Source of the DNA: Melioribacter roseus
GTDB taxonomy: Bacteria > Bacteroidota > Ignavibacteria > Ignavibacteriales > Melioribacteraceae
Direction of reading: 5' to 3'
DNA: 64,000 nucleotides
Assembly: GCA_020724265.1 (NCBI GenBank)
Contig: DYHH01000019.1
Location: 1-64,000, forward strand
Part shown: positions 1 through 64,000 of the stretch, in pieces
Layout of the letters: the number at the start of each line of letters is the position of its first letter
Numbering within the stretch: the first letter of the stretch is position 1
The notes under the pieces: generated by a model
Seen by the model: the letters and a program-made list of their open reading frames with translations, nothing else
Told to the model about the DNA's origin: nothing
The model's database searches: none
Translations under genes and position numbers: made by a program

Positions 1-61
1 AAGAAACAAATCAATAAAAAAACCTCAGGGGACAAATGGCACTATAGTAAATAATATCTCC

Positions 62-89
62 GTAGAGGCTTCATTAATGAAGCCTCTAC
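62..89. repeat. 28-bp perfect palindrome
   Basis: The arm GTAGAGGCTTCATT is followed directly by its reverse complement. It lies in the gene-free left edge of the window, a few dozen bases before the modular repeat at 131-410. There is no T-run after it, so it is more likely part of a dispersed palindromic repeat than a terminator. Confidence 0.6.
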
Positions 90-130
90 ACCAATTAACC
101 TGGTAAGAAAACCAACTGAAAGAATAATAG

Positions 131-410
131 TAGTAACCGCAGACATTTGTCTGCGTGAATGCATAACTCGTAATCTATAAACCACCAGATTCTTTTAGAT
201 ATATCGAGAGGTTACCACCGCAGACGTAAAGTCTGCGGCTACAAATCTTCAACGTTACTTGCTAACTAAGCAACCTTCGAGGAAAAAGAACTTAAGTAGC
301 AAACTCTTACCTCGAAGGTTTGTTAAAATCCCCGGGATTTGTCAGAAAAAAAATATTAACAAAAATTTTTTTTATCCATTTTGCTTAAGAAAATCCCGGG
401 GTTTTTGCGA
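131..410. repeat. Modular palindromic repeat, copy A (three modules)
   Basis: Three kinds of inverted repeat follow one another. Module 1 has a short CGCAGACA/TGTCTGCG hairpin at 139-156 and a CCGCAGAC/GTCTGCGG hairpin at 218-238. Module 2 has AACCTTCGAGG at 272-282 and its complement at 310-320. Module 3 has CCCCGGGATTT at 330-340 and its complement at 391-401. The same order recurs at 31.58-31.92 kb, module 2 alone at 50.3 kb and module 3 alone at 59.45 kb. It ends next to the rocD stop codon and may act as its terminator. Nothing else is seen in bases 1-415. Confidence 0.75.
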
Positions 411-415
411 TAAAA

Positions 416-1618
416 TTAATCCATCACTAATACTTCTCTGATATGCTCTAAAGCCCAATCAATTTCTTCTTTCTTTATAACGAGAGGGGGAGCAAAACGA
501 ATTACATTATCATGTGTTTCTTTGCATAAAATTCCACGTTGCATTAATGCTTCACAGAATCTTCTCGCACCTTTTGCTTCTTCATGTAATTCAACACCAA
601 TAAATAATCCTTTACCTCTAACTTCTTTTATATGCTTGGAATCAATTTTATTTAATTCATCCCTAAAATAATTGCCGAGTTCAAATGAATTCTCAACAAG
701 TTTTTCGTCTATTAATACATTCAATGCTTCAATAGCAGCGGCAGCGCCGAGCGGGTTACCGCCGAATGTTGAACCATGATCACCGGGATTGAAAACTCCC
801 AATACTTCTTTGTTAGACAATACCGCAGAAACCGGGTAACATCCTCCGGAAAGTGCTTTACCAATAATTACCGCATCCGGACGAACATCTTCATATTCAA
901 ACGCAAATAACTTACCGCTTCTTCCTAATCCCGATTGAATTTCATCCGTTATATAAAGCACATTATTCTTTTTGCATATATCATAAGTATCTTTTAAGTA
1001 GCCTGCCGGAGGAACTACTACTCCCCCTTCGCCTTGTATCGGTTCAAATATAAATGCAACAGTATTCGAGGTTATGGCTTCTTCCATTGCTTTTACATTT
1101 CCGTATTCAACAACTTTGAATCCCGGTGTAAAAGGACCAAAACCATTTTTGTACTGTGCTTCTGTTGAGAAGGAAACAATGGAAATTGTTCTTCCCGCGA
1201 AATTATTTGTACAAACAATAATTTCAGCTTGATTTTCCGGAACACCTTTAACCCTATACCCCCATTTTCTTGCAGCTTTTAATGCAGTTTCAACTGCTTC
1301 GGCACCGGAGTTCATCGGTAGAATCATCTCATAACCGGTAACTTCATTCAGTTTTTTATATAACAAAGGAAGCTGACTGTTTCTAAATGCTCGTGAAGTA
1401 AGAGTAACTTTTTCCGCTTGAGTTTTTAGTGCATTAATAATTCTCGGATGACAGTGACCTTGATTTACTGCCGAATACGCGGCAAGACAATCTAAATATT
1501 TTTTACCATCAACATCGTGTACCCACACACCCTCTGCTTTTTCAATAACTACATCGAGTGGATGGTAATTATGGGCACCGTATTTCTCTTCTAATTCAAT
1601 ATAATCTTTTGATGACAT
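416..1618 (-). CDS. rocD: Ornithine--oxo-acid aminotransferase
   Basis: PLP-dependent class III aminotransferase, converting ornithine and 2-oxoglutarate to glutamate semialdehyde and glutamate in cytosolic arginine/ornithine breakdown. From the ATG at 1618 the product is 400 residues, the normal size of bacterial RocD, and opens with the family-typical IELEEKYGAHNYHPLD. The PLP lysine is about K254 in IIGKALSGGCYP, and ITDEIQSGLGR precedes it. A longer frame starting with TTG at 1657 exists, but the ATG has a GGTAGG Shine-Dalgarno-like sequence just upstream and the extra 13 residues look unlike the family. It is a single gene with a palindromic repeat just beyond its stop. Assignment to RocD over acetylornithine aminotransferase rests on the N-terminal block and is quite secure. 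Confidence 0.92.
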   Translation of the reverse strand: MSSKDYIELEEKYGAHNYHPLDVVIEKAEGVWVHDVDGKKYLDCLAAYSAVNQGHCHPRIINALKTQAEKVTLTSRAFRNSQLPLLYKKLNEVTGYEMILPMNSGAEAVETALKAARKWGYRVKGVPENQAEIIVCTNNFAGRTISIVSFSTEAQYKNGFGPFTPGFKVVEYGNVKAMEEAITSNTVAFIFEPIQGEGGVVVPPAGYLKDTYDICKKNNVLYITDEIQSGLGRSGKLFAFEYEDVRPDAVIIGKALSGGCYPVSAVLSNKEVLGVFNPGDHGSTFGGNPLGAAAAIEALNVLIDEKLVENSFELGNYFRDELNKIDSKHIKEVRGKGLFIGVELHEEAKGARRFCEALMQRGILCKETHDNVIRFAPPLVIKKEEIDWALEHIREVLVMD

Positions 1619-1811
1619 ATCGAACCTACCTATATTGTTGAAAAAATTAGTCGTCAAATTTATACAATTTAGTTCTGATTTGGTAAGGAAATCGGCTAAA
1701 CCGGTTCACATAATGCTTTGTAATTAACCCGTTGTTTCAACTAAGGATTGTCTGTAATTATACAAAAAGGGGTTTTGAAAAAGTTCACCAATTAGTTATC
1801 TTGCTGATGTG

Positions 1812-2159
1812 ATGAGAAAAATTCTATTCTTTGGTGATTACTTTCTTAAATTCTATGCAAGGTTAGATTCCAAATCAAAAGAAAAAATTGACTTTGTTCT
1901 TGATTTAATTAGAACTGTAGAAATAGTCCCTATTAAATTCCTTAAATATTTAGAAGGAACGGATGGATTATATGAAATCAAAGTTAGAACTTTCAAGTAT
2001 AACATTAGAATTTTTAGTCCTTTTGATGAAGGAAATTTGATAATTCTTTTTAATGGATTCGTTAAAAAAACAAAAAAAACTCCGAAGAAAGAATTAGAAT
2101 ACGCGCTTAAATTAAAAGAAGGATATTTGCAAGAAAAGTCTAAAAGGAAAAAAGAATGA
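1812..2159 (+). CDS. RelE/HigB-family type II toxin
   Basis: A 115-residue basic protein of the RelE/ParE-like superfamily (phage Gp49/HigB type), normally a ribosome-dependent mRNA interferase. The visible pattern is the family's: an N-terminal helix pair, then [15 protein letters not shown], a beta stretch with [17 protein letters not shown], and a lysine-rich C-terminus. The ATG at 1812 is preferred over the adjoining GTG at 1809. The stop overlaps the start of the next gene (ATGA), the usual toxin-antitoxin arrangement with the toxin first, as in HigBA. The antitoxin partner carries a premature stop. The toxin frame itself appears intact. Enzymatic activity is inferred from family only. 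Confidence 0.8.
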
Positions 2160-2446
2160 AAAAGATTACAACATTCGAAGAGCATCTTGATAAACAATAC
2201 GGGGAAAAAGGAAGCAAACGAAGAGATAAATTTGAGGAAGATTCAATTGCATTTCGTTTAGGTGAAATGCTAAAAGAAGAAAGAACAAAAGCCAATATGA
2301 CACAAGAACAGCTTGCCGAAAAAACCGGTACTAAAAAAAGTTATATTTCTAGGATTGAATCCGGGAAAAGCGATATTTAGATTTCGACTTATTATAGATT
2401 AGTTGAACTTGGGTTAAAGAAAAGATTGAATATTTCCATAACTTAA
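2156..2446 (+). pseudogene. HigA-like XRE antitoxin interrupted by an in-frame TAG
   Basis: The open frame 2156-2380 gives 74 residues: a charged leader, then an XRE helix-turn-helix with [20 protein letters not shown]. The frame stops at TAG (2378-2380) exactly after ESGKSDI, where homologous antitoxins continue with Gln. Beyond the TAG the same frame reads ISTYYRLVELGLKKRLNISI and then stops at TAA 2444-2446, which is the normal C-terminal end of this family. A single C-to-T change (CAG to TAG) explains the break. The HTH is intact, so the short protein may still bind DNA, but the C-terminal piece is lost unless the amber codon is read through. It could also be a sequencing error. Confidence 0.75.
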
Positions 2447-2592
2447 TCATCTCTCTTGCTCAAAGACTATCAAACTTAATATACATGCCTTACTTAGGAA
2501 AATATCATATTAATTCAATAACAACTTATTTTATCGTTTATCAGAATAGACTATCTGCAAAAACGATCAATTTTTTTACAAGAGATGAGTAA

Positions 2593-3012
2593 ATGAAAAT
2601 CGAAACTACTTCCTTTTCCGTTGAAACAAATGGTCACACCGATATTATCGACATTACCGGTGAAGTAAAGAAGGTACTATCCGAATCCGGTTTACGTGAA
2701 GGGACTGCATTAGTATTCGTGCCCGGTTCAACCGCTGGAGTTACAACAATTGAATATGAGCCGGGATTACTGCATGATTATCCCGCTTTTTTCGAAAAGA
2801 TTATTCCTTCAAGTTCAGAATACCGGCATAACGATACCTGGCATGACGGTAACGGGCATTCGCATGTAAGAGCCGCGTTGCAGGGGGCTTCTTTTACAGT
2901 TCCATTTAAATCTAGTAAACTTTTGCTTGGAACATGGCAGCAGATTATTCTAGTTGATTTTGATGCGCGTGCAAGAAACAGAAAAGTCATAGTTCAATTA
3001 ATGGGCAATTAG
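2593..3012 (+). CDS. YjbQ family protein (UPF0047, secondary thiamine-phosphate synthase activity)
   Basis: A 139-residue member of the UPF0047/YjbQ family. The family's recognisable blocks are present: VPGSTAGVTTIEYEPGLLHD, then the His/Asn-rich stretch YRHNDTWHDGNGHSHVRA, which forms the conserved pocket, and a C-terminal beta segment with GTWQQIILVDFDARARNRKV. Length is typical. Homologues show weak thiamine-phosphate synthase activity, but the physiological role is unsettled. It sits one base before the LOG-family gene, so the two are probably co-transcribed and translationally coupled. Family assignment is firm; function is not. Confidence 0.85.
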   Translation: MKIETTSFSVETNGHTDIIDITGEVKKVLSESGLREGTALVFVPGSTAGVTTIEYEPGLLHDYPAFFEKIIPSSSEYRHNDTWHDGNGHSHVRAALQGASFTVPFKSSKLLLGTWQQIILVDFDARARNRKVIVQLMGN

Positions 3013-3013
3013 T

Positions 3014-3538
3014 TTGGAAAGGATCATTACCGTATTTGGAAGTTCTAAGCCCAAACCGGGAGAAGAAGAGTATGAAACCGCTTATCAACTCGGTAAAATT
3101 TTGGGTAAAAACGGTTACAATGTTTGTACCGGCGGGTATCAGGGGATAATGGATGCAGTTTCGAAAGGTGCATCGGAAATGGGGTCTAAAGCAATCGGTG
3201 TTACGGTCAATATCTTTAATGCAAAAGCTAGTTCATACATTCATGAAGAAATTCGTTGTTCATCTCTATTCGAAAGAATTGAGAAATTAGTTGAGCTTGG
3301 CGATGCTTATATTATTTTAAGAGGCGGAACCGGTACTTTAGTAGAGTTATCAATTGTTTGGGAAATGTTTAATAAATATTTGATGAATGAAAAACCAATT
3401 GCATGTCACGGTAAAATGTGGAAAGATATAGTTCAGATAATCGACGAAAGAATGAAATTTGAAAATAGAAATCAAGGATTTATTTTTCTAACCGAAAACA
3501 TCGAAGAATGTGCCGAATATATTATTCGTAATATTTAA
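3014..3538 (+). CDS. LOG/SLOG-family nucleotide-binding protein
   Basis: A 174-residue Rossmann-like protein of the LOG (TIGR00730-like) group. The N-terminus ITVFGSSKPKPGEEEY and the CTGGYQGIMDAVSKGA block match the nucleotide-binding fold. The signature appears as RGGTGTLVE at residues 103-111, where cytokinin-activating LOG proteins have PGGxGTxxE; the first proline is replaced by arginine. The start is a TTG directly after the stop of the upstream yjbQ-like gene (one-base gap), implying translational coupling. LOG enzymes cleave nucleoside monophosphates, but many bacterial members have other or unknown substrates. I would not assign a substrate. Confidence 0.78.
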   Translation: MERIITVFGSSKPKPGEEEYETAYQLGKILGKNGYNVCTGGYQGIMDAVSKGASEMGSKAIGVTVNIFNAKASSYIHEEIRCSSLFERIEKLVELGDAYIILRGGTGTLVELSIVWEMFNKYLMNEKPIACHGKMWKDIVQIIDERMKFENRNQGFIFLTENIEECAEYIIRNI

Positions 3539-3547
3539 TTTTCTTTT

Positions 3548-3632
3548 TAACCACAAAATGCACGACAAAGACACAAAGGTCACTATTAAAAAAACTTTGT
3601 GCCCTTTGTGAAACTTTAGTGTTCCTTGTGTT
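3548..3632. repeat. Intergenic inverted repeat built on CACAAAGG/CCTTTGTG
   Basis: A stretch rich in ACACAAAGG on one side and CTTTGTGCCCTTTGTG on the other forms an imperfect hairpin around an A-rich loop. Similar low-complexity repeats are common between genes in Bacteroidetes/Chlorobi genomes. It lies between the LOG-family gene and the DUF819 gene; it lacks the shape of a clean terminator. Confidence 0.5.
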
Positions 3633-3777
3633 TATGCTTTTTCTATAATACTCACTAATAAAATTTGATACTTGTTTTTACTCTTTCCCCAATAAAAAAC
3701 AATTCTTCATTAATAACTATCAATTCATTATTTTCCGAAAGTTTATATGAATCCTTTCAACTAAACAGAGGTGCGAA

Positions 3778-4929
3778 TTGTTTGAATCAACACTAATAGA
3801 TCCCAACCAAACATGGATACTTTGGGCTGTATTAATATCAGCAGGGTATTTCGGACTTTGGGCGGAGAAGACTAAAATCGGTTCACGTTTATCGGGTGCG
3901 GTTGTTGCAATACTTACAACTTTTGTTCTTTCGAATCTTTCGATTATCCCGGCAGATTCCACAGTGTATGATACTGTTTGGTCTTACTTAATTCCTTTAG
4001 CAATACCAACTTTACTTTTCCAGGCAAACCTTAAGAGAATTATAAAGGAAGCCGGACCTACACTTCTTGCTTTTACTTTCGGTGGAATCGGTACGGTTAT
4101 CGGGACACTTATTTCATACAACATTGTTTCGCTTGGAGAAGAGGGTTGGAAACTTGCCGGAATTTTTTGTTCGACTTATATCGGTGGTTCTCTTAATTAT
4201 GTTGCAGCCGCCGAGGCATTACAACTTTATTCCGGTGATCTTTTAACTGCGGGAGTTGCAGCAGATAATTTGGTAATGACACTATATTTTCTTTTACTTT
4301 TTGCTATTCCTTCAATAGGTTTTTTACAGAGAAGATTTAAAACACATCACGAAGAACAAGCACAAAATAACGGCTCATCAGAAATAAAATCCGTAAACAG
4401 TTCTGCGGAATTGAGTTTAATTAATCTTGCAAAAGCACTTACAATTAGTGCGACTGTCTGTGCAGTAGGTTTCTTTGTGCAGGATTTGCTGGGAATTGGA
4501 GGCAGCGGAATATTAATTATTACCGCAATTGTAGTTTTTCTTGCAACAGCTTTCCCGGATGCAATGAGTGAAATTAAAGGTGCCGATAAGATAGGTACAT
4601 TTTTAATGCAGATATTTTTTGCAACAATAGGCGCAAGTGCAAACATTGCAATTGTTATTGAATACGGTCCGGTACTGTTTTTATTTGCAGCAATAATTTT
4701 GTCGATTCACTTAATTTTCTTGCTTACTGCAGGAAAAATCTTCAATTTAGATTTGGCTGAAATTGTTATTGCATCAAATGCGAATATGGGCGGACCCACA
4801 ACGGCTGCTGCTATGGCTGTTGCACGAAGATGGGAAAGTCTTGTTATTCCGGCTATACTTGTCGGTACTCTCGGTTATGCAATCGCTACTTTTATAGGTG
4901 CCGGAATAGGATACTGGTTACAACCATAA
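3778..4929 (+). CDS. DUF819 family (YjcL-like) integral membrane protein
   Basis: A 383-residue polytopic membrane protein of the DUF819 family, with about ten to eleven predicted hydrophobic segments and a hydrophilic loop around residues 190-215. Recognisable blocks are LIPLAIPTLLFQANLKRI near residue 75, STYIGGSLNYVAAAEAL in the middle and ASNANMGGPTTAAAMA near the C-terminus, which resemble features of sodium/anion-type carriers. No substrate is established. The start is TTG at 3778, supported by a GAGGTG ribosome-binding site seven bases upstream. A small PspC protein follows after eight bases and is probably in the same transcript. Confidence 0.82.
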   Translation: MFESTLIDPNQTWILWAVLISAGYFGLWAEKTKIGSRLSGAVVAILTTFVLSNLSIIPADSTVYDTVWSYLIPLAIPTLLFQANLKRIIKEAGPTLLAFTFGGIGTVIGTLISYNIVSLGEEGWKLAGIFCSTYIGGSLNYVAAAEALQLYSGDLLTAGVAADNLVMTLYFLLLFAIPSIGFLQRRFKTHHEEQAQNNGSSEIKSVNSSAELSLINLAKALTISATVCAVGFFVQDLLGIGGSGILIITAIVVFLATAFPDAMSEIKGADKIGTFLMQIFFATIGASANIAIVIEYGPVLFLFAAIILSIHLIFLLTAGKIFNLDLAEIVIASNANMGGPTTAAAMAVARRWESLVIPAILVGTLGYAIATFIGAGIGYWLQP

Positions 4930-4937
4930 AAAGATAA

Positions 4938-5123
4938 ATGAAATTAAAAAGAGCTAACGACAGATACCTCGCCGGTGTTTGCGGTGGTATTGCAGAGTAC
5001 CTTAAAGTTGATCCGTTTTGGATAAGATTAATTTGGGCTGTACTTACACTTGTTTCTTTTATGTTCTTGGGATTAATAATCTATATAATTCTGTGGATTA
5101 TTATGGAACCGCCGGATGAGTGA
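4938..5123 (+). CDS. PspC-domain small membrane protein
   Basis: A 61-residue protein consisting of one PspC domain. It begins KLKRANDRYLAGVCGGIAEY, continues through DPFWIRLIWAVLTL and ends in one hydrophobic segment of about 22 residues. In enterobacteria PspC is part of the phage-shock envelope stress response; stand-alone short versions like this one are common elsewhere and may sense membrane state. It is eight bases after the DUF819 gene and likely co-expressed. There is no pspA or pspB next to it, so the phage-shock role is uncertain. Confidence 0.82.
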   Translation: MKLKRANDRYLAGVCGGIAEYLKVDPFWIRLIWAVLTLVSFMFLGLIIYIILWIIMEPPDE

Positions 5124-5249
5124 GAGTTAAATTAAGAGGCTGATTAAAAGGTAAGTTTATATTAATGCATGGAATAATGATGACACAGAATTGAACTGGT
5201 TAACGCTGACTTATTAATTAGATTTTACTTTTTGATCAGACCTCATACC

Positions 5250-5606
5250 TTAATAACTGGCATAAACCGCAAAACCTTTTTTAACCATTAGTTCATTTAC
5301 GTTAATGAATTTTCCTTTTTTATCAGGCAGATAAATTTCCCCGAGGTATCTGCCGTACTTTCCTTTTTTATCTTTAAAAGTTCTTACAAAAATATTTTTG
5401 TTAAGATTTGTTTCACGCAAAAAGTCACGGGATACTAATCCTTCTGGTCTTTCGGCTCCTCTTAGTTCGGGAGCGTTAATTCCGTAGAGTCTAATTTTTT
5501 CTCCCTTAATAAAAGTTTTTAGTCCCAAATCTATATCAACCGTAATAGTATCGCCGTCATAAACGGCGGTAACAAAAGCTTTATAGTGGTATAATGTTTT
5601 TTCCAT
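5250..5606 (-). CDS. Staphylococcal-nuclease-like (thermonuclease family) protein
   Basis: A 118-residue SNase-fold protein. It has the YDGDTITVDIDLG block with the metal-binding Asp, KIRLYGINAPELRG with the catalytic Arg and Glu, and KYGRYLGEIYL, which carries the second Arg of the family. Asn stands where classical SNase has Asp in the L-x-D-T-P-E block, a variant seen in phage-type and other small homologues. No signal peptide is visible, so it would be cytosolic unless exported otherwise. The size is that of a single minimal domain. Activity on DNA or RNA is inferred. Confidence 0.8.
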   Translation of the reverse strand: MEKTLYHYKAFVTAVYDGDTITVDIDLGLKTFIKGEKIRLYGINAPELRGAERPEGLVSRDFLRETNLNKNIFVRTFKDKKGKYGRYLGEIYLPDKKGKFINVNELMVKKGFAVYASY

Positions 5607-5660
5607 TTTAACTCCATTTAATTACGTTATATTTGAAAGTAAAATAAGAATTCCTTTAAA

Positions 5661-6203
5661 ATGAAAAAACTACTTTTTTTCTTTATTGTAATGGTTTCCG
5701 TTAATGTCATTAATTCTCAGATAAAAATTGACGGGGTTGGCGGTTATGTAGGTTTAGGCAGCATTAAAGGTAACTCAGCATCGGTGAGCAGTTTTACAAC
5801 TTCACTATTTGTTGATACGAAAATGTTTTTTACTGAGGATGTTACAATCCGTTATAGTTTTTTTTATGCAAGAAAACTTGAAGCATTACTCCCGGATGCA
5901 AGCGGGACACGGTATTTTCCATACCACAGGGGTTTTTCGGTTAAAGCGGTTATTGAACAACTGCTAAGTACGTATCTCTTTTTAGAAGAAGGTCTGGGCT
6001 TATTATTATTGAACGACAGAACTTTCAGCGATACAAACGAATGGGGTATCGGTGCAGCATTTCATATTACTATCGGTTTGGATTTCCGGAGCTATAAAAA
6101 TTCCGGTTTCAAATTAGGTATAGGTTCGGATATCGGCACAACATTTAATGCAACTACTCCAAACTATTTTTCCGTTCAATTGCAAACTGCTTATTACTTC
6201 TAA
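5661..6203 (+). CDS. Putative outer-membrane beta-barrel protein
   Basis: A 180-residue exported protein with a hydrophobic signal peptide (residues 1-19, ending NSQ). The mature part alternates hydrophobic and polar residues in strand-length stretches with glycine/aromatic turns and ends in a C-terminal aromatic, TAYYF, as Omp85-inserted barrels do. It resembles small eight-stranded porin-fold proteins but I recognise no specific family. Its end overlaps the end of pheA on the other strand by four bases (convergent). Function unknown. Confidence 0.6.
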   Translation: MKKLLFFFIVMVSVNVINSQIKIDGVGGYVGLGSIKGNSASVSSFTTSLFVDTKMFFTEDVTIRYSFFYARKLEALLPDASGTRYFPYHRGFSVKAVIEQLLSTYLFLEEGLGLLLLNDRTFSDTNEWGIGAAFHITIGLDFRSYKNSGFKLGIGSDIGTTFNATTPNYFSVQLQTAYYF

Positions 6204-7375
6204 TTGTCTTCCAATTTTTGTTTTGGCAAATCTTTAGACGGATAGCTTCCTAAAATTTTCAAAAATCTTGTGAATGGCGTTAATTCCTGAATTGCCATTT
6301 GAACATTTTTATCAGATAGGTTTCCTTCAAAATCAAGGTAGAACATCTCTTCCCACGGATTACCGATTATCGGTCGGGATTCGAGTTTAGTGAGATTGAT
6401 ATTATACTTTCTAAAAATCATCAATCCCTCTACCAGCGCACCGGCAGTATGCGCCGTTGCCATTACAAGCGATGTTTTAGATGGAATTCTTTTATCGATT
6501 GTAATCGGTTTTCGGGCACAAATTAAAAACCGGGTATAGTTTTCACTTTGGTTTGCAATGTTACGTTTTAAAATTTTCACACCGAATAACTTAGCTGCTT
6601 CTTCACTTGCTATAGCTGCAAAGAATTTATTGTTTTCATCGTGAATTTTTTTAACCGACATAGCGGTATCAGCAAAGTACTGCAATTCAGGTTGATTTAA
6701 AGTTGCAAGAAAACCGCTGCATTGAGCGGCTGCCTGGTAATGTGCATATACTTTTTTAATTTTTTCGATAGGAATATATTCGGTAGCACAAAGACAATGA
6801 TCAATTTTAAATTTTTCTTCCCCGATTATTGATAAAGTTGTATGAAGCAGAATATCATAGACTTCGTTAATTCCGCCGGATGTAGTGTTTTCAATCGGAA
6901 GAATCGCATAATCTGCTTCTCCTTTTTCAACTAATCTTGCTACTTCTTCAAATCTTTCCTGCCAAACAAATTCGATTGAGTTTTCATAATCGCTAAAGAA
7001 TTTTTTTGCGGTTAAATAACTATAAGAACCTTCTATACCTTGAATGGCAACTTTAATTCTGTCAACAATTTTATTTTTCTTGTTAGCCTGTCTTTGCACA
7101 AATTGCTGCTGAAGTCTAACTGAGTTTTCTATTACTTCTTGAAAAATTCTTGTAACATATTCGGCATCTAATCCTTTAGACTTTCCTTCTTGAATTAATC
7201 TTTTTAATAATTCCTTTTCCCGTTTTTCATCACGAATAGGAAGATCATTCAAGTCTTTTGTTTTGATAACTTCTTTACTTAATAATCTTCTTTTGGCTAA
7301 TAAATCTATCAAGGAAGAATCAATAACATTAATTTGTTTTCTTAAATTTTCTATGGTTTTAGATTTGTTCGGCAT
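6200..7375 (-). CDS. pheA: Bifunctional chorismate mutase / prephenate dehydratase
   Basis: A 391-residue P-protein making phenylpyruvate for phenylalanine synthesis. Residues 5-95 are an AroQ-type chorismate mutase helix bundle (LRKQINVIDSSLIDLLAKR). Residues 107-290 are the prephenate dehydratase domain, with GIEGSYSYL near 113, the ENTTSGG block at 162 and the catalytic TRF at 281-283. Residues 300-380 are the ACT regulatory domain with the ESRP motif at 332-335, which in homologues mediates phenylalanine feedback inhibition. Domain order and length are typical. It is transcribed divergently from the cytochrome operon at 7.7 kb. Confidence 0.93.
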   Translation of the reverse strand: MPNKSKTIENLRKQINVIDSSLIDLLAKRRLLSKEVIKTKDLNDLPIRDEKREKELLKRLIQEGKSKGLDAEYVTRIFQEVIENSVRLQQQFVQRQANKKNKIVDRIKVAIQGIEGSYSYLTAKKFFSDYENSIEFVWQERFEEVARLVEKGEADYAILPIENTTSGGINEVYDILLHTTLSIIGEEKFKIDHCLCATEYIPIEKIKKVYAHYQAAAQCSGFLATLNQPELQYFADTAMSVKKIHDENNKFFAAIASEEAAKLFGVKILKRNIANQSENYTRFLICARKPITIDKRIPSKTSLVMATAHTAGALVEGLMIFRKYNINLTKLESRPIIGNPWEEMFYLDFEGNLSDKNVQMAIQELTPFTRFLKILGSYPSKDLPKQKLEDN

Positions 7376-7490
7376 ATTTCATTTCTCAAAAAATTAGTGC
7401 TAAAAGTAAAAAATAAAATGATTTATAGAAAGATTTTTATTGGGAAACAACGGTATTTAATTTTTTGCAGAGCCAAAACCTATATTTAAG

Positions 7491-7519
7491 TTGACACTAA
7501 AATCCAAAAACAATATCTT
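7491..7519 (+). promoter_or_regulatory. Candidate sigma-70-type promoter of the cytochrome/kinase operon
   Basis: TTGACA at 7491-7496 and TATCTT at 7514-7519 are separated by 17 bases. It is the best-looking housekeeping promoter in the 301-base gap between divergent pheA and the ferredoxin gene. It would leave a leader of about 150 bases. Confidence 0.4.
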
Positions 7520-7521
7520 TC

Positions 7522-7546
7522 AAAAGGATATTTGAATCCTTTTTTC
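7522..7546 (+). terminator. Hairpin with T-tract in the operon leader (possible attenuator)
   Basis: AAAAGGAT at 7522-7529 pairs with ATCCTTTT at 7536-7543 around a six-base loop and runs into a T-tract. It falls immediately downstream of the candidate promoter at 7491-7519, so it may be an attenuator of the operon at 7677. The stem is AT-rich and may be weak. Confidence 0.3.
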
Positions 7547-7676
7547 TATTTATAAACTGATGAGACCAATCACTTTAAATATAACAGAATCAAACGACCA
7601 CGATTATTTAAATGATATTCACTTTCTTTTCCGATACGCACTAAACAAGTACAACAAATAAACACACGAGAAAAAA

Positions 7677-8591
7677 ATGGGAAAACAAACCAGAAGAGAT
7701 TTCCTAAAAGTAACAGCTGCTATTGGTGGAACTGCTGCCGGAATTACGGCACTGACACCAAAACAAGCTAAAGCCGCTTCTCCGGAAATTTTATCCGAAG
7801 ACAGAATGGGAGTGCTTGTGGATACAACTGTCTGTATTGGCTGCAGACGCTGTGAATGGATGTGTAAAAAAGTTCATGGTTATGATGCCGGTGATATTGA
7901 AACTTACAGCAATGAAGAAGTCTTTGGTAGAATGAGACGCCCTCAAAATGAAGGTTATACCGTTCTCAATCGTTATGATAACACTAAAAACCCAATTACC
8001 CCGTATCATGTTAAAGTGCAGTGTATGCATTGCGACCGCCCCGCATGTGTCTCGGCATGTATAGTTGGCGCTTTTACCAAAACTGAAAAAGGTGCGGTTA
8101 TTTGGGATACGGACAAATGTATCGGATGCCGTTATTGTATGGTTGCTTGTCCCTTCCAAATACCTACTTTCGAATATGATAAAGCAATTGAGCCCGATAT
8201 CCGAAAATGTGATTTCTGCTATGAAAGAACTGCGGAAGGTTTATTACCGGGCTGTGTTGATATCTGCCCGGTTGAAGCACTCACCTACGGAAAGCGAAGG
8301 GATTTAATTACGATTGCAGAAAAAAGAATGAAATTATATCCCGACCGTTATATAAATAGAATTTTCGGTCATACCGAAGTTGGAGGAACATCCTGGATGT
8401 ACTTAGCCGGAAAAGATTTTTCCGAATTGGATTTTCCAAAATTAAGTGATGCTCCGGCACCCGGAGTTTCCGAATCAATTCAGCATGGAATATTTGCCTA
8501 CTTCGTTCCCCCGCTCGCTTTGTATGCTTTGTTGGGAGGTATTATGTGGGTAACAAAAAATAAAGAAAAGAAAAGCGGGGAGGAAGAATAA
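7677..8591 (+). CDS. Tat-exported 4Fe-4S ferredoxin subunit (HybA-like) with C-terminal membrane anchor
   Basis: A 304-residue electron-transfer subunit. The N-terminus holds a twin-arginine signal, TRRDFLKV at residues 5-12, then a hydrophobic stretch ending AKAAS. Sixteen cysteines in four groups (53/56/59/63, 116/119/124/128, 148/151/154/158, 178/181/193/197) are arranged for four [4Fe-4S] clusters as in HybA/DsrO-type proteins. A hydrophobic helix near residues 272-292 would anchor it to the outer face of the inner membrane. Its stop overlaps the start of the NrfD-type gene, and a 13-heme cytochrome follows, so it likely relays electrons between a quinol-active membrane subunit and periplasmic heme. 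No catalytic molybdopterin or hydrogenase subunit is present, which points to a Cbc/Qrc-like oxidoreductase. Confidence 0.88.
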   Translation: MGKQTRRDFLKVTAAIGGTAAGITALTPKQAKAASPEILSEDRMGVLVDTTVCIGCRRCEWMCKKVHGYDAGDIETYSNEEVFGRMRRPQNEGYTVLNRYDNTKNPITPYHVKVQCMHCDRPACVSACIVGAFTKTEKGAVIWDTDKCIGCRYCMVACPFQIPTFEYDKAIEPDIRKCDFCYERTAEGLLPGCVDICPVEALTYGKRRDLITIAEKRMKLYPDRYINRIFGHTEVGGTSWMYLAGKDFSELDFPKLSDAPAPGVSESIQHGIFAYFVPPLALYALLGGIMWVTKNKEKKSGEEE

Positions 8592-9829
8592 TGGAACATA
8601 ATCATAAACCAATCCCTGTTAAACACAGATATTTTACACCGGGTGTAATCGGTATTGCCATTGTTGCTGCATTCGGAATGGTATTTTTATTAGCAAGATT
8701 CTTGTTCGGACTTGGTGCTGTAACCAATCTAGATAATTTTTATCCATGGGGAATTTGGATTGGATTAGACGTAGCTGCCGGTGTTGCATTAGCAGCCGGA
8801 GGTTTCACTACCGCCGCACTCGGACATATCTGGCACAGAGATAAATACGAAGTTTTAGTGAGACCGGCATTATTAACTGCCATGCTCGGCTATACTTTTG
8901 TTGCTTTAAGTGTGGTTACAGATATTGGACGATGGTACTCTGTCTGGCATCCTTTAATAATGTGGAACGGAAATTCTGCATTGTTTGAAGTTGGTATTTG
9001 TGTAATGACCTACTTGACAGTTCTCTATATTGAATTTCTTCCGATGGTAACCGAAAGATTTATGGGAAGAGTTAATCTTCCGGGATTTCTCAAAGTATTT
9101 AATAAGATAGTTGATAAAATTCTTCACGTACTTGATAGAACACTAAACAAGGTTATGTTTGTATTCATTATTGCCGGAGTAGTTTTATCTTGTTTACATC
9201 AATCATCAATCGGTACTTTAATGATAATTGCCGGACCTAAGATGCATCCGTTGTGGCAGACTCCGGTTCTTCCCCTGCTGTTCCTTCTCTCTGCTTTTGC
9301 AGTAGGTTTCCCTATGGTTATAATGGAATCATTAGCATCATCAAGATCATTCGGAATGAAACCTGAAAAAGATGTACTTTCAAGTTTAGCACGTTTTGTA
9401 GGTCCGCTTCTTGGTATTTATTTGGCTTTCAAAATCGGTGATATGTTTATCCGCGAATCATTTGTTTATTTAGCCGAATTAAATACCGCAAGTATAATGT
9501 TTACGATTGAAATGGTTGTGGGGGTGATAATTCCACTAAGGATGTTTCTTTCACCTGCTGTGCGGGCTTCTTCAGCCGGACTTTTTATCGCATCTATACT
9601 TGTAATATTCGGAGTGCTGCTAAACCGATTTAATAATTTTGTTATTGCCTATGACCCGCCATATACAGATACTTCTTACTTCCCATCGATCGGCGAAATT
9701 GCAGTAACACTCGGTTTTGTTGCTCTTGAAATATTACTCTTTAGAGCATTTGTTATGATATTCCCGATTATTAGTCAGCCGGTAAAGAGTACAATACAAA
9801 AAGCTAAATATGCAATCAAAGGTGCATAA
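8591..9829 (+). CDS. NrfD/HybB-type polytopic membrane subunit
   Basis: A 412-residue integral membrane protein with about ten hydrophobic helices, matching the HybB/NrfD/PsrC family that exchanges electrons with menaquinol. Family-like blocks include NFYPWGIWIGLDVAAGVALAAG near residue 47 and DIGRWYSVWHPLIMWNGNS near 112. It has overlapping stop/start junctions with both the ferredoxin gene before it and the cytochrome gene after it, so the three should be made in equal amounts as one complex. By analogy with Geobacter CbcSTU and Desulfovibrio Qrc/Hmc complexes it would pass electrons between the quinone pool and the periplasm; the direction is not shown by sequence. Confidence 0.88.
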   Translation: MEHNHKPIPVKHRYFTPGVIGIAIVAAFGMVFLLARFLFGLGAVTNLDNFYPWGIWIGLDVAAGVALAAGGFTTAALGHIWHRDKYEVLVRPALLTAMLGYTFVALSVVTDIGRWYSVWHPLIMWNGNSALFEVGICVMTYLTVLYIEFLPMVTERFMGRVNLPGFLKVFNKIVDKILHVLDRTLNKVMFVFIIAGVVLSCLHQSSIGTLMIIAGPKMHPLWQTPVLPLLFLLSAFAVGFPMVIMESLASSRSFGMKPEKDVLSSLARFVGPLLGIYLAFKIGDMFIRESFVYLAELNTASIMFTIEMVVGVIIPLRMFLSPAVRASSAGLFIASILVIFGVLLNRFNNFVIAYDPPYTDTSYFPSIGEIAVTLGFVALEILLFRAFVMIFPIISQPVKSTIQKAKYAIKGA

Positions 9830-10953
9830 TGAAAAAATTAATAAAACATATCGCTTTAATAATTTTCGTATCGGGATTGATAAATAACGTAACTGCTCAA
9901 ACCCATTCGAAAATGGAATTTAGTTGTCAAACATGTCATGCTTGCGAAACTCCGACAAAGTCTAATCCTTGTTTAATTCCTTGTCCAAGAGAAAAAATGA
10001 TAACGGTTTATCAGCTGCCTGAGCAATCACCCGATATTATTGTTTTGGACAAGATGAAATCAAGAGAAGACTTATATGAACCTGTTCAATTCACGCATAG
10101 ACTTCATGCTGAAATGGCGGGTATGTCAGGTGGCTGTGCAATGTGCCATCATTACAATCCCCCGGGAAATGTTGTTCCTTGTAGTGATTGTCATTCGGCA
10201 GAAAGAAAAAGAGAGGATATTTCGACCCCGGATTTGAAAGCAGCTTTTCATAGACAATGTATGGACTGTCATCAGCAATGGAGTGAAAAAGTTGAATGCA
10301 AAAGCTGTCATGAACTAAACTCAAGCGGTAAGTCTGCATTTGATAAACAGAGGAAAGCATCCGAGAGAGTTCATCCTCCGATAATTGAACCGAAGAAGTT
10401 GGTATATAATACTCCGTCTTATGAAGGAACTCTTGTTACGTTCTTTCATAATGAGCATACTAACTTATATAAATTTGAATGTGTAGATTGCCATCAAAAT
10501 GAGAGTTGTGCTAAATGCCACGACACAAGACCACCAATTGAGGATGAAAATATTCTTTTTGCTGTAAAGCATAAAAAATGTGCATCATGTCACGATACTG
10601 AAAATAATTGTGCCTCCTGTCATACAAATAAAGAAACGGCACCATTTAATCATAAGCAAAGAACCGGGTTTGCACTTACGCCTTATCATACAAAAATTAA
10701 TTGTGTAAGCTGTCATACAAAAGCTAAAGTTTTTTCGGGGCTTTCTAATGATTGTAATTCTTGTCATGAATCTTGGGGTCCGGAAAATTTCAATCACTCT
10801 ATTGTTGGAATTGAGTTAAGCGAAAGTCATATAGAATGGACTTGTGACGTTTGCCATGATAATAGAAACTTTACCGCAAAACCATCTTGCAATATGTGCC
10901 ATGATGAAGACATAACATATCCCGATTACGAACCGGGAGAAAGAACAAAGTAA
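9829..10953 (+). CDS. 13-heme periplasmic c-type cytochrome
   Basis: A 374-residue exported cytochrome with a signal peptide ending NVTAQ at about residue 24. Thirteen CXXCH motifs are present, beginning CQTCH near 33 and ending CNMCH near 356, and many extra histidines are available as distal ligands, consistent with bis-His hemes of the cytochrome c3/c7 type. Extra cysteines just after the first motif (CETPTKSNPCLIPCP) are not heme motifs and may be structural. It is the third gene of the ferredoxin-NrfD unit and is followed with no gap by the heme-motif sensor kinase. It is probably the periplasmic electron acceptor or donor of that complex. Confidence 0.88.
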   Translation: MKKLIKHIALIIFVSGLINNVTAQTHSKMEFSCQTCHACETPTKSNPCLIPCPREKMITVYQLPEQSPDIIVLDKMKSREDLYEPVQFTHRLHAEMAGMSGGCAMCHHYNPPGNVVPCSDCHSAERKREDISTPDLKAAFHRQCMDCHQQWSEKVECKSCHELNSSGKSAFDKQRKASERVHPPIIEPKKLVYNTPSYEGTLVTFFHNEHTNLYKFECVDCHQNESCAKCHDTRPPIEDENILFAVKHKKCASCHDTENNCASCHTNKETAPFNHKQRTGFALTPYHTKINCVSCHTKAKVFSGLSNDCNSCHESWGPENFNHSIVGIELSESHIEWTCDVCHDNRNFTAKPSCNMCHDEDITYPDYEPGERTK

Positions 10954-12837
10954 ATGAAACACTTTGTAAGTAAAATAGGGTTTAAACTTATTTTGGTTGT
11001 CGGAATTACTTCGCTGATAATCATAAGTGTATATGCTTTCTTCACTATTAAATCGCAGCATTCCGTGCTTCTAAACGAGGTTGAAAGACACGGAAACCAA
11101 TTAAGCGAAGCACTAAAGAAAAGTATGCATTATGAAATGCTTGCAAATAATAGAGAAAGCATTCATAATATGATAAATACAATCGGTGAAGAGCCTTCCA
11201 TTCGTGAAGTAAGAATTTTTAATAAACTCGGCGAAATAATTTATTCTGCTGATGATTCGGATATCGGTAGAATTATTAATCTTCAAGAAGAGCGATGTTT
11301 CGCATGCCATGCCGAAGATGAACCTCTTCATCGTCTTCCGATTAATGAACGCACACGTATCTTTAAAAAGGAAACCGACAACCAGCGTGTACTTGGAATT
11401 ATTAATCCTATTTACAATGAGCAAACTTGTTATGAAGCAGATTGCCACGCACATACATCATCCCAAACTGTTTTAGGAGTACTTGATATTACCCTAAGTC
11501 TTAATGATGTTGATCAGCAAATAAAAAAGAGCGAGTTCACAATTTTACTTTTCTCGATTATTACCGTGGTAGGAATAAGTTTTATAATTGTGTTTTTTAT
11601 TAGAAAATGGGTTGTTAAACCAGTAAGCGGACTGGTTACCGCAACAAAAAATGTTGCAGCAGGTAATCTCCAATATACAATTGATATAACACAAAATGAC
11701 GAACTTGGTCAACTAGCAACTTCTTTTAATAATATGACTCATAAATTAGCAGAAGCCAGAATGCAGTTGTTTCAATCGGATAAAATGGCTTCATTAGGAA
11801 GGTTGGCTGCCGGAGTTGCTCATGAGATAAATAATCCTTTGACAGGGGTTTTAACTTACAGCAGTTTCTTACTAAAACGAACAAAAGATAAACCTGAAAT
11901 TCAAGATGACTTAAAAGTAATTGTCCGTGAAACAAAAAGAAGCAGAGAAATAGTAAAAGGACTTCTTGACTTTGCCCGTCAGTCGGTACCGAAGAAGAAC
12001 AAAGCGGATATAAATGAAATAATTGATAGAGCATACACCGTAATTGAAAATCAACTTAATATGAATAAAGTTAAGTTCGAAAAAAATTATAGTACCGATC
12101 TTCCTCAAATCGTTGTCGATTCAAATCAAATGCAGCAGGTATTCATTAATCTTATTGTTAACGCCTCAGATGCGGTTGGTCCTAACGGCGGGTTTGTTAA
12201 AGCATCAACACGACCGATTGATTTATCGCCTTATGGTGTCATCCAAATTAAAAAAGCAGAATGCAGTAAACGGCACAGTTTAATTGACGAACATAATAAA
12301 ATTGACGGTTTGCCTACAATCAAATTTTTGGTAAGGCAAGATGAAAAAGAAGTTATCTTCCGCTTAAATTCTATTTACGGTAAAAAGGAACATGAATCCG
12401 GTTCTATAATTAATACTCAAAAAGCATTTACAATTGAATGCCCGACTTGTGCCATTTCACTAAAAAATGAGAATGAAAAGTGTCCTGAATGTAATTCATC
12501 TATTTATACCATAGACACTCCGGGACAAGGTCAATTGAAAGGATGCATAAACAAAAATTGTTATTGGCAAACCTGGCCCGAAATTGAAGCAAGCGGTAGA
12601 AGAGAATTTATTGAAATAACTATTGAAGATAACGGAAGCGGAATTCCGAAAGAAAATTTATCTAAAATCTTCGATCCATTCTTCAGTACAAAAGGTCAGA
12701 AAGGCACCGGTTTAGGCTTAGCAGTTATTTGGGGGATCATCGACAACCATGACGGAACAATAAAGGTTGAAAGCGAAGTTAATGTCGGTACAAAATTTAT
12801 AATTCGTCTTCCGCTTGAACCGATGAGAAAACAATGA
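10954..12837 (+). CDS. Sensor histidine kinase with heme c motifs in the sensor domain and a zinc-ribbon-like insert
   Basis: A 627-residue membrane kinase. TM1 spans about 10-31 and TM2 about 195-216; between them is a Cache-like periplasmic domain with CFACH at 115-119 and CYEADCH at 159-165, suggesting covalently bound heme c. HAMP follows (217-270), then HisKA with phospho-His 290 in AHEINNPLTG. The N box is around 398-409 (INLIVNASDAVG). About 140 residues are inserted between the N box and the G1 box (DNGSG, 559-563), including CPTC at 496-499 and CPEC at 510-513, spaced as a zinc ribbon, plus C531 and C536. The G2 box is GTGLGLA at 584-590. Its start abuts the 13-heme gene stop and its end overlaps the next response regulator by four bases. 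It likely senses periplasmic redox state or a heme ligand. Confidence 0.88.
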   Translation: MKHFVSKIGFKLILVVGITSLIIISVYAFFTIKSQHSVLLNEVERHGNQLSEALKKSMHYEMLANNRESIHNMINTIGEEPSIREVRIFNKLGEIIYSADDSDIGRIINLQEERCFACHAEDEPLHRLPINERTRIFKKETDNQRVLGIINPIYNEQTCYEADCHAHTSSQTVLGVLDITLSLNDVDQQIKKSEFTILLFSIITVVGISFIIVFFIRKWVVKPVSGLVTATKNVAAGNLQYTIDITQNDELGQLATSFNNMTHKLAEARMQLFQSDKMASLGRLAAGVAHEINNPLTGVLTYSSFLLKRTKDKPEIQDDLKVIVRETKRSREIVKGLLDFARQSVPKKNKADINEIIDRAYTVIENQLNMNKVKFEKNYSTDLPQIVVDSNQMQQVFINLIVNASDAVGPNGGFVKASTRPIDLSPYGVIQIKKAECSKRHSLIDEHNKIDGLPTIKFLVRQDEKEVIFRLNSIYGKKEHESGSIINTQKAFTIECPTCAISLKNENEKCPECNSSIYTIDTPGQGQLKGCINKNCYWQTWPEIEASGRREFIEITIEDNGSGIPKENLSKIFDPFFSTKGQKGTGLGLAVIWGIIDNHDGTIKVESEVNVGTKFIIRLPLEPMRKQ

Positions 12838-13631
12838 CAAGTGATAAAATTAAAATATTGATTGTAGATGATGAACAAGTTGTTGTTGATTCACTTTTAA
12901 AGATATGCGAAATGGAAGGATATAAGACTTCTTATGCATTATCTGCAGAAGAAGGACTTGTATTATTACAAAAAGAAAAGTTCGATTTGATTCTATGCGA
13001 CATTATGCTACCCGAGATGAACGGATTTGAATTTTTAGAAGGACTTCACGCAAGGAAAATTGAAACACCGGTTATAATGACTACCGGATATTCAACGGTT
13101 GAAAACGCTGTTAAATCGCTTTACGAAGGTGCAATTGATTATGTTCCGAAACCTTTTGAAGTTGATGAAATTTTAAGCGCTTTAAATCGCGGAATTAATT
13201 ACGGGAAGATCAAAAATATTTTACGTTACGCAAAATCTAGTGACATTGTTTACGTTGATTGTCCATCCAAGTATTTTAGATTAGGTGTGGCTTCGTGGGT
13301 ACACATAACCGGTGAAGGTTTGGCAACTGTTGGTGTAACGGATTTATTTCTAAAAACAGTTGAAAGTTTTGATTCACTGAAATTAATGGTTGTTGATGAA
13401 GAGATATATCAAGGAAGTTCGTGTGCTTGGTTTATGTCGGAAAAAGGATTTGTTCACGATCTTCTTTCCCCTATTTCAGGAAAAATAATCGAAAGAAATG
13501 AAAACGTCCTCAGCAACAACAGCATCATTGAAAAAGATCCATTTTTCGACGGCTGGCTTTACAAAGTAATACCAAGCGATATTGAATATGAAATGAAAAA
13601 TTTAACATCTTGCAGCTCGGATCAATTATAA
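12834..13631 (+). CDS. Response regulator: REC domain plus GcvH-like domain
   Basis: A 265-residue protein with no DNA-binding domain. Residues 5-120 are a receiver with acidic pocket DDE (12-14), phospho-acceptor D56 and the KPF lysine near 109. Residues about 140-255 resemble glycine cleavage H protein: FRLGVASWVHITGEG, GVTDLF, then LLSPISGKIIERNENV and DPFFDGWLYKV. The lipoyl lysine is not clearly in register: the nearest lysine (in SEKG) is displaced by one position. It overlaps the kinase gene by four bases (ATGA) and is its most probable partner. Output through the H-like domain, perhaps by protein contact, is unknown. Confidence 0.85.
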   Translation: MTSDKIKILIVDDEQVVVDSLLKICEMEGYKTSYALSAEEGLVLLQKEKFDLILCDIMLPEMNGFEFLEGLHARKIETPVIMTTGYSTVENAVKSLYEGAIDYVPKPFEVDEILSALNRGINYGKIKNILRYAKSSDIVYVDCPSKYFRLGVASWVHITGEGLATVGVTDLFLKTVESFDSLKLMVVDEEIYQGSSCAWFMSEKGFVHDLLSPISGKIIERNENVLSNNSIIEKDPFFDGWLYKVIPSDIEYEMKNLTSCSSDQL

Positions 13632-13669
13632 AGAAAAAATAAAAAGATACATTTAAACGGAGAAATAAG

Positions 13670-14836
13670 ATGGCACTTTTAATTGTAATTATTGCTTTCA
13701 TCTGCTTTATTATTGCAGATATGTTGATACGAAAATACCTCGAAAAACATAAAGCAAAGAAAGCACGCGAGGAACGTGAAAAGATTCTTCAGGTTAGCTT
13801 GAACCTTGATTTCACTCACGAAGCTAAAACCCTGAAACGTGCTGAAGTTGAAAACCCTAAAGCAAGAATACTTGCCGTTGACGATGAACCTGTAATACTC
13901 GACAGTTTTAGAAAAATACTTGTATTAGATGGTTATTCAGTTGATACTGTTGAAACAGGACAAGAAGCATTAGGGCTGGTTCAAAAGCATCATTATGATT
14001 TTGTATTTACCGATCTTAAAATGCCCCATATGAGCGGTGAAGACGTGTGTAAATCCGTTAAACATTTACGACCTGACATTGATGTAATTATTATAACCGG
14101 TTATGCTTCGGTTGAATCTGCAGTTGAAACTATGAAATACGGTGCTATGGATTACGTTCAGAAACCTTTTACGGAAGAAGAACTTACGGAAATGGTTAAG
14201 AAGTTCGTTGTTAAAAGACACGATAGAATTCAAAAACAAATTAAACCGAAAGTTCATATTACGCATTTAAGTTATAAAGATGACCCAAAGAGTACTGAGT
14301 TTTTTATTCCCGGAGGCGTATTCATTTCCGAAGGACATTGTTGGTGCGCAGTTAACCAGGACGGAACAGTTAAAATGGGCATTGATGATTTCGCAAAAAA
14401 ACTATTAGGAAAAATCGAAGATATCGAAATGCCGAATTTAGGTATGATTGTTACAAAAGGTCAAACACTATTTAATGTAAAAGCCGGTGGTAAAACTTTT
14501 CATTTCAAATCCCCTCTATCCGGAAAGGTTTCTAAAATAAACTCTGACTTAAAGGAAGATTTTGAAGCATTAGATATTACTCCTTATGAGAAAAATTGGA
14601 TATGCACTGTTGATGCCGATAATCTTGATACCGAATTGCCTGAATTAAAAATCGGTAATACTGCTGTTAATTATTATCAAGAACAAATTGATAAAGCTCA
14701 AGAGATACTGAAAGAAAAATTAGTTCAATCCGGTAAATTGAAAGAAGACGATAAAGCTAATGTTTTGCAATACGGTGTTTTATCCGAGCTTACTAATCTT
14801 GAAATGGATGAGTTTGCTGAAAAGTTTTTTGTTTAG
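13670..14836 (+). CDS. Membrane-anchored response regulator: TM, REC and GcvH-like domains
   Basis: A 388-residue protein starting with one hydrophobic helix (residues 2-20) and a basic, charged linker. A receiver domain follows at about 65-185 with acidic DDE at 71-73, phospho-acceptor D115 and VQKPF near 155. Residues about 195-325 are a second GcvH-like domain with KSPLSGKVSKINSDL and ending YEKNWICTVD. The canonical lipoyl-lysine position is a glycine with lysine next to it. A helical tail with coiled-coil character completes it. It is the last gene of the operon, 38 bases after its smaller paralogue. A membrane-tethered receiver without DNA-binding output suggests local control of the respiratory complex; that is inference. 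Confidence 0.82.
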   Translation: MALLIVIIAFICFIIADMLIRKYLEKHKAKKAREEREKILQVSLNLDFTHEAKTLKRAEVENPKARILAVDDEPVILDSFRKILVLDGYSVDTVETGQEALGLVQKHHYDFVFTDLKMPHMSGEDVCKSVKHLRPDIDVIIITGYASVESAVETMKYGAMDYVQKPFTEEELTEMVKKFVVKRHDRIQKQIKPKVHITHLSYKDDPKSTEFFIPGGVFISEGHCWCAVNQDGTVKMGIDDFAKKLLGKIEDIEMPNLGMIVTKGQTLFNVKAGGKTFHFKSPLSGKVSKINSDLKEDFEALDITPYEKNWICTVDADNLDTELPELKIGNTAVNYYQEQIDKAQEILKEKLVQSGKLKEDDKANVLQYGVLSELTNLEMDEFAEKFFV

Positions 14837-14856
14837 CTGCTTTATCGTAAAATAAA

Positions 14857-15035
14857 TTATAATTTTCAAGTTGACCACTTACATTTATAAACCGTTAAAA
14901 CGGTTCGAAAACTTTACTTTTTTCTCATTAACCCACGGATTAATCCGTGGGTTAATAAAGCGAATAACAATTTATTATAACCGTTTCAACGGTTTCTATG
15001 CTTCCCGATTATTTAGACGGTCAACTTGAATTATA
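14857..15035. repeat. Nested palindromic element bounded by TTCAAGTTGACC inverted repeats
   Basis: About 178 bases bounded by CAAGTTGACC (14868-14877 region) and GGTCAACTTG (15019-15028 region), with matching flanks. Inside are three more palindromes: AACCGTTAAAACGGTT near 14890, TTAACCCACGGATT and its complement at 14931-14958, and AACCGTTTCAACGGTT near 14980. There is no coding sequence. It resembles a MITE- or REP-like folded repeat at a convergent gene junction. Confidence 0.6.
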
Positions 15036-15038
15036 ATT

Positions 15039-15068
15039 AAAAAAGTCCGCATGATGCGGACTTTTTTT
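15039..15068. terminator. Bidirectional Rho-independent terminator
   Basis: GTCCGCA at 15045-15051 pairs with TGCGGAC at 15055-15061, flanked by an A-run on the left and eight T on the right. It lies between the convergent response-regulator and 7-heme cytochrome genes and can serve both; the T-run touches the cytochrome stop codon. Confidence 0.85.
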
Positions 15069-16564
15069 TATGGATTTAAACCCGTATGACAATCGGTACA
15101 AAGAAATTCTTTCCATGCATCATCAATATCCGTCGGATGAATAAACTCCAACGATTCATTAATACTTGCAACCTGTAAATTATCTTGCGGACCTTGAGCA
15201 GTAATATAATGACATTGATTACAATCTTTAGAGATAACTTTCCCATCTTCACTCATATGCATATCATTATGGCATCTGAAACATCCGTTAAATTCCAAAT
15301 GACCGATATGATTTGGATATTGATCCCACTTAACTTTCATCTCCGGAAATATATTTCTGTTGTATTCTGTTTGCAATCCATTAATTGCTTGTTCAACTAA
15401 TGATTTGTCAAATTCCGGGTAATTATCTTCATAAAATTCAGTAAGAGTATTTCTTATATATTGATTGGCATCTTCTCTTGTATCAAATTCTTCGGAACAA
15501 ATTTCCATAGAGATAGATTTCAGTTCCGGAAGTTCTTTTGGCATTCTTCCGGCTGTAAGTGCATGATTAACAAAATATGCCGGAGGTTTATAATTATGCG
15601 ATGGTCTGTTATGGCAATCCATGCAGTCCATTTCTCTAATTTCCATATTTGCCATTACTTCAGGTTCGAGTGGATTATCCTGATCTTCATAAATAGTAAC
15701 TTCGCCGGTTTTAAGATTTGTATATCTAACCCAAGGAATTTCTTCTCTTTTTTCGGTAGCAGGAATGTATTCAATTTTTATATCAGGGTTGATGTGCCAG
15801 TGAATTCCTTCCTGCAATCCGAACGCACTATGACTTGCACCAATTCTCATTGTTAAATAAATATCCCATTCCGTGTTTTCTTCATCATTTAAGTAATGTC
15901 GTTCCAATCGAAATTTCTGCGCATAAAATTTTTCGGGCCAATGGCATTGTTCACAAGTTTCTCTAGCCGGACGCAGGTCTGTAATAGGTGTTGGAATTGG
16001 TTTCGGATAAGTATTTGCCAAGACAGCGTAAACCTGTCTTAACCCCGAAAGCTTGGAACGTACATACCAGTCAACTCCCTCACCAACATGGCAGTCGACA
16101 CAGCTTACACGGGCATGCGGTGAGTGTTGGTAGGCAACATATTCTGGTTCCATAACCGCATGACAGACTGTTCCGCAAAACTCAACTGATTCTGTATAAT
16201 GAAATGCTTCGTAACTTCCGATTGCCGACAAAAATAGAAATATAATTGTGCCTACAATAAATATTGTAAATGCGTTGCGGTGTCTTTCATCATTTAAGTC
16301 AATCATCGGTAGACGTTTTTCAGTTTTTCCATGTTTAACTACTTGTCTTTTCTTCCACAACATTCCAATGGGTATTAAGATTAAGCCGGCTACTAAAAAT
16401 GCCGGAAGAATTATATAAATAACTAATCCCAAATAAGAACCGCCTCTATCAAAAACCGTTGAGATGATAAACAGAAAGACAACCATAAAAAGACTAATCA
16501 AGGCAATGGTTGCCCCAATTAGTGAAATCCAATTATAACTTGATTCGGGAAGCTTTAATTTCAT
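15068..16564 (-). CDS. ImcH-like 7-heme inner-membrane NapC/NirT cytochrome
   Basis: A 498-residue protein with three hydrophobic helices in its first 135 residues and then a periplasmic heme region. Heme motifs in order are CGTVCH (CX3CH, NapC style), CVDCH, CEQCH, CMDCH, CFRCH, CNQCH and CTDCH, seven in all. Three helices, a NapC/NirT core with ESVEFCGTVCHAVM...PHARVSCVDCH and seven hemes match the description of Geobacter ImcH, a menaquinol-oxidising cytochrome used with higher-potential extracellular acceptors. The ATG at 16564 with a GAGG site is preferred to a longer frame whose first 25 residues look untranslated. It is transcribed divergently from the 19-heme gene. A nitrite/TMAO-type NirT role is possible, but no reductase is nearby. 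Confidence 0.85.
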   Translation of the reverse strand: MKLKLPESSYNWISLIGATIALISLFMVVFLFIISTVFDRGGSYLGLVIYIILPAFLVAGLILIPIGMLWKKRQVVKHGKTEKRLPMIDLNDERHRNAFTIFIVGTIIFLFLSAIGSYEAFHYTESVEFCGTVCHAVMEPEYVAYQHSPHARVSCVDCHVGEGVDWYVRSKLSGLRQVYAVLANTYPKPIPTPITDLRPARETCEQCHWPEKFYAQKFRLERHYLNDEENTEWDIYLTMRIGASHSAFGLQEGIHWHINPDIKIEYIPATEKREEIPWVRYTNLKTGEVTIYEDQDNPLEPEVMANMEIREMDCMDCHNRPSHNYKPPAYFVNHALTAGRMPKELPELKSISMEICSEEFDTREDANQYIRNTLTEFYEDNYPEFDKSLVEQAINGLQTEYNRNIFPEMKVKWDQYPNHIGHLEFNGCFRCHNDMHMSEDGKVISKDCNQCHYITAQGPQDNLQVASINESLEFIHPTDIDDAWKEFLCTDCHTGLNP

Positions 16565-16780
16565 TACTACCTCACTTATGAAGAAAATAGACAACTTCAA
16601 ATTGTTGTGTAAAATAAACCTTCCTGTTAAAAATAACAACTTGTCGGGAGTGTTAAAAAAAACCTAATACTGCCGCTTTACAACTTGAGGTTTATAAATG
16701 AATTTTGTTTTCTCATTTGACAAAAAGCAACTTTCTCAATAATTTTCTTTTGGATATTATACTCTAATATCCCTTTTAAT

Positions 16781-16836
16781 TAGTTTCTTAATTTTGATAA
16801 ACCGCATTACCATTTCGGCAAAGAAATAAGAAACTA
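16781..16836 (+). promoter_or_regulatory. Candidate upstream activator site (TAGTTTCTTA / TAAGAAACTA)
   Basis: TAGTTTCTTA at 16781-16790 is perfectly complementary to TAAGAAACTA at 16827-16836. The GTTTC/GAAAC core is shared with the palindrome at 28019-28044, and both lie 45-125 bases upstream of a sigma-54-like promoter. They could be binding sites for the sigma-54 activator encoded at 26.7 kb. This is inference from two sites. Confidence 0.4.
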
Positions 16837-16880
16837 TATCAATTTATCCCATTTTTAATGGGTTATTTATATCACTTTTT

Positions 16881-16896
16881 TAGCACGATTTTTGCA
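16881..16896 (+). promoter_or_regulatory. Sigma-54-like promoter of the 19-heme gene
   Basis: TAGCACG, four bases, TTGCA: one mismatch to the TGGCACG-N4-TTGC consensus, with exact spacing. The -12 GC lies 35 bases before the ATG at 16931, giving a leader of about 23 bases. Confidence 0.6.
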
Positions 16897-16930
16897 AATT
16901 TAAGGCACTTATAAAATTTTGGAATAAATA

Positions 16931-18904
16931 ATGACTAATTGTTCGAAGAATTTATTACTACCAATTTTATTACTACTTCTAACAATTCAAGCTATGGCAC
17001 AAACAGATGAATGTATGATGTGCCACGGTGACAGATCCCTTTCTTATGAGAGAAATAATAAATTAGTTTCATTATTTGTTGACGAAAATAAATTTGCTAA
17101 ATCAGTTCATGCCGATTTAGACTGTTCAGACTGCCATATGGATTTTGATGCTGAAGATATTCCGCATCGTGCCGGGGATAATATTTATAAAGTCGATTGT
17201 GCAACTTGTCATTATGATTATGCTGAAGAGTATCATGAAAGCTTACACGGACAAGCTCTTGCTCAGGGTAAATTTTTAGCTCCGGATTGCACTACTTGTC
17301 ACGGTAAACACGATATTCTTCCTCACACAAATGAAAAATCCAAAACATATGTTATGAATATACCCGACCTTTGCGGTACCTGTCATAAAGAAGGAACTAG
17401 AGTATCAGCATTAAGGACAATCAGCCAGCGTCATATTTTAGAAAACTATAAAGAATCAATTCATGGCGATGGACTTTTCAGAAGAGGTTTAATTGTAACT
17501 GCTGTTTGTACAAGCTGTCATTTTTCGCATAATATTCTGCCACACGAAAATCCAAAATCTTCAATCAATAGAAATAATATTGCATCAACATGTATGCAGT
17601 GCCATACTCAAATTGAAAAAGTTCACACAAAAGTAATTAGAGGTGAACTTTGGGAACAACAGCCCCATGTTATTCCCGCATGTATTGATTGCCACCAGCC
17701 GCATCAAGTTAGACGAGTATTTTATGATCAGAAATATGATGATGCTAAATGCATGTCCTGCCATTCAAACAAAGATTTGTATAAAGAAGTAAACGGTGAG
17801 AAGGTAAGTTTGTATGTTGATACAAATGACTTAGCACATTCCGTTCATAAAGATAATACTTGTATTAAGTGCCATACTAACGTCAGCCATTTTAGCAACC
17901 CAATTTGTAAAGAAAGTGGAAAGGTTGATTGTTCAATCTGTCATGCTTCACAAGTTGAAGAATGGCAACTGAGTCAACATTCTATTGAACTTGTAAACGG
18001 AAATGTTGATGCCCCGTATTGTAATGACTGTCATGGCACTCATAAAGTACAAAAAAAAACCGACCGAACATCTCCTACATTTGCAAGAAATATTCCCGAC
18101 TTATGCGGTAAGTGTCATAACATCGGAGGTCCCGGAAAAAGTATTCTCGAAGATGAATTTGGAATTGTAAAAGATTATTCGCAAAGTATTCACGGTAGTC
18201 TTTTAGAATCCGGTTTAACAGTTACTGCAACTTGTGTCGATTGTCATTCGGCTCATAGAGAATTGCCTGAGAAAAATCCTCTTTCTACAGTACATAAAGA
18301 TAACGTTGGTGAAACATGTGCAAAATGTCACCTTGGTATATATGAACAGTTTACAAACAGTATTCATAGTCCCCTAATAACACAAACAGATAAAGAGCTT
18401 CCGGGTTGTCAAGATTGTCATCAAGCTCATACAATTAAAAGAACCGACAAGGATGATTTTCGTGCCGAGATAATTGATCAATGCGGCAGATGCCATGAAG
18501 ATGTTACCGATACATATTTCGATACACTTCACGGAAAGGTTTCTAAATTAGGTTCGATTGGAGCCGCAAAATGCTACGATTGTCACGGTTCACACAATAT
18601 ATTACCGACTTATATTGTTGGATCAACCCTGCATAGGGAAAATATAGTAGAAACTTGCGCAAGCTGTCATCCGAATTCCAACAGAAAATTTGTCGGTTAT
18701 TTAACTCACGCTACTCACCATGATAAAGATAAATATCCATTTCTGTATTATACTTTCTGGTTTATGACAATATTATTAAGCGTAACATTTTTATTCTTTG
18801 GAACACATACTTTGTTATGGCTTCCACGCGGTTTGGCAGAAAGAAGAAAAGCAAAACTTGAAAAGAAAAACAATTCAACAGGGAATCCGGTTAATGGCAA
18901 ATAG
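16931..18904 (+). CDS. 19-heme c-type cytochrome with C-terminal membrane anchor
   Basis: A 657-residue protein with a signal peptide ending AMAQ (about 24), nineteen CXXCH motifs from CMMCH at 28 to CASCH near 581, and one hydrophobic helix near residues 603-627 followed by a basic tail. It shows an internal duplication: the first two motifs (C28 and C65) and motifs nine and ten (C274 and C311) have the same 37-residue spacing and similar sequence (KLVSLFVDxN / KVSLYVDTN). The same module opens the 16-heme gene at 19.8 kb. It overlaps the following cytochrome b gene by eleven bases. It is likely a periplasmic heme wire held at the inner membrane and reduced through that cytochrome b. Confidence 0.87.
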   Translation: MTNCSKNLLLPILLLLLTIQAMAQTDECMMCHGDRSLSYERNNKLVSLFVDENKFAKSVHADLDCSDCHMDFDAEDIPHRAGDNIYKVDCATCHYDYAEEYHESLHGQALAQGKFLAPDCTTCHGKHDILPHTNEKSKTYVMNIPDLCGTCHKEGTRVSALRTISQRHILENYKESIHGDGLFRRGLIVTAVCTSCHFSHNILPHENPKSSINRNNIASTCMQCHTQIEKVHTKVIRGELWEQQPHVIPACIDCHQPHQVRRVFYDQKYDDAKCMSCHSNKDLYKEVNGEKVSLYVDTNDLAHSVHKDNTCIKCHTNVSHFSNPICKESGKVDCSICHASQVEEWQLSQHSIELVNGNVDAPYCNDCHGTHKVQKKTDRTSPTFARNIPDLCGKCHNIGGPGKSILEDEFGIVKDYSQSIHGSLLESGLTVTATCVDCHSAHRELPEKNPLSTVHKDNVGETCAKCHLGIYEQFTNSIHSPLITQTDKELPGCQDCHQAHTIKRTDKDDFRAEIIDQCGRCHEDVTDTYFDTLHGKVSKLGSIGAAKCYDCHGSHNILPTYIVGSTLHRENIVETCASCHPNSNRKFVGYLTHATHHDKDKYPFLYYTFWFMTILLSVTFLFFGTHTLLWLPRGLAERRKAKLEKKNNSTGNPVNGK

Positions 18905-19769
18905 TGAAAAAAGTAAAATAAAAAATCACGGCAGTAACGAAGAAAAATATATTTGGCGTTTTGAACCATTTTTAAGTTTTCTGCACATACTTGTTATTTT
19001 AAGTTTTCTTTCGCTTGCAATTACAGGCATGACGATTAAGTTTGCCGGTGTAGGAATATTTCAAACTGCATCAAAATTAATGGGAGGATATGAAGTAACA
19101 GGTTATATCCATAGACTCGCCGCAATTATTACTTTTGTATACTTTATCCTTCACATTGGTTACTTAATTAAAAAAGTTACTAAACAGAATAGAACTTTTA
19201 AACATATGCTCTCCGGTGAAAATTCGATGGTTCCGAATAAACGTGATTGGAAAGAATTTATAGGTACTATTAAATGGTTCTTCGGTAAAGGTAAAAGACC
19301 AAATTACGGAAGATGGACTTATTGGGAGAAGTTTGATTATTTTGCTGTTTTTTGGGGCGTGGCAGTTATCGGCTCAAGTGGTTTGATTTTATGGTTCCCG
19401 GAATTTTTTACTTTTCTTGGTTTACCCGGTTGGTTTATTAATGTAGCTTCAATTGTTCATAGCGATGAAGCTTTGCTTGCAACCGGTTTTATTTTCACAA
19501 TACATTTCTTTAATACTCATTTTCGGCCTGATAAATTTCCGATGGATAATGTAATTTTTACTGGCAGAGTTCCTCTTGAAGAATTTAAAAAAGATCGACC
19601 GAGAGAGTACCAAATATTAATTGAAAATAATAAATTGGAGGAACGGATTGCTCCTCCTCCGCCCGAGTGGCTGGTTAAATTTGCTAAATATTTTGGTTTC
19701 ACCGCATTATCAATTGGACTTATAATTGTAATAATGATAATATATGCAATGATTTTCTTATACAAATAA
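18894..19769 (+). CDS. Membrane cytochrome b (b561/HydC-like) partner of the 19-heme cytochrome
   Basis: A 291-residue integral membrane protein with about five hydrophobic helices. Candidate b-heme histidines lie in FLHILVI, GYIHRLAAI, ILHIGYL, IVHSDEALLA and TIHFFNTHF. It is clearly homologous to the C-terminal half of the 19.8 kb gene (shared ITGxxxK, IHRxAA, ILWFP and FRPxxxPM blocks). The ATG at 18894 overlaps the end of the 19-heme gene; a longer frame in another start would add 32 unrelated residues. The probable role is menaquinol oxidation with delivery of electrons to the 19-heme protein. Confidence 0.82.
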   Translation: MANSEKSKIKNHGSNEEKYIWRFEPFLSFLHILVILSFLSLAITGMTIKFAGVGIFQTASKLMGGYEVTGYIHRLAAIITFVYFILHIGYLIKKVTKQNRTFKHMLSGENSMVPNKRDWKEFIGTIKWFFGKGKRPNYGRWTYWEKFDYFAVFWGVAVIGSSGLILWFPEFFTFLGLPGWFINVASIVHSDEALLATGFIFTIHFFNTHFRPDKFPMDNVIFTGRVPLEEFKKDRPREYQILIENNKLEERIAPPPPEWLVKFAKYFGFTALSIGLIIVIMIIYAMIFLYK

Positions 19770-19780
19770 ATGGGAAACTA

Positions 19781-22222
19781 ATGAACTTTTTCAAACTCCT
19801 TTTTTTGATTTTGGCAATTACTATTTCAATCTTCGCACAAGATGACTGTTTAATCTGTCACGAAGACCAAAGTTTATCTTATGAACGCTACGGAAAAAAA
19901 GTCTCGCTCTTTGTAAGTGGAGAAAGATTCTCTAATTCCGTACACGGTGGATTTGATTGCAATGATTGCCATACCGGTTTTGTTGCAGATGACTTACCTC
20001 ATAAAGAAGGAGTTGATATTTACAAAGTTGATTGTGCCGATTGCCATGAAGAAATTTATTCCATTGTTCAGAACGATGTTCATCATAGATTGAAAGAAAG
20101 AGTTAAAAATCCTCCAGAATGTGTTAACTGCCATGGTTACCATTATGTAAAACCACCGGAAATGAGTCCGAACAAAGCTCGTGAGTATTGTTCAAGCTGC
20201 CATGAAACAAAACTTTTAATGCGTCCATTCCATTCAGTGCAAGATGTTTCTAAAAATCCTTGTGCTGATTGCCATGACACCGATGACTTTCTTCCGCAGC
20301 TCTTAAAGTCTGTACATCAGGATTTGATATGCAGTGACTGCCACTCGGCAATCGGCAGTAAGTTAGATAACCATCCCGCTAATTTGGAAAAAGTAGAAAT
20401 TGCAAGCTGTTATGTTTGTCATAAAGAACAGGCTGATGAACATAAAGAAAGTATTCATGGAATATCTTTAGGCGAAGGAATATTGGAAGCCGCAACTTGC
20501 TGGGATTGTCATGGCTCTCATGATATTTTACCGATTGAAAATCACGACAGCAAAGTATCAAACGGAAATTTAGGTCATACATGTGGAGTTTGCCACGATG
20601 ATCCTAAGTTTGCAGAAAAATTTAATTTAATAAGCGTTAGGTCCGGTTTAAGATTTGAGGATTCTTTCCATTACACTTTAATGGCTCAAGGCAAGGAAAT
20701 GGATATGAATTGTTCTACTTGTCATGGTGTCCACGATATTAAAAACAGAATTCAACCCGGATCAACTATATCGGCATATAACTTAAACGAAACTTGCGAA
20801 CAATGTCATTCCGATGTTGTTCATGAATATAAAAATTCCATTCATTGGATTGGTGCAAAAAAAGGTTTACGTGTTGCCCCTGTTTGTAGTGATTGTCATA
20901 GCGAACACAGTCCTAGAGCAAAAGAGCTTGCCGAAGGGACATTTTCCGTTAAACAGTTTCAAGAAGAAGTTTGTATTTCATGTCATCAAGATCCAATTCT
21001 TACTGCTCGTTTAGGATTATCTCAAGATGAAGCTTACAGTTATCAGGATAGTTATCATGGTTTGGCTGTAAAACGAAATGATCCGAGAGCAGCATACTGC
21101 ATAGATTGTCATAATGTTCATGAAATTCTGCCTCAAAGCCATCCGCAATCTTCAGTTAGCAAAGAAAATGTCTTGGCAACCTGCCAGAAATGTCACCCTA
21201 AGGCAACACAAGTATTTGCAGAAAGTTATTCGCATATTACCCAAAATGAACAGGCTCGAAAAGTAGAAGGTTTGGTAACAACAATCTATTTCTGGCTGAT
21301 TGTTGTTATTATCGGAGGTATGATTTTACATAACGTTCTCATCTATGTTCATGAAGTAAGAAGAAGAAAGCAAAACGAACGAAAGGAAATTGTCATTCCA
21401 AGATTTACCAAAAATGAAATTATTCAACACATAATTCTATTCACCTCATTCTTCACTCTTGCAATTACAGGTTTTGCATTAAAATATCCTTTCAGCTGGT
21501 GGGCAGATGGTTTATATCAGCTTGGTATGACCGAGGTAGTTCGTCAAAATATTCACAGGATAGCTGCCGTAGTTATGATAGCTTTAAGTGTTTACCACGT
21601 AATTTATTTAATAGTTACAAAACGCGGCAGAGATATTCTTTCTCACATGGTACCAAGATTTGATGATGTAAAAGAAGCATTTCAAAATATACTTTATTAT
21701 TTACGCCTAAGAAAACATCCTCCTGAATTCAGCAAGTTCGATTATACCGAAAAGGCTGAGTACTGGGCTTTGGTTTGGGGAACAATAGTAATGGGAGTTA
21801 CAGGATTTATTCTCTGGTTCCCTACAATGGTTGGAGATTGGGCTCCGATCTGGTTGATAAAAGTTAGCGAAACAATTCACTTTTATGAAGCCATTCTCGC
21901 TACTCTTGCAATTATTGTATGGCATTGGTTCTTTGTAATTTTCAGACCAAGCGAATACCCAATGAGTTTCGTTTGGATTGACGGGAAAATGAGTCTGCAT
22001 AAATATCGTCATCATCACGAAAGACATTTCAAGAAGATTATTCTTGAATGGATGCAGGTCAAAGAAGGTCAAAAGAAACTTAATGAAGTCAGTCATTCAA
22101 CAAAGTTATTTTTAGATACTATAAAAACTCACGGTTCGGAACCTGACGAAATTATGTCAGCCGAAATGGAAAATGATCCCGATTTAAGAAGTTGGGTTAT
22201 CGAAAACTTAAAAGGACTCTAA
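19781..22222 (+). CDS. 16-heme cytochrome c fused to a membrane cytochrome b (CbcL-like architecture)
   Basis: An 813-residue protein. The signal peptide ends SIFAQ at residue 20. Sixteen CXXCH motifs lie between CLICH at 23-27 and CQKCH near 469. A hydrophobic helix at about 500-525 and four further helices at about 560-720 form a cytochrome b domain with histidines in NIHRIAAV, SVYHVIYL, TIHFYEAI and VWHWFFV. A cytosolic helical tail of about 80 residues ends the protein. The N-terminal module repeats that of the upstream 19-heme gene (two hemes 37 residues apart). Multiheme c plus b in one chain is the plan of Geobacter CbcL, used for low-potential extracellular acceptors, though CbcL has fewer hemes. 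Confidence 0.87.
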   Translation: MNFFKLLFLILAITISIFAQDDCLICHEDQSLSYERYGKKVSLFVSGERFSNSVHGGFDCNDCHTGFVADDLPHKEGVDIYKVDCADCHEEIYSIVQNDVHHRLKERVKNPPECVNCHGYHYVKPPEMSPNKAREYCSSCHETKLLMRPFHSVQDVSKNPCADCHDTDDFLPQLLKSVHQDLICSDCHSAIGSKLDNHPANLEKVEIASCYVCHKEQADEHKESIHGISLGEGILEAATCWDCHGSHDILPIENHDSKVSNGNLGHTCGVCHDDPKFAEKFNLISVRSGLRFEDSFHYTLMAQGKEMDMNCSTCHGVHDIKNRIQPGSTISAYNLNETCEQCHSDVVHEYKNSIHWIGAKKGLRVAPVCSDCHSEHSPRAKELAEGTFSVKQFQEEVCISCHQDPILTARLGLSQDEAYSYQDSYHGLAVKRNDPRAAYCIDCHNVHEILPQSHPQSSVSKENVLATCQKCHPKATQVFAESYSHITQNEQARKVEGLVTTIYFWLIVVIIGGMILHNVLIYVHEVRRRKQNERKEIVIPRFTKNEIIQHIILFTSFFTLAITGFALKYPFSWWADGLYQLGMTEVVRQNIHRIAAVVMIALSVYHVIYLIVTKRGRDILSHMVPRFDDVKEAFQNILYYLRLRKHPPEFSKFDYTEKAEYWALVWGTIVMGVTGFILWFPTMVGDWAPIWLIKVSETIHFYEAILATLAIIVWHWFFVIFRPSEYPMSFVWIDGKMSLHKYRHHHERHFKKIILEWMQVKEGQKKLNEVSHSTKLFLDTIKTHGSEPDEIMSAEMENDPDLRSWVIENLKGL

Positions 22223-22326
22223 AAAAATTCCAAATATAAAAAGATTTTTGCGTCCTTTATTGCTTAAATCGGATATTTGGATTATATTCTTTACATAATA
22301 TTTCACAAATATAGGAGGTGAAAAAT

Positions 22327-22869
22327 ATGAAGAAGCTCTCATTATTGTTGATTTCGTTTCTTTTTATTGCTCTTGCTGTGAATGCACAAGAGTTTAATTA
22401 CATTGGTGTAAAAAAATGTTCCATGTGTCATAAGACTGAAAAACAAGGCTCACAATTATCTATTTGGGAAAAATCGAAGCATGCCAATGCATACAAAGTA
22501 CTACAATCTGCTGAAGCTGATAAGATTGCTGCTGATTTAGGCCATACAACAAAAGCTGCTGAAACAGAGGCTTGCTTAAAATGCCATGCAACTGGTTATA
22601 ATGTGCCTGAAGCCAGATTGGAAAAAGGTTTTAATATTGCCGATGGTGTTCAGTGCGAAACTTGCCACGGTGCCGGAAAAGATTACAGCCCGATGAAAGT
22701 TATGAAAGATAAACAAGCATCTATTGACGCCGGTTTAATTGTTTGGGCTGATGAAGCTGCTATCGAAGCTCAGTGTCGTACCTGTCACAATGAAGAAAGC
22801 CCGACATATAAAGAATTCAATTTTGCCGAAAGTTATAAATTGATTGAACACAATATTCCAAAAGAATAA
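22327..22869 (+). CDS. Tetraheme cytochrome c-554-like protein
   Basis: A 180-residue exported cytochrome. The signal peptide ends AVNAQ near residue 21 from the ATG at 22327, which has an AGGAGG site eight bases upstream (a GTG nine bases earlier is less likely because the site would overlap it). Four heme motifs are CSMCH, CLKCH, CETCH and CRTCH; SIWEKSKHANAY and the spacing resemble the cytochrome c-554 family. It is probably a soluble periplasmic shuttle between the inner-membrane cytochromes and the outer-membrane conduit whose genes follow directly. The strong ribosome-binding site suggests abundant expression. Confidence 0.85.
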   Translation: MKKLSLLLISFLFIALAVNAQEFNYIGVKKCSMCHKTEKQGSQLSIWEKSKHANAYKVLQSAEADKIAADLGHTTKAAETEACLKCHATGYNVPEARLEKGFNIADGVQCETCHGAGKDYSPMKVMKDKQASIDAGLIVWADEAAIEAQCRTCHNEESPTYKEFNFAESYKLIEHNIPKE

Positions 22870-22886
22870 ATCAACATAGGTTGAAA

Positions 22887-24152
22887 ATGAAAAAGATTCT
22901 AATTGCAGCCATTCTAATTTCTACTTCGGTTTTGATGGCTCAAAATTTAAACGGAAGATTCTCAACTTCTCTTTATACCTTTGAGAGATATTCTGCTCCT
23001 AATGTTTCCGAAACTTACGTCCGTTCACTTAGCTCCTTGTACTTTAACTTAAACAAAGATAACATTTCATTAAGAACAAGGTTAAACTTTGAAACCGATA
23101 TCGCAAATGCTTTAGAAAATGATCCGCGTTTACGGTTCTATAATCTTTACCTTGAAGCCCGAAAAGTATTTGATATAGCAACAGTTAGAATCGGTAGACA
23201 ATCTTTGTTTAACAGTGTAGCCGGTGGTCTTTATGACGGCGTTAATCTTCAATTAAGACACGGTATTTTCAAAGTTGAAGGATTTTACGGGGGTAATGTT
23301 CCGGCATACCAAAAAATGGAATTAACAGATGATTGGTCAAACGATTATGTTTTAGGTGGTGAACTTACTGCTTATCCCACTGAAGAATTAAGAGTAGCGG
23401 TTAACTACACAAACAAAAATTTCAAAGCTCAAGATTACGATGCAATCCGGTTAAATGAATTTAACATTTTAGATACGATACTGATAAAAAGAGCTTCCAA
23501 TCAATTTGAGTTTTTAGGTGCAGACCTATCTTATAATCTTCCGAAAATTATTGAAGCCCATGCACGGTATAATTATGATCTGAATTTCTCGCAGACTTCC
23601 AAGTTTGAGATATCAACAAGATATTCTCAGATAGAAGATTTCGGAATTTCAATTTATTATAATTACCGCGAACCGAAGATTAGGTATAATTCGATTTTCT
23701 CGGTGTTTAATTATGCCAACACTCAGGAAATTGAAGGAGGAATTGATTATAAGTTCAGCAACATTATTACTGCTTACGGTAAATTCGGTAATGTTACTTA
23801 TGATGACGAGAATTCACAAAGGTTAACTCTCGGTGTTAACACAACCTATGGTTCGGCAAGTTACAGAAAAACATTCGGTTATGCCGGTGAACTTGATGCA
23901 ATTTCTGTTTATACCGCACGCTCATTTGTAGATGGATTTGTTACCCCTCAAATAGGTTTAACTTATACTAGCTACAAACTCTCGGCAGATTCCGAAACTA
24001 ATTCACTACTTGCAGTTTTGGGAGGAGTTAATCTACGCCCATGGAGAAGTCTTTCTTTCGATCTTCAAGGTCAATTTGTAAACAACAAAATTTATGATAA
24101 CGATTTTAGAATTCTGTTTAAAATCAATCATTGGTTTAACACTAACTTTTAG
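22887..24152 (+). CDS. Outer-membrane beta-barrel, candidate porin of a porin-cytochrome conduit
   Basis: A 421-residue exported protein with a signal peptide ending LMAQ near residue 19. The mature protein is a run of alternating strand-like segments rich in Tyr, Phe and Asn (such as ARYNYDLNF and GISIYYNYR), consistent with roughly twenty strands, and ends with Phe (WFNTNF), the usual barrel terminus. It contains no CXXCH. It lies between a tetraheme cytochrome and a 14-heme cytochrome, followed by an 11-motif lipoprotein. That is the plan of porin-cytochrome conduits, although I do not recognise it as a homologue of OmbB or MtrB. The ATG at 22887 is chosen over the TTG two codons earlier. 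Confidence 0.7.
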   Translation: MKKILIAAILISTSVLMAQNLNGRFSTSLYTFERYSAPNVSETYVRSLSSLYFNLNKDNISLRTRLNFETDIANALENDPRLRFYNLYLEARKVFDIATVRIGRQSLFNSVAGGLYDGVNLQLRHGIFKVEGFYGGNVPAYQKMELTDDWSNDYVLGGELTAYPTEELRVAVNYTNKNFKAQDYDAIRLNEFNILDTILIKRASNQFEFLGADLSYNLPKIIEAHARYNYDLNFSQTSKFEISTRYSQIEDFGISIYYNYREPKIRYNSIFSVFNYANTQEIEGGIDYKFSNIITAYGKFGNVTYDDENSQRLTLGVNTTYGSASYRKTFGYAGELDAISVYTARSFVDGFVTPQIGLTYTSYKLSADSETNSLLAVLGGVNLRPWRSLSFDLQGQFVNNKIYDNDFRILFKINHWFNTNF

Positions 24153-24159
24153 ACTAATT

Positions 24160-25365
24160 ATGAAAAAATTATATGCTTACTTAGTTGTCTTTCTTTCAGT
24201 TGCAATTTTTCTTTTTGCCGTTGCATTTACTACAAATGAAAACCCGGAAGAAAGAACGAACAAAGACATTATCATATTTTCACATTCACTGCATGCAGAA
24301 TTAAGTGATTGTGAATCATGCCATACAGGCGTTGCCGAGAGTTTATCTTTAAGCGATAGACTGCTTCCGGAAAAAGATGCATGTGCAATGTGTCATGATG
24401 TCGAAGATATGGATGCCTGCGGTACTTGTCATTATGAAGATGTTTATGAACCGATGATTCAGAAAAAATCTAAATTATTATTCTCGCACAAGTTTCATAT
24501 CGATGAAGAAAATTTAGAATGTATCGAATGTCATAAAGGATTTGAAGAAATTGATTACAGTTTCGAATCAACACAAGCAAATCCGCCTATGATGCAGTGC
24601 TATTCATGTCATAATGATAATGCCGTTGCAACAAACGCTTGCGAAGCATGCCATGTATCTACGGTTGATTTACTTCCCGACAATCACAAAACTGCATCGT
24701 TTTTTAAGAATCACAAATTCACTGCAATGGCAGCAAATGCCGATTGTGCTATGTGTCATGACAATGTCTTTTGTGAAGATTGTCATGTTTCCACAAATGT
24801 TATTACGGAAACCAATTTAGCCGACAATTTTTATACGCCGTATTCTCCTCATACTTACATTGATAATGAGAAGAAACAAACCATCAACCGTGTACATGAT
24901 TTGAATTACCGTTTCTTGCACGGAATTGATGCAAAAGGCAAAACAATGGAATGCCAAACATGTCATCAAACAGAAACATTTTGTGCAGCATGCCATGCCT
25001 CAAACAATGAAGATTTTGCATCATCGGGAATCTTGCCGGCTTCTCACTTAGCACCCAACTTTGTTATGATTGGCGTTGGTTCAGGTGGCGGCGAACATTC
25101 CCGTCTTGCAAGACGAGATATTGAAAGATGCGCTTCATGTCACGATGTTCAGGGCGCAGATGCGAATTGTATTATGTGTCACGTAGACCCCGACGGTATT
25201 AAAGGGACTAATCCAAAAACTCATACAATCAATTTTATGAGCAGTACTAACGGTGATTGGCATAACGATGCCGGTTCGGTTTGTTATAATTGCCATACCG
25301 ATGCAAATGCTTATCCCGGAGGAAATCCGAATTTCGGTTTCTGCGGTTACTGTCATAGTAAATAA
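24160..25365 (+). CDS. 14-heme c-type cytochrome, candidate conduit subunit
   Basis: A 401-residue cytochrome whose ATG at 24160 comes eight bases after the barrel gene stop. A longer frame overlapping the barrel gene would add 22 residues and is rejected because the ATG opens a normal signal/anchor (KKLYAYLVVFLSVAIFLFAV). Fourteen CXXCH motifs are present, CESCH first and CGYCH four residues from the end. The lead segment lacks a clear cleavage site, so it may stay as an N-terminal anchor. With the barrel and the lipoprotein it forms the most plausible heme wire through the outer membrane. Confidence 0.83.
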   Translation: MKKLYAYLVVFLSVAIFLFAVAFTTNENPEERTNKDIIIFSHSLHAELSDCESCHTGVAESLSLSDRLLPEKDACAMCHDVEDMDACGTCHYEDVYEPMIQKKSKLLFSHKFHIDEENLECIECHKGFEEIDYSFESTQANPPMMQCYSCHNDNAVATNACEACHVSTVDLLPDNHKTASFFKNHKFTAMAANADCAMCHDNVFCEDCHVSTNVITETNLADNFYTPYSPHTYIDNEKKQTINRVHDLNYRFLHGIDAKGKTMECQTCHQTETFCAACHASNNEDFASSGILPASHLAPNFVMIGVGSGGGEHSRLARRDIERCASCHDVQGADANCIMCHVDPDGIKGTNPKTHTINFMSSTNGDWHNDAGSVCYNCHTDANAYPGGNPNFGFCGYCHSK

Positions 25366-25386
25366 GATTAATTCAACAGGTAAACA

Positions 25387-26583
25387 ATGAAATACATTAT
25401 TTCGTATTCAAGTTTATTACTTCTTGCAGCACTTCTATTTTGGGGATGTGCTGAAGTAAGAGACGATATAACAGCACCGCAAGAAGTAAAAGTTCACGGC
25501 AACGATGCGTTAAATGCTAATTCCGATAAGTTCCACTCTTTCCTTGTGAAAGACGAGGGAATTTATAATTGTCAAACATGTCATGCTGCCGATTATTCGG
25601 GCGGTATTACCGAACTAAGCTGTGTAACTTGTCATCCCACCGTGCAGGTCCACCAGGAAGGGATTAATAATCCAAGTAAAGAAAATTTCCACGGAAAATT
25701 TATTGCTGACAATAATCAATTTTTCGAATGTAAACAATGCCATGGTAACAATTGGAGCGGCGGTGTTGTTACCCCGGGTTGCGTAACTTGTCACGGCGGA
25801 ATCGATGTACACAGATCAGGAATTTTTAATCCAACTAATCCAAATTTTCACGGTCAATTCATTAGAGAAACTAATTGGAATTTAGCACTTTGCAGTCAAT
25901 GTCACGCGGCAGATTACGCCGGAGGTTTGATAAGCCCTACTTGCTTAACTTGCCATGATGATACCGGGGGACCTGAAGCTTGCAATACTTGTCATGGTAA
26001 TTTCTCAGATCCGACTCAAATCGCACCACCCCAAGGTACAAACAATGAAACAAGTACAACTGCTGCTGCTGTCGGTGCACACCAATTACACTTACATGGT
26101 ATTGCAATTGCTCAAAACGTTGCTTGTAATGAGTGTCATATTATTCCATCAGAATTCCAGTCCGCAGGACATATTGACGGAACTCCGAGAGCTGAGTTGA
26201 CTTTTGGTGCATTCACGAACTTGGGCCCCACACAAGCTTATTATGATTTTGATGAATTAACTTGCCAGAACACATACTGCCACGGTAATTTCGAGTTCTT
26301 AGCTTCCGAATCTCAATATCCATTTGCATACACCGGTGAAAAGATGGAAGGTAATAACTTTAGCCCGATATGGAATAAAGTTGACGGGACACAAGCAGCT
26401 TGTGGAACATGTCATGGTGAAATCAATGAAAGCGGTCAACTTATCTCTGCACTTCCCAAAGGTCATTACGGCGATTTCAGTATAACAACATGTGTTACTT
26501 GCCATCGTAGTGTTGTAAATGAAAACGGTGAGATTATTGATCCTACAAAACACATTAACGGTATAATTGATGTGTTTGATTAA
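25387..26583 (+). CDS. Multiheme outer-membrane lipoprotein (10 CXXCH + 1 CX4CH)
   Basis: A 398-residue lipoprotein with lipobox LFWGC, lipidated Cys near residue 21. Ten CXXCH motifs are present, and one longer CQNTYCH near residue 297 recalls the CxxxxCH/CXXCH paired proteins of Geobacter. The N-terminal half has three similar modules, each with CxxCHxxxYxGG or CHGxNWSGG, a second CxTCH, then VHxxGxxNP and FHGxFI, which points to tandem duplication. It is the last gene before a strong terminator. A surface-exposed terminal reductase of the conduit is the likely role; side of the membrane cannot be read from sequence. Confidence 0.83.
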   Translation: MKYIISYSSLLLLAALLFWGCAEVRDDITAPQEVKVHGNDALNANSDKFHSFLVKDEGIYNCQTCHAADYSGGITELSCVTCHPTVQVHQEGINNPSKENFHGKFIADNNQFFECKQCHGNNWSGGVVTPGCVTCHGGIDVHRSGIFNPTNPNFHGQFIRETNWNLALCSQCHAADYAGGLISPTCLTCHDDTGGPEACNTCHGNFSDPTQIAPPQGTNNETSTTAAAVGAHQLHLHGIAIAQNVACNECHIIPSEFQSAGHIDGTPRAELTFGAFTNLGPTQAYYDFDELTCQNTYCHGNFEFLASESQYPFAYTGEKMEGNNFSPIWNKVDGTQAACGTCHGEINESGQLISALPKGHYGDFSITTCVTCHRSVVNENGEIIDPTKHINGIIDVFD

Positions 26584-26604
26584 TCCTTGTTATTTTGTAT
26601 AACT

Positions 26605-26629
26605 AAGCCGCCTAGTGCGGCTTTTTTTT
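26605..26629 (+). terminator. Rho-independent terminator after the cytochrome run
   Basis: AAGCCGC at 26605-26611, a five-base loop and GCGGCTT at 26617-26623 followed by a T-run. It closes the 16.9-26.6 kb cytochrome genes and separates them from the sigma-54 activator. Confidence 0.88.
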
Positions 26630-26688
26630 AATTATTTATTCTACTTTTCTCAATTATAATTTGATGGTAATAAGTTTTCAGTATCTCA

Positions 26689-28011
26689 ATGACAATAAGT
26701 GATAAATTAAAAGATCATATTCTAGAGTCAATTGGTGAAGGTGTTTTCACTGTTGATAAAGATTTTCGTATAAATTTTTTTAATCATGCTGCCGAAGAAA
26801 TAACCGGTTTTAAAAAAGACGAAGTATTAGGTAATTTTTGCAAACATATCTTTAAATCAAAATTATGTTATACCGAATGCCCCATTGCTTTAGTTATAAA
26901 ATCCAATAAAAATATTTATGACTTTGAATCATCAATCACAAAAAGTTCCGAAGAAATAATACCAATAAAACTTAATGCTGCTGTTCTCTATAATGACAAC
27001 CGGGAACCGAGGGGCGGAATTGTTACATTCCGGGATATATCTGAGATGGAGAAAATTAGAAAAGATTTGGAAAAAGAGACTCACTTTAACGGTATTGTAG
27101 GTGTTAGCAAACATATGCAGGAAATTTTCTCATTAATTAAAGAGATAACCGATTCAGTGGCACCGGTTTTAATTTCCGGCGAATCCGGCACCGGTAAAGA
27201 ACTGATTGCAAATGCAATACAAAAAACCAGCATGAGAAGAGATAAACCTTTCATTAAAATTAATTGTGCGGTTCTTCCTCCTCAGTTGTTAGGGAGCGAA
27301 CTTTTCGGTCATGTTAAAGGTGCTTTTACCGATGCCGTTAAAGACAGAATAGGAAGATTTGAACTTGCCGATGGAGGCACAGTATTTTTAGATGAAGTGG
27401 CAGAAATGCCTCAGCAAACCCAAATCCAACTTCTACGGGTTTTACAGGAAGGAACTTTTGAAAGAGTAGGTGAATCAGAAACAAGAACCACCAACGTTAG
27501 AGTAGTTGCCGCAACAAATATTAATATTGAGAAGGCATTAAATGAAGGAAAGTTTAGAGAAGATCTCTTTTACAGACTAAATGTTATACCGATTACGGTT
27601 AAACCCCTGCGCGAAAGACTTGATGATATTATTCCTCTTATTCACCATTTTATTCATAAATTCAATTTAATTTATAAAAAAGAAATCGAGGATATTTCCG
27701 ATGAAACATTGGAACTACTTCACTCTTATAATTGGCCCGGAAATATTAGAGAATTGGAGAACGTGCTTGAATTTGCTTACGTTAGAACAAAGAAAAATAA
27801 CAATATCACAGCTCAACAACTTCCCCCTGTAATAAAATCTAAATCGGTTAAAAATGTTGATGTAGAAGAAAACATCTCCGTTAGCTCCGGCACCTCTTAT
27901 TTAATTAAAGTATTAGATAAAAACAAGTGGAATAAATCTGCAGCCGCAAAAGAATTAGGTATCGGAAGAACAACACTTTGGCGAAAATTAAAAGAAATTG
28001 GATTAGAATGA
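26689..28011 (+). CDS. PAS-domain sigma-54-dependent transcriptional activator (NtrC family)
   Basis: A 440-residue enhancer-binding protein. Residues 5-115 are a PAS domain with a Cys cluster (FCKHIFKSKLCYTECP at about 49-64). Residues about 135-365 are the AAA+ domain with Walker A GESGTGKE, a sigma-54 contact loop GAFTDA in place of GAFTGA, Walker B GTVFLDE, and NWPGNIRELENV near the end. Residues 395-440 are a Fis-type HTH (NKSAAAKELGIGRTTLWRKL). It has no receiver domain, so the signal probably enters through PAS. Sigma-54-like promoters at 16881, 28169 and 32169 and GTTTC/GAAAC palindromes make it the likely regulator of the cytochrome and heme genes. Confidence 0.9.
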   Translation: MTISDKLKDHILESIGEGVFTVDKDFRINFFNHAAEEITGFKKDEVLGNFCKHIFKSKLCYTECPIALVIKSNKNIYDFESSITKSSEEIIPIKLNAAVLYNDNREPRGGIVTFRDISEMEKIRKDLEKETHFNGIVGVSKHMQEIFSLIKEITDSVAPVLISGESGTGKELIANAIQKTSMRRDKPFIKINCAVLPPQLLGSELFGHVKGAFTDAVKDRIGRFELADGGTVFLDEVAEMPQQTQIQLLRVLQEGTFERVGESETRTTNVRVVAATNINIEKALNEGKFREDLFYRLNVIPITVKPLRERLDDIIPLIHHFIHKFNLIYKKEIEDISDETLELLHSYNWPGNIRELENVLEFAYVRTKKNNNITAQQLPPVIKSKSVKNVDVEENISVSSGTSYLIKVLDKNKWNKSAAAKELGIGRTTLWRKLKEIGLE

Positions 28012-28018
28012 TCTGTTT

Positions 28019-28044
28019 CAATTTGTTTCACCGGAAACAAATTG
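28019..28044 (+). promoter_or_regulatory. Perfect palindrome, candidate activator binding site
   Basis: CAATTTGTTTC at 28019-28029, a four-base centre, then the exact complement GAAACAAATTG at 28034-28044. A further TGTTTC half site flanks it on each side. It sits about 125 bases upstream of the sigma-54-like promoter at 28169, a normal enhancer distance, and just after the activator gene. Confidence 0.6.
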
Positions 28045-28168
28045 TTTCGTATACTGTAATTGTATCTATAACAATAAGTTAGACTCCTTTAAATAGTATT
28101 ACCCTTCTTTGCTGGAACATCTTGTTTCAAAACCTAAACAAAAATTTCTTTTTTAGCTCAAAATCAAC

Positions 28169-28184
28169 TGGCATAAGCTTTGTC
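28169..28184 (+). promoter_or_regulatory. Sigma-54-like promoter before the 28.2 kb cytochrome
   Basis: TGGCATA, four bases, TTGTC: the -24 GG is kept and the spacing is exact, with GT instead of GC at -12. About 50 bases before the ATG at 28233. Confidence 0.5.
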
Positions 28185-28232
28185 GATATTAACATCTAAT
28201 TATGTAATTAAATCTCATACAGGGAAATTGAT

Positions 28233-29627
28233 ATGAAAAAAATATTTCTTTTGATTTTTACGATCACCCTAATTGTGTTGTTCAGCATTGCATGTTCCGA
28301 AGACAAAGATGAAAAAATTGTTAATCCCAATGGAACTGATGAGTCAGTTGCATCGTGTGAAGGTTGCCATACAAATTACGAGCACTTAAAAGCTGTACAT
28401 ACACCTGATCCCCCAAGCAGCGGTGGAGGCGGATGCGGAGGGGCTATCCCCCATATCCAACCTTATGATAGGGTTTTTCTCGGAGGTAATGGTTTTGTTG
28501 CTTTTAAATATGGTACACATGGGAAACTGAGCTGTGTTTCATGTCATAATGGCGTTGATGATACAGCGGACAAGCAATTAGCGCATTCTCAAGATTTCAT
28601 AGCTAAACCATCTCATGATCCAGAAAGTAAATGTGGTACTTGCCATGCCGAAATTGTTGCAAGGACTAAAAATAGTCTGCACCAACAAGGTTGGGGCCAA
28701 AAAAGTATGGTTGTCTTAAGATCCGGATTGGATAACGTGCCGGACGGATTCGACCAACTAAGTGAAGTGATGAAAGAAGGTTATAATAGCAACTGTGCAA
28801 CATGCCACGCATCATGCGGTGATTGTCATGTAAATCGTCCTGCTGCAGGTGGTGGCGGATTATATAATGGGCATAATTTTTTGAAGAAACCCAACATGCG
28901 TGATCATTGCACAACCTGTCATTCTAGCCGAGGAGCCCACGCATATTTTGGAATTGCTGTTGGAACAGTTCCCGATGTTCACTTAACAAAATTTGGTTTT
29001 GACTGTATGCATTGTCATAACAAAGATGAAATTCACGGTGACGGGAATATTTATGACCAACGATATAAAATGCCGTTAAAACCTGAATGCACTGATTGTC
29101 ATGCACATGTTGCACAATCAAATAAATTTCACACTTTTCACATGGATACTTTTAGTTGTAACGTTTGCCATTCTCAAAATTATAATAATTGCGGAAGTTG
29201 TCACGTTGGCGGTGACGGTGCAAGAATCCCTTCTCACCAAAAGTTTAAAATTGGCATGAATCCGCTTCATGATATTAAACCTACATTTAAATATGCATTA
29301 CTGCGTGAATCTCCGATGGCTCCTGATAGCTGGTCGAATTATGGAACTCCAAGTCTAAATAATTTTGATGTTAGACCAACATACAAATATGCAACACCTC
29401 ATAACATTGTTAAAATTACATCAAGAACAGGTTATAAAGATGCTACCAGTGGACAGTGGGTAACTTTCACAAATTGTGCCGAGGGGTGCCATATCAGTAA
29501 AAATAATGACGGAACCTATAATAATAAAGAAATTTACCTTTTTGATGAAGACCTATTAGATTGGGAAAAGGAAGCTAACAGAAATGTAATTGTTGATGAT
29601 CGATTACCATCTTCATGGGGTCTGTAA
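28233..29627 (+). CDS. Multiheme lipoprotein cytochrome (10 CXXCH + 1 CX3CH)
   Basis: A 464-residue lipoprotein with lipobox LFSIAC (Cys near 21). Heme motifs run from CEGCH to CGSCH (ten CXXCH), plus a CAEGCH (CX3CH) near residue 416. A glycine-rich insert with two extra cysteines (SSGGGGCGG) lies near residue 62 and another GGGG stretch near 206. The last 130 residues have only the CX3CH motif and may form a distinct domain. It has its own sigma-54-like promoter and a palindromic upstream site, and is followed 44 bases later by a rhodanese lipoprotein. I do not recognise a named family; by lipidation and position it is probably an outer-membrane or surface cytochrome. Confidence 0.83.
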   Translation: MKKIFLLIFTITLIVLFSIACSEDKDEKIVNPNGTDESVASCEGCHTNYEHLKAVHTPDPPSSGGGGCGGAIPHIQPYDRVFLGGNGFVAFKYGTHGKLSCVSCHNGVDDTADKQLAHSQDFIAKPSHDPESKCGTCHAEIVARTKNSLHQQGWGQKSMVVLRSGLDNVPDGFDQLSEVMKEGYNSNCATCHASCGDCHVNRPAAGGGGLYNGHNFLKKPNMRDHCTTCHSSRGAHAYFGIAVGTVPDVHLTKFGFDCMHCHNKDEIHGDGNIYDQRYKMPLKPECTDCHAHVAQSNKFHTFHMDTFSCNVCHSQNYNNCGSCHVGGDGARIPSHQKFKIGMNPLHDIKPTFKYALLRESPMAPDSWSNYGTPSLNNFDVRPTYKYATPHNIVKITSRTGYKDATSGQWVTFTNCAEGCHISKNNDGTYNNKEIYLFDEDLLDWEKEANRNVIVDDRLPSSWGL

Positions 29628-29671
29628 TTAATTGAATTACACTAATAAACAAAAACAAGGAGTTAACTAAA

Positions 29672-30661
29672 ATGAAATTAAAAAATCTATTGTACTTATT
29701 ATTGATAACATCGTTTTTATTTTTCCAAACTGGATGTTCGAAAGACGACACTAACCCTGCTGCACCTGTCGATCCTATTAATGAATCACAAGTATTAGCT
29801 GAGTATCTTGAAGCAAGTGGAGATTTTATAAATAATGCAGCGCCCGCTATGATATCAGCTTCTGATGTTTATGCCGATTTATTATTAGGTGCAAACATTG
29901 CTGTTCTTGATGTCCGATCTAAAACTGACTATGATGCCGGACATATTGCTGGTGCTGTACATGTTCCCATTAGTGATTTAATAAACTATTACAAGAACAA
30001 TAATTTGGCATCTAAAACAAAAGTTGTATTAGCCTGTTACTCCGGTCAAAGCGCTGGCTGGGCAACCGCTTTACTTAGATTAATCGGTTATAGCAATGTC
30101 TTTGACTTGAAATATGGTATGTCAAGCTGGAACCCTGCTACAAGCGGTCCTTGGGTAAATAATATTGGCAACGCAAGAGCAGGTGATTTTGTAACTACAC
30201 CAACTTCAAAAAATGCAATTGGAAATATGCCTACTCTGTCTACAGGTAAAACTACCGGGCCGGAAATCTTAGAAGCAAGAGTTGCTGCAGTTTTAGCCGA
30301 AGGTTTTAGTTTGGCTGCAATAGACAATGGAACTTTATATACAAACTTATCTAACTATTACATTGTGAACTATTGGCCAATTGATCAGTACAATTGGGGA
30401 CATATTTCAGGATCAGTTCAATATACTCCCAAACAAGACCTCAAGCTCAGTACCGCATTGAAAACATTACCAACCAATAAACCGGTTGTGATTTATTGCT
30501 ACACGGGTCAAACTTCTGCACATGTTGCTGCATATTTAAGACTTCTTGGTTATGATGCTAAATCATTGCTCTATGGAGTTAACGCTATGAGTTATGATGC
30601 AATGCCTGGAACAAAATTCAATGCTGCTACAGATGTACACGATTATCCTTTAGTACCTTAA
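29672..30661 (+). CDS. Lipoprotein with two rhodanese domains
   Basis: A 329-residue lipoprotein with lipobox FFQTGC (Cys near 22). Two rhodanese-like domains follow: the first at about 62-160 with LDVRSKTDYDAGHI and active loop CYSGQSA, the second at about 215-320 with GHISGS and CYTGQTS. Both keep the catalytic Cys, so both could carry sulfane sulfur. An AGGAG site precedes the start. A rhodanese lipoprotein beside multiheme surface cytochromes recalls ExtH in the Geobacter extHIJKL cluster. It ends before a strong terminator, so it likely shares the transcript of the upstream multiheme lipoprotein. Confidence 0.87.
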   Translation: MKLKNLLYLLLITSFLFFQTGCSKDDTNPAAPVDPINESQVLAEYLEASGDFINNAAPAMISASDVYADLLLGANIAVLDVRSKTDYDAGHIAGAVHVPISDLINYYKNNNLASKTKVVLACYSGQSAGWATALLRLIGYSNVFDLKYGMSSWNPATSGPWVNNIGNARAGDFVTTPTSKNAIGNMPTLSTGKTTGPEILEARVAAVLAEGFSLAAIDNGTLYTNLSNYYIVNYWPIDQYNWGHISGSVQYTPKQDLKLSTALKTLPTNKPVVIYCYTGQTSAHVAAYLRLLGYDAKSLLYGVNAMSYDAMPGTKFNAATDVHDYPLVP

Positions 30662-30671
30662 GAATTCAATT

Positions 30672-30699
30672 AAAGGGAGCTGAATTAAGCTCCCTTTTT
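30672..30699 (+). terminator. Rho-independent terminator after the rhodanese gene
   Basis: AAAGGGAGCT at 30672-30681, six-base loop, AGCTCCCTTT at 30688-30697 and further T. It marks the right end of the electron-transfer island. Confidence 0.9.
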
Positions 30700-30715
30700 C
30701 TATGAGGAAAATAAA

Positions 30716-31177
30716 ATGAGCGAGATGTTGGGAAATCAGTATTTTATGGTTAGAAAATATTTTGATGCCAAAACCGAGTATGAAAACGAACTAATAAAGT
30801 ACCCTGCAAATAAATCGATACTAAAAAAACTTATTATTTGTTTAACTCAAACCGGTGAAGTTCAAAAAGCACTTGATCATTTTTATAAATTAGCAATTAC
30901 CGATATTGAATACATTATAGACACTGACCCGGTAAGAGATGATTGCCCATGTGTTGAATTAATTGAACAACTTAAAAAATCAATTGGGAATTACAAGAAT
31001 GTTTTTGATGAACAAGTAATTAACGGAATACTTTGGGGATACTGTGATATAACAAATTCAATTCAACATTTTGAAAAAGCAGCATTAATTGATAGATCTA
31101 ATAGAAAAATAACAGAAATAATTGATGTAATGAATCAATACATTAGCAAAAGCAACACTTTAATTCAGCTGAATTAA
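30716..31177 (+). CDS. Small TPR-like protein of unknown function
   Basis: A 153-residue soluble protein with no signal peptide. Residues 5-60 read as a pair of TPR-like helices (MVRKYFDAKTEYENELIKYP, then a second helix with KALDHFYKLA). The second half is helical, with DCPCVELIEQ and a further TPR-like segment IQHFEKAALID. It has an AGGAAAA ribosome-binding site. It starts within 17 bases of the terminator of the rhodanese gene, so it may get only read-through transcription. No family recognised. Confidence 0.6.
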   Translation: MSEMLGNQYFMVRKYFDAKTEYENELIKYPANKSILKKLIICLTQTGEVQKALDHFYKLAITDIEYIIDTDPVRDDCPCVELIEQLKKSIGNYKNVFDEQVINGILWGYCDITNSIQHFEKAALIDRSNRKITEIIDVMNQYISKSNTLIQLN

Positions 31178-32168
31178 AAATCTCTAAAAAACTGAAATCC
31201 CAAGAGCCTTTTATTTCCTTCCCATTTAGTTATTACTGCAGAAAAAGCGCCACATACAAATAGCTCGCGAGTAAAACAATACCGGCTGCAAATAAAAAAG
31301 TTATAGGAAATTAAAATCAAAGATATTGATAAGAATAAAACATACCCCCGTTTTGTTTTAACTTCTTTAACTAATTTGCTAAAAAAATATTCAGTACTCT
31401 ATAACAATTCCTATTTTCACATATAAGAAAGAATTTATCTACAAATTTATATGTTGTGACGTGCATATTTTTGGCTTCTCAACAAATTTAATGTGTGATT
31501 TCGCACTTCATTTCGTTTCGCCCCGAATAACATGTAGCAAAAATCTCGCAAAATCTACGTATAAAAAGGAAGAACAGACATAACCGCTGGCATTTGTCGG
31601 CGTCAATACATTGCTCGTAATCTATAATTTTTCGAATTCTTTAAACTATATCGCGAGGGTATCACCGCAGACGTAAAGTCTGCGGCTATATTCAATCTTT
31701 GAAAATGTTGAAGGTCGTTTGACTTCGACAAACTCTGGCGAGTCACTTGTTTTTATCTTCAACGTTGCTTGTTAACAAAGCAACCTTCGAGGAAAAAGTA
31801 CTTAAGCAGCAAACTCTTACCTCGAAGGTTTCTTCAAATCGCCTGAATTTATCAGATAAAAAATTATTAACAAAGATTTTTGTATATCTATTTTGATTAA
31901 GAAAGTCCCGGTGATATTCTGCCAATCTTACCACCTATAAGAAAGAATAAGTCCGCATATCCCATTTATAAGAAGCTAATTTTTGTAAATAATTTAGGAT
32001 TCGTTTTAAGTTTATATTACATTTTAAGTATAGAAAACCAAGAGAACATATTTTCCTTATCTCATTGTAATAAAATGAGTTAGAAGCAGGAAATCTGCAT
32101 CATCCCACAAAAATAGATTATCAATTCTTCTTATTTTTGTATAATTTTGAGTTTTGATAGAATTAAGC
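31178..32168. other. Long gene-free region with repeat copy B
   Basis: About one kilobase with no credible gene. It holds repeat copy B (31581-31915) and, near its end, a short CTCATT/AATGAG inverted repeat around 32064. The right edge runs into the sigma-54-like promoter of the heme cluster. Short frames here start in repeat modules and have no ribosome-binding sites. Confidence 0.6.
31581..31915. repeat. Modular palindromic repeat, copy B
   Basis: Same module order as copy A: a degraded first hairpin near 31583, CCGCAGAC/GTCTGCGG at 31665-31685, AACCTTCGAGG at 31782-31792 with its complement at 31820-31830, then a decayed third module near 31836-31912. It has an extra 50 bases between modules 1 and 2 compared with copy A. 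Interior sequence between arms is also conserved (cttaag, agcaaactcttac), showing common descent. Confidence 0.75.
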
Positions 32169-32185
32169 TTGGCACGTAAATAGCA
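32169..32185 (+). promoter_or_regulatory. Sigma-54-like promoter of the heme biosynthesis cluster
   Basis: TTGGCACG, four bases, TAGCA: a perfect -24 element and a -12 element with GC kept and one mismatch. It lies about 30 bases before the ATG at 32214, so a transcript would have a short leader containing the GTGAGG ribosome-binding site. Confidence 0.6.
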
Positions 32186-32213
32186 ATGAATTTTGCATTC
32201 TAAGTGAGGAAAA

Positions 32214-33038
32214 ATGATATCCGCAATTCAAACATTAAACATTCTACTGCCGATTCTATACGGGATAACTTTTGCAGTTTACTTATATGATTTTGTAAAA
32301 GATACAAGGTCAATGTCCGATTCGAAAAGAATTTTTCTCTTTCTTACTTTGATGATTCATATATTTTATCTTCTTGCCAGAACCATCGAATTTGACCATA
32401 CCCCTATCACAAATAAATTTGAGATCTTTACACTCCTGGCGTTCTCAATTTCATTCTCGTATTTTGTTTTGGAATTGCTGACCGACGTAAGAGGAACGGG
32501 GTTATTTATAATTTTATTTTCTTTTATCTTCCAATTAATATCATCACTTTTTATCGAGGATTTATTTGAAGTTGCCGAAGTATTAAGAAACAGATTACTC
32601 GGTTTGCATGTTGTAAGTTCAATGCTCGGTTATTCGGGTTTTACTCTCGCCGCAGTTTACGGAATTCTATACTTAATGCTGTACAACGAAATAAAGATGA
32701 ACAAATTCGGACTTATATTTAAAAGACTACCGAGCCTCGAAACACTTTACAAGCTTTGTTTCTATTCAGTATTAATTGGGTTTGTTTTGTTAACATTCGG
32801 CGTTGTCATTGGGGTTATCTGGCTTCCTTCGGCATTCCCGAATTTCAGTTATTCAGACCCGAAGTTAATAACAACAGGAATCGTTTGGTTGATCTTCGGA
32901 TTTATAGTCGCGGCTAAATTTATTGCAAACTGGCATGGTAAAATTGTTGTTAACATTGCTTTATTTGGTTATTTGGTTATGATTCTTTCAATTGTATTCA
33001 CAATAATTTTTGCCAATAGTTTTCATTCATTTTATTAA
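32214..33038 (+). CDS. CcsA-family membrane protein, HemX-like
   Basis: A 274-residue membrane protein with about eight hydrophobic helices, of the CcsA/CcmC superfamily. The conserved histidines are kept in the contexts GLHVVSSMLGYSGF near residue 135 and NWHGK near 243. The WWD heme-handling segment is degenerate: where heme lyases have WxWDPKE this protein has SYSDPKL. A short CcsA-type protein lacking WWD directly before hemA matches HemX, which in Bacillus lowers HemA abundance. A role in cytochrome c assembly cannot be excluded; the separate ccm genes at 45-49 kb make it less needed. Confidence 0.78.
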   Translation: MISAIQTLNILLPILYGITFAVYLYDFVKDTRSMSDSKRIFLFLTLMIHIFYLLARTIEFDHTPITNKFEIFTLLAFSISFSYFVLELLTDVRGTGLFIILFSFIFQLISSLFIEDLFEVAEVLRNRLLGLHVVSSMLGYSGFTLAAVYGILYLMLYNEIKMNKFGLIFKRLPSLETLYKLCFYSVLIGFVLLTFGVVIGVIWLPSAFPNFSYSDPKLITTGIVWLIFGFIVAAKFIANWHGKIVVNIALFGYLVMILSIVFTIIFANSFHSFY

Positions 33039-33056
33039 TAAATAGCAAGATAGTTT

Positions 33057-34379
33057 ATGAACTTAGTCGGTATTTCAATAAATCATAAAACGGCACCAAT
33101 TGAATTAAGAGAAGCTCTTCACTTAAGTCAGGATGAGATTATTGATTTAATTCCGAAACTGAAAAAAGATTTGTTCGAAGACGGATTTATTCTATCTACA
33201 TGTAACCGTACCGAGATTTTCGGAACTTCAAAGAAAAGTTTATTAAATCACAGAGAGTTAGAAGAATTCATTATAAGTCACAAACCTGTTAAGGGAATTC
33301 AGCCTGACCACTTCACCAAATATTTCTCATGTGCTGCGGTTAAACATATTTTTTCGGTTGCATCCGGAATTGACTCATTAATAATCGGAGACAGTCAAAT
33401 TTTAGGTCAATTGAAAGATGCATTCCAAAAATCCGAAGATATGCATTTTTCCGGATCAATAATTAAACGTGTATTTGATTCTGCAGTTCGTGTGGGTAAG
33501 CGCGCAATTAAAGAAACATTAATCGGCGAAGGAGCTGTAACAGTAAGTTATGCAGCAGTTCAGGTTGTTGAAAAAGTTTATTCAAATCTCGATAAAAAAA
33601 GTGCGCTAATAATCGGTGCCGGCGAAACAGGCGAGCTTGCAGCAATTCATCTGAATGATAAAGGAATCGGCAAAATTTCAATTGCAAACCGTACTTTGGA
33701 AAAAGCAGAACTGCTTGCAAACAAAGTTCACGGTGAAATTATTCCTTTCGACCAATTAAAGGATCATCTTTATAATTTTGATATAATAATCAGTGCTACA
33801 AGCGCACCGGATTTGATACTTACTCATGATGATATAAAATCAATGATGAAGAAGAGAAAAGGAAACACCTGCGTTATTATGGATATTGCTATACCGAGAG
33901 ATGTTGATAATAAAGTAAGCGAGTTGCCTAATGTATTTTATCACGATATTGATTCGCTTAAAATTATTGTAGACCAGAATATGCGTAAACGTAAATCCGA
34001 AATTCCGAAAGTGGAATCAATTATTCTTGAGGAAATGACAAACTTATTCAGTTGGTACAATGCGCTTGATGTTGTTCCGACAATCAAATCCGTACGGGAA
34101 TTTTTTGATGAAATTAGAAGTGATGAACTGAATAAAATCAAACATAAGATTTCAAAAGAGGATTATGAAAAGCTGGAAGATATGACACGCAGAATGATGG
34201 GAAGAATTCTTCATAATCCAACAATTAAATTGCGGGAACTTGCGGAATCAGGTACTCATACTCAAGAAGCTGTTATTCATGCTTTAATTCTAAAAGAGTT
34301 GTTTAATCTTGAGCATGGAAGAAACAACGGTTCACCTCTCTATAATGATAATAACGGGGATAAGTTTGAAGAAAAATAA
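33057..34379 (+). CDS. hemA: Glutamyl-tRNA reductase
   Basis: A 440-residue enzyme reducing glutamyl-tRNA to glutamate-1-semialdehyde, the first step of C5-pathway heme synthesis. The N-terminal catalytic domain has GISINHKTAPIELRE and the nucleophile C49 in STCNRTEIF. Then come SGIDSLIIGDSQILGQ, the NADPH domain with LIIGAGETGELAA near 184, and a C-terminal helical dimerisation domain. Length is slightly above the usual 420. It is 18 bases after the HemX-like gene and overlaps hemC by 14 bases. Confidence 0.96.
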   Translation: MNLVGISINHKTAPIELREALHLSQDEIIDLIPKLKKDLFEDGFILSTCNRTEIFGTSKKSLLNHRELEEFIISHKPVKGIQPDHFTKYFSCAAVKHIFSVASGIDSLIIGDSQILGQLKDAFQKSEDMHFSGSIIKRVFDSAVRVGKRAIKETLIGEGAVTVSYAAVQVVEKVYSNLDKKSALIIGAGETGELAAIHLNDKGIGKISIANRTLEKAELLANKVHGEIIPFDQLKDHLYNFDIIISATSAPDLILTHDDIKSMMKKRKGNTCVIMDIAIPRDVDNKVSELPNVFYHDIDSLKIIVDQNMRKRKSEIPKVESIILEEMTNLFSWYNALDVVPTIKSVREFFDEIRSDELNKIKHKISKEDYEKLEDMTRRMMGRILHNPTIKLRELAESGTHTQEAVIHALILKELFNLEHGRNNGSPLYNDNNGDKFEEK

Positions 34380-35313
34380 ATTAATTATCGGTTCACGCGG
34401 AAGTGATTTGGCTCTTTGGCAGTCTAATTTTATTAAACGTGAAATTGAAAAAATACATAAGAATATCCAAGTAGAAATCACTTTAATAAAAACCAAAGGC
34501 GATAAAATTCTTGATATTGCTCTTTCTAAGATCGGTGATAAAGGATTGTTCACAAAAGAACTCGAAGTTCATTTGCTTAATAAAAGAATTGATATTGCCG
34601 TTCACAGTTTAAAAGATTTACAGACTGCAATTCCCGATGGATTAAAGCTTGCAGCCGTAACAAAACGACATGATGTTGAAGATGTTTTAATTACAAGAAA
34701 AAAGAAAAAAACAATTTTTGATTTACCCGAAGGCGGAACCGTTGCTACCGGTTCATTAAGAAGAAGATCACAACTTAAACATTTACGTCCCGATTTAAAT
34801 ATTGTTGAGTTACGAGGTAATGTCCCGACAAGAATTGAAAAATTTCTTAATTCTGATTGGGACGGAATCATTTTAGCCCGTGCAGGTGTAGAAAGATTGA
34901 GTTTGTCCAAGTATATTTCTTCAATTATTCCTACTGAAATTATGCTTCCAGCTGTAGGGCAAGGTGCTTTAGGAATTGAAATTAATTCGGACAATAAATT
35001 TGCTGACGAGATTGTTCAATCTGTTCATCATACGGAAACTGCACAAGCTGTTTATGCTGAACGTGCTTTATTAAAACAACTCGAAGGAGGATGTCAAGTA
35101 CCGATCGGTGCTTTAGGTGAAGTCAGATCAAACGGATTATATCTTGACGCCTTGGTCGGTTCAATTGACGGAACGTTAACATTTAGACAAAAACTGCGCG
35201 GTAAAAAAGATGAGCCTGTCAAACTCGGGAAGAAACTTGCAAATAACTTATTAAAAGCCGGTGCAGAAGAAGTTTTAAAAGAAATTTATAAAACAGCCAG
35301 AAGTAAAAAATGA
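34366..35313 (+). CDS. hemC: Porphobilinogen deaminase (hydroxymethylbilane synthase)
   Basis: A 315-residue enzyme condensing four porphobilinogens into hydroxymethylbilane. The start is taken as TTG at 34366, preceded by GGGGAT, because the family begins at once with KLIIGSRGSDLALWQ; a longer frame to 34309 would add 19 residues that only shadow hemA. With this start the catalytic Asp is D84 in SLKDLQT and the dipyrromethane cofactor Cys is C243 in LEGGCQVPIGA, matching the E. coli numbering closely. Overlaps hemA and hemD, implying coupled translation. Confidence 0.95.
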   Translation: MKKNKLIIGSRGSDLALWQSNFIKREIEKIHKNIQVEITLIKTKGDKILDIALSKIGDKGLFTKELEVHLLNKRIDIAVHSLKDLQTAIPDGLKLAAVTKRHDVEDVLITRKKKKTIFDLPEGGTVATGSLRRRSQLKHLRPDLNIVELRGNVPTRIEKFLNSDWDGIILARAGVERLSLSKYISSIIPTEIMLPAVGQGALGIEINSDNKFADEIVQSVHHTETAQAVYAERALLKQLEGGCQVPIGALGEVRSNGLYLDALVGSIDGTLTFRQKLRGKKDEPVKLGKKLANNLLKAGAEEVLKEIYKTARSKK

Positions 35314-36089
35314 ATAACGGATTAAAAAACAAAACAATAATTTTAACTCGTTCAGGTGAACAAGCTGTTGAACCTAGAAAAAAACTCGAATCGCTCGGTG
35401 CAAATGTTATTGCTTTTCCTACTATTAAAATTGTGCCGATAAGCGTATTTAATCATTTCGATACTTATGCAGAAAAATTGAAAGAGTTTGATTACATCGT
35501 ATTTACTTCTGAGAATGCTGTTGAATATTCCATCAAAAGATTGCGCGAAACAAAACGAGAAATCCCGGGTAGCTTACAAGTTGTTTGTGTTGGCAGAAAA
35601 ACTGCCGATAAATGTGAAGAGTATGGTATCAAAGTCGATATAGTTCCCGATGATTATTCCGCCGAAGGTTTGTTAAAATATTTTTCCGGTAAAGAAATTG
35701 TTGAAAAGAAATTTTTTATTCCTTCTTCTGCTATTGCCAGAACCGAATTAAAGATGGGTCTGCTTGAACAAAAAGCCGATGTTGTTCAAACCCCGATATA
35801 TGATGCGGCAATGCCTGATGAAGAAGAGATAAAGAAAGGTAAAAAACAACTTGAAGGGAAAAAGATAGACTTAATTATATTCACGAGTCCTTCAACATTC
35901 AGAAATTTCTTGAAAATTATGGAGATTGATAAACCGAGCAAATATTTTACAGAGATAAAAATTGCTGCAATCGGACCGACAACGGCTGCGGTAATCGAAC
36001 GAGCCGGATTAAAAATCGACATCTCCCCTTCTACTTTCACAATGGATGATCTGATCGATTCTATTATAAAATATTATTCCAAAGTATGA
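35310..36089 (+). CDS. hemD: Uroporphyrinogen-III synthase
   Basis: A 259-residue two-domain enzyme that closes hydroxymethylbilane to uroporphyrinogen III. It begins with KTIILTRSGEQAVEPRKKLE, has YIVFTSENAVEYS near residue 66, and IDLIIFTSPSTFRNFLK with IAAIGPTTAAVIERAG in the second half, as usual for this weakly conserved family. It overlaps hemC by four bases (ATGA) and is followed by hemE 31 bases later. Confidence 0.92.
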   Translation: MNNGLKNKTIILTRSGEQAVEPRKKLESLGANVIAFPTIKIVPISVFNHFDTYAEKLKEFDYIVFTSENAVEYSIKRLRETKREIPGSLQVVCVGRKTADKCEEYGIKVDIVPDDYSAEGLLKYFSGKEIVEKKFFIPSSAIARTELKMGLLEQKADVVQTPIYDAAMPDEEEIKKGKKQLEGKKIDLIIFTSPSTFRNFLKIMEIDKPSKYFTEIKIAAIGPTTAAVIERAGLKIDISPSTFTMDDLIDSIIKYYSKV

Positions 36090-36120
36090 TTTATTTCTAC
36101 TTATTTATTAAGGAGGATTT

Positions 36121-37170
36121 TTGACTAATCTTAAAAACGATTTATTCTTAAGAGCTTGTAAAAGACAACCTATTGAGCGAACTCCGATTTGGATGATGCG
36201 GCAAGCAGGCAGATATTTACCTGAATATAGAACAGTAAGAGAGCAAGCAGATTTTCTAACAATGTGTAAAACTCCCGAACTTGCAACTGAAGTTACTATT
36301 CAACCTATTGATTTAATTGGTGTAGATGCAGCGATTCTATTTTCGGATATATTGGTTATACCCGAAGCAATGGGAATGACATTAGAAATGCACGAAGGGA
36401 AAGGACCCGTTTTTCCTAAACCGATAAGAAGTGAAGAAGATGCTAAAGAATTAAAATCCATTGACCCAACTTTTGATTTAAAATATGTTCTTGATGCAGT
36501 AACATTAACTAAAAAGGAATTAAATGGCAGAGTTCCGTTAATCGGTTTCAGCGGTTCACCCTGGACTCTATTAACATATATGGTAGAAGGTCGAGGTTCA
36601 AAAAACTTTTCTGAAGTTAAAAAGTTAATATATAATAACCCCCAATTAGCTCATAAATTGCTTAGTAAAATTTCCGATACCGTTGCTGAATATTTAAGTG
36701 CAAAAATCGAAGCTGGATGTAATGCAGTTCAAATTTTCGATACTTGGGGTGGTATTCTTACTCCCGATGACTTTAATGAATTTTCTTTGCAGTATATACA
36801 ATCAATTGTTTCCAATATTAAACGAACCATTGAACCTGTTATTGTTTTTGCTAAAGGTGTCCATTATAATTTAGAAGGATTAGTTCAAACCGGCGCTGAT
36901 GTTATTGGTCTTGATTGGACTATGGATTTAGGCGAGGTTCGTAAATTAGTTGGTGATAAAGTTGCTCTTCAAGGAAATTTAGACCCGACTAAGCTTTACG
37001 GTAACGAAGATGTTATTAAAAATGAAGCCGCAAAAATATTGCAAAGTTATGGTAAAGGCAGCGGACACATTTTCAATTTAGGGCACGGTATTTTACCCGA
37101 TGTCCCGCCCGCAAATGCAAAACTGCTTGTTGATTTTGTAAAAGAAGAAAGTAAAAAATTTCATTTATAA
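36121..37170 (+). CDS. hemE: Uroporphyrinogen decarboxylase
   Basis: A 349-residue enzyme decarboxylating uroporphyrinogen III to coproporphyrinogen III. The signature RQAGRYLPEYR is at about residues 27-37 and the catalytic Asp is in AAILFSDILVIPE; SGSPWTLLTYMVEGRG and GHGILPDVPPAN also match. The start is TTG, fixed by an ideal AAGGAGG five bases before it. It is in the same strand and order as the other heme genes. Confidence 0.96.
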   Translation: MTNLKNDLFLRACKRQPIERTPIWMMRQAGRYLPEYRTVREQADFLTMCKTPELATEVTIQPIDLIGVDAAILFSDILVIPEAMGMTLEMHEGKGPVFPKPIRSEEDAKELKSIDPTFDLKYVLDAVTLTKKELNGRVPLIGFSGSPWTLLTYMVEGRGSKNFSEVKKLIYNNPQLAHKLLSKISDTVAEYLSAKIEAGCNAVQIFDTWGGILTPDDFNEFSLQYIQSIVSNIKRTIEPVIVFAKGVHYNLEGLVQTGADVIGLDWTMDLGEVRKLVGDKVALQGNLDPTKLYGNEDVIKNEAAKILQSYGKGSGHIFNLGHGILPDVPPANAKLLVDFVKEESKKFHL

Positions 37171-37262
37171 AATGGAACACAGATGACACTGGAAAAACAG
37201 ATTTGCACTGATGAATTAAATCTGAGTCTATTGTTTCTTTCTGTGTCATCAGCATTCTATTA
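37171..37262. repeat. Imperfect inverted repeat in the hemE-hemN gap
   Basis: GAACACAGATGACAC on the left is partly complementary to TGTGTCATCAGCATTC on the right, with CAGATTT/AAATCTG inside. Repeats of this ACACAGATGACAC type recur in intergenic regions of many bacterial genomes. It could modulate the transcript between hemE and hemN. Confidence 0.5.
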
Positions 37263-37277
37263 GGTTAGGAGTAAGAG

Positions 37278-38654
37278 ATGTTCGAAATAGATTTAGATTT
37301 AGTAAAAAAATATGACAGACCCGGACCAAGATATACCAGCTATCCAACTGCACCGCAGTTTAACGACAGCTTTAAATCGGAAGACTTTACTGAAGCATTG
37401 ATTAAATCAAACCAAGTTGAAAAGCTACGCGATTTATCGCTCTATTTTCACATTCCTTTTTGTGATACATTATGTTATTTCTGCGGTTGTAATATGATAA
37501 TAACCCGCAACCGCGATAGAATTGCAGACTACATTAAGTATATTAAGAATGAAATTGATCTCGTAAGACAACTGCTTTCACCGGAAAGAGAAGTAATTCA
37601 GTTACATTGGGGCGGCGGCACTCCAACACATTTAACTCCAGGTGAAATAAGAGACCTTCTTGGTTACATCAAACAAAATTTCAAATTCAAATCCAACTCG
37701 GAAGAAGGTTGTGAAATTGACCCAAGAGAACTTGTTAAAGATCATTTAATTGCTTTACGTGAAGGCGGTATAAATAGAATTAGTATGGGTGTTCAAGACT
37801 TTAACGAAAAAGTTCAAAAAGCCGTCAATAGAATCCAACCTGAAGACTTAACAAGAAAAGTTGTGGATTGGGTACGAGAACTAAAATTCGAAAGCATCAA
37901 TCTCGATTTAATTTACGGACTCCCCTTTCAAACAGTTGATGACTTTGCTGTTACGGTTGATAAAATGATTGATATTTCTCCCGATAGAATTGCGCTTTTT
38001 AATTATGCACACGTTCCTTGGATGAAGAAACATATGTCGTTGATTAAAGAAGAAGACCTACCCAAACCCGAAGAGAAACTAGAAATTTTGAAAATGTCAG
38101 TCGCTAAACTTACCGGTGCCAGGTATGAGTTCATCGGAATGGATCACTTTGCAAAACCCGAGGATGATTTAACAAAAGCTTTACACGAAAAAAAACTTTA
38201 TAGAAATTTTCAAGGATACAGCACACATGCCGGGACTGATTTAATAGGTATGGGAATTACAAGTATAAGTCAACTTGCGGATGTATATTCACAAAACGTA
38301 AAGAAAGAAAAAGAATATTTCGAAATGATAGATAACGACCGGCTTCCCGTTGAACGTGGTTACAAATTAACCGATGACGATCTATTAAGAAGATATGTCA
38401 TTACAAAAGTTATGTGCGATTTTGAATTGAACTACGAAGATGTCGAAAAGAAATTTGATATTAACTTTGAAGAATATTTTGCTTGGGGAATAAATAATCT
38501 TCAAGAAAATATTGATGACGGTTTGATAGTTATGGGTAATAGAAAATTTGATGTTACCGAAATGGGTAGACTATTAATCAGAAATGTTGCAATGAATTTT
38601 GACGGCTATATTGAACGAAAAGAAGATACGGCACGTTATTCAAGAACGGTGTAA
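37278..38654 (+). CDS. hemN: Oxygen-independent coproporphyrinogen III dehydrogenase
   Basis: A 458-residue radical SAM enzyme oxidising coproporphyrinogen III to protoporphyrinogen IX without oxygen. The Fe-S motif is HIPFCDTLCYFCGC (CX3CX2CxC) near residue 56-69; the N-terminal YDRPGPRYTSYPTAPQF and the GGGTPTHL block are those of true HemN rather than HemW. The HemN C-terminal domain is complete (FQGYSTHAGTDLIGMGITS). Its presence fits an anaerobic or microaerobic organism. Confidence 0.95.
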   Translation: MFEIDLDLVKKYDRPGPRYTSYPTAPQFNDSFKSEDFTEALIKSNQVEKLRDLSLYFHIPFCDTLCYFCGCNMIITRNRDRIADYIKYIKNEIDLVRQLLSPEREVIQLHWGGGTPTHLTPGEIRDLLGYIKQNFKFKSNSEEGCEIDPRELVKDHLIALREGGINRISMGVQDFNEKVQKAVNRIQPEDLTRKVVDWVRELKFESINLDLIYGLPFQTVDDFAVTVDKMIDISPDRIALFNYAHVPWMKKHMSLIKEEDLPKPEEKLEILKMSVAKLTGARYEFIGMDHFAKPEDDLTKALHEKKLYRNFQGYSTHAGTDLIGMGITSISQLADVYSQNVKKEKEYFEMIDNDRLPVERGYKLTDDDLLRRYVITKVMCDFELNYEDVEKKFDINFEEYFAWGINNLQENIDDGLIVMGNRKFDVTEMGRLLIRNVAMNFDGYIERKEDTARYSRTV

Positions 38655-38749
38655 TAATATATTTTATAAGTGTCATTTAGAGATAGCATTTTATTAGTTA
38701 CAATACAGATTCTCTTACTCACTTCAAAAAAATTTTTGAAAGGAAATAA

Positions 38750-39709
38750 ATGAACAAAACAGCAGTTGTACTTTTTCAGTTAGGCGGACCTGATTCAATT
38801 TCTGCAATCGAACCTTTTTTATATAATCTTTTTCAAGACCCGGATATATTTAAAATTCCTATCGGACAAAAATTCTTCGCAAAAATAATTTCTAAAAGAA
38901 GAGCACCCAAAGTTGCCGAAGAATATGAATTAATCGGCGGCAAATCACCAATTAACGAATGGACAGAGATTCAACGCCGTTTACTCGAAAAAGAATTAAG
39001 AAAAGAGATCGACGACATTGATGTTATTACCGCAATGCGTTATTGGCATCCACTTACAAATATTGCGGCGGAAAAAATTGAAGAAGGAAACTATGACAAA
39101 GTAGTCCTGCTTCCGCTTTATCCTCATAATTCAATATCTACGGTTGGATCATCATTTAATGAATGGAAAAGAGTTTATAAAGGTGACACATCCAAGCTAA
39201 TTTATATTTATGATTTTTATAACAATGAAAAATATATCAAAGCATTAAATGAACGTATTGACGAAACATTAGAAAGATTTCCCGAAGAAATTAGAAACGA
39301 TGTTCAACTTGTATTTAGTGCACACGGAACACCGATAAGTATGGTAAAAAGTGGTGATCCTTACAGTAAGCAAATTCAAGCAACCGTCGATTTAGTAATG
39401 AAGATGCGAAACAATTCGCACGAACATCATCTTTGTTATCAAAGTAAAGTTGGTCCGGTTAAGTGGCTTGAACCTGCAACTGATAAAATGATAGAAGAAC
39501 TTGCTCACAACGGGAAAAAACATTTATTGATTGTCCCAATTAGTTTTGTATCGGACCACGTCGAGACTTTATTCGAACTTGATATCGAATACAGAGAAGA
39601 CGCAGAGAAAAACAATATTGAAAATTATATCGTGATGAAAGGGTTGAACGATTCACCGACTTTCATTTCTGCCTTGAAAGAAATCACTATTAATGCATTA
39701 AAGAATTGA
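38750..39709 (+). CDS. hemH: Ferrochelatase
   Basis: A 319-residue enzyme inserting ferrous iron into protoporphyrin IX. It begins KTAVVLFQLGGPDS, carries the active-site His in VFSAHGTPISM near residue 193, has CYQSKVGPVKWLEP, and the second metal-site Glu region in SFVSDHVETLFELDIEY. Length is normal. It ends one base before hemG. No coproheme decarboxylase (HemQ) gene is in the cluster, so the substrate is most likely protoporphyrin. Confidence 0.95.
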   Translation: MNKTAVVLFQLGGPDSISAIEPFLYNLFQDPDIFKIPIGQKFFAKIISKRRAPKVAEEYELIGGKSPINEWTEIQRRLLEKELRKEIDDIDVITAMRYWHPLTNIAAEKIEEGNYDKVVLLPLYPHNSISTVGSSFNEWKRVYKGDTSKLIYIYDFYNNEKYIKALNERIDETLERFPEEIRNDVQLVFSAHGTPISMVKSGDPYSKQIQATVDLVMKMRNNSHEHHLCYQSKVGPVKWLEPATDKMIEELAHNGKKHLLIVPISFVSDHVETLFELDIEYREDAEKNNIENYIVMKGLNDSPTFISALKEITINALKN

Positions 39710-39710
39710 T

Positions 39711-41084
39711 ATGAACAAAAAGATTATAATTCTTGGTGCCGGTATTTCAGGTTTAGCCACGGCACATTGGTTGAAGAAAGCCGGATTTGAGATTCATATT
39801 CTTGAATCAAAAGACGAACCCGGTGGTTCGATGGAAACAATAAGTAAAGATGGTTACACTATTGATTTTGGACCTAACAGCGGACTCGAAACAACACCAC
39901 TAATAAGTCAACTTGCCGAAGAAGTCGGAATTAAATCGGAAATGATTTATGCAAACGAAGAAGCCAATAAAAGATACATTTTTAAAAATGATGAACTTCA
40001 TCCACTGCCTACTTCTCCACCGGCATTTATTAAAACAAAATTATTTTCTGCCAAAGCCAAATTACGTGTGATGGGAGAGCCATTTATCGGTAAATCTGAT
40101 GACGGCTATTATCAAAGCATTGCTCAATTTGTTGAGAGAAGGCTCGGAAAGGAATTCCTCGATTACGCCATCGATCCTTTTGTATCGGGAGTATTTGCAG
40201 GAGACCCGGAAAAACTTTCTGTAAAATCGGCATTCCCTAAACTTTACAGATTGGAAGAAGTTTACGGAGGTCTAATTAAAGGAATGATAAAAGGAGCAAA
40301 AGAAAGAAAGCAGCGTAATGAAGAATCAAAACAATCAGCAAGAATGTTTTCTTTCATTAACGGTATGCAGTCATTCCCTCAAGCTATTGCTGATAAATTA
40401 GGTAACGTGATTGAATATAATTCATCAGTTAATTCAATTGAAAAGGTTTTGGAAGGATATAAAATTTCATATTCGGTAGACGGTATAACCAAAGAAACAA
40501 CAGCAGATATAGTTTTATCAACTTTACCTGTGTTCAAAGCTGCTGAATATTTCTCATCTTTCGAAAATAAATTTAATGAACATGCAGATAAAATATTTTA
40601 TCCGCCTGTCCTGGTTTTATATTTAGGTTATAAAAGAGAACAAATTAAACGAGATTTAGACGGATTCGGATTTTTAATTCCATCAAAAATGAAAAAGAAT
40701 TTTTTAGGTGCAATTTGGAGTTCTACAATTTTCCCTAACCGTGCACCTGAAGATTATTGTGCTTTTACTTTGTTTGTCGGAGGCGCCCGTAAACCTAATT
40801 TGTTTGATGAAGATATTAATACAATTATTAATAGATCAATCAAAGAGTTCAGCGAAATAATGAATACACAAGGTGAACCGGTTTTAATTGAATATAAAAA
40901 ATGGCATAAAGCTATTCCGCAGTATAATTTAGGTTACATAGAACACGAAAATTATTTTAATGAGTTTGAACTCAACTTCCCCGGAATTTTTCTAAGTGGT
41001 AATTATCGCGGCGGAATTTCTGTCGGCGATTGTGTGAAAAACTCAGAACTTGCTGCAAATAAAATTATAAACTTTGCGTCTTAA
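39711..41084 (+). CDS. hemG: Protoporphyrinogen oxidase, HemY-type flavoprotein
   Basis: A 457-residue FAD enzyme of the amine-oxidase-like family, oxidising protoporphyrinogen IX. The N-terminal dinucleotide fold is IIILGAGISGLATAHWLKKA with the FAD ribose Glu in ILESKDEPGG. DFGPNSGLE follows at about 52, and the C-terminal FAD block is GIFLSGNYRGGISVGDCVKN. It is the HemY type (TIGR00562), not the quinone-linked E. coli HemG flavodoxin. HemY usually uses oxygen, while the neighbouring HemN works without it. Confidence 0.92.
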   Translation: MNKKIIILGAGISGLATAHWLKKAGFEIHILESKDEPGGSMETISKDGYTIDFGPNSGLETTPLISQLAEEVGIKSEMIYANEEANKRYIFKNDELHPLPTSPPAFIKTKLFSAKAKLRVMGEPFIGKSDDGYYQSIAQFVERRLGKEFLDYAIDPFVSGVFAGDPEKLSVKSAFPKLYRLEEVYGGLIKGMIKGAKERKQRNEESKQSARMFSFINGMQSFPQAIADKLGNVIEYNSSVNSIEKVLEGYKISYSVDGITKETTADIVLSTLPVFKAAEYFSSFENKFNEHADKIFYPPVLVLYLGYKREQIKRDLDGFGFLIPSKMKKNFLGAIWSSTIFPNRAPEDYCAFTLFVGGARKPNLFDEDINTIINRSIKEFSEIMNTQGEPVLIEYKKWHKAIPQYNLGYIEHENYFNEFELNFPGIFLSGNYRGGISVGDCVKNSELAANKIINFAS

Positions 41085-41100
41085 CAACTTTTAAGTTGTT
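41083..41100 (+). repeat. Short perfect hairpin between hemG and hemB
   Basis: AACAACTT and AAGTTGTT form eight-base arms around two bases, directly at the hemG stop. There is no U-run, so termination is unlikely; it may stabilise the message. Confidence 0.5.
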
Positions 41101-41127
41101 ATTGACACATAGTTAACGGAGGAAATT

Positions 41128-42102
41128 ATGGCAATGTATCCAACACAAAGATTAAGAAGATTACGATACAACCCGCTTGTCCGTGATATAGTTAGAGAAA
41201 CGGAATTAAGTAAGAATGATTTAATTTATCCGCTCTTTGTATGCCCCGGTATGAATGTAAAAAAAGAAGTTAATTCTATGCCCGGTGTTTATCAATTATC
41301 TATCGATAACTTAGTAAAAGAATGTAAAGAAGTTCGTGATCTTGGAATACCTGCAGTAATCCTTTTCGGAATACCGGAACACAAAGATGAAGAAGGCTCC
41401 GAAGCTTATGATCCGAACGGAATTATACAAAGAGCAATCAGAGCAATTAAATCGGAAGTAAAAGAATTACTCGTAATAACGGATGTATGTTTATGCGAAT
41501 ACACTTCTCATGGTCACTGCGGTTTGCTTGACGGCGAAAATATTCTTAACGATGAAACAGTATCGTTATTAGCAAAAGAAGCAGTAAGTCATGCCGAATC
41601 CGGCGCTGATATTATCGCTCCTTCCGATATGATGGACGGCAGAGTATTAGCAATAAGAAAGGCTCTTGACTACAAAGGTTTTTCGCATATTCCAATTATG
41701 AGTTATGCGGTTAAATATGCATCCGGTTATTACGGACCATTTAGAGATGCGGCTGAGTCTACACCGGCTTTCGGTGATAGAAGATCACATCAAATGGATA
41801 TCGCAAACAGCGATGAAGCTATACGCGAAGCCGAAAGCGATATTGATGAAGGTGCCGATATTATTATGGTCAAACCTGCCGGTGCTTACCTCGATATTAT
41901 TTATAGAGTCAAACATGAATTATCAATGCCGACTGCGGCGTATCAAGTAAGTGGAGAGTATTCTATGATTAAAGCTGCCGGTAAATTAGATTGGATTGAT
42001 GAACAAAGAGTTATGATGGAATCTTTAACCTCAATAAAAAGAGCCGGTGCCGATATGATCCTAACCTACTTTGCAAAAGATGCCGCAAAATTATTAAAGT
42101 AA
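41128..42102 (+). CDS. hemB: Porphobilinogen synthase (5-aminolevulinate dehydratase)
   Basis: A 324-residue enzyme condensing two aminolevulinates. The zinc-site cysteines are present in [14 protein letters not shown] (residues about 119-132), so it is a zinc-type enzyme. The two active-site lysines are in [15 protein letters not shown] and [21 protein letters not shown] ribosome-binding site precedes the ATG. It is normally the second enzyme of the pathway, encoded here near the end of the cluster. Confidence 0.96.
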
Positions 42103-42111
42103 TTTGTAGTT

Positions 42112-42198
42112 CTTAATCTTACTCTTAATCATAATCTTAATCACCTTAGTTATGAGAACGTGAGAGTATGATTAAGAGTAAAAATATGATTAAGAATA
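42112..42198. repeat. CTTAATCATA repeat with 14-bp perfect inverted arms
   Basis: TACTCTTAATCATA at 42120-42133 is exactly complementary to TATGATTAAGAGTA at 42167-42180. Several extra CTTAATC units on the left and GATTAAG units on the right extend the hairpin. It lies between hemB and hemL. Confidence 0.65.
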
Positions 42199-42210
42199 AG
42201 AGGAGATAAT

Positions 42211-43500
42211 ATGAACATAGAAAAAAGTAAAAATCTATTTGAAGAAGCACAAAAATTTATTCCGGGTGGAGTCAATTCTCCAGTAAGAGCATTTAAGTCA
42301 GTAGGTGGTGATCCTTTATTTATAACAAAAGGATTCGGTTCAAAAATGATTGACGCCGATGGTAATGAATATATTGATTACATCGGAAGCTGGGGACCGC
42401 ATTTATTCGGACATAATCCGTCATTCATAAAAGAAGCTCTTCTTAAACAAATTGAAAACGGAGTAAGTTTTGGTGCGCCTACTGAAATCGAAATTAGGAT
42501 GGCGGAGATAATTACCGAGCTTGTCCCCTCCGTTGAAATGGTAAGAATGGTAAATAGCGGAACCGAGGCAACAATGAGCGCAATTCGCGCTGCACGGGGT
42601 TATACCGGAAATGAAAAGTTCATAAAATTTGAAGGCTGTTATCATGGTCATGCAGATTACTTTTTAATTAAAGCTGGTTCAGGTGCACTTACACTTGGAG
42701 TTCCGACAAGTCCCGGTGTAACAAAAGGAAATGCCGCTGATACATTAATGGCGGACTTCAACGATATTAATTCAGTAAAGAAACTGATAACCGAAAATAG
42801 AAATGAAATAGCTGCGATCATACTTGAGCCGATTGCAGGTAATATGGGTGTAATTCCGGCAACAAAAGAATTTTTAACCGAGCTTAGAGATATATGTGAT
42901 AGCGAAGGAATTGTTTTAATATTCGATGAAGTGATGACCGGATTTAGAGTTGCAAGAGGCGGCGCACAGGAAGTGCTCGGAATTAAGCCTGACTTATCAA
43001 CATTTGGTAAAATAATTGGCGGTGGTTTGCCTGTTGGTGCTTTCGGCGGTAAGAAAGAAATAATGGAAAAAATTGCTCCGGTTGGACCAATTTATCAAGC
43101 GGGAACTTTAAGCGGCAATCCGCTTGCAATGGCAGCAGGTTATGCTGCTTTAAATGAGATTAAAAACAATGAAAACCTTTATAAAACACTCGAAGAAAAA
43201 TCTTCTTATTTAGAAGATGGAATGAAAGAAAATCTAAATAAATTAGGTAAGAATTTTTATTTGACACGTGTCGGTTCAATGTCTTGTATGTTTTTTACGG
43301 AAGACGAGGTTACTGATTTCACAAGCGCAGTTAAATCCGATACAAAACTTTACGGAAGATATTTTAATGAGATGTTGAAGCAAGGTGTTTATCTTGCACC
43401 GGCACAATTTGAAGCGATGTTTATTTCAACTGCACATACTAAAGAAGATTTAAATCAAACTATTGAAGCACATTACAAATCGCTCAAGTCATTGCTTTGA
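42211..43500 (+). CDS. hemL: Glutamate-1-semialdehyde 2,1-aminomutase
   Basis: A 429-residue PLP enzyme converting glutamate-1-semialdehyde to 5-aminolevulinate. It opens with FIPGGVNSPVRAFKSVGGDP, has GCYHGHADYFLIKAGSGALT, and the PLP lysine in STFGKIIGGGLPVGAFGG near residue 269. These distinguish it from RocD and other class III aminotransferases. An AGGAGA site precedes the ATG. It is the last of the ten-gene heme cluster, supplying the step after HemA. Confidence 0.96.
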   Translation: MNIEKSKNLFEEAQKFIPGGVNSPVRAFKSVGGDPLFITKGFGSKMIDADGNEYIDYIGSWGPHLFGHNPSFIKEALLKQIENGVSFGAPTEIEIRMAEIITELVPSVEMVRMVNSGTEATMSAIRAARGYTGNEKFIKFEGCYHGHADYFLIKAGSGALTLGVPTSPGVTKGNAADTLMADFNDINSVKKLITENRNEIAAIILEPIAGNMGVIPATKEFLTELRDICDSEGIVLIFDEVMTGFRVARGGAQEVLGIKPDLSTFGKIIGGGLPVGAFGGKKEIMEKIAPVGPIYQAGTLSGNPLAMAAGYAALNEIKNNENLYKTLEEKSSYLEDGMKENLNKLGKNFYLTRVGSMSCMFFTEDEVTDFTSAVKSDTKLYGRYFNEMLKQGVYLAPAQFEAMFISTAHTKEDLNQTIEAHYKSLKSLL

Positions 43501-43550
43501 TTTATTTTTATAATTAAATTGCTTTATAACTTAACAAAGTTGGTTTAGTT

Positions 43551-43955
43551 ATGGGGCAGACACAATTATTATTAATTACACTCGGAATTATTATTGCCGG
43601 TACAGCAGTTATTGTCGGTATGAATTTATTCCAGGCAAATGCGATTGAGGCAAACAGGAACGGTATAACAAACGATTTGCTTTCTATTGCAAACATGTCA
43701 CAAGCCCACTTTAAGAAAACAGCACAGCTTGGAGGCGGCAATAGAGATTTTCAAGGATTCACAATTCCCAAGAATATGCAATCGAATGAAAATGGTGATT
43801 ATACAATTGTTTATTTACGGCAGGATCAAGCACTCTTTCAGGGAGTAGGTAAAGAAGTGGTAGGTGCGGGCGTTGGGTGTGATGAAAGCCAACAATATGT
43901 CACTCACAGAATATTGGTTTACCCGGATTCGGTTAGAGTGCAAATTGTTTATTAA
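43551..43955 (+). CDS. Small membrane-anchored protein, pilin-like N-terminus
   Basis: A 134-residue protein with one N-terminal hydrophobic helix (about residues 6-25) without a cleavage site, then an acidic-to-neutral extracytoplasmic domain. The helix followed by a long amphipathic stretch (ANAIEANRNGITNDLL) recalls type II/IV pseudopilins, but the prepilin peptidase Gly-Phe-x-x-x-Glu site is missing. One Cys and a beta-rich C-terminus (HRILVYPDSVRVQIVY) are visible. It is 50 bases after hemL on the same strand. Family not recognised. Confidence 0.55.
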   Translation: MGQTQLLLITLGIIIAGTAVIVGMNLFQANAIEANRNGITNDLLSIANMSQAHFKKTAQLGGGNRDFQGFTIPKNMQSNENGDYTIVYLRQDQALFQGVGKEVVGAGVGCDESQQYVTHRILVYPDSVRVQIVY

Positions 43956-43959
43956 AATT

Positions 43960-44340
43960 TTATTCTGAAGTAAATGTCCCTTCTGAAGTCCACCACGGAC
44001 GAATTTTATACAAGAGCCTTTTATTAATTACTGCAGGGTCACTTTCACATAGATTTTGTGCTTCTTCGTATGTTTCGGTTCTAAGAATCCAAATACCGCC
44101 GCCGTGTTCATCACCGAAAGGACCAGCACATAACAACTTCCCGGCTTCAGCCATTACTTTCATATTATCCATATGCCCTTTTTGAATTTCCATTACCGAA
44201 GCAGAGTCTAATTCGGGTCTATCGTTGTTTCTTATCAATTCAACAAAATAATATTGCACCATCTTAAATTCCGGTTCATTTTGTGCAGAAAGGTTTACAC
44301 AAATAAGAAAAATTACTGCTATTGATAGCACAATCTTCAT
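43960..44340 (-). CDS. Exported YciI-like (YCII-related) protein
   Basis: A 126-residue protein with a signal peptide ending NLSAQ near residue 19. The mature part is a YCII ferredoxin-like domain: MVQYYFVELIRNNDRPELDS, KGHMDNMKVMAEAGKLLCAGPFGD and GGIWILRTETYEEAQNLCESDP. The conserved His and Asp positions are kept. Exported versions are uncommon relative to cytosolic YciI, and function is unknown. It is downstream of the thioredoxin gene, 19 bases apart, on the same strand. Confidence 0.75.
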   Translation of the reverse strand: MKIVLSIAVIFLICVNLSAQNEPEFKMVQYYFVELIRNNDRPELDSASVMEIQKGHMDNMKVMAEAGKLLCAGPFGDEHGGGIWILRTETYEEAQNLCESDPAVINKRLLYKIRPWWTSEGTFTSE

Positions 44341-44359
44341 TGTAACTCCATAAAATTAT

Positions 44360-44680
44360 TTATGAAAACATTAAAGAGTATGGACGTATAATCGCTTGAT
44401 ATAATTCTGATAAGCTGAAATTTCTGGTTTTACGAAAAGATTCTTTTCCATTAAAGAAAAAAACCAGAGTAGGTACTGCAAAAATTGAATACTTACCCGT
44501 AACTTCTTTTTGTTTTTCAATATCGACATACACAAATTTGATATTGGGAAAATCATTTTCAAGCAGTTCTTTCACTTTTGGTTTTAGAACTTTACAAACA
44601 TTGCAATACTCCGTACTGAAATAGATTGCTAATGCTTTGTTAGAGTATATCAAATCATCGAGATTATCTTCGTTTTGCAT
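44360..44680 (-). CDS. Thioredoxin-like protein with CNVC motif
   Basis: A 106-residue cytosolic thioredoxin fold. The redox motif is CNVC in FSTEYCNVCKVLKPKV at about residues 26-29, and the cis-proline loop is FAVPTLVFF. The dipeptide differs from the CGPC of classical thioredoxin, so its redox potential may differ. It starts one base after the TauE/SafE gene stop, so the two are coupled. No signal peptide is seen, so it is not a periplasmic CcmG. Confidence 0.83.
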   Translation of the reverse strand: MQNEDNLDDLIYSNKALAIYFSTEYCNVCKVLKPKVKELLENDFPNIKFVYVDIEKQKEVTGKYSIFAVPTLVFFFNGKESFRKTRNFSLSELYQAIIRPYSLMFS

Positions 44681-44681
44681 A

Positions 44682-45470
44682 TTACACTACTCCCATTCCT
44701 AATGCAATTGCTAATAAAAACAACATAGCGGCAACAGTATATTGAATTGCTCTAAATGTAATCTTTTCAATTTGGTATCTGCCGAATGTGGTTCCAATAA
44801 ATGCAGCAAATATTCCAACAATCAATAAATTCAGTAAACCGGTTTGATCAAGAATACCGAAATCTGTTTTTATGAATGTTAAACCGTAAACAGTAATTCT
44901 TGTTATATCAATTAATAATGAACACCCTGTTAATGTGCCTATAAATTCCTTCTTTTCCAAACCTGTACGGATTAAAAATGCAGTACGCAATGCACCTTGA
45001 TGACCTGAGAGACCGCCAAAAAATCCCGAAAGAATTCCTCCTATCGGAATCCATTTATTATCAATTTTAAAATTCTTTAGATTAGGAATCAATTCAAATA
45101 CGGCAAAAATCATCATCAACACTGCAATTATTATTTTGACGGGAGTAACTGTGAATTCCTTTTCAAACAAAGTATATGTTACCAAACCCTCGATTTCACT
45201 GATGATATCAAGAAGATAGGCTCCGCCGATAGCAGCAACAACTGCGGGGATACCAAAAGTTAAAATAACTTTTAAGTTGCCTTCTCTGCCGATTAGAATA
45301 AATTTATAAATGTTATTTACAAAGTGAACAACCGCAGTTGCAGCAATTGCTATTTCAATAGGGAAGAAAATTGCAAATGCAGGTAAAAGAAGTGTACCTA
45401 ATCCGAATCCGGAAAAAAATGTTAACCCGGAAACAAATAAAGCGACGAGAGCAATTACTATATATTCCAC
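44682..45470 (-). CDS. TauE/SafE family permease
   Basis: A 262-residue membrane protein with about eight hydrophobic helices and the two-fold repeat of the TauE/SafE family. The first half has FFSGFGLGTLLLPAFAIFFP and AATAVVHFVNNIYK; the second has GGILSGFFGGLSGHQGALRT. Family members export sulfite or other sulfur and organic anions. Paired with a thioredoxin it might be linked to sulfur or thiol handling; that is inference. A terminator separates it from ccmF. Confidence 0.82.
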   Translation of the reverse strand: MEYIVIALVALFVSGLTFFSGFGLGTLLLPAFAIFFPIEIAIAATAVVHFVNNIYKFILIGREGNLKVILTFGIPAVVAAIGGAYLLDIISEIEGLVTYTLFEKEFTVTPVKIIIAVLMMIFAVFELIPNLKNFKIDNKWIPIGGILSGFFGGLSGHQGALRTAFLIRTGLEKKEFIGTLTGCSLLIDITRITVYGLTFIKTDFGILDQTGLLNLLIVGIFAAFIGTTFGRYQIEKITFRAIQYTVAAMLFLLAIALGMGVV

Positions 45471-45497
45471 AAAAATCCTTTTATCGTATAAATAAAA

Positions 45498-45521
45498 AAA
45501 CCCCGCAACAATACGGGGTTT
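45498..45521 (-). terminator. Rho-independent terminator after ccmF
   Basis: AAACCCCG and CGGGGTTT arms around an eight-base loop; read on the minus strand the hairpin is followed by a run of seven T. It lies between ccmF and the TauE/SafE gene. Confidence 0.85.
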
Positions 45522-45540
45522 TAATTCAAACTAATGAAAA

Positions 45541-47946
45541 TTATTTTGTAGATTCTTTAGTTCTTCTCACGGTGGAAAGAACAAATCCAACGACCAATAC
45601 AATTACACCTGCCCAAATTAAATTAATGAATGGTTTGATACTTGCTTCAATAGATAAAGTTTCTTTCTGCATATGCATCGGGGTTGATTCGGTTTCATCT
45701 AGTGAAGAAAGAGAAACCATAATTGTACCGGCTGCATCCAAACTACTCATTTCAATTTTTAAATTTGCTTCAGGTACTTCCGCGGGAATATAACTTCTAT
45801 CTCCGCCTTTACTTTCCATTATGGTTTTTGTTTCATAAGTTTTTCCATTCATTGAAATTGTAAGCAAGGCTCCTATTTGGAATGAACCGCCTCCCATCAT
45901 TGAACTCATTGATTCTTCAGGAAATTCAAATCCGGTGAATGTAATTGTTGCATCGTGAAACTCAACACTATTCCCTTTTCTTAAGGTATACATTTCTCCG
46001 TGTGAATGCTGATTTGCTCCACCTTCACTATAACCAAGTGGTGATACATAAAAATCTTTCGTGATCATATTCAATATATCAGGTTCGCGCATTAAGCTGT
46101 TATTAAATTCTGCAACATACATAACCGGAGCTACTCTATTTTTTATGTTGCCGTTTTTCCCGATGTCTATATTAAAGGCAAATTTCTTACCGTTATCAAT
46201 CGGTGTATATCCGGCAAACGTTAATTCATAACCAAGAACTTCTCTTGTTTCGCCTTTTACAAGATCTACTTGTTTTTCAAGCGTAAAATGACCCGTTGCA
46301 ATAACTCCTAACATAAACAAAGCAATCCCGGTATGAGAAACATATGCACCTAAATGAGTTTTCTTTCCTTTAAAGATTTTTACCGCAATTTCTAAATTTA
46401 CGGCAAGTGCAAATACTGCAGCAAATGTGAAGACAATCAACATCAAATTGTAAACACCGCCGAACAGAACAATTAATAAGGTTAATGCCGATGCCCCAAT
46501 CAATGAAGTTTTCAAATTCTTGAATAAATCTTTCTTTTCGGTAAACTTCCATTTTAACAAAAGGCTGAGTCCGTTCAAAATACCGATAATGATTGCAATA
46601 GGAAGATGTAATTCGTTGTAAAATCTGATTTCAACCGATTGACCGAAGATCGGTGCGCTTGTTCCTACTAAAACGATAGTTGCCGAAGCAAGTAAAGTTA
46701 CAGCTCCGGTAAATAAAGCAAGTTCACGTGATAAGCCATTGCTTTCATCATTGTATCTCTCGTTTAAATATTTCCAACGATAAGCTATTCCTCCGGCACC
46801 GATAATTATAAAAGTTCCGATAAACAAAACCAAGAAAAAGTATACCAACATTCCCGGACTGACAAAAGAGTGTACTGACGAGTCACCAAGAATTCCACTT
46901 CTTGTTAAGAATGTACTATATAAAACAAGTACGAATGTAAGTACCGCTAAAATCAAATTTGTTTTAACAAAACGACCATTACCCCCGTTTGATTGTGATT
47001 TTTTCTGAATAAGCATTGTATGAATCAAAGCAACACCGACAATCCAAGGAACTAAGGAAGAATTTTCAACAGGGTCCCAGCCCCAATATCCACCCCAGCC
47101 AAGAACACCGTATGCCCAATAACCACCAAGCATAATTGCCAAACCGAGCAGCATCATACCGCTTAAAACCCATGGTAATGACTGTTTAATCCATTCCGAA
47201 TATTCATTCTTTACAATTGCAGCTAATGCAAAAGCAAATGGAGCTGCTGCCATTGAAAAACCGATAAACATTACGGGAGGATGTATCTGCATCCAAAAAT
47301 TTTGTAGTAACGGGTTAAGTCCTTTTCCTTCAATAATAAAATCATTTACCGAAATTCCGCTTCCGGCTAATAGTGCATATAAATCTTGATTAATCTGTAC
47401 AAATGTCGATCCGTTATTAGGATCGGTAAATATAAAGTTTTGAACAAAAGGTAAACTTAAAAATGATGCATTAATATTTTTTGCATTAATAAAAGTAGGA
47501 TCGCTCCAAATATATTGAAAAGGTGATTTTAACAAAGGATTTAAGAGAACAAGAAGAAATGCTACGGTTAGAGTAAAGAAGAACATAGTTCTTTCTTCAA
47601 GGTCACCTCTCTTTGCCGTGTAATCTAAAAGAATTAAACCAACAATTCCGCTGAAGAAAAGCCATAACATCAAACTTCCTTCCTGTCCGCCCCAAAAGGT
47701 CGACATTAGAAGTCCGGTTGACATACCGCTTCCGCTGTAATTATAAACGTAATTGTATTGATATTGATGAGTTAAAATTGCATATAAAAGTAATGCACTT
47801 GATGCGATTATCATTATAGCTGTTGTATGATAACCGATTCTTGCAAGTGGTTTTGTGTTATTGTATCCTTTCATGGTAAGAAAATACATAACAAGTGTAA
47901 AAAGACTTGCAAGAAGTCCTATAGTTAAAATTATATTACCAACCAT
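45541..47946 (-). CDS. ccmF: Cytochrome c maturation heme lyase subunit CcmF
   Basis: An 801-residue polytopic membrane protein that attaches heme to apocytochromes c in System I. The WWD domain is LGWGGYWGWDPVENSSLVPW near residue 250, flanked by histidines in QIHPPVMFIGF and elsewhere. A large periplasmic domain lies before the last helix, and the chain is about 150 residues longer than the proteobacterial form, as in other CcmF of this lineage. It is the last gene of ccmC-ccmD-ccmE-ccmF. It would serve the roughly 97 heme sites of the nearby cytochromes. Confidence 0.93.
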   Translation of the reverse strand: MVGNIILTIGLLASLFTLVMYFLTMKGYNNTKPLARIGYHTTAIMIIASSALLLYAILTHQYQYNYVYNYSGSGMSTGLLMSTFWGGQEGSLMLWLFFSGIVGLILLDYTAKRGDLEERTMFFFTLTVAFLLVLLNPLLKSPFQYIWSDPTFINAKNINASFLSLPFVQNFIFTDPNNGSTFVQINQDLYALLAGSGISVNDFIIEGKGLNPLLQNFWMQIHPPVMFIGFSMAAAPFAFALAAIVKNEYSEWIKQSLPWVLSGMMLLGLAIMLGGYWAYGVLGWGGYWGWDPVENSSLVPWIVGVALIHTMLIQKKSQSNGGNGRFVKTNLILAVLTFVLVLYSTFLTRSGILGDSSVHSFVSPGMLVYFFLVLFIGTFIIIGAGGIAYRWKYLNERYNDESNGLSRELALFTGAVTLLASATIVLVGTSAPIFGQSVEIRFYNELHLPIAIIIGILNGLSLLLKWKFTEKKDLFKNLKTSLIGASALTLLIVLFGGVYNLMLIVFTFAAVFALAVNLEIAVKIFKGKKTHLGAYVSHTGIALFMLGVIATGHFTLEKQVDLVKGETREVLGYELTFAGYTPIDNGKKFAFNIDIGKNGNIKNRVAPVMYVAEFNNSLMREPDILNMITKDFYVSPLGYSEGGANQHSHGEMYTLRKGNSVEFHDATITFTGFEFPEESMSSMMGGGSFQIGALLTISMNGKTYETKTIMESKGGDRSYIPAEVPEANLKIEMSSLDAAGTIMVSLSSLDETESTPMHMQKETLSIEASIKPFINLIWAGVIVLVVGFVLSTVRRTKESTK

Positions 47947-47967
47947 TTTAAAATGACTCCTTTCGGG

Positions 47968-48357
47968 TTAAGAACTTGCATTAGCGTCAAATTGTTCTTC
48001 ATATTTAGAAGGACATTTGGTGAGAATATCAGATGCATAAAAATACCCATCGTGATATTTACCCGTAACAACTACGCTTGTTGATGATTCAAAATTATTA
48101 GGCATTGCGCCATTATAAACAACGCGCATTTCATTCCCTTTATAATCTTTCATATAAAAGGAAAATATTTTCTTTTCATTATCGAGTTGATAACTTTTTG
48201 ATTTGACCCATTCACCGGTAGCTCTTACGGTTTTTTCAGTATTCATTATAAGGCTGAAATCTTCTTGATAACTAACATTTGTCTGTGTAAACAGATATGA
48301 CATTAATGCAAGAAAAACAACGATGATTCCACCGCCGAATAAATATTTATTTTTCAT
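47968..48357 (-). CDS. ccmE: CcmE heme chaperone, CX3Y variant
   Basis: A 129-residue membrane-anchored periplasmic heme chaperone. An N-terminal helix (residues 6-24) is followed by the CcmE OB-fold: VRATGEWVKSKSY, then VVYNGAMPNNFESSTSVVVTGKY and the heme site. Instead of the HxxxY of classical CcmE, the motif is CPSKY (C115, Y119), the CX3Y type described for CcmE* in Desulfovibrio and archaea, where CcmH is often absent. No ccmH or ccmG is in this window. Its ATG overlaps the ccmD stop. Confidence 0.9.
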   Translation of the reverse strand: MKNKYLFGGGIIVVFLALMSYLFTQTNVSYQEDFSLIMNTEKTVRATGEWVKSKSYQLDNEKKIFSFYMKDYKGNEMRVVYNGAMPNNFESSTSVVVTGKYHDGYFYASDILTKCPSKYEEQFDANASS

Positions 48358-48515
48358 TACTTATTCTCCTTTTCAACTTCTAACTCTTTTTCTATGCTTT
48401 TCAGTCGTTTGTCTGTATTCCATAAAAATATAAAAATTCCAACCCAAACAACAAGTACAATAAAAAGAACTATGTAAATAGATTGTTTATCTAAAAATTC
48501 GTACAAGCTTTCCAA
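48357..48515 (-). CDS. ccmD: CcmD small membrane subunit
   Basis: A 52-residue frame read from a TTG at 48515, preceded by a GAGG site six bases before it, with its TAA sharing one base with the ccmE ATG (TAATG). The product begins MESLYEFLDKQS, has one hydrophobic helix (about residues 13-32) and a charged tail (RLKSIEKELEVEKENK). Size, topology and position between ccmC and ccmE match CcmD, which in System I helps release heme-loaded CcmE from CcmABC. Confidence 0.8.
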   Translation of the reverse strand: MESLYEFLDKQSIYIVLFIVLVVWVGIFIFLWNTDKRLKSIEKELEVEKENK

Positions 48516-48522
48516 ATTAACC

Positions 48523-49230
48523 TCAAATATATTTTTTCGAAAGTTTATCTTTAATAATAATTGACTTATAACTTAGGTTCCACATCCAAAAATATAAAAT
48601 TGTGAAAGCAAACAAAGATAAATAAAAAACCAACATCATATTGGCATCCATCTTAAAATCAACAACCGGACCCGCAGTATCATCATTTGCAGAACCGGGA
48701 TGAAGTCCTGTCATAATTCTCGGCATTATGAAAATAAAAAACGGAACAGTTAAGAATGCAATTATAGAATAAACAGCAGAAAGACGCGCTCTTTTATCTT
48801 CATTTTCTACAGCAGACCGAAGAGCAAAGAGTGAACCATATATCAATAATAATATAAAGATGGATGTTTCACGAGGATCCCAATGCCAAAACGCACCCCA
48901 AGTAAATTTAGCCCATATTGAACCGGTTACCGTAGCAAGCACTGAAAATATAAATCCCAATTGAAGTGCTGCATTTGATTTTGCGTCGTTATCTAAGTTT
49001 CCTTTAAGAAGATATTTTATTCCGTAAATCATTGCCATCAAAAAAGCGATCACTGCCAACCATGCCGTAGGAACATGAAAGAAAATTATTTTAGCTTTTT
49101 CTTCTAACCCGGGAATTAAAGGAAATTCATTCCAGGCGGAAGGTGATTTAACAATTTCAAATGAGATACCGGCTATGATAACGAATGTCATTAAAACAAA
49201 AAGAAGAATTTTCCAAATTATACTTTTCAT
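48523..49230 (-). CDS. ccmC: CcmC heme-handling membrane protein
   Basis: A 235-residue polytopic protein with about six helices. The WWD segment is FTWGAFWHWDPRETSIF near residues 105-121, and external histidines lie in FFHVPTAWLAVI and GLHPGSAND. It loads heme onto CcmE. The ATG at 49230, with a GAGGA site, is preferred to a frame 22 residues longer that begins in unrelated sequence. It is the first gene of the ccm operon here; ccmA and ccmB are not in the window. Confidence 0.92.
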   Translation of the reverse strand: MKSIIWKILLFVLMTFVIIAGISFEIVKSPSAWNEFPLIPGLEEKAKIIFFHVPTAWLAVIAFLMAMIYGIKYLLKGNLDNDAKSNAALQLGFIFSVLATVTGSIWAKFTWGAFWHWDPRETSIFILLLIYGSLFALRSAVENEDKRARLSAVYSIIAFLTVPFFIFIMPRIMTGLHPGSANDDTAGPVVDFKMDANMMLVFYLSLFAFTILYFWMWNLSYKSIIIKDKLSKKYI

Positions 49231-49647
49231 ATTCCTCAAAAAATTATAAGTGTTAAAAGAGAAACAAAAATTAGACCAGAACCGGTAATTATTCAAGTCA
49301 AATCATACGTAAAAAATTTATTGTAGTTATAACTTAAAATGAGATATTTTGTTCCGGTTAACAGATTAAAATATATGAAAAAGCCGATAAATTGACAAAA
49401 GGTATTAGTTAAAAGAGGTAATTGGTTTACACTTCCAATTTTGAGCGAAATGAAAAACAGTTTTAACAGAATAGCCATTCTCATATTTTCGAAATAACTT
49501 CTCATTTCAGGGACATGAAGAATTAATTAATACAGTTATGAAAATCGAAAAAGATTAACTCTATATTTTATTAAGCCATTTACAAACTTTTGTTTTTAGA
49601 GAAATTTTTCTTCATATTTGTACGACTTTGTGATCGAAGGAGATTAT
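49231..49647. other. Divergent intergenic region between ccmC and rex
   Basis: About 417 bases without a credible gene. I see a weak AATTGG/CCAATT inverted repeat near 49430 and AT-rich promoter-like sequence on both sides. I do not see a good match to the Rex operator (TTGTGAA or TTGTTAA followed by its complement). Confidence 0.5.
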
Positions 49648-50319
49648 GTGAGAATTACACCCGAACCAACAATGAGAAGACTTCCTCATTATCTTCATTT
49701 TCTAAAAAGACAATTGGAAAATGGAGTGGAAAAAATTTCAAGCACAATTATTGCCCAAGCACTTTCTTTAGATTCTACGCAAGTTAGAAAGGATTTAGAA
49801 TATACAGGCGTCAAAGGTAAACCCAAAACCGGTTTTTTTGTTAAGGAATTAATTCAAGCAATACTCGAATTTCTTACTTGGACTACACGCAGGGATGCTT
49901 TTCTTATCGGAGCCGGTAATCTTGGTTCTGCAATGTTGGGATATAATAGATTTCGCGAGTATGGCTTAAATTTTGTCGCCGCTTTTGATACCGATGAAAA
50001 TAAAATCGGAAGCGAAATTTACAAAGTACCGATTTTTACATTGGATAAAATACCGTCTATGGCAAGACGGATGAATGTTCAGGTTGGAGTATTAACAGTG
50101 CCGGCTCATGCAGCTCAAACTGCAACAGATTTACTTGTTGAGGGAGGAATAAAAGCAATTTGGAATTTTGCTCCAACTTATGTAAAAGCGCCGAAAGAAG
50201 TTGTAATTGAAAATCATCAGTTTACCGAAAGTTTAGCCGCTCTTACACGCAAAATGGTAGAGGTTGATTTTCATCTTGAAAAATATAGATTGAGTAACCT
50301 CGAAGGAAATAGAACTTAA
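49648..50319 (+). CDS. rex: Redox-sensing transcriptional repressor Rex
   Basis: A 223-residue NADH/NAD+-responsive repressor. Residues 1-85 are a winged helix with ISSTIIAQALSLDSTQVRKDL, then the Rossmann domain with DAFLIGAGNLGSAMLGY near residue 88, DTDENKIGSEI, and the swapped C-terminal helix. The GTG at 49648 is chosen for its AAGGAGA site six bases upstream, against a TTG thirty bases earlier. The last codons (SNLEGNRT) fall inside a palindromic repeat, so the extreme C-terminus looks recruited from that element. It is divergent from ccmC and may control respiratory genes. Confidence 0.92.
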   Translation: MRITPEPTMRRLPHYLHFLKRQLENGVEKISSTIIAQALSLDSTQVRKDLEYTGVKGKPKTGFFVKELIQAILEFLTWTTRRDAFLIGAGNLGSAMLGYNRFREYGLNFVAAFDTDENKIGSEIYKVPIFTLDKIPSMARRMNVQVGVLTVPAHAAQTATDLLVEGGIKAIWNFAPTYVKAPKEVVIENHQFTESLAALTRKMVEVDFHLEKYRLSNLEGNRT

Positions 50320-50481
50320 TCTGCTACGCTTACCTTCGAAGTTTGTTTTTTTGATTAAACCTTCGAGGTAAGTGTTGGCTGCTAAAGCAATTTTTCCTCG
50401 AAGGTTGCTCTATTTACCGAAATTGTAAAAGTAACCTCGAAGGAAGTAGAATTTAATCTGCTACGCTTACCTTCGAGGTTT
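50295..50481. repeat. Modular palindromic repeat, copy C (CCTTCGAGG module, duplicated)
   Basis: Several CCTCGAAGG/CCTTCGAGG arms occur, at 50298-50306, 50331-50341, 50360-50368, 50396-50405, 50435-50443 and 50469-50479. A unit of about 49 bases is directly repeated at 50295-50343 and 50432-50480 with about four differences. The first unit includes the last codons and stop of rex. The right unit ends just before the stop of the Sel1-repeat gene. Confidence 0.7.
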
Positions 50482-50490
50482 ATTTATAGT

Positions 50491-52014
50491 TCAATATATA
50501 TTGAATTCTTCCTCTTCGGGCCTTAACTCATCATACATTCTTTTCAAAGAATTAAATGCCGTAACATTTCCTCTCGATGCTGCTTGTCTATATAATCTGG
50601 CAGCCATGGATTTTCGAGTACGTACACCGATTCCGTTTTCATAACAATACGCTAAAGCTGCTTGTGCAAGTACCGAACCTTGATTGGCATTAATTCTTAG
50701 AGTATTGATCTCGTCGGAATAATCAGCTTTGTCTACCGAAATATTTGCAAAGGCAATTCTTACTTCGGCTTCTTTGCTGCCTAACTCAGCAGCTTTCTGC
50801 CAATATTCAATTGCTTTCTTCCTATCTTCTTTTACAAGAGTTCCGCCATAATAACTTAAACCGATTTCAATAATTGAGTTTATATGATTTTGCTTTGCTG
50901 CTCTCTCTAAAAGTTCATAAGCCTGCATATCGGATAAACTATTATCAAATCCCAATGCAATCATCCCTGCCCATGTATACATTGCATCAGCATTATTATC
51001 GTCAACTTCCGACTTAAGCATTTGGAAAATTTTTCTATCCTTAATGATTTGCAATAACCTTAAAGCCGCTTTTTGAGAACCAAGACGATAAGCACGTAAA
51101 TATTTATATGCAGCATCAACTATATTTCTTTTTGTTACAATGCCCATTTCAGATGCTGTAGCAGTAAAGAACAAAGCTTCCGGACTTCCGTTTTCTGCAG
51201 CAAAATTAATTATACCTAGAGAGGAAGTATCTTCAATTGTTTCGGTATTTCTTAAATCACTTACGCCAAGTTTTCTTTTTAGTTCATCTTTATTTTCGGT
51301 TAATAAATTTTCTACAATTTCCTTTTCTTTCTCCGCACTTAAAGTATCTTCACTGAAATCAAAATAATCAAAACTCCAATCCTGCTGAATTAATGATGAT
51401 ATTTGAGATTTCTCATTAATATATTGAGTATCATCAACTTTTGATTCCTCGTTATCATTCAAGTCGAACCCTTGTTCTTTCAAATACTCTAACGATTCGA
51501 TAGCTGGTTCATAATCTTTATCGGCTGACTTTTTAAACCAACTGTAAGCTTGAGATAAATCTTTATTGACTACAAGATTTTCTGTGAAAAAGATTCCATA
51601 AGCGAACTGGGCTTCGGGCATACCGGATTCTGCGGCAAACCGGAAATTCTTAAACGCGGAAAATGGATTCCAATCAACGCCGATTTCGTTATAGTACATA
51701 ATTGCCAAATTAAATCTTGCTGCAGATATATTTTGACTTGCTGCTTTTTGTATCCAAAATATAGCTTTTGTCGTATCAGGTTGATATCCATTTCCAAATA
51801 ATAACCTTATACCTAATTCATGCTGGGCAAAGGGATCGCCGTTATTTGCCTCTTGCTGAATAACAAATCCGGTTAGCAAAGGATAAGAAGGATACTTTGG
51901 TTGATGTAAACTCGATCTTCCTTTTGGAAGATCTCTCTTAAAAGCTTCACTTTTAGTTGTATCCTGTGCAAACAAAATTGTGATGGGTACTAAAAATAGG
52001 ATAAATATTTTCAA
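50491..52014 (-). CDS. Exported Sel1-repeat (TPR-like) protein
   Basis: A 507-residue protein with a signal peptide (residues 1-16, ITILFAQ). Sel1-like repeats of about 36 residues occur in two blocks: roughly residues 60-170 (AKAIFWIQKAASQNISAARFNLAIMY and similar) and 320-490 (KKAIEYWQKAAELGSKEAEVRIA; GIGVRTRKSMAARLYRQAASRG). A charged linker rich in Asp and Glu separates them. Sel1 proteins act as protein-binding scaffolds. No partner is indicated; neighbours are a repeat element and an anti-sigma-like gene. Confidence 0.8.
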   Translation of the reverse strand: MKIFILFLVPITILFAQDTTKSEAFKRDLPKGRSSLHQPKYPSYPLLTGFVIQQEANNGDPFAQHELGIRLLFGNGYQPDTTKAIFWIQKAASQNISAARFNLAIMYYNEIGVDWNPFSAFKNFRFAAESGMPEAQFAYGIFFTENLVVNKDLSQAYSWFKKSADKDYEPAIESLEYLKEQGFDLNDNEESKVDDTQYINEKSQISSLIQQDWSFDYFDFSEDTLSAEKEKEIVENLLTENKDELKRKLGVSDLRNTETIEDTSSLGIINFAAENGSPEALFFTATASEMGIVTKRNIVDAAYKYLRAYRLGSQKAALRLLQIIKDRKIFQMLKSEVDDNNADAMYTWAGMIALGFDNSLSDMQAYELLERAAKQNHINSIIEIGLSYYGGTLVKEDRKKAIEYWQKAAELGSKEAEVRIAFANISVDKADYSDEINTLRINANQGSVLAQAALAYCYENGIGVRTRKSMAARLYRQAASRGNVTAFNSLKRMYDELRPEEEEFNIY

Positions 52015-52074
52015 TGTAATTACGTCTTTTATTTTTTTAATTAGACATCCTTAAACCACAAAAAGTTTGAAAAG

Positions 52075-52506
52075 TTACACTGAGGCAGGCTTGGCAACTA
52101 TTTTTTTCATATGAAAGGTGTTAATTCCGTTTTGTGATTCATAAAAAATTTCATCCATTAATTGATCAATAATGTATAATCCCATTCCCCCCTCGGGTAA
52201 ATTCTCAATGTCATTCGGATCATACTCAAGTTTTGGTTTACCGAAATTTTTACGCGGATAACCGGTATCGGTTATTCTAATTATTAACTCTTTATCATTA
52301 ATCTTAACATCAATACTTATACTCTTGGATGAATCCCCTTTATATGCATGCTTAATTACATTATTCAAAGCTTCCATAAGGCAAATTTCTGTTTCATTAC
52401 AATCGGAAACTTTAACATTCTCTTCCAGACAAAATGAACGAATCAATTTGGTAACCGGAGTTACTTCACTGTAATCACTTCTGATTTTAAACTCTTTAGT
52501 TTTCAC
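52075..52506 (-). CDS. Serine-kinase-type ATPase (anti-sigma factor RsbW/SpoIIAB-like)
   Basis: A 143-residue single GHKL domain. The N box is EALNNVIKHAYKG, the G1 region is IRITDTGYP and the G2 is LPEGGMGLYIIDQLMD. This compact form without a phospho-His domain is that of RsbW/SpoIIAB/BtrW kinases, which bind sigma factors or anti-sigma antagonists. No STAS antagonist, sigma factor or PP2C phosphatase is adjacent, so its partner is elsewhere. Confidence 0.82.
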   Translation of the reverse strand: MKTKEFKIRSDYSEVTPVTKLIRSFCLEENVKVSDCNETEICLMEALNNVIKHAYKGDSSKSISIDVKINDKELIIRITDTGYPRKNFGKPKLEYDPNDIENLPEGGMGLYIIDQLMDEIFYESQNGINTFHMKKIVAKPASV

Positions 52507-52711
52507 AAAATGTTATATGCAAATTTGTATTGAAAATAAATATATAAAAGTTCCTTGATTCTCGGAAGAACTTACTCCCAATGAAGCTATAAATAATATA
52601 AAAAAGTACACAATTTGAATGAGACAAATGAATTTTGAAGAATAAAAACAAATGTTATTTTTCCTTTTAGATATTTTTTATATCTTAAGAACGATAACCA
52701 AATGAATTATT

Positions 52712-53107
52712 ATGATACGAAAAAGTATAATATTATTTATAATTGCATTAAGCATCGTCTCGTGCCGAAATAATAACTTCACTCCTTCCGAACCCAATTC
52801 GCAAATTAAACCGGACACTGATTTCCAGATTTTTGAAGAACCGGAGAAAGCCGATATTTATTACCTTGGTGATATTGTCCCTATCAGGTATAAATCTTTC
52901 TCAAATTCAAAAACAATTGATATTCATGTGGTTAAGAAAGGAACACTTAGATATGTAATCGGCACAAATATTCAAAACACAGGATCGTATTCATGGCAGA
53001 CAAATGAGAATATTATACCGTCTGTACATTATCAAATAAAATTGATTGATCCAAAGGACGAACGGATTTATGCATTAAGCGAATCTTTCGCTGTTATTCA
53101 AAAATGA
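52712..53107 (+). CDS. Small lipoprotein with a Kre9/Knh1-like domain
   Basis: A 131-residue lipoprotein with lipobox SIVSC (Cys near 18). The mature part has the layout of the Kre9/KNH family beta-sandwich: YYLGDIVPIRYKSF, then VVKKGTLRYVIGTNIQN, GSYSWQTNENIIP and YQIKLIDPKDERIYALSESF. In bacteria such domains are found on surface proteins and may bind carbohydrate. It converges on the DUF4301 gene with no gap. Function unknown. Confidence 0.6.
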   Translation: MIRKSIILFIIALSIVSCRNNNFTPSEPNSQIKPDTDFQIFEEPEKADIYYLGDIVPIRYKSFSNSKTIDIHVVKKGTLRYVIGTNIQNTGSYSWQTNENIIPSVHYQIKLIDPKDERIYALSESFAVIQK

Positions 53108-54649
53108 TTATAAATGATAGTCGAGAAGTAGATCGTTTACTTCTTTCACCGGAGTAAAAGTTTCTTTAGGTACTTCAACAAATATTGTAATCCAATCAGC
53201 CATTGCCCCATTCCATAGTCCCGGTAATTCAAGCGCTTTAAGTTCTCTTCCGCTATGGGATTTTATGGCAACAAACACAGCCGAGTTATCAACAAATTTG
53301 GTCAAGTCAAATTTATTACCTTTGAAATCTTTTAGACTGCATGCCAAATCAACCGGGTTAAAATGCGTTGAAGTTTTAAAAATTCTTTCTTGCCCGGAAT
53401 TGCTTCTATCTACTTGACCGCTTTCAATTATTTGTTTTGATAATGTCCCGTCATTTTTTTCAACCCAGAATGGACCACCGCCGGGATGACCTTCATTTAC
53501 TACAACTCCACAAACTCGAATCGGTCTATTTAGGAAACCTATTACCCTATTTTTATTCTGTTCAACCGAAAGATTCTCATCCCAAGTAAATTCATAACCC
53601 AGCTCTTGATTAATGAATTCAATAACTTCAGTCAAATATTTTTTACTAGCCCCGGCTTCTAATTTCACTAATAATTCATAAATCTTTTTTTGGATTTGAA
53701 TAAGAAGACCGCCTATTAATTTTTTATATTCAACCGTCAACGATAGATATTCTTGACGCTGAACATTATCAATATTTTTTATATAAACTAAATCGTGATT
53801 CAACTCGTTTAGGTTTTCTATTAATGCCCCGTGTCCGCCGGGACGGAAAAGAAGTATATCTTTTTCCCTAAAGAGATTATTTTCCATATCGAGAGCAATT
53901 GTATCGGTAGATTTTTTTTGATACGAGAATGAAATATTGAGTTCATATTCATTACCGTATTTTTTGACTAAGTAATTTTTTTCATCTTCAAAATTTTCTT
54001 TCATTTCTGGAGAAATGGTAAAATGAAGATTAACTTTTCTTTCGGAATTTGGAACATATTCTATTGCTTCAACTACATGCTCTTCAAATGAAGTTCTCTT
54101 TTCATTCTTGTATGAGTGAAATTTTATTAATGCCTTAGGAAGGTTCGAGTAATTCAATCCTTTTTTAGTTAATAGAAATTCTAAAATTGTTTTATAATTT
54201 TCTTCATTTTTAAGAGTGAAAATATCCAGACCATAATTTTGTATAACAGAACTTAAATCATCGTAAAAAGGAAATTTTTCCAATTGATCCAGGAAACGAG
54301 CTACATCTTTATTTTCATCAAGTTGAATGGACTCGGAATCCGAGTTCATAAAACTTTCGAGTTTCTTAAACATCCGCGACGCTGCCCCGGATGCCGGGAC
54401 AAATTTAATAACATCATTTGATTTACAATATTCCTCTTGGGTTTTAATTAATTCTTCTTTCCTACTTTTTTCGATTTTAATAATACCGTTATTTAGCACA
54501 CATGGTTTTCTTAGTTTAACAAAATTCGTCCCCTTTATTATCTGATCATATTGCCGTTTAATAAGGTTTAATTCAATTTCATTCTGTTCAATCAAAGCAA
54601 GATCTTTTTTGCTTAATTTCAATAAATCAATTATTTCATTTCTTTCCAT
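53108..54649 (-). CDS. DUF4301 family protein
   Basis: A 513-residue cytosolic protein. It carries blocks characteristic of DUF4301: KFVPASGAASRMFKKLE near residue 78, LLFRPGGHGALIENLNEL near 265 and VVNEGHPGGGPFWVEKND near 388. These glycine-rich loops recall nucleotidyltransferase-type folds, but no activity is known to me. The ATG at 54649 has a GAGGA site; the TTG four codons earlier is less likely. It is nine bases downstream of the CDF gene stop on the same strand, likely one transcript. Confidence 0.78.
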   Translation of the reverse strand: MERNEIIDLLKLSKKDLALIEQNEIELNLIKRQYDQIIKGTNFVKLRKPCVLNNGIIKIEKSRKEELIKTQEEYCKSNDVIKFVPASGAASRMFKKLESFMNSDSESIQLDENKDVARFLDQLEKFPFYDDLSSVIQNYGLDIFTLKNEENYKTILEFLLTKKGLNYSNLPKALIKFHSYKNEKRTSFEEHVVEAIEYVPNSERKVNLHFTISPEMKENFEDEKNYLVKKYGNEYELNISFSYQKKSTDTIALDMENNLFREKDILLFRPGGHGALIENLNELNHDLVYIKNIDNVQRQEYLSLTVEYKKLIGGLLIQIQKKIYELLVKLEAGASKKYLTEVIEFINQELGYEFTWDENLSVEQNKNRVIGFLNRPIRVCGVVVNEGHPGGGPFWVEKNDGTLSKQIIESGQVDRSNSGQERIFKTSTHFNPVDLACSLKDFKGNKFDLTKFVDNSAVFVAIKSHSGRELKALELPGLWNGAMADWITIFVEVPKETFTPVKEVNDLLLDYHL

Positions 54650-54657
54650 TTGTTTCC

Positions 54658-55557
54658 TCAAACATTATTATGTCCGTTCATGCTGCAATTATTACAATTT
54701 TCTGAAGTTTCTATTTGAATTGTGGCATGATCAATTTCATATTTTTGTTTTAATTCCCTGTTAATCATTTCAATAAAATTGTCCTCATAACTTGCATCAG
54801 GTTTGCACAAATGAACTGTAAGTGCAGTTTCGGTTGTGCTCATAGCCCAAATGTGAAGATCGTGAATGTTTTTAACACCGTCTAACTTTGATAAATAATT
54901 ACGCACCTCTTCAATGTTGATGTTCTTAGGAACAGCATCAAGAGATAAGTTTAAGGACTCCCTTAACAATCCCCAAGTGCCGAGAGTAATAATCAAAACA
55001 ATAACAAGACTGATTATGGGATCAATCCAATAATAGTTTGTATAACGTATAATTACGGCGGCAATAACTACCCCTAAAGAGACAGCGGCATCAGCAGCCA
55101 TGTGAAGAAAAGCTCCTTTAATATTCAGATCTCGTTTATGATCAGCAAAAAACAAGTAGGCTGTAAATGCATTAATCGCAACACCAATAAGAGCCACATA
55201 AATTATAATTTCACTTTCGATAACTTGCGGTTTTGTAAATCTCTTTATTGATTCAAAAGCAATTGCCCCAACGGCAATTAACAAAATTACAGCGTTTGTT
55301 AATGATGCCAGCACAGTTGATTTTCTAAATCCGTAAGTTCTTTTATCGGTAGGAGATTTGGAAGCAAGATAATGTGCACCCCAAGCCAAAACTAAACCGA
55401 GGACATCGCTAAGATTATGTCCGGCATCAGCAATTAATGCCATCGAATTGGCTATAATTCCGTATACAAATTCAACAACAATGTAAATCAGGTTAAGACT
55501 TATGCCGAGAGCAAAGGCTTTGTTATATGACGGTTTATGATTATGATCGTGTTCCAT
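54658..55557 (-). CDS. CDF-family cation efflux protein (zinc-type)
   Basis: A 299-residue cation diffusion facilitator with six helices and a C-terminal cytosolic domain. Transport-site residues lie in DAGHNLSDVLG (helix II, HxxxD) and HMAADAAVSLG (helix V, HxxxD), the pattern of Zn-type transporters of the CzcD/ZitB group. The N-terminus is His-rich (MEHDHNHKP) and the C-terminus has CNNCSMNGHN, which may bind metal. A short homologue lies 12 bases upstream on the same strand. Confidence 0.9.
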   Translation of the reverse strand: MEHDHNHKPSYNKAFALGISLNLIYIVVEFVYGIIANSMALIADAGHNLSDVLGLVLAWGAHYLASKSPTDKRTYGFRKSTVLASLTNAVILLIAVGAIAFESIKRFTKPQVIESEIIIYVALIGVAINAFTAYLFFADHKRDLNIKGAFLHMAADAAVSLGVVIAAVIIRYTNYYWIDPIISLVIVLIITLGTWGLLRESLNLSLDAVPKNINIEEVRNYLSKLDGVKNIHDLHIWAMSTTETALTVHLCKPDASYEDNFIEMINRELKQKYEIDHATIQIETSENCNNCSMNGHNNV

Positions 55558-55568
55558 ATTTCAATAAA

Positions 55569-56195
55569 TTAATTTTCACAAGAGCAGGCAAGGTTACCTG
55601 TTCTAACTTTTTCAAAAGCTTCTCTTCCTTCTTTGTAAGAAAAATAAGCAATTCCTAAAGAACCAAGTGCATCAATAAATCCCAGTTCAAAAATTTCATA
55701 CAATCCGCTGGAAGTCAAAAGTACAAACGATAAATAAAAACAAGTCTTAGTACAATTTGCATCGGCAATTAAAGCATCGGATTTTAATTCTTTTCCTACT
55801 TTCAATTTAGCATTCATTAAGTAATACATGGTTGCAATAGAGATCAGTGAAATTATTACTCCCGGTAAAGTAGTATCCGGTTTTACATCATTTACAATTA
55901 TCAAAACAGAACCGATCACCAATCCGACAGTAAGTATATAAAAAGCAGTACCGGTAATTCTGAGTGCAGTTTTCTCAAAATTTTCACGCAGAGAAATTTC
56001 TTTATAATTCATTCTGAAAATAAAATGTAAAATTCCAACACCGGAAATAACTTCTACAAAACTATCAACACCAAATCCGAAAAGTGCCAAAGTTTCATCT
56101 TCAGCACCAAATATTACGGAAACAAATCCTTCTATTACATTATATAGAACCGTTACAATTGCAAGGAATAAAGCACGGGAAAGTAATTTTTTCAT
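55569..56195 (-). CDS. Short CDF-type membrane protein without the cytosolic domain
   Basis: A 208-residue membrane protein with about six helices resembling the CDF transmembrane domain. Candidate metal ligands are in GFGVDSFVEVISG (D, E instead of HxxxD) and SDALIADANCTKTC (DxxxD followed by two cysteines); it ends LACSCEN. The usual cytosolic CDF domain is absent. It precedes and is close to a full-length CDF gene. The start could be ATG 56195 or GTG 56231; no strong ribosome-binding site decides. Substrate unknown. Confidence 0.7.
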   Translation of the reverse strand: MKKLLSRALFLAIVTVLYNVIEGFVSVIFGAEDETLALFGFGVDSFVEVISGVGILHFIFRMNYKEISLRENFEKTALRITGTAFYILTVGLVIGSVLIIVNDVKPDTTLPGVIISLISIATMYYLMNAKLKVGKELKSDALIADANCTKTCFYLSFVLLTSSGLYEIFELGFIDALGSLGIAYFSYKEGREAFEKVRTGNLACSCEN

Positions 56196-56376
56196 ATAAA
56201 AACTTTCTTCAGATTTTTTAAATAACTTCACTAATGGAAATATTTGGTTTTTAAATATATTAGTTATATGCGAGGACTACAATTTCTGATATAAATCATA
56301 GCGAATATGCTGTCAGTTAGTTAAATTAATTAGTAACAATGTTACAATTAAAAAATAGTTTTGATAGGGTACTAAG

Positions 56377-58074
56377 GTGAAAGCAAAAGGAATTATATCT
56401 TATGAAAGTGTAGATTCACATATCAATCCATTACGGATTTTATCTGCAATTTCAATTGTTGCCGGTGCCTGGTCTATGCTCTTCGAAATATATTTCTTCC
56501 AAGGATTTCAAATCGAGTTATACCTTGCAAGGGTTTCTTTTACTTTTCTTGCCGGAATTATATTCGGACTATCGTTCAAAAATCTAAGTAGAAAAATCTT
56601 AATAATATTAACACACTTATTGATTTTAGGTCTGATAGGTTCTTTTGTTTTTACCATTATAATGATTCCGTCTACTATTTACATCAACTCTCAAATACTT
56701 TCTTTATTGATATTTACATTTGCTATAATTTTCAGTTGGGAAGTAACTCAACAGATTTTAGTTGCCATCTATTATAATTTATTATTTGCAGCATCAATTT
56801 TTTATTCGGATAAAAATATTTTTCAACTTCCTAATATTTTATCGTTGGTGATTTTTGTCAGTTTTATAAGTTTACTTAGTGTTGCAGCAAGTGCGGTAAT
56901 ATATAAAAACCGAAAAAAATACATAGAGAAGACCAACGAAATTAATTTCTTGTTTGATAATGCTTCCGTAGGAATCTTGCGAATAGATGAAAGCGGAAAA
57001 ATTATTTCGGCAAATCGAAATTTTCTTAATCTTTTCGATATTGACGACACGGAACTTGAGCATAATTTATTTGACTACCTAGCCCCTTTGGAAAAAGAAA
57101 GAGAATTACTTAAAGAAAAAATTAATACAGGTAAATATGATCATCTTGAAGAAAGAATAGTTGATAAAAATGGTGAGGTTAAGCACCTAGAAATTACCGC
57201 TCAAAGAATTGAAGACACAAATACTCCGCGCACAATTCAATGCATTATTACAGACAAAACGAAAGAGAAGAAAGCCGAAAGAGAGAGAAATCTTGCTTTA
57301 GAAAAATTATTTGAAGAAGTACGCGAAAAAGAAATAATTGCACAGCAGGTTATTGAAGACAAAAATCAAAAAATTAAATTACTTGCAAAAATTAACCACG
57401 AAGTAAGAACACCGCTGAATGCAATTCTTGTTTATTTTGATATGATCGAAAGTGGTCAGATTAATTCCATTGAAGAGTTTCAAGAGTTTGCCAAAACAGT
57501 TAAGGTCAGCACGGAATCACTACTTCAAACGATAAATAACTTTTTGGATTTCGCTAAAATTGATGCCGGAAAAATCGAAATTGAAGAAGAAACATTCAAC
57601 CTAATGGATGAGATAAATTCCGTTATAAAACTGCTGAATTATTTGGCTGAAACAAGCGATAATAAAATAGTATTTAATTCGGGAATTGAAAGTGATTTTA
57701 ACATTATAATAGATAAACACAAATACAGGCAAATACTTATTAATTTGATTGGCAATGCTATAAAATTTACTAGGAATGGATTAATTACAGTTACTGTTAA
57801 TTATAAATCCGAATCGAATGAACGTGGTGTATTAACAACTGTAATTCAGGATACCGGTAGAGGAATTCCGCCTGATATGATTGACAAAATGTTTGAACCT
57901 TTCCACGGCGAAGGCAATAGAACAGGCACATATTCTTCCGGTTTGGGTTTAACAATTTGTAATGAATATGTAGATTTACTCAACGGAACTATTAATGCCC
58001 AAAGCGAATACGGTGTTGGTACAACCGTTACTTTTTCTATACCTTACAGAACAGCATTGATAACTCAATATTAA
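56377..58074 (+). CDS. Membrane sensor histidine kinase with PAS domain
   Basis: A 565-residue kinase. About six hydrophobic helices fill residues 15-175, an integral-membrane sensor of unknown ligand. A PAS domain follows at about 188-300 (LFDNASVGILRIDESGKII). A short coiled coil leads into HisKA with phospho-His 341 in INHEVRTPLNAI. The HATPase has NLIGNAIKFTRNG, DTGRGIP and YSSGLGLTIC. The start is GTG. There is no receiver domain and no adjacent response regulator, so it is an orphan here. Confidence 0.88.
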   Translation: MKAKGIISYESVDSHINPLRILSAISIVAGAWSMLFEIYFFQGFQIELYLARVSFTFLAGIIFGLSFKNLSRKILIILTHLLILGLIGSFVFTIIMIPSTIYINSQILSLLIFTFAIIFSWEVTQQILVAIYYNLLFAASIFYSDKNIFQLPNILSLVIFVSFISLLSVAASAVIYKNRKKYIEKTNEINFLFDNASVGILRIDESGKIISANRNFLNLFDIDDTELEHNLFDYLAPLEKERELLKEKINTGKYDHLEERIVDKNGEVKHLEITAQRIEDTNTPRTIQCIITDKTKEKKAERERNLALEKLFEEVREKEIIAQQVIEDKNQKIKLLAKINHEVRTPLNAILVYFDMIESGQINSIEEFQEFAKTVKVSTESLLQTINNFLDFAKIDAGKIEIEEETFNLMDEINSVIKLLNYLAETSDNKIVFNSGIESDFNIIIDKHKYRQILINLIGNAIKFTRNGLITVTVNYKSESNERGVLTTVIQDTGRGIPPDMIDKMFEPFHGEGNRTGTYSSGLGLTICNEYVDLLNGTINAQSEYGVGTTVTFSIPYRTALITQY

Positions 58075-58142
58075 ACCCCGCCTTTTAGCTTTAGTATAAT
58101 TTTGGTTCACTCATTATTAAATTTTATCTTAATGTAATAAAA

Positions 58143-59441
58143 ATGAAAACTCTAGAATCATACTGCACACAAATTATTGACGCCGCCATCGAATCAGTAA
58201 AACCTTCTGTTTTAATTCCAAAATCAGTCCGAATAAACGAGAACAAACTCTCCATTGCCGATTCGGTATTTGACTTATCGGCAATAAAAAGCATTTACAT
58301 TATCGGTGCAGGGAAAGCATCCGGTTTTATGGCTTATGAAATTGAAAAAATTCTCGGAAGCAAAATAACACAAGGTGTTGTTTCGGTTTATGATTCGGGA
58401 AATATTAAACTCAACAATATAAAATTAATTGAAGCCGGTCATCCTCTACCTAATGAAAATTCCTTAATTGCCGGAAAAGAAATTTTTGAACTTGTATCTT
58501 CGGCTGGAGAAGATGATTTGGTTATAACACTTATTTCCGGGGGTGGTTCTGCATTGATGGAATTGCTTCCGGAAAATTTTTCACTTGATGAATACAGAGA
58601 ATTAACAAATCTGATGCTAAGATCGGGTGCAGATATAAATGAAATCAATAGTATTCGTAAATCAATCTCGCAAATTAAAGGCGGAAAACTTGCCAATGCA
58701 ATCAGTCCGGCTACATCAATTACTTTAATTATTTCCGATGTTGTCGGTGATAACCTTGGATCAATTGCTTCGGGACCGACATTCATTAATGATAAAGAAA
58801 ATCGTGATGCAAGATCTGTACTTCACAAATATAATTTGTTTGATAAAATTCCTCATTCAATAAAGAAATATTTTAGGGAATTATACGATGATAATAAACT
58901 AAGTCACCAACAAATTGAGAACCAGTCTATTTTCATTATCGGAAATAATTTAACAGCCTTAAATGCGGCAAAAGAAAAAGCCGAATACCTCGGATTTGAT
59001 TCAAAAATTGTTAATGATAAGCTGGTTGGTGAAGCCCGTTCTGCGGGTATTGAAATTGCTATTCATCTAAAAAATAATTTGAATGTTGATAAACCCACAT
59101 GTTTAATTTTCGGTGGCGAAACAACCGTAACAATTAAAGGAAACGGTCTAGGCGGACGAAACCAGGAACTTGTTTTGGCTGCGCTCATTGAAATCAAAGA
59201 GTTAAACAAAAATTTTATAATTGCAAGTGTAGGTACCGATGGAAGAGACGGACCGACCGATGCAGCCGGTGCATTTATAAACCGGAAGTCATGGAATAAA
59301 GCAAACGAATTAAATCTTAACCCACAAAAGTTTTTGGAAGAAAATAACTCATATTATTTTTTTAAATCTTTAGACACACTAATTAAAACCGGTACAACCG
59401 GAACAAATGTTATGGATATTCAAGTTGGTTTGTTAATGTAA
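58143..59441 (+). CDS. Glycerate 2-kinase (MOFRL family)
   Basis: A 432-residue kinase of the DUF4147/MOFRL type. Blocks include IYIIGAGKASGFMAYEIEKI near residue 48, EAGHPLPNENS, TLISGGGSALMELLP, and in the MOFRL domain GGETTVTIKGNGLGGRNQEL with SVGTDGRDGPTDAAGAFI. Members phosphorylate D-glycerate at C2 in serine or sugar-acid metabolism. Length is typical. Upstream AAAAAT gives no clear ribosome-binding site, but the N-terminus fits the family. Confidence 0.9.
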   Translation: MKTLESYCTQIIDAAIESVKPSVLIPKSVRINENKLSIADSVFDLSAIKSIYIIGAGKASGFMAYEIEKILGSKITQGVVSVYDSGNIKLNNIKLIEAGHPLPNENSLIAGKEIFELVSSAGEDDLVITLISGGGSALMELLPENFSLDEYRELTNLMLRSGADINEINSIRKSISQIKGGKLANAISPATSITLIISDVVGDNLGSIASGPTFINDKENRDARSVLHKYNLFDKIPHSIKKYFRELYDDNKLSHQQIENQSIFIIGNNLTALNAAKEKAEYLGFDSKIVNDKLVGEARSAGIEIAIHLKNNLNVDKPTCLIFGGETTVTIKGNGLGGRNQELVLAALIEIKELNKNFIIASVGTDGRDGPTDAAGAFINRKSWNKANELNLNPQKFLEENNSYYFFKSLDTLIKTGTTGTNVMDIQVGLLM

Positions 59442-59449
59442 ACTGGGTA

Positions 59450-59532
59450 TAAAATCCCCGGGATTTGTCAGATAAAAATCATTAACACAAATTTTTGCTA
59501 ATCCATTTTAATTAAGAAAATCCCGGGGGATT
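59450..59532. repeat. Modular palindromic repeat, copy D (CCCCGGGATTT module only)
   Basis: CCCCGGGATTT at 59456-59466 and its complement at 59518-59528, separated by an AT-rich loop nearly identical to that in copy A (ATTAACA, TTTTT, ATCCATTTT, TTAAGAAAATCC). It lies in the 94-base gap between convergent glycerate kinase and crotonase genes, with T-runs outside the arm, and may double as a terminator. Confidence 0.75.
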
Positions 59533-59535
59533 TTT

Positions 59536-60312
59536 TTATTTAAACACGTAATTTGCTTCCAACTGAACATAATCTTCGAATTCTTTCATATTTCTGAATA
59601 TAAGTCCTTTCGTACTTCTGACTAAAGACTGGTTCATCTTTGCATATTCGGCCGCTTTCTTAATGCAATTTTCTTCAAAGTTTTCCGAAGGTAAAATTTC
59701 GTTAATTAGATTAAGGTTCTTTGCTTCAGAACTTGTAAGCACTCCCCCCTTCAACATAAATTCAACTGCTTGCTGGTGACTAATATATTTCGGTAAAAAG
59801 AAAGGAATAGCTCCGCTGGGATGTATTCCGTATTTGACATGAGAAAACAATACTTTAGCATCATCGCTTGCAAATCTAAAATCACCGGCTAAACTTATAC
59901 CGAAAAACGGTGTTACAATTTCTCCGTTAATAGTTGAGATAAATAGTTTTTTGAATCCCAAAATTTTTCTAATAACATTAACAAGCATATTAATTTCAAT
60001 AGCTCTTAATTCCAGTTTTTCAAACCGAGTTATATACTTATCTTCATTGTCCGAAATATTTCTGCCGGCAACTTCGGATAAAAATTCTTCGAATGATTTT
60101 TCACCCATGCAGTTTCTTTCAGTTACACCAATTATACCGGTTATCGAATCTTCCTGTTCGATTGCATCAAACCAAGGAAGAATTTTGTTTGCTTGGTCCA
60201 AACTTGTTAAAGTGGTAAATGCATTACATGCTAATTTCAGAATTGCAAAGTCATTCTTTACATAACACTTAACACCGTTGGACTCAAATTCGATTCTAAC
60301 TTGCTTTTTCAT
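59536..60312 (-). CDS. Crotonase-fold (enoyl-CoA hydratase/isomerase) family protein
   Basis: A 258-residue crotonase-superfamily protein. The oxyanion and CoA-binding segment is ISTINGEIVTPFFGISLAGDFRFAS, divided here as INGEIVTPFFGISLAGDF near residue 128, with FSHVKYGIHPSGAIPFFLP following. The GG pair of typical hydratases is reduced to FFG, and the two catalytic Glu of enoyl-CoA hydratase are not evident, so it may have a different reaction. It is 33 bases upstream (in position) of the RND gene end on the same strand, downstream in transcription. Confidence 0.72.
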   Translation of the reverse strand: MKKQVRIEFESNGVKCYVKNDFAILKLACNAFTTLTSLDQANKILPWFDAIEQEDSITGIIGVTERNCMGEKSFEEFLSEVAGRNISDNEDKYITRFEKLELRAIEINMLVNVIRKILGFKKLFISTINGEIVTPFFGISLAGDFRFASDDAKVLFSHVKYGIHPSGAIPFFLPKYISHQQAVEFMLKGGVLTSSEAKNLNLINEILPSENFEENCIKKAAEYAKMNQSLVRSTKGLIFRNMKEFEDYVQLEANYVFK

Positions 60313-60345
60313 ATTACCTCCGGTTATTAACCGATAAATTTTATT

Positions 60346-63300
60346 CTATATCTTATCTTTTACTACTCCTTCAGTTTTTTTTCGCGAGGTTATAAAATAG
60401 AAAGATGGAATTACAAATAATGTTAAGAAAGTTGAAACAAACAAACCTCCAATACTAACAACACCAAGCGGAATACGCATTTCTTTACCTGCATCTCCGA
60501 TTCCCAATGCCATCGGAAGCATACCGAGAATAATTGCAATTGTCGACATCAAGATTGGTTTAAGTTTTGTAGGGCATGCTTGAATAAGTGCATCTTTAAC
60601 ACCAATTCCCTCTTCACGAACAAGTTGATTCGTGTAATCCAGCATTAATATAGCATTGTTAACAACGATACCAATCAGCATAATAAGCGCCATTAACGAT
60701 GTTATCGCAAAAGATATATTTAAATGGTAAAGTGAAGCGAAGACACCAATTAATGCCAACGGTATTGTAAGCAAAATAAAAAACGGCTGCAAGAAACTTT
60801 CCAAAATTGCTGCAAGCAGCATATAGGTAAGAAGTATCGCAAGTAAAAATGCAAACAGCATATCGGCAATCATTTCGTTCATCATTTTAACATTTCCGCC
60901 CCAACTAAATTTATAACCGGCAGGGAAATCCATATTGTTTAATCTGTTTTCAATTTCGGAGGTTACATCCCCTAAAGGAACATCCGGGCTTGGTGAACCG
61001 GTAAATTGAATTGTAGTATATTTATCTCGGTGAAGAATCTTTGTATAACCAACCGTAAAATCAACATCCGCTAATTGCGATATTCTATATACAATTCCTC
61101 TTTGAGTTACGATAGGAATGTTGCCGACTTTTTCCGGTGTGTCAACATTATTATCTGCAAGAGTTATGGTAATATCGTATTCTTCACCTTCTTCACGATA
61201 CTTTGTTGATTCCAATCCGGCAATTGCAGCACGAAGTGTAAATGCAAGTTCTTGAACTGTAACCCCGGCTTCAGCAAGTTTTTCCCTTTGAGGGAAGAGA
61301 GTTATTTCCGGTTTACCGGCACGTGAGCTGTTATCAAAGTTTATTAAACCTGGGATATCTTTGCATTCGGCAACAATTTTTTCTTTCAATTTTTCAAGAA
61401 CATCCAGATCCTGTCCTTGTAGATAAAACTGAATCGGAGCTCCCCCCATACCCATACCAGAACCATAATCAACAACAATATTTGCATTAGGTATATCGGA
61501 TAGACCATAAACAAAGCTTGAAATCATACCATCCAGACTTATATCTCGTTGATCTTCATTTACAAGTTGTACGTCCATACGAGCCATATTTGAACCGGTG
61601 TTAAGGTCGCTTATCTTTCCCAAGTCCGTTAGTATATGCTCAACTTCAGGATAGCGTTTTAATCTATTCTCAATTACCGAAAGAACATTTGCCGTTTCAG
61701 ATAAATTATAACCTTCGGGTAATTCAACCTCCACTTTAATTTTCCCGTCGTCTAAATTCGGCATAAACTCAAACCCGATATTCGGCATGTAAATAATTGT
61801 CGACAGAATGAATAAAATAAAAGCCGTTGCAATGACAGTAACCGAACGCATTTTATTTTTCAATACTTTGGAAAGAAGTCGTTGATAACCGTCATCCCAC
61901 GATTTAAAAAGTTTATTTAGCCAGTTACTAATTTTACCAACCGTTAGCTTTTGTGGTAAAATTAATGAAGCCAGCATAGGTGTTAGCGTAAAAGAAAAGA
62001 GTAGAGAAAACAATGTAGCAAAGCTTGCGGCAAGTGCAAGTTCTCTTAAAAATCTACCAACCATTGAAGACATATTAGCGATGGGAAGAAATACCACGAT
62101 GTTCGTCATTGTTGCAGCAAGAACTGCAACCATAACTTCGGTTGTACCAAAATATGACGCACGTTTATTATCCTTACCCATTTTCTTATGCCGGAACACG
62201 TTTTCAAGAACAACTACGGAATTTGCCACGAGTACTCCCACTGAAACAGACAGTCCCATCAGTGTCATCATGTTAAGAGTTAAACCGAAAGCCTGTAAAA
62301 GAAGGAAAGTAGAAATAATCGAAGTGGGCATTGAAAGCGCAACTATTATTGTAGAACGTATATCGGTAAGAAAAATAAAGAGAACAATTGATGTAAAAAT
62401 CACACCAAGTAAAATGTTGCTCATTGTATCATCAACAGTCGAACGGATAAAAACCGAATGATCGTTTACAATTTCCAAATTTGTACCGGCAGGAAGTGCA
62501 GCTTTTATTTCGGGCAGAGCAGATTTAACAAAATTCGCAACTTCAACAGCATTGCCTTCGGCACTTTTTACAATTCCGAGACGAACAACATTTTCATTTC
62601 TAAATTGTTTGTGGGCATCAAAGTAAATTGTTCTTTGCCGTATGTCTTTCCCGGAATCGGAAACAGCGGCAAATTGACGAAGTTTTTTATAACCGAAAGG
62701 CGTTGGTATCTGTAGTTCGCTGATTTCATCAAGACTTTCAAATTCACCATCCAACCTTACCGTAAATTCCTGATCATCGATTTGAAAATAACCGCCGGGC
62801 ATTTTCATATTATGAGCAGCCAAAATTTGAAGAAGCTGAGGCATCGAGATAAGATTTTGATAAATTTCTTTGTTATCCAAAACAATTCTTATTTCTCTTT
62901 CCTGTCCACCGGTTATATCAACTTTAGCTACGCCTTGAATTTGAGAGAATCGATCTTTCAAAGTTTTATCTGCAATATGATATAATTCACGCGGGTCAAC
63001 ATCACCGCTTAAGATCACATCAATGATAGGGAAAGCGCGTATATCAACTTTTTGAATTATCGGTTTCTCTGCTGCACCCGGAAGGTCGTTTAAGATTTGG
63101 TCAACTTTATCTTTCACCTCTTGATTGGCAACATCAACATTTTTTGCAAGGTTGAACTCAATTATAATAATCGACACACCGTCAAGCGAATAAGATTCCA
63201 TACTTTCAATTTGACTTACGGTAGAAATAACATCTTCAATTCTTTTAGTAACAAGAGTTTCAATTTCTTTTGGACCAGCGCCCGGATAAATAGTCTGTAC

Positions 63301-63438
63301 CGTGACATACGGTATTTCAACATCGGGCATTTGATCTAGGTTAAGATTAAAATACGCCAGTAATCCAAAAATGAGGAAAACAAAAATTCCCATTGTTGTC
63401 ATTACAGGGCGGTTAATTGATGTTTTGACAAGAATCAT
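60346..63438 (-). CDS. RND-family efflux permease lacking the usual proton-relay acids
   Basis: A 1030-residue inner-membrane transporter of the AcrB/HAE1 plan: twelve helices in two halves, each with a large periplasmic loop (SINRPVMTTMGIFVFLIFG at the N-terminus). In helix 4 the AcrB Asp407-Asp408 pair is replaced by A405-N406 (VGVLVANSVVVLEN), and in helix 10 Lys940 by N927 (GIVVNNAILMLD). The gene follows its adaptor with a nine-base gap. It would form a tripartite pump with an outer-membrane channel not seen here. Substrate unknown. Confidence 0.9.
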   Translation of the reverse strand: MILVKTSINRPVMTTMGIFVFLIFGLLAYFNLNLDQMPDVEIPYVTVQTIYPGAGPKEIETLVTKRIEDVISTVSQIESMESYSLDGVSIIIIEFNLAKNVDVANQEVKDKVDQILNDLPGAAEKPIIQKVDIRAFPIIDVILSGDVDPRELYHIADKTLKDRFSQIQGVAKVDITGGQEREIRIVLDNKEIYQNLISMPQLLQILAAHNMKMPGGYFQIDDQEFTVRLDGEFESLDEISELQIPTPFGYKKLRQFAAVSDSGKDIRQRTIYFDAHKQFRNENVVRLGIVKSAEGNAVEVANFVKSALPEIKAALPAGTNLEIVNDHSVFIRSTVDDTMSNILLGVIFTSIVLFIFLTDIRSTIIVALSMPTSIISTFLLLQAFGLTLNMMTLMGLSVSVGVLVANSVVVLENVFRHKKMGKDNKRASYFGTTEVMVAVLAATMTNIVVFLPIANMSSMVGRFLRELALAASFATLFSLLFSFTLTPMLASLILPQKLTVGKISNWLNKLFKSWDDGYQRLLSKVLKNKMRSVTVIATAFILFILSTIIYMPNIGFEFMPNLDDGKIKVEVELPEGYNLSETANVLSVIENRLKRYPEVEHILTDLGKISDLNTGSNMARMDVQLVNEDQRDISLDGMISSFVYGLSDIPNANIVVDYGSGMGMGGAPIQFYLQGQDLDVLEKLKEKIVAECKDIPGLINFDNSSRAGKPEITLFPQREKLAEAGVTVQELAFTLRAAIAGLESTKYREEGEEYDITITLADNNVDTPEKVGNIPIVTQRGIVYRISQLADVDFTVGYTKILHRDKYTTIQFTGSPSPDVPLGDVTSEIENRLNNMDFPAGYKFSWGGNVKMMNEMIADMLFAFLLAILLTYMLLAAILESFLQPFFILLTIPLALIGVFASLYHLNISFAITSLMALIMLIGIVVNNAILMLDYTNQLVREEGIGVKDALIQACPTKLKPILMSTIAIILGMLPMALGIGDAGKEMRIPLGVVSIGGLFVSTFLTLFVIPSFYFITSRKKTEGVVKDKI

Positions 63439-63447
63439 TTTTTCCTC

Positions 63448-64000
63448 TTATTGAACTTCATTAACAAGTTGACCGTTTGAAACCATATTTGAACCTTTTA
63501 CGATTAGCTTATCGCCCGGTTTTAATCCGTCTAAAACTTCAACGGAAATACCGCTTTCAAAACCGGTTTTTATTTTTCGCTCTTCTGCTTTACCGTTAAC
63601 AACAACATAAATTGATTTTTCATCATTGTTGTTGATGATTAAATGTCTCGGTACAATTAATGCATTTTTATTTTCGTAGATTATAACATCGACTTCTAAA
63701 GTTAGACCCGGCTTTAATTGATTATTAGGATTTTCAAATTCGACTTCGGCATAAAATGCTCTTTTCATCGGATCCATTGCCATTGATTTATGAGTTACTC
63801 TTCCTTGATAAACTTTTCCGTTATAATTGACCTCAGCCGTCATACCGTTTTTAATCAGCCGAATTTCATCTTCGGAAGTCCAAATTCTTGCTTTCATTTT
63901 ATTGAGTTTTGCAATTGTAAAAAGAGGAATTTTCGAGTCAACACCATCCCCCTCATTAACCATAATCTCGACTATTATTCCGTCATACGGTGCATCAATA
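63448..64000 (-). CDS. RND periplasmic adaptor subunit (HlyD/AcrA-like), 5' end outside the window
   Basis: Partial adaptor, at least 184 residues of the C-terminal part. The frame stays open to the window edge, reading IDAPYDGIIVEIMVNEGDGV, the second half of the lipoyl-like domain, so the Met at 63963 is internal and not the start. Beta-barrel (EIRLIKNGMTAEVNYNGKVY) and membrane-proximal domains (GLKPGDKLIVKGSNMVSNGQ) follow. It is transcribed ahead of the RND permease. Confidence 0.9.
   Translation of the reverse strand, partial: IDAPYDGIIVEIMVNEGDGVDSKIPLFTIAKLNKMKARIWTSEDEIRLIKNGMTAEVNYNGKVYQGRVTHKSMAMDPMKRAFYAEVEFENPNNQLKPGLTLEVDVIIYENKNALIVPRHLIINNNDEKSIYVVVNGKAEERKIKTGFESGISVEVLDGLKPGDKLIVKGSNMVSNGQLVNEVQ

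Follow-up and report, generated by a model that had tools for sequence, protein, structure and literature searches.

An Ignavibacteria Gene Set Probably Encodes a Known Type of Porin-Cytochrome Conduit across the Outer Membrane

INTRODUCTION

Porin-cytochrome (Pcc) clusters in the sense of Shi et al. (2014; PMC4245776) combine a porin-like gene with an adjoining gene for a periplasmic c-type cytochrome (c-Cyt) of 5 to 14 hemes; the porins have 18 to 22 trans-outer-membrane strands, and most clusters include an outer-membrane c-Cyt. The same paper describes a four-gene set in Ignavibacterium album, comprising an associated periplasmic c-Cyt (IALB_1840), a porin (IALB_1839), a 14-heme periplasmic c-Cyt of 400 residues (IALB_1838), and an outer-membrane c-Cyt with an atypical motif (IALB_1837). 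In the accessible parts of two further reports, clusters called "Geobacter-like pcc" or "OmbB-like" are described from Melioribacter roseus, bioanode, and other Ignavibacteria (PMC6137239, PMC7399161); they come from the same class and are described at the level of the cluster, so that some of them may be other than the set at our locus. No Ignavibacteria cluster is named in the accessible part of a survey of multiheme clusters (PMC11475568). Our literature comparison covered open-license PubMed Central.

Here we describe a gene set in a 64-kb stretch of DNA (the window), in which three neighboring genes probably form a wire for respiratory electrons across the outer membrane. A first-pass annotation had read these genes as a possible new conduit. 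The porin-cytochrome anatomy is borne out by gene content, gene order, and a model of the barrel; the novelty is not supported, as I. album has a four-gene set of the same kind, and the window set illustrates well a device that was already known. New here are a class-wide test of the unit, the barrel prediction, a CX4CH motif common to all lipoprotein homologs, and the finding that the 14-heme protein has only 12 conserved distal histidines.

RESULTS AND DISCUSSION

Gene set and its counterpart in I. album

The open reading frames, together with a hairpin after the last of them, confirm that a barrel, a 14-heme cytochrome, and a multiheme lipoprotein are encoded in succession up to one terminator-like site (Table 1). 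The interval assigned to these three genes, 22327 to 26583, in fact opens with a fourth, encoding a tetraheme c554-type cytochrome. The 14-heme gene had been placed eight bases after the barrel gene; its heme number stands, but the spacing is 7 bases, with the ATG starting at the eighth. Terminator-like sites are in weak excess (6 seen versus 3.4 expected; standard deviation, 2.1), and we accept the hairpin as terminator-like because it lies at a gene end and carries a T-run. Promoter-like sites occur at chance level (16 seen versus 16.6 expected), so we make no promoter claim. An Rfam scan of the window gave no matches at gathering scores.

Table 1. Coordinates and characteristics of the gene set and neighboring features
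Feature	Position	Strand	Characteristics
ImcH-like NapC/NirT-type cytochrome	15068..16567	-	PF03264, 51.6 bits; three N-terminal hydrophobic segments; 6 CX2CH + 1 CX3CH (CGTVCH)
19-heme cytochrome	16931..18904	+	19 CXXCH; one C-terminal hydrophobic segment (hydropathy)
Cytochrome b561-type membrane subunit	18894..19769	+	PF01292, 49.8 bits
CbcL-like inner-membrane protein	19781..22222	+	16 CXXCH + b561-type membrane domain; PF01292, PF14522, PF14537; hydropathy; candidate quinol oxidase
Tetraheme c554-type periplasmic cytochrome	22327..22869	+	180 aa; 4 CXXCH; first gene of set
Outer-membrane beta-barrel	22887..24152	+	421 aa; 22 (at most 24) predicted strands; model without plug domain
14-heme periplasmic/barrel-inserted cytochrome (predicted)	24160..25365	+	401 aa; 14 CXXCH; N-terminal signal-like helix
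Multiheme outer-membrane lipoprotein (predicted)	25387..26583	+	398 aa; 10 CX2CH + 1 CX4CH; predicted lipobox
Intrinsic terminator-like hairpin + T-run	26605..26629	+	Consensus match; end of gene set
Second multiheme lipoprotein, accessory	28233..29627	+	10 CX2CH + 1 CX3CH

Like the Pcc clusters, the window has a porin-like gene beside one for a periplasmic multiheme c-Cyt, whose 14 motifs fall within the range of 5 to 14 hemes, and a predicted outer-membrane multiheme c-Cyt with a lipobox and 11 motifs. It also has the I. album order of c-Cyt, porin, 14-heme c-Cyt of about 400 residues, and outer c-Cyt with an atypical motif. The I. album tags are consecutive, their printed roles fit the order in the window, and size, heme number, and the atypical outer motif agree; the c554-type gene is the positional counterpart of IALB_1840. 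Judged by gene order, protein size, and heme number, and by the named relatives, the window set is probably orthologous to IALB_1840-1837, I. album itself being compared by description only. The same four genes occur in three Ignavibacterium sp. loci (L131, L132, and L134), with 51 to 59% identity to the c554-type, barrel, and 14-heme proteins and 37 to 39% identity to the lipoprotein. Compared with I. album as described, the only differences found are sequence distance and the larger number of hemes in the window lipoprotein.

The barrel and 14-heme genes form a unit across the class

Among 294 genomes sampled from the class, 185 have the barrel and 181 the 14-heme protein; all 181 belong to the 185 genomes with a barrel, and the 14-heme protein is found in none of the 109 genomes without one. 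The two genes are adjacent at 78/78 retrieved loci, with a third multiheme gene at 77 of these, and the pair is mostly single-copy. The triplet is therefore kept in relatives, and the barrel and 14-heme genes form one unit in the class. At 64 loci with all four genes labeled, evolutionary distances of the barrel correlate with those of the 14-heme protein (0.88), the lipoprotein (0.80), and the c554-type protein (0.67), values that we do not take as proof of contact because they reflect shared phylogeny. A search of a plasmid collection gave no relatives of the 14-heme protein at 1e-5. The presence of the pair in 181 of 294 genomes suggests that the design reported from I. album in 2014 is more than the peculiarity of a single genome. 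In this lineage, which has received little study, the pair is thus a candidate marker for extracellular respiration.

A barrel below the cutoffs of Pfam and NCBIfam models

An AlphaFold2 model of the barrel, built with 70 sequences, has a mean pLDDT of 84.3 and a pTM of 0.73. It contains 24 strand elements, of which we read 22 as the barrel wall because two short elements of lower pLDDT resemble a hairpin within a loop. The initial call of about twenty strands was right about the barrel and low in its number; 22 strands would lie within the Pcc range of 18 to 22. Structural matches include TonB-dependent receptor barrels (best Z, 20.2), and generic receptors, ushers, and porins are lookalikes. 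MtrB is absent among the matches listed in these comparisons, an absence that proves nothing.

The logic of barrel, periplasmic multiheme, and outer-membrane multiheme protein is that of Geobacter OmbB-OmaB-OmcB, whose periplasmic subunit has 8 hemes (14 in the window) and whose outer cytochrome has 12 (11 motifs in the window). Shewanella MtrCAB shares the functional logic. The model of its barrel family, MtrB_PioB (PF11854), has no match in the window barrel at an E value of 0.1, among 78 aligned barrel sequences at 0.01, or in the genome, a search in which a single match, short of the cutoff, came from the control panel. MtrB has 26 strands, compared with 22 to 24 in the window model. A rough formula puts the lumen area of a 22-strand barrel at about 0.65 times that of a 26-strand one, which makes insertion of the whole 14-heme protein doubtful, so we assume partial insertion. 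The strand number predicted for MtrB by Shi et al. is 28 (PMC4245776).

Could this conduit lineage have arisen independently and converged on OmbB and MtrB? The window barrel falls below every Pfam and NCBIfam cutoff (best, LptD, at 18.9 versus 22.4 bits), matches among the 78 aligned barrels are weak and scattered (LptD in 10, Porin_4 in 8, and OMP_b-brl in 7), and a barrel profile finds nothing among PDB sequences at an E value of 1. In Shi et al., too, neither the porin nor the periplasmic cytochrome of I. album was assigned to any of the five Pcc groups, yet the authors had reached the cluster by BLAST with Geobacter templates (PMC4245776), and, in the accessible part of PMC7399161, hidden Markov models built on known porins found Ignavibacteria porins that were called OmbB-like. 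An independent origin is on the unlikely side; it differs from the Pcc conduit reading in descent and not in function, so the probabilities of the two overlap. The full form of the idea is rather doubtful: a separate invention, nonhomologous to OmbB/MtrB, in which a plug-less barrel of about 22 strands would enclose a c7-type 14-heme wire that resembles GSU1996 and has both His/His and non-His axial ligation, and would be capped by a lipoprotein whose one fixed feature is CX4CH. Most of the class would have inherited this unit, mostly in one copy.

The 14-heme cytochrome resembles c7-type proteins

When the residues of the 14-heme protein were shuffled 2,000 times, the mean number of CXXCH motifs was 0.12 and the maximum was 2, versus 14 in the real sequence. 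Its profile matches the c7-type dodecaheme cytochrome GSU1996 (PDB 3ov0) with an E value of 7.5e-30; the N-terminal half (profile positions 33 to 173) aligns with two stretches of 3ov0, and the C-terminal half lies outside the match. GSU1996 is not known to be part of a conduit. A decaheme identity of the MtrA/DmsE type was rejected, since the window protein has 14 hemes and scores 16.8 bits, far below the cutoff of 192.2, against the DmsE-family model TIGR03508, to which MtrA belongs.

Twelve free histidines are invariant in an alignment of 70 sequences. For 14 hemes, this would point to mixed axial ligation, His/His and non-His, with two hemes lacking a conserved distal histidine. The structural model of this protein is of low confidence (mean pLDDT, 59.7) and too poor for use. 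The locus thereby sets a structural question: how a 14-heme wire would fit into a barrel with about 22 strands, and which ligands those two hemes would have.

A lipoprotein cytochrome with a fixed CX4CH motif

The third gene had been annotated as encoding an 11-motif lipoprotein, and its 10 CX2CH motifs, single CX4CH motif, and lipobox (...LLFWGC) agree with this. The protein scores 43.6 bits against TIGR01904 (cutoff, 27), and a PDB search gave nothing at 0.01. CX4CH is present in 153/153 lipoprotein homologs and in none of 158 14-heme or 134 c554-type proteins. The number of CX2CH motifs varies; 6 is the commonest (71/153), and the window protein has more. A strict lipobox pattern missed 24 of the 153 homologs; most of the 20 listed misses have a plain lipobox, and one (L089) has an odd start. 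We widened the rule and applied it equally to two control proteins, finding a lipobox-like site in 153/153 lipoproteins, 6/158 14-heme proteins, and 1/134 c554-type proteins.

A lipid anchor is accordingly predicted from sequence, and the cytochrome may sit on the outer, surface side of the membrane: acidic residues after the lipoprotein cysteine resemble Bacteroidetes surface-export signals, in a loose match in which an acidic/Asn pair stands at +6/+7, compared with the optimum of +4/+5 in Capnocytophaga, where position mattered.

These features bear on a reading that takes the barrel for a common porin of export or uptake and the cytochromes for a periplasmic module, for electron storage or reduction of a soluble acceptor, that leaves the outer membrane uncrossed. 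The barrel does resemble generic receptors, ushers, and porins, and the 14-heme protein is similar in its N-terminal half to the periplasmic GSU1996, which is described, in the part of the source available, as a capacitor. The strict pairing of barrel and 14-heme protein across the class, a barrel modeled without a plug, and the lipoprotein nature of the third cytochrome make this reading very improbable.

Neighboring genes and direction of electron flow

The c554-type protein matches PF13435 (71.9 bits) and, in the PDB, cytochrome c554 (1bvb; E value, 6.9e-7); its gene lies immediately upstream of the barrel gene at 50/78 and 68/79 loci. Farther upstream in the window are genes for CbcL-like and ImcH-like proteins, the latter compared by the ImcH features given in PMC6295460, and for a 19-heme cytochrome that is likely the partner of the b561-type subunit. 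Within 6 kb on each side, a CbcL-like gene lies near the conduit in 27/71 and 17/36 relatives, and quinol-oxidase genes adjoin it in less than half of relatives. A genome search with PF22678 gave no matches.

Very probably, the window set is an Ignavibacteria-type Pcc conduit that exports electrons. Gene content and order, the terminator-like end, the barrel model, the c7-type wire match, the pairing, the lipobox, the CX4CH motif, the export-like acidic residues, the quinol-oxidase-like neighbors, and the published Pcc clusters all support it. In such a conduit, the CbcL-like and/or ImcH-like membrane cytochromes would oxidize quinol, and periplasmic cytochromes such as the c554-type protein would hand the electrons to the 14-heme cytochrome. 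The latter, which may lie partly inside the fairly confidently modeled barrel, would pass them to the multiheme cytochrome, anchored by its predicted lipid and presumably at the cell surface, which could reduce an acceptor outside the cell, probably either Fe(III) oxide or something of a humic or electrode-like type. I. album is listed as a nonreducer of solid Fe(III)/Mn(IV) oxides (PMC4245776), and the acceptor may therefore differ.

We infer the outward direction from M. roseus, which belongs to the type genus of the family closest to the window and, according to the accessible part of PMC3534657, is able in culture to use Fe(III) as an acceptor. A conduit of the same design could run inward, supplying the quinone pool with electrons from an extracellular donor such as Fe(II) or a partner cell, and Fe(III) reducers and Fe(II) oxidizers alike do have CbcL/MtrH/MtoC-type proteins, which show no feature that tells direction (PMC6295460). 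The Fe(III) use of M. roseus and the nearby ImcH-like protein make inward flow quite unlikely; the same paper reports ImcH homologs from Fe(III) reducers alone. The second multiheme lipoprotein downstream of the set has counterparts directly after the conduit at two other loci (L059 and L060).

The gene set and its conservation in Ignavibacteria

The first-pass annotation read three genes in 22327-26583; the interval in fact holds four, all on the plus strand. The barrel matches no curated family above its cut-off, the top match being a weak one to LptD (18.9 bits versus 22.4). Shuffling the residues of the 14-heme protein 2000 times yields a mean of 0.12 CXXCH and a maximum of 2, excluding chance as the source of its 14 motifs.

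Features of the conduit and its surroundings in the window
Feature	Coordinates	Strand or location	Description
ImcH-like protein	15068-16567	opposite strand, upstream of conduit	three hydrophobic segments; 6 CX2CH + one CX3CH
Separate b561 subunit		upstream of conduit	with 19-heme neighbour
CbcL-like protein	19781-22222	upstream of conduit	16 CXXCH + b561 domain
Tetraheme c554-type cytochrome	22327-22869	+	PF13435, 71.9 bits
Barrel	22887-24152	+	421 aa
14-heme cytochrome	24160-25365	+	401 aa; start seven bases past barrel stop
Multiheme lipoprotein	25387-26583	+	398 aa; 10 CX2CH + 1 CX4CH; TIGR01904, 43.6 bits (cut-off 27)
Hairpin with T-run	26605-26629	3' of lipoprotein gene	
PAS/sigma-54 type regulator		downstream of conduit	assigned from its sequence
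Second multiheme lipoprotein		downstream, past regulator	
Rhodanese lipoprotein	29672-30661	downstream of conduit	PF00581; two rhodanese stretches

The barrel is found in 185 of 294 genomes of the class (E <= 0.001) and the 14-heme profile in 181 of 294 (E <= 1e-30). Matching the two result tables by eye places them together in 181 of the 185 barrel genomes, with the 14-heme protein in 0 of the 109 others; the genomes G025, G060, G094, and G126 have the barrel without it. Copies per genome are mostly one. Two or three matches, some possibly fragments, occur for the barrel in G140, G155, G162, G201, and G235 and for the 14-heme protein in G155, G185, and G203. In a phylum sample, 58 of 395 genomes match the 14-heme profile at 1e-30, and only G396, with a partial match of 152 bits, lies outside the class.

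Gene order was compared in two sets of loci. The first comprises 78 wide loci from barrel-positive genomes, picked for contig room and spread rather than synteny, and contains none of the four barrel-only genomes. A 14-heme homolog lies immediately 3' of the barrel in 78/78, a third multiheme gene comes next in 77/78 (the exception being L055), and a c554 gene lies immediately 5' in 50/78. The middle protein has 14 hemes in 64 of these loci, 13 in 1, 12 in 9, and 11 in 4. The second set comes from a scan with the 14-heme alignment (343 stretches, 279 relatives), of which we used the best 80 of 279; 11 of the 80 duplicate a first-set sequence (identical last 150 residues). Here the barrel is detected in 79/80 loci, the barrel/14-heme pair in 79/79, and the third gene in 76/79; two of the three loci without it are contig ends, and in L188 the lipoprotein region is split into two short ORFs. 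Because the pair and the third gene are kept across both sets, the possibility, raised in the first-pass annotation, that the genes are not conserved as a unit in relatives fails.

Among the best 80, 'Ignavibacteria bacterium SpSt-1166' stands closest to the window (97% across the 14-heme protein), followed by SURF_28 (80%); further relatives are Melioribacteraceae, Melioribacter, Stygiobacter electus, Ignavibacterium sp., and similar. The window would accordingly fall within Ignavibacteriales, probably inside Melioribacteraceae or beside it. One locus (L096, genome G155) carries the whole set of c554, barrel, 14-heme, and lipoprotein genes in two tandem copies, and in two others (L072 and L080) an additional multiheme gene (402 aa, 5 CX2CH + 1 atypical) separates the lipoprotein from the middle cytochrome.

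Relation to known conduits

The window conduit belongs to an already known kind of gene set. Ignavibacterium album encodes a porin (IALB_1839), a periplasmic c-Cyt (IALB_1838; 400 residues, 14 motifs, 'largest ... identified to date'), an outer c-Cyt with atypical motifs (IALB_1837), and an associated periplasmic c-Cyt (IALB_1840), with IALB_1839 and IALB_1838 placed outside the authors' five groups (Shi, Fredrickson and Zachara 2014, PMC4245776). Judging by gene order, size, number of hemes, and named relatives, the window set is probably orthologous to IALB_1840-1837; three Ignavibacterium sp. loci (L131, L132, L134) are arranged in the same way and encode 14-heme proteins 397-400 aa long. 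The proposal of a new porin-cytochrome conduit (pcc) thus stands for the anatomy and falls for the newness, since the I. album set is already in PMC4245776. A full-text search of open-licence PubMed Central for the tags IALB_1837, 1838, and 1839 returned nothing beyond that paper. Elsewhere, Ignavibacteria clusters are termed OmbB-like (PMC7399161), M. roseus and I. album are given as carriers of Geobacter-like pcc porins (PMC6137239), and a Bacteroidetes bin carries an uncharacterised cluster, made up of one barrel and six cytochromes, with hits in Bacteroidetes or Ignavibacteriae (PMC8258643). The physiology of M. roseus is described in PMC3534657.

Barrel and 14-heme cytochrome

The AlphaFold2 model of the barrel (70 sequences; mean pLDDT 84.3, pTM 0.73) has 24 strand elements; we assign 22 of them to the wall and take the short elements at 184-189 and 195-201, which lie in a lower-confidence stretch, for a loop hairpin. 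Residues 266-277 have pLDDT <50. Top ranks in Foldseek include the FimD usher, the porin OmpM1, Occ channels, and AlgE, all with TM-scores <= 0.50, and a second structure aligner puts TonB-dependent receptor barrels on top, among them BtuB, FhuA, and PirA, the last aligned over 342 residues at 4.6 A with Z 20.2; the ushers PapC and FimD score Z 18.2. TonB-dependent receptors have 22 strands with a plug domain inside, and ushers have 24. Because 22-strand receptors contain a plug domain, a barrel of ~22 strands can hold a protein domain; by a simple formula, its lumen has ~0.65 of the 26-strand area. The model of the 14-heme protein is poor (mean pLDDT 59.7).

Against the PDB, the 14-heme profile matches the c7-type dodecaheme cytochrome 3ov0, which we take to be GSU1996, in two segments (7.5e-30). 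Lower matches are 8k9e, 6lod, 6f0k, and 6btm; the last is listed as alternative complex III, of which the other three are presumably subunits too. A weak match (0.0011) is 6r2q_A, listed under another name and presumably MtrA of a Shewanella Mtr complex.

An alignment of 70 sequences of the 14-heme protein (window included) shows invariance for every one of the 14 motif histidines but for only 12 others (42, 45, 110, 113, 176, 185, 246, 254, 296, 313, 355, 368). With 12 invariant free histidines for 14 hemes, two hemes therefore have no conserved distal histidine. Judging axial ligands from conservation, Met144, invariant in both this and a wider alignment of 75, is a candidate heme ligand; GSU1996 has one His-Met heme in each triheme domain (PMC10138318). 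In the wider alignment, free His355 and His368 and motif His379 and His399 are all present in 63 sequences and all absent in 12, as expected if the two hemes at these motifs are bis-His and were lost together in short lineages. This joint loss, of the last two motifs at the C terminus along with two free histidines, affects 12/75 aligned middle cytochromes; lineages with an 11-12-heme middle cytochrome include L057-L060, L065, L067, L069, L072, and L075.

The multiheme lipoprotein

We labelled 153 lipoprotein homologs in 158 loci (142 distinct sequences). A lipobox-like site is present in 153/153, versus 6/158 14-heme and 1/134 c554 proteins judged by the same rule. CX4CH occurs in 153/153 versus 0/158 and 0/134. 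CX2CH motifs number 4 to 28 per homolog, and across 64 loci the lipoprotein has the largest length spread (sd 88; 14-heme protein 20, barrel 19). The L034 lipoprotein (4978-7602, reverse strand) reaches 874 aa with 28 CX2CH + 1 CX4CH, beside barrel and 14-heme proteins of unchanged size, and the L135 lipoprotein has an identical tail.

From the lipobox cysteine on, the homologs' rough consensus, C-S-[DE]-[LIV]-[KQ]-[DEN]-[DEN], recalls the signals SDDDD, SDDFE, and QKDDE by which Bacteroidetes export lipoproteins to the surface, although its acidic pair lies two places beyond the optimum in Capnocytophaga, where the position of acidic residues mattered (PMC5080379). It is plausible from this N terminus that the lipoprotein faces outward.

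Proposed electron route and neighbouring genes

The established parts are the genes, heme motifs, barrel model, lipobox, and conservation as a unit. In the most likely route, quinol would be oxidized at the inner membrane, the c554-type cytochrome would hand over electrons in the periplasm, the 14-heme cytochrome would act as a wire through the barrel, and the surface lipoprotein would take electrons from it, with an extracellular acceptor as last station; we infer the contacts, insertion into the barrel, direction, and acceptor.

The ImcH-like and CbcL-like proteins, labelled by features taken from PMC6295460, are candidate quinol oxidases, both <8 kb from one outer-membrane conduit, and may form with it a compact inner-to-outer electron route. 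The neighbourhood is variable when loci with 6 kb or more on either side are compared in the two sets (n=71 and n=36): a CbcL-like gene is near the conduit in 27/71 and 17/36, and lipoprotein 2 with rhodanese in 8/71 and 7/36. The trio at 26689-30661 (regulator, second multiheme lipoprotein, rhodanese lipoprotein) lies 3' of the conduit in several relatives too. At L059 and L060, lipoprotein 2 and rhodanese directly adjoin the conduit 3' without the regulator, which suggests a functional link. Geobacter ExtH is likewise a rhodanese lipoprotein in an outer-membrane conduit operon. The mature start of the window's rhodanese lipoprotein, C-S-K-D-D, equals the Capnocytophaga surface-export optimum C-X-K-(D/E)2.
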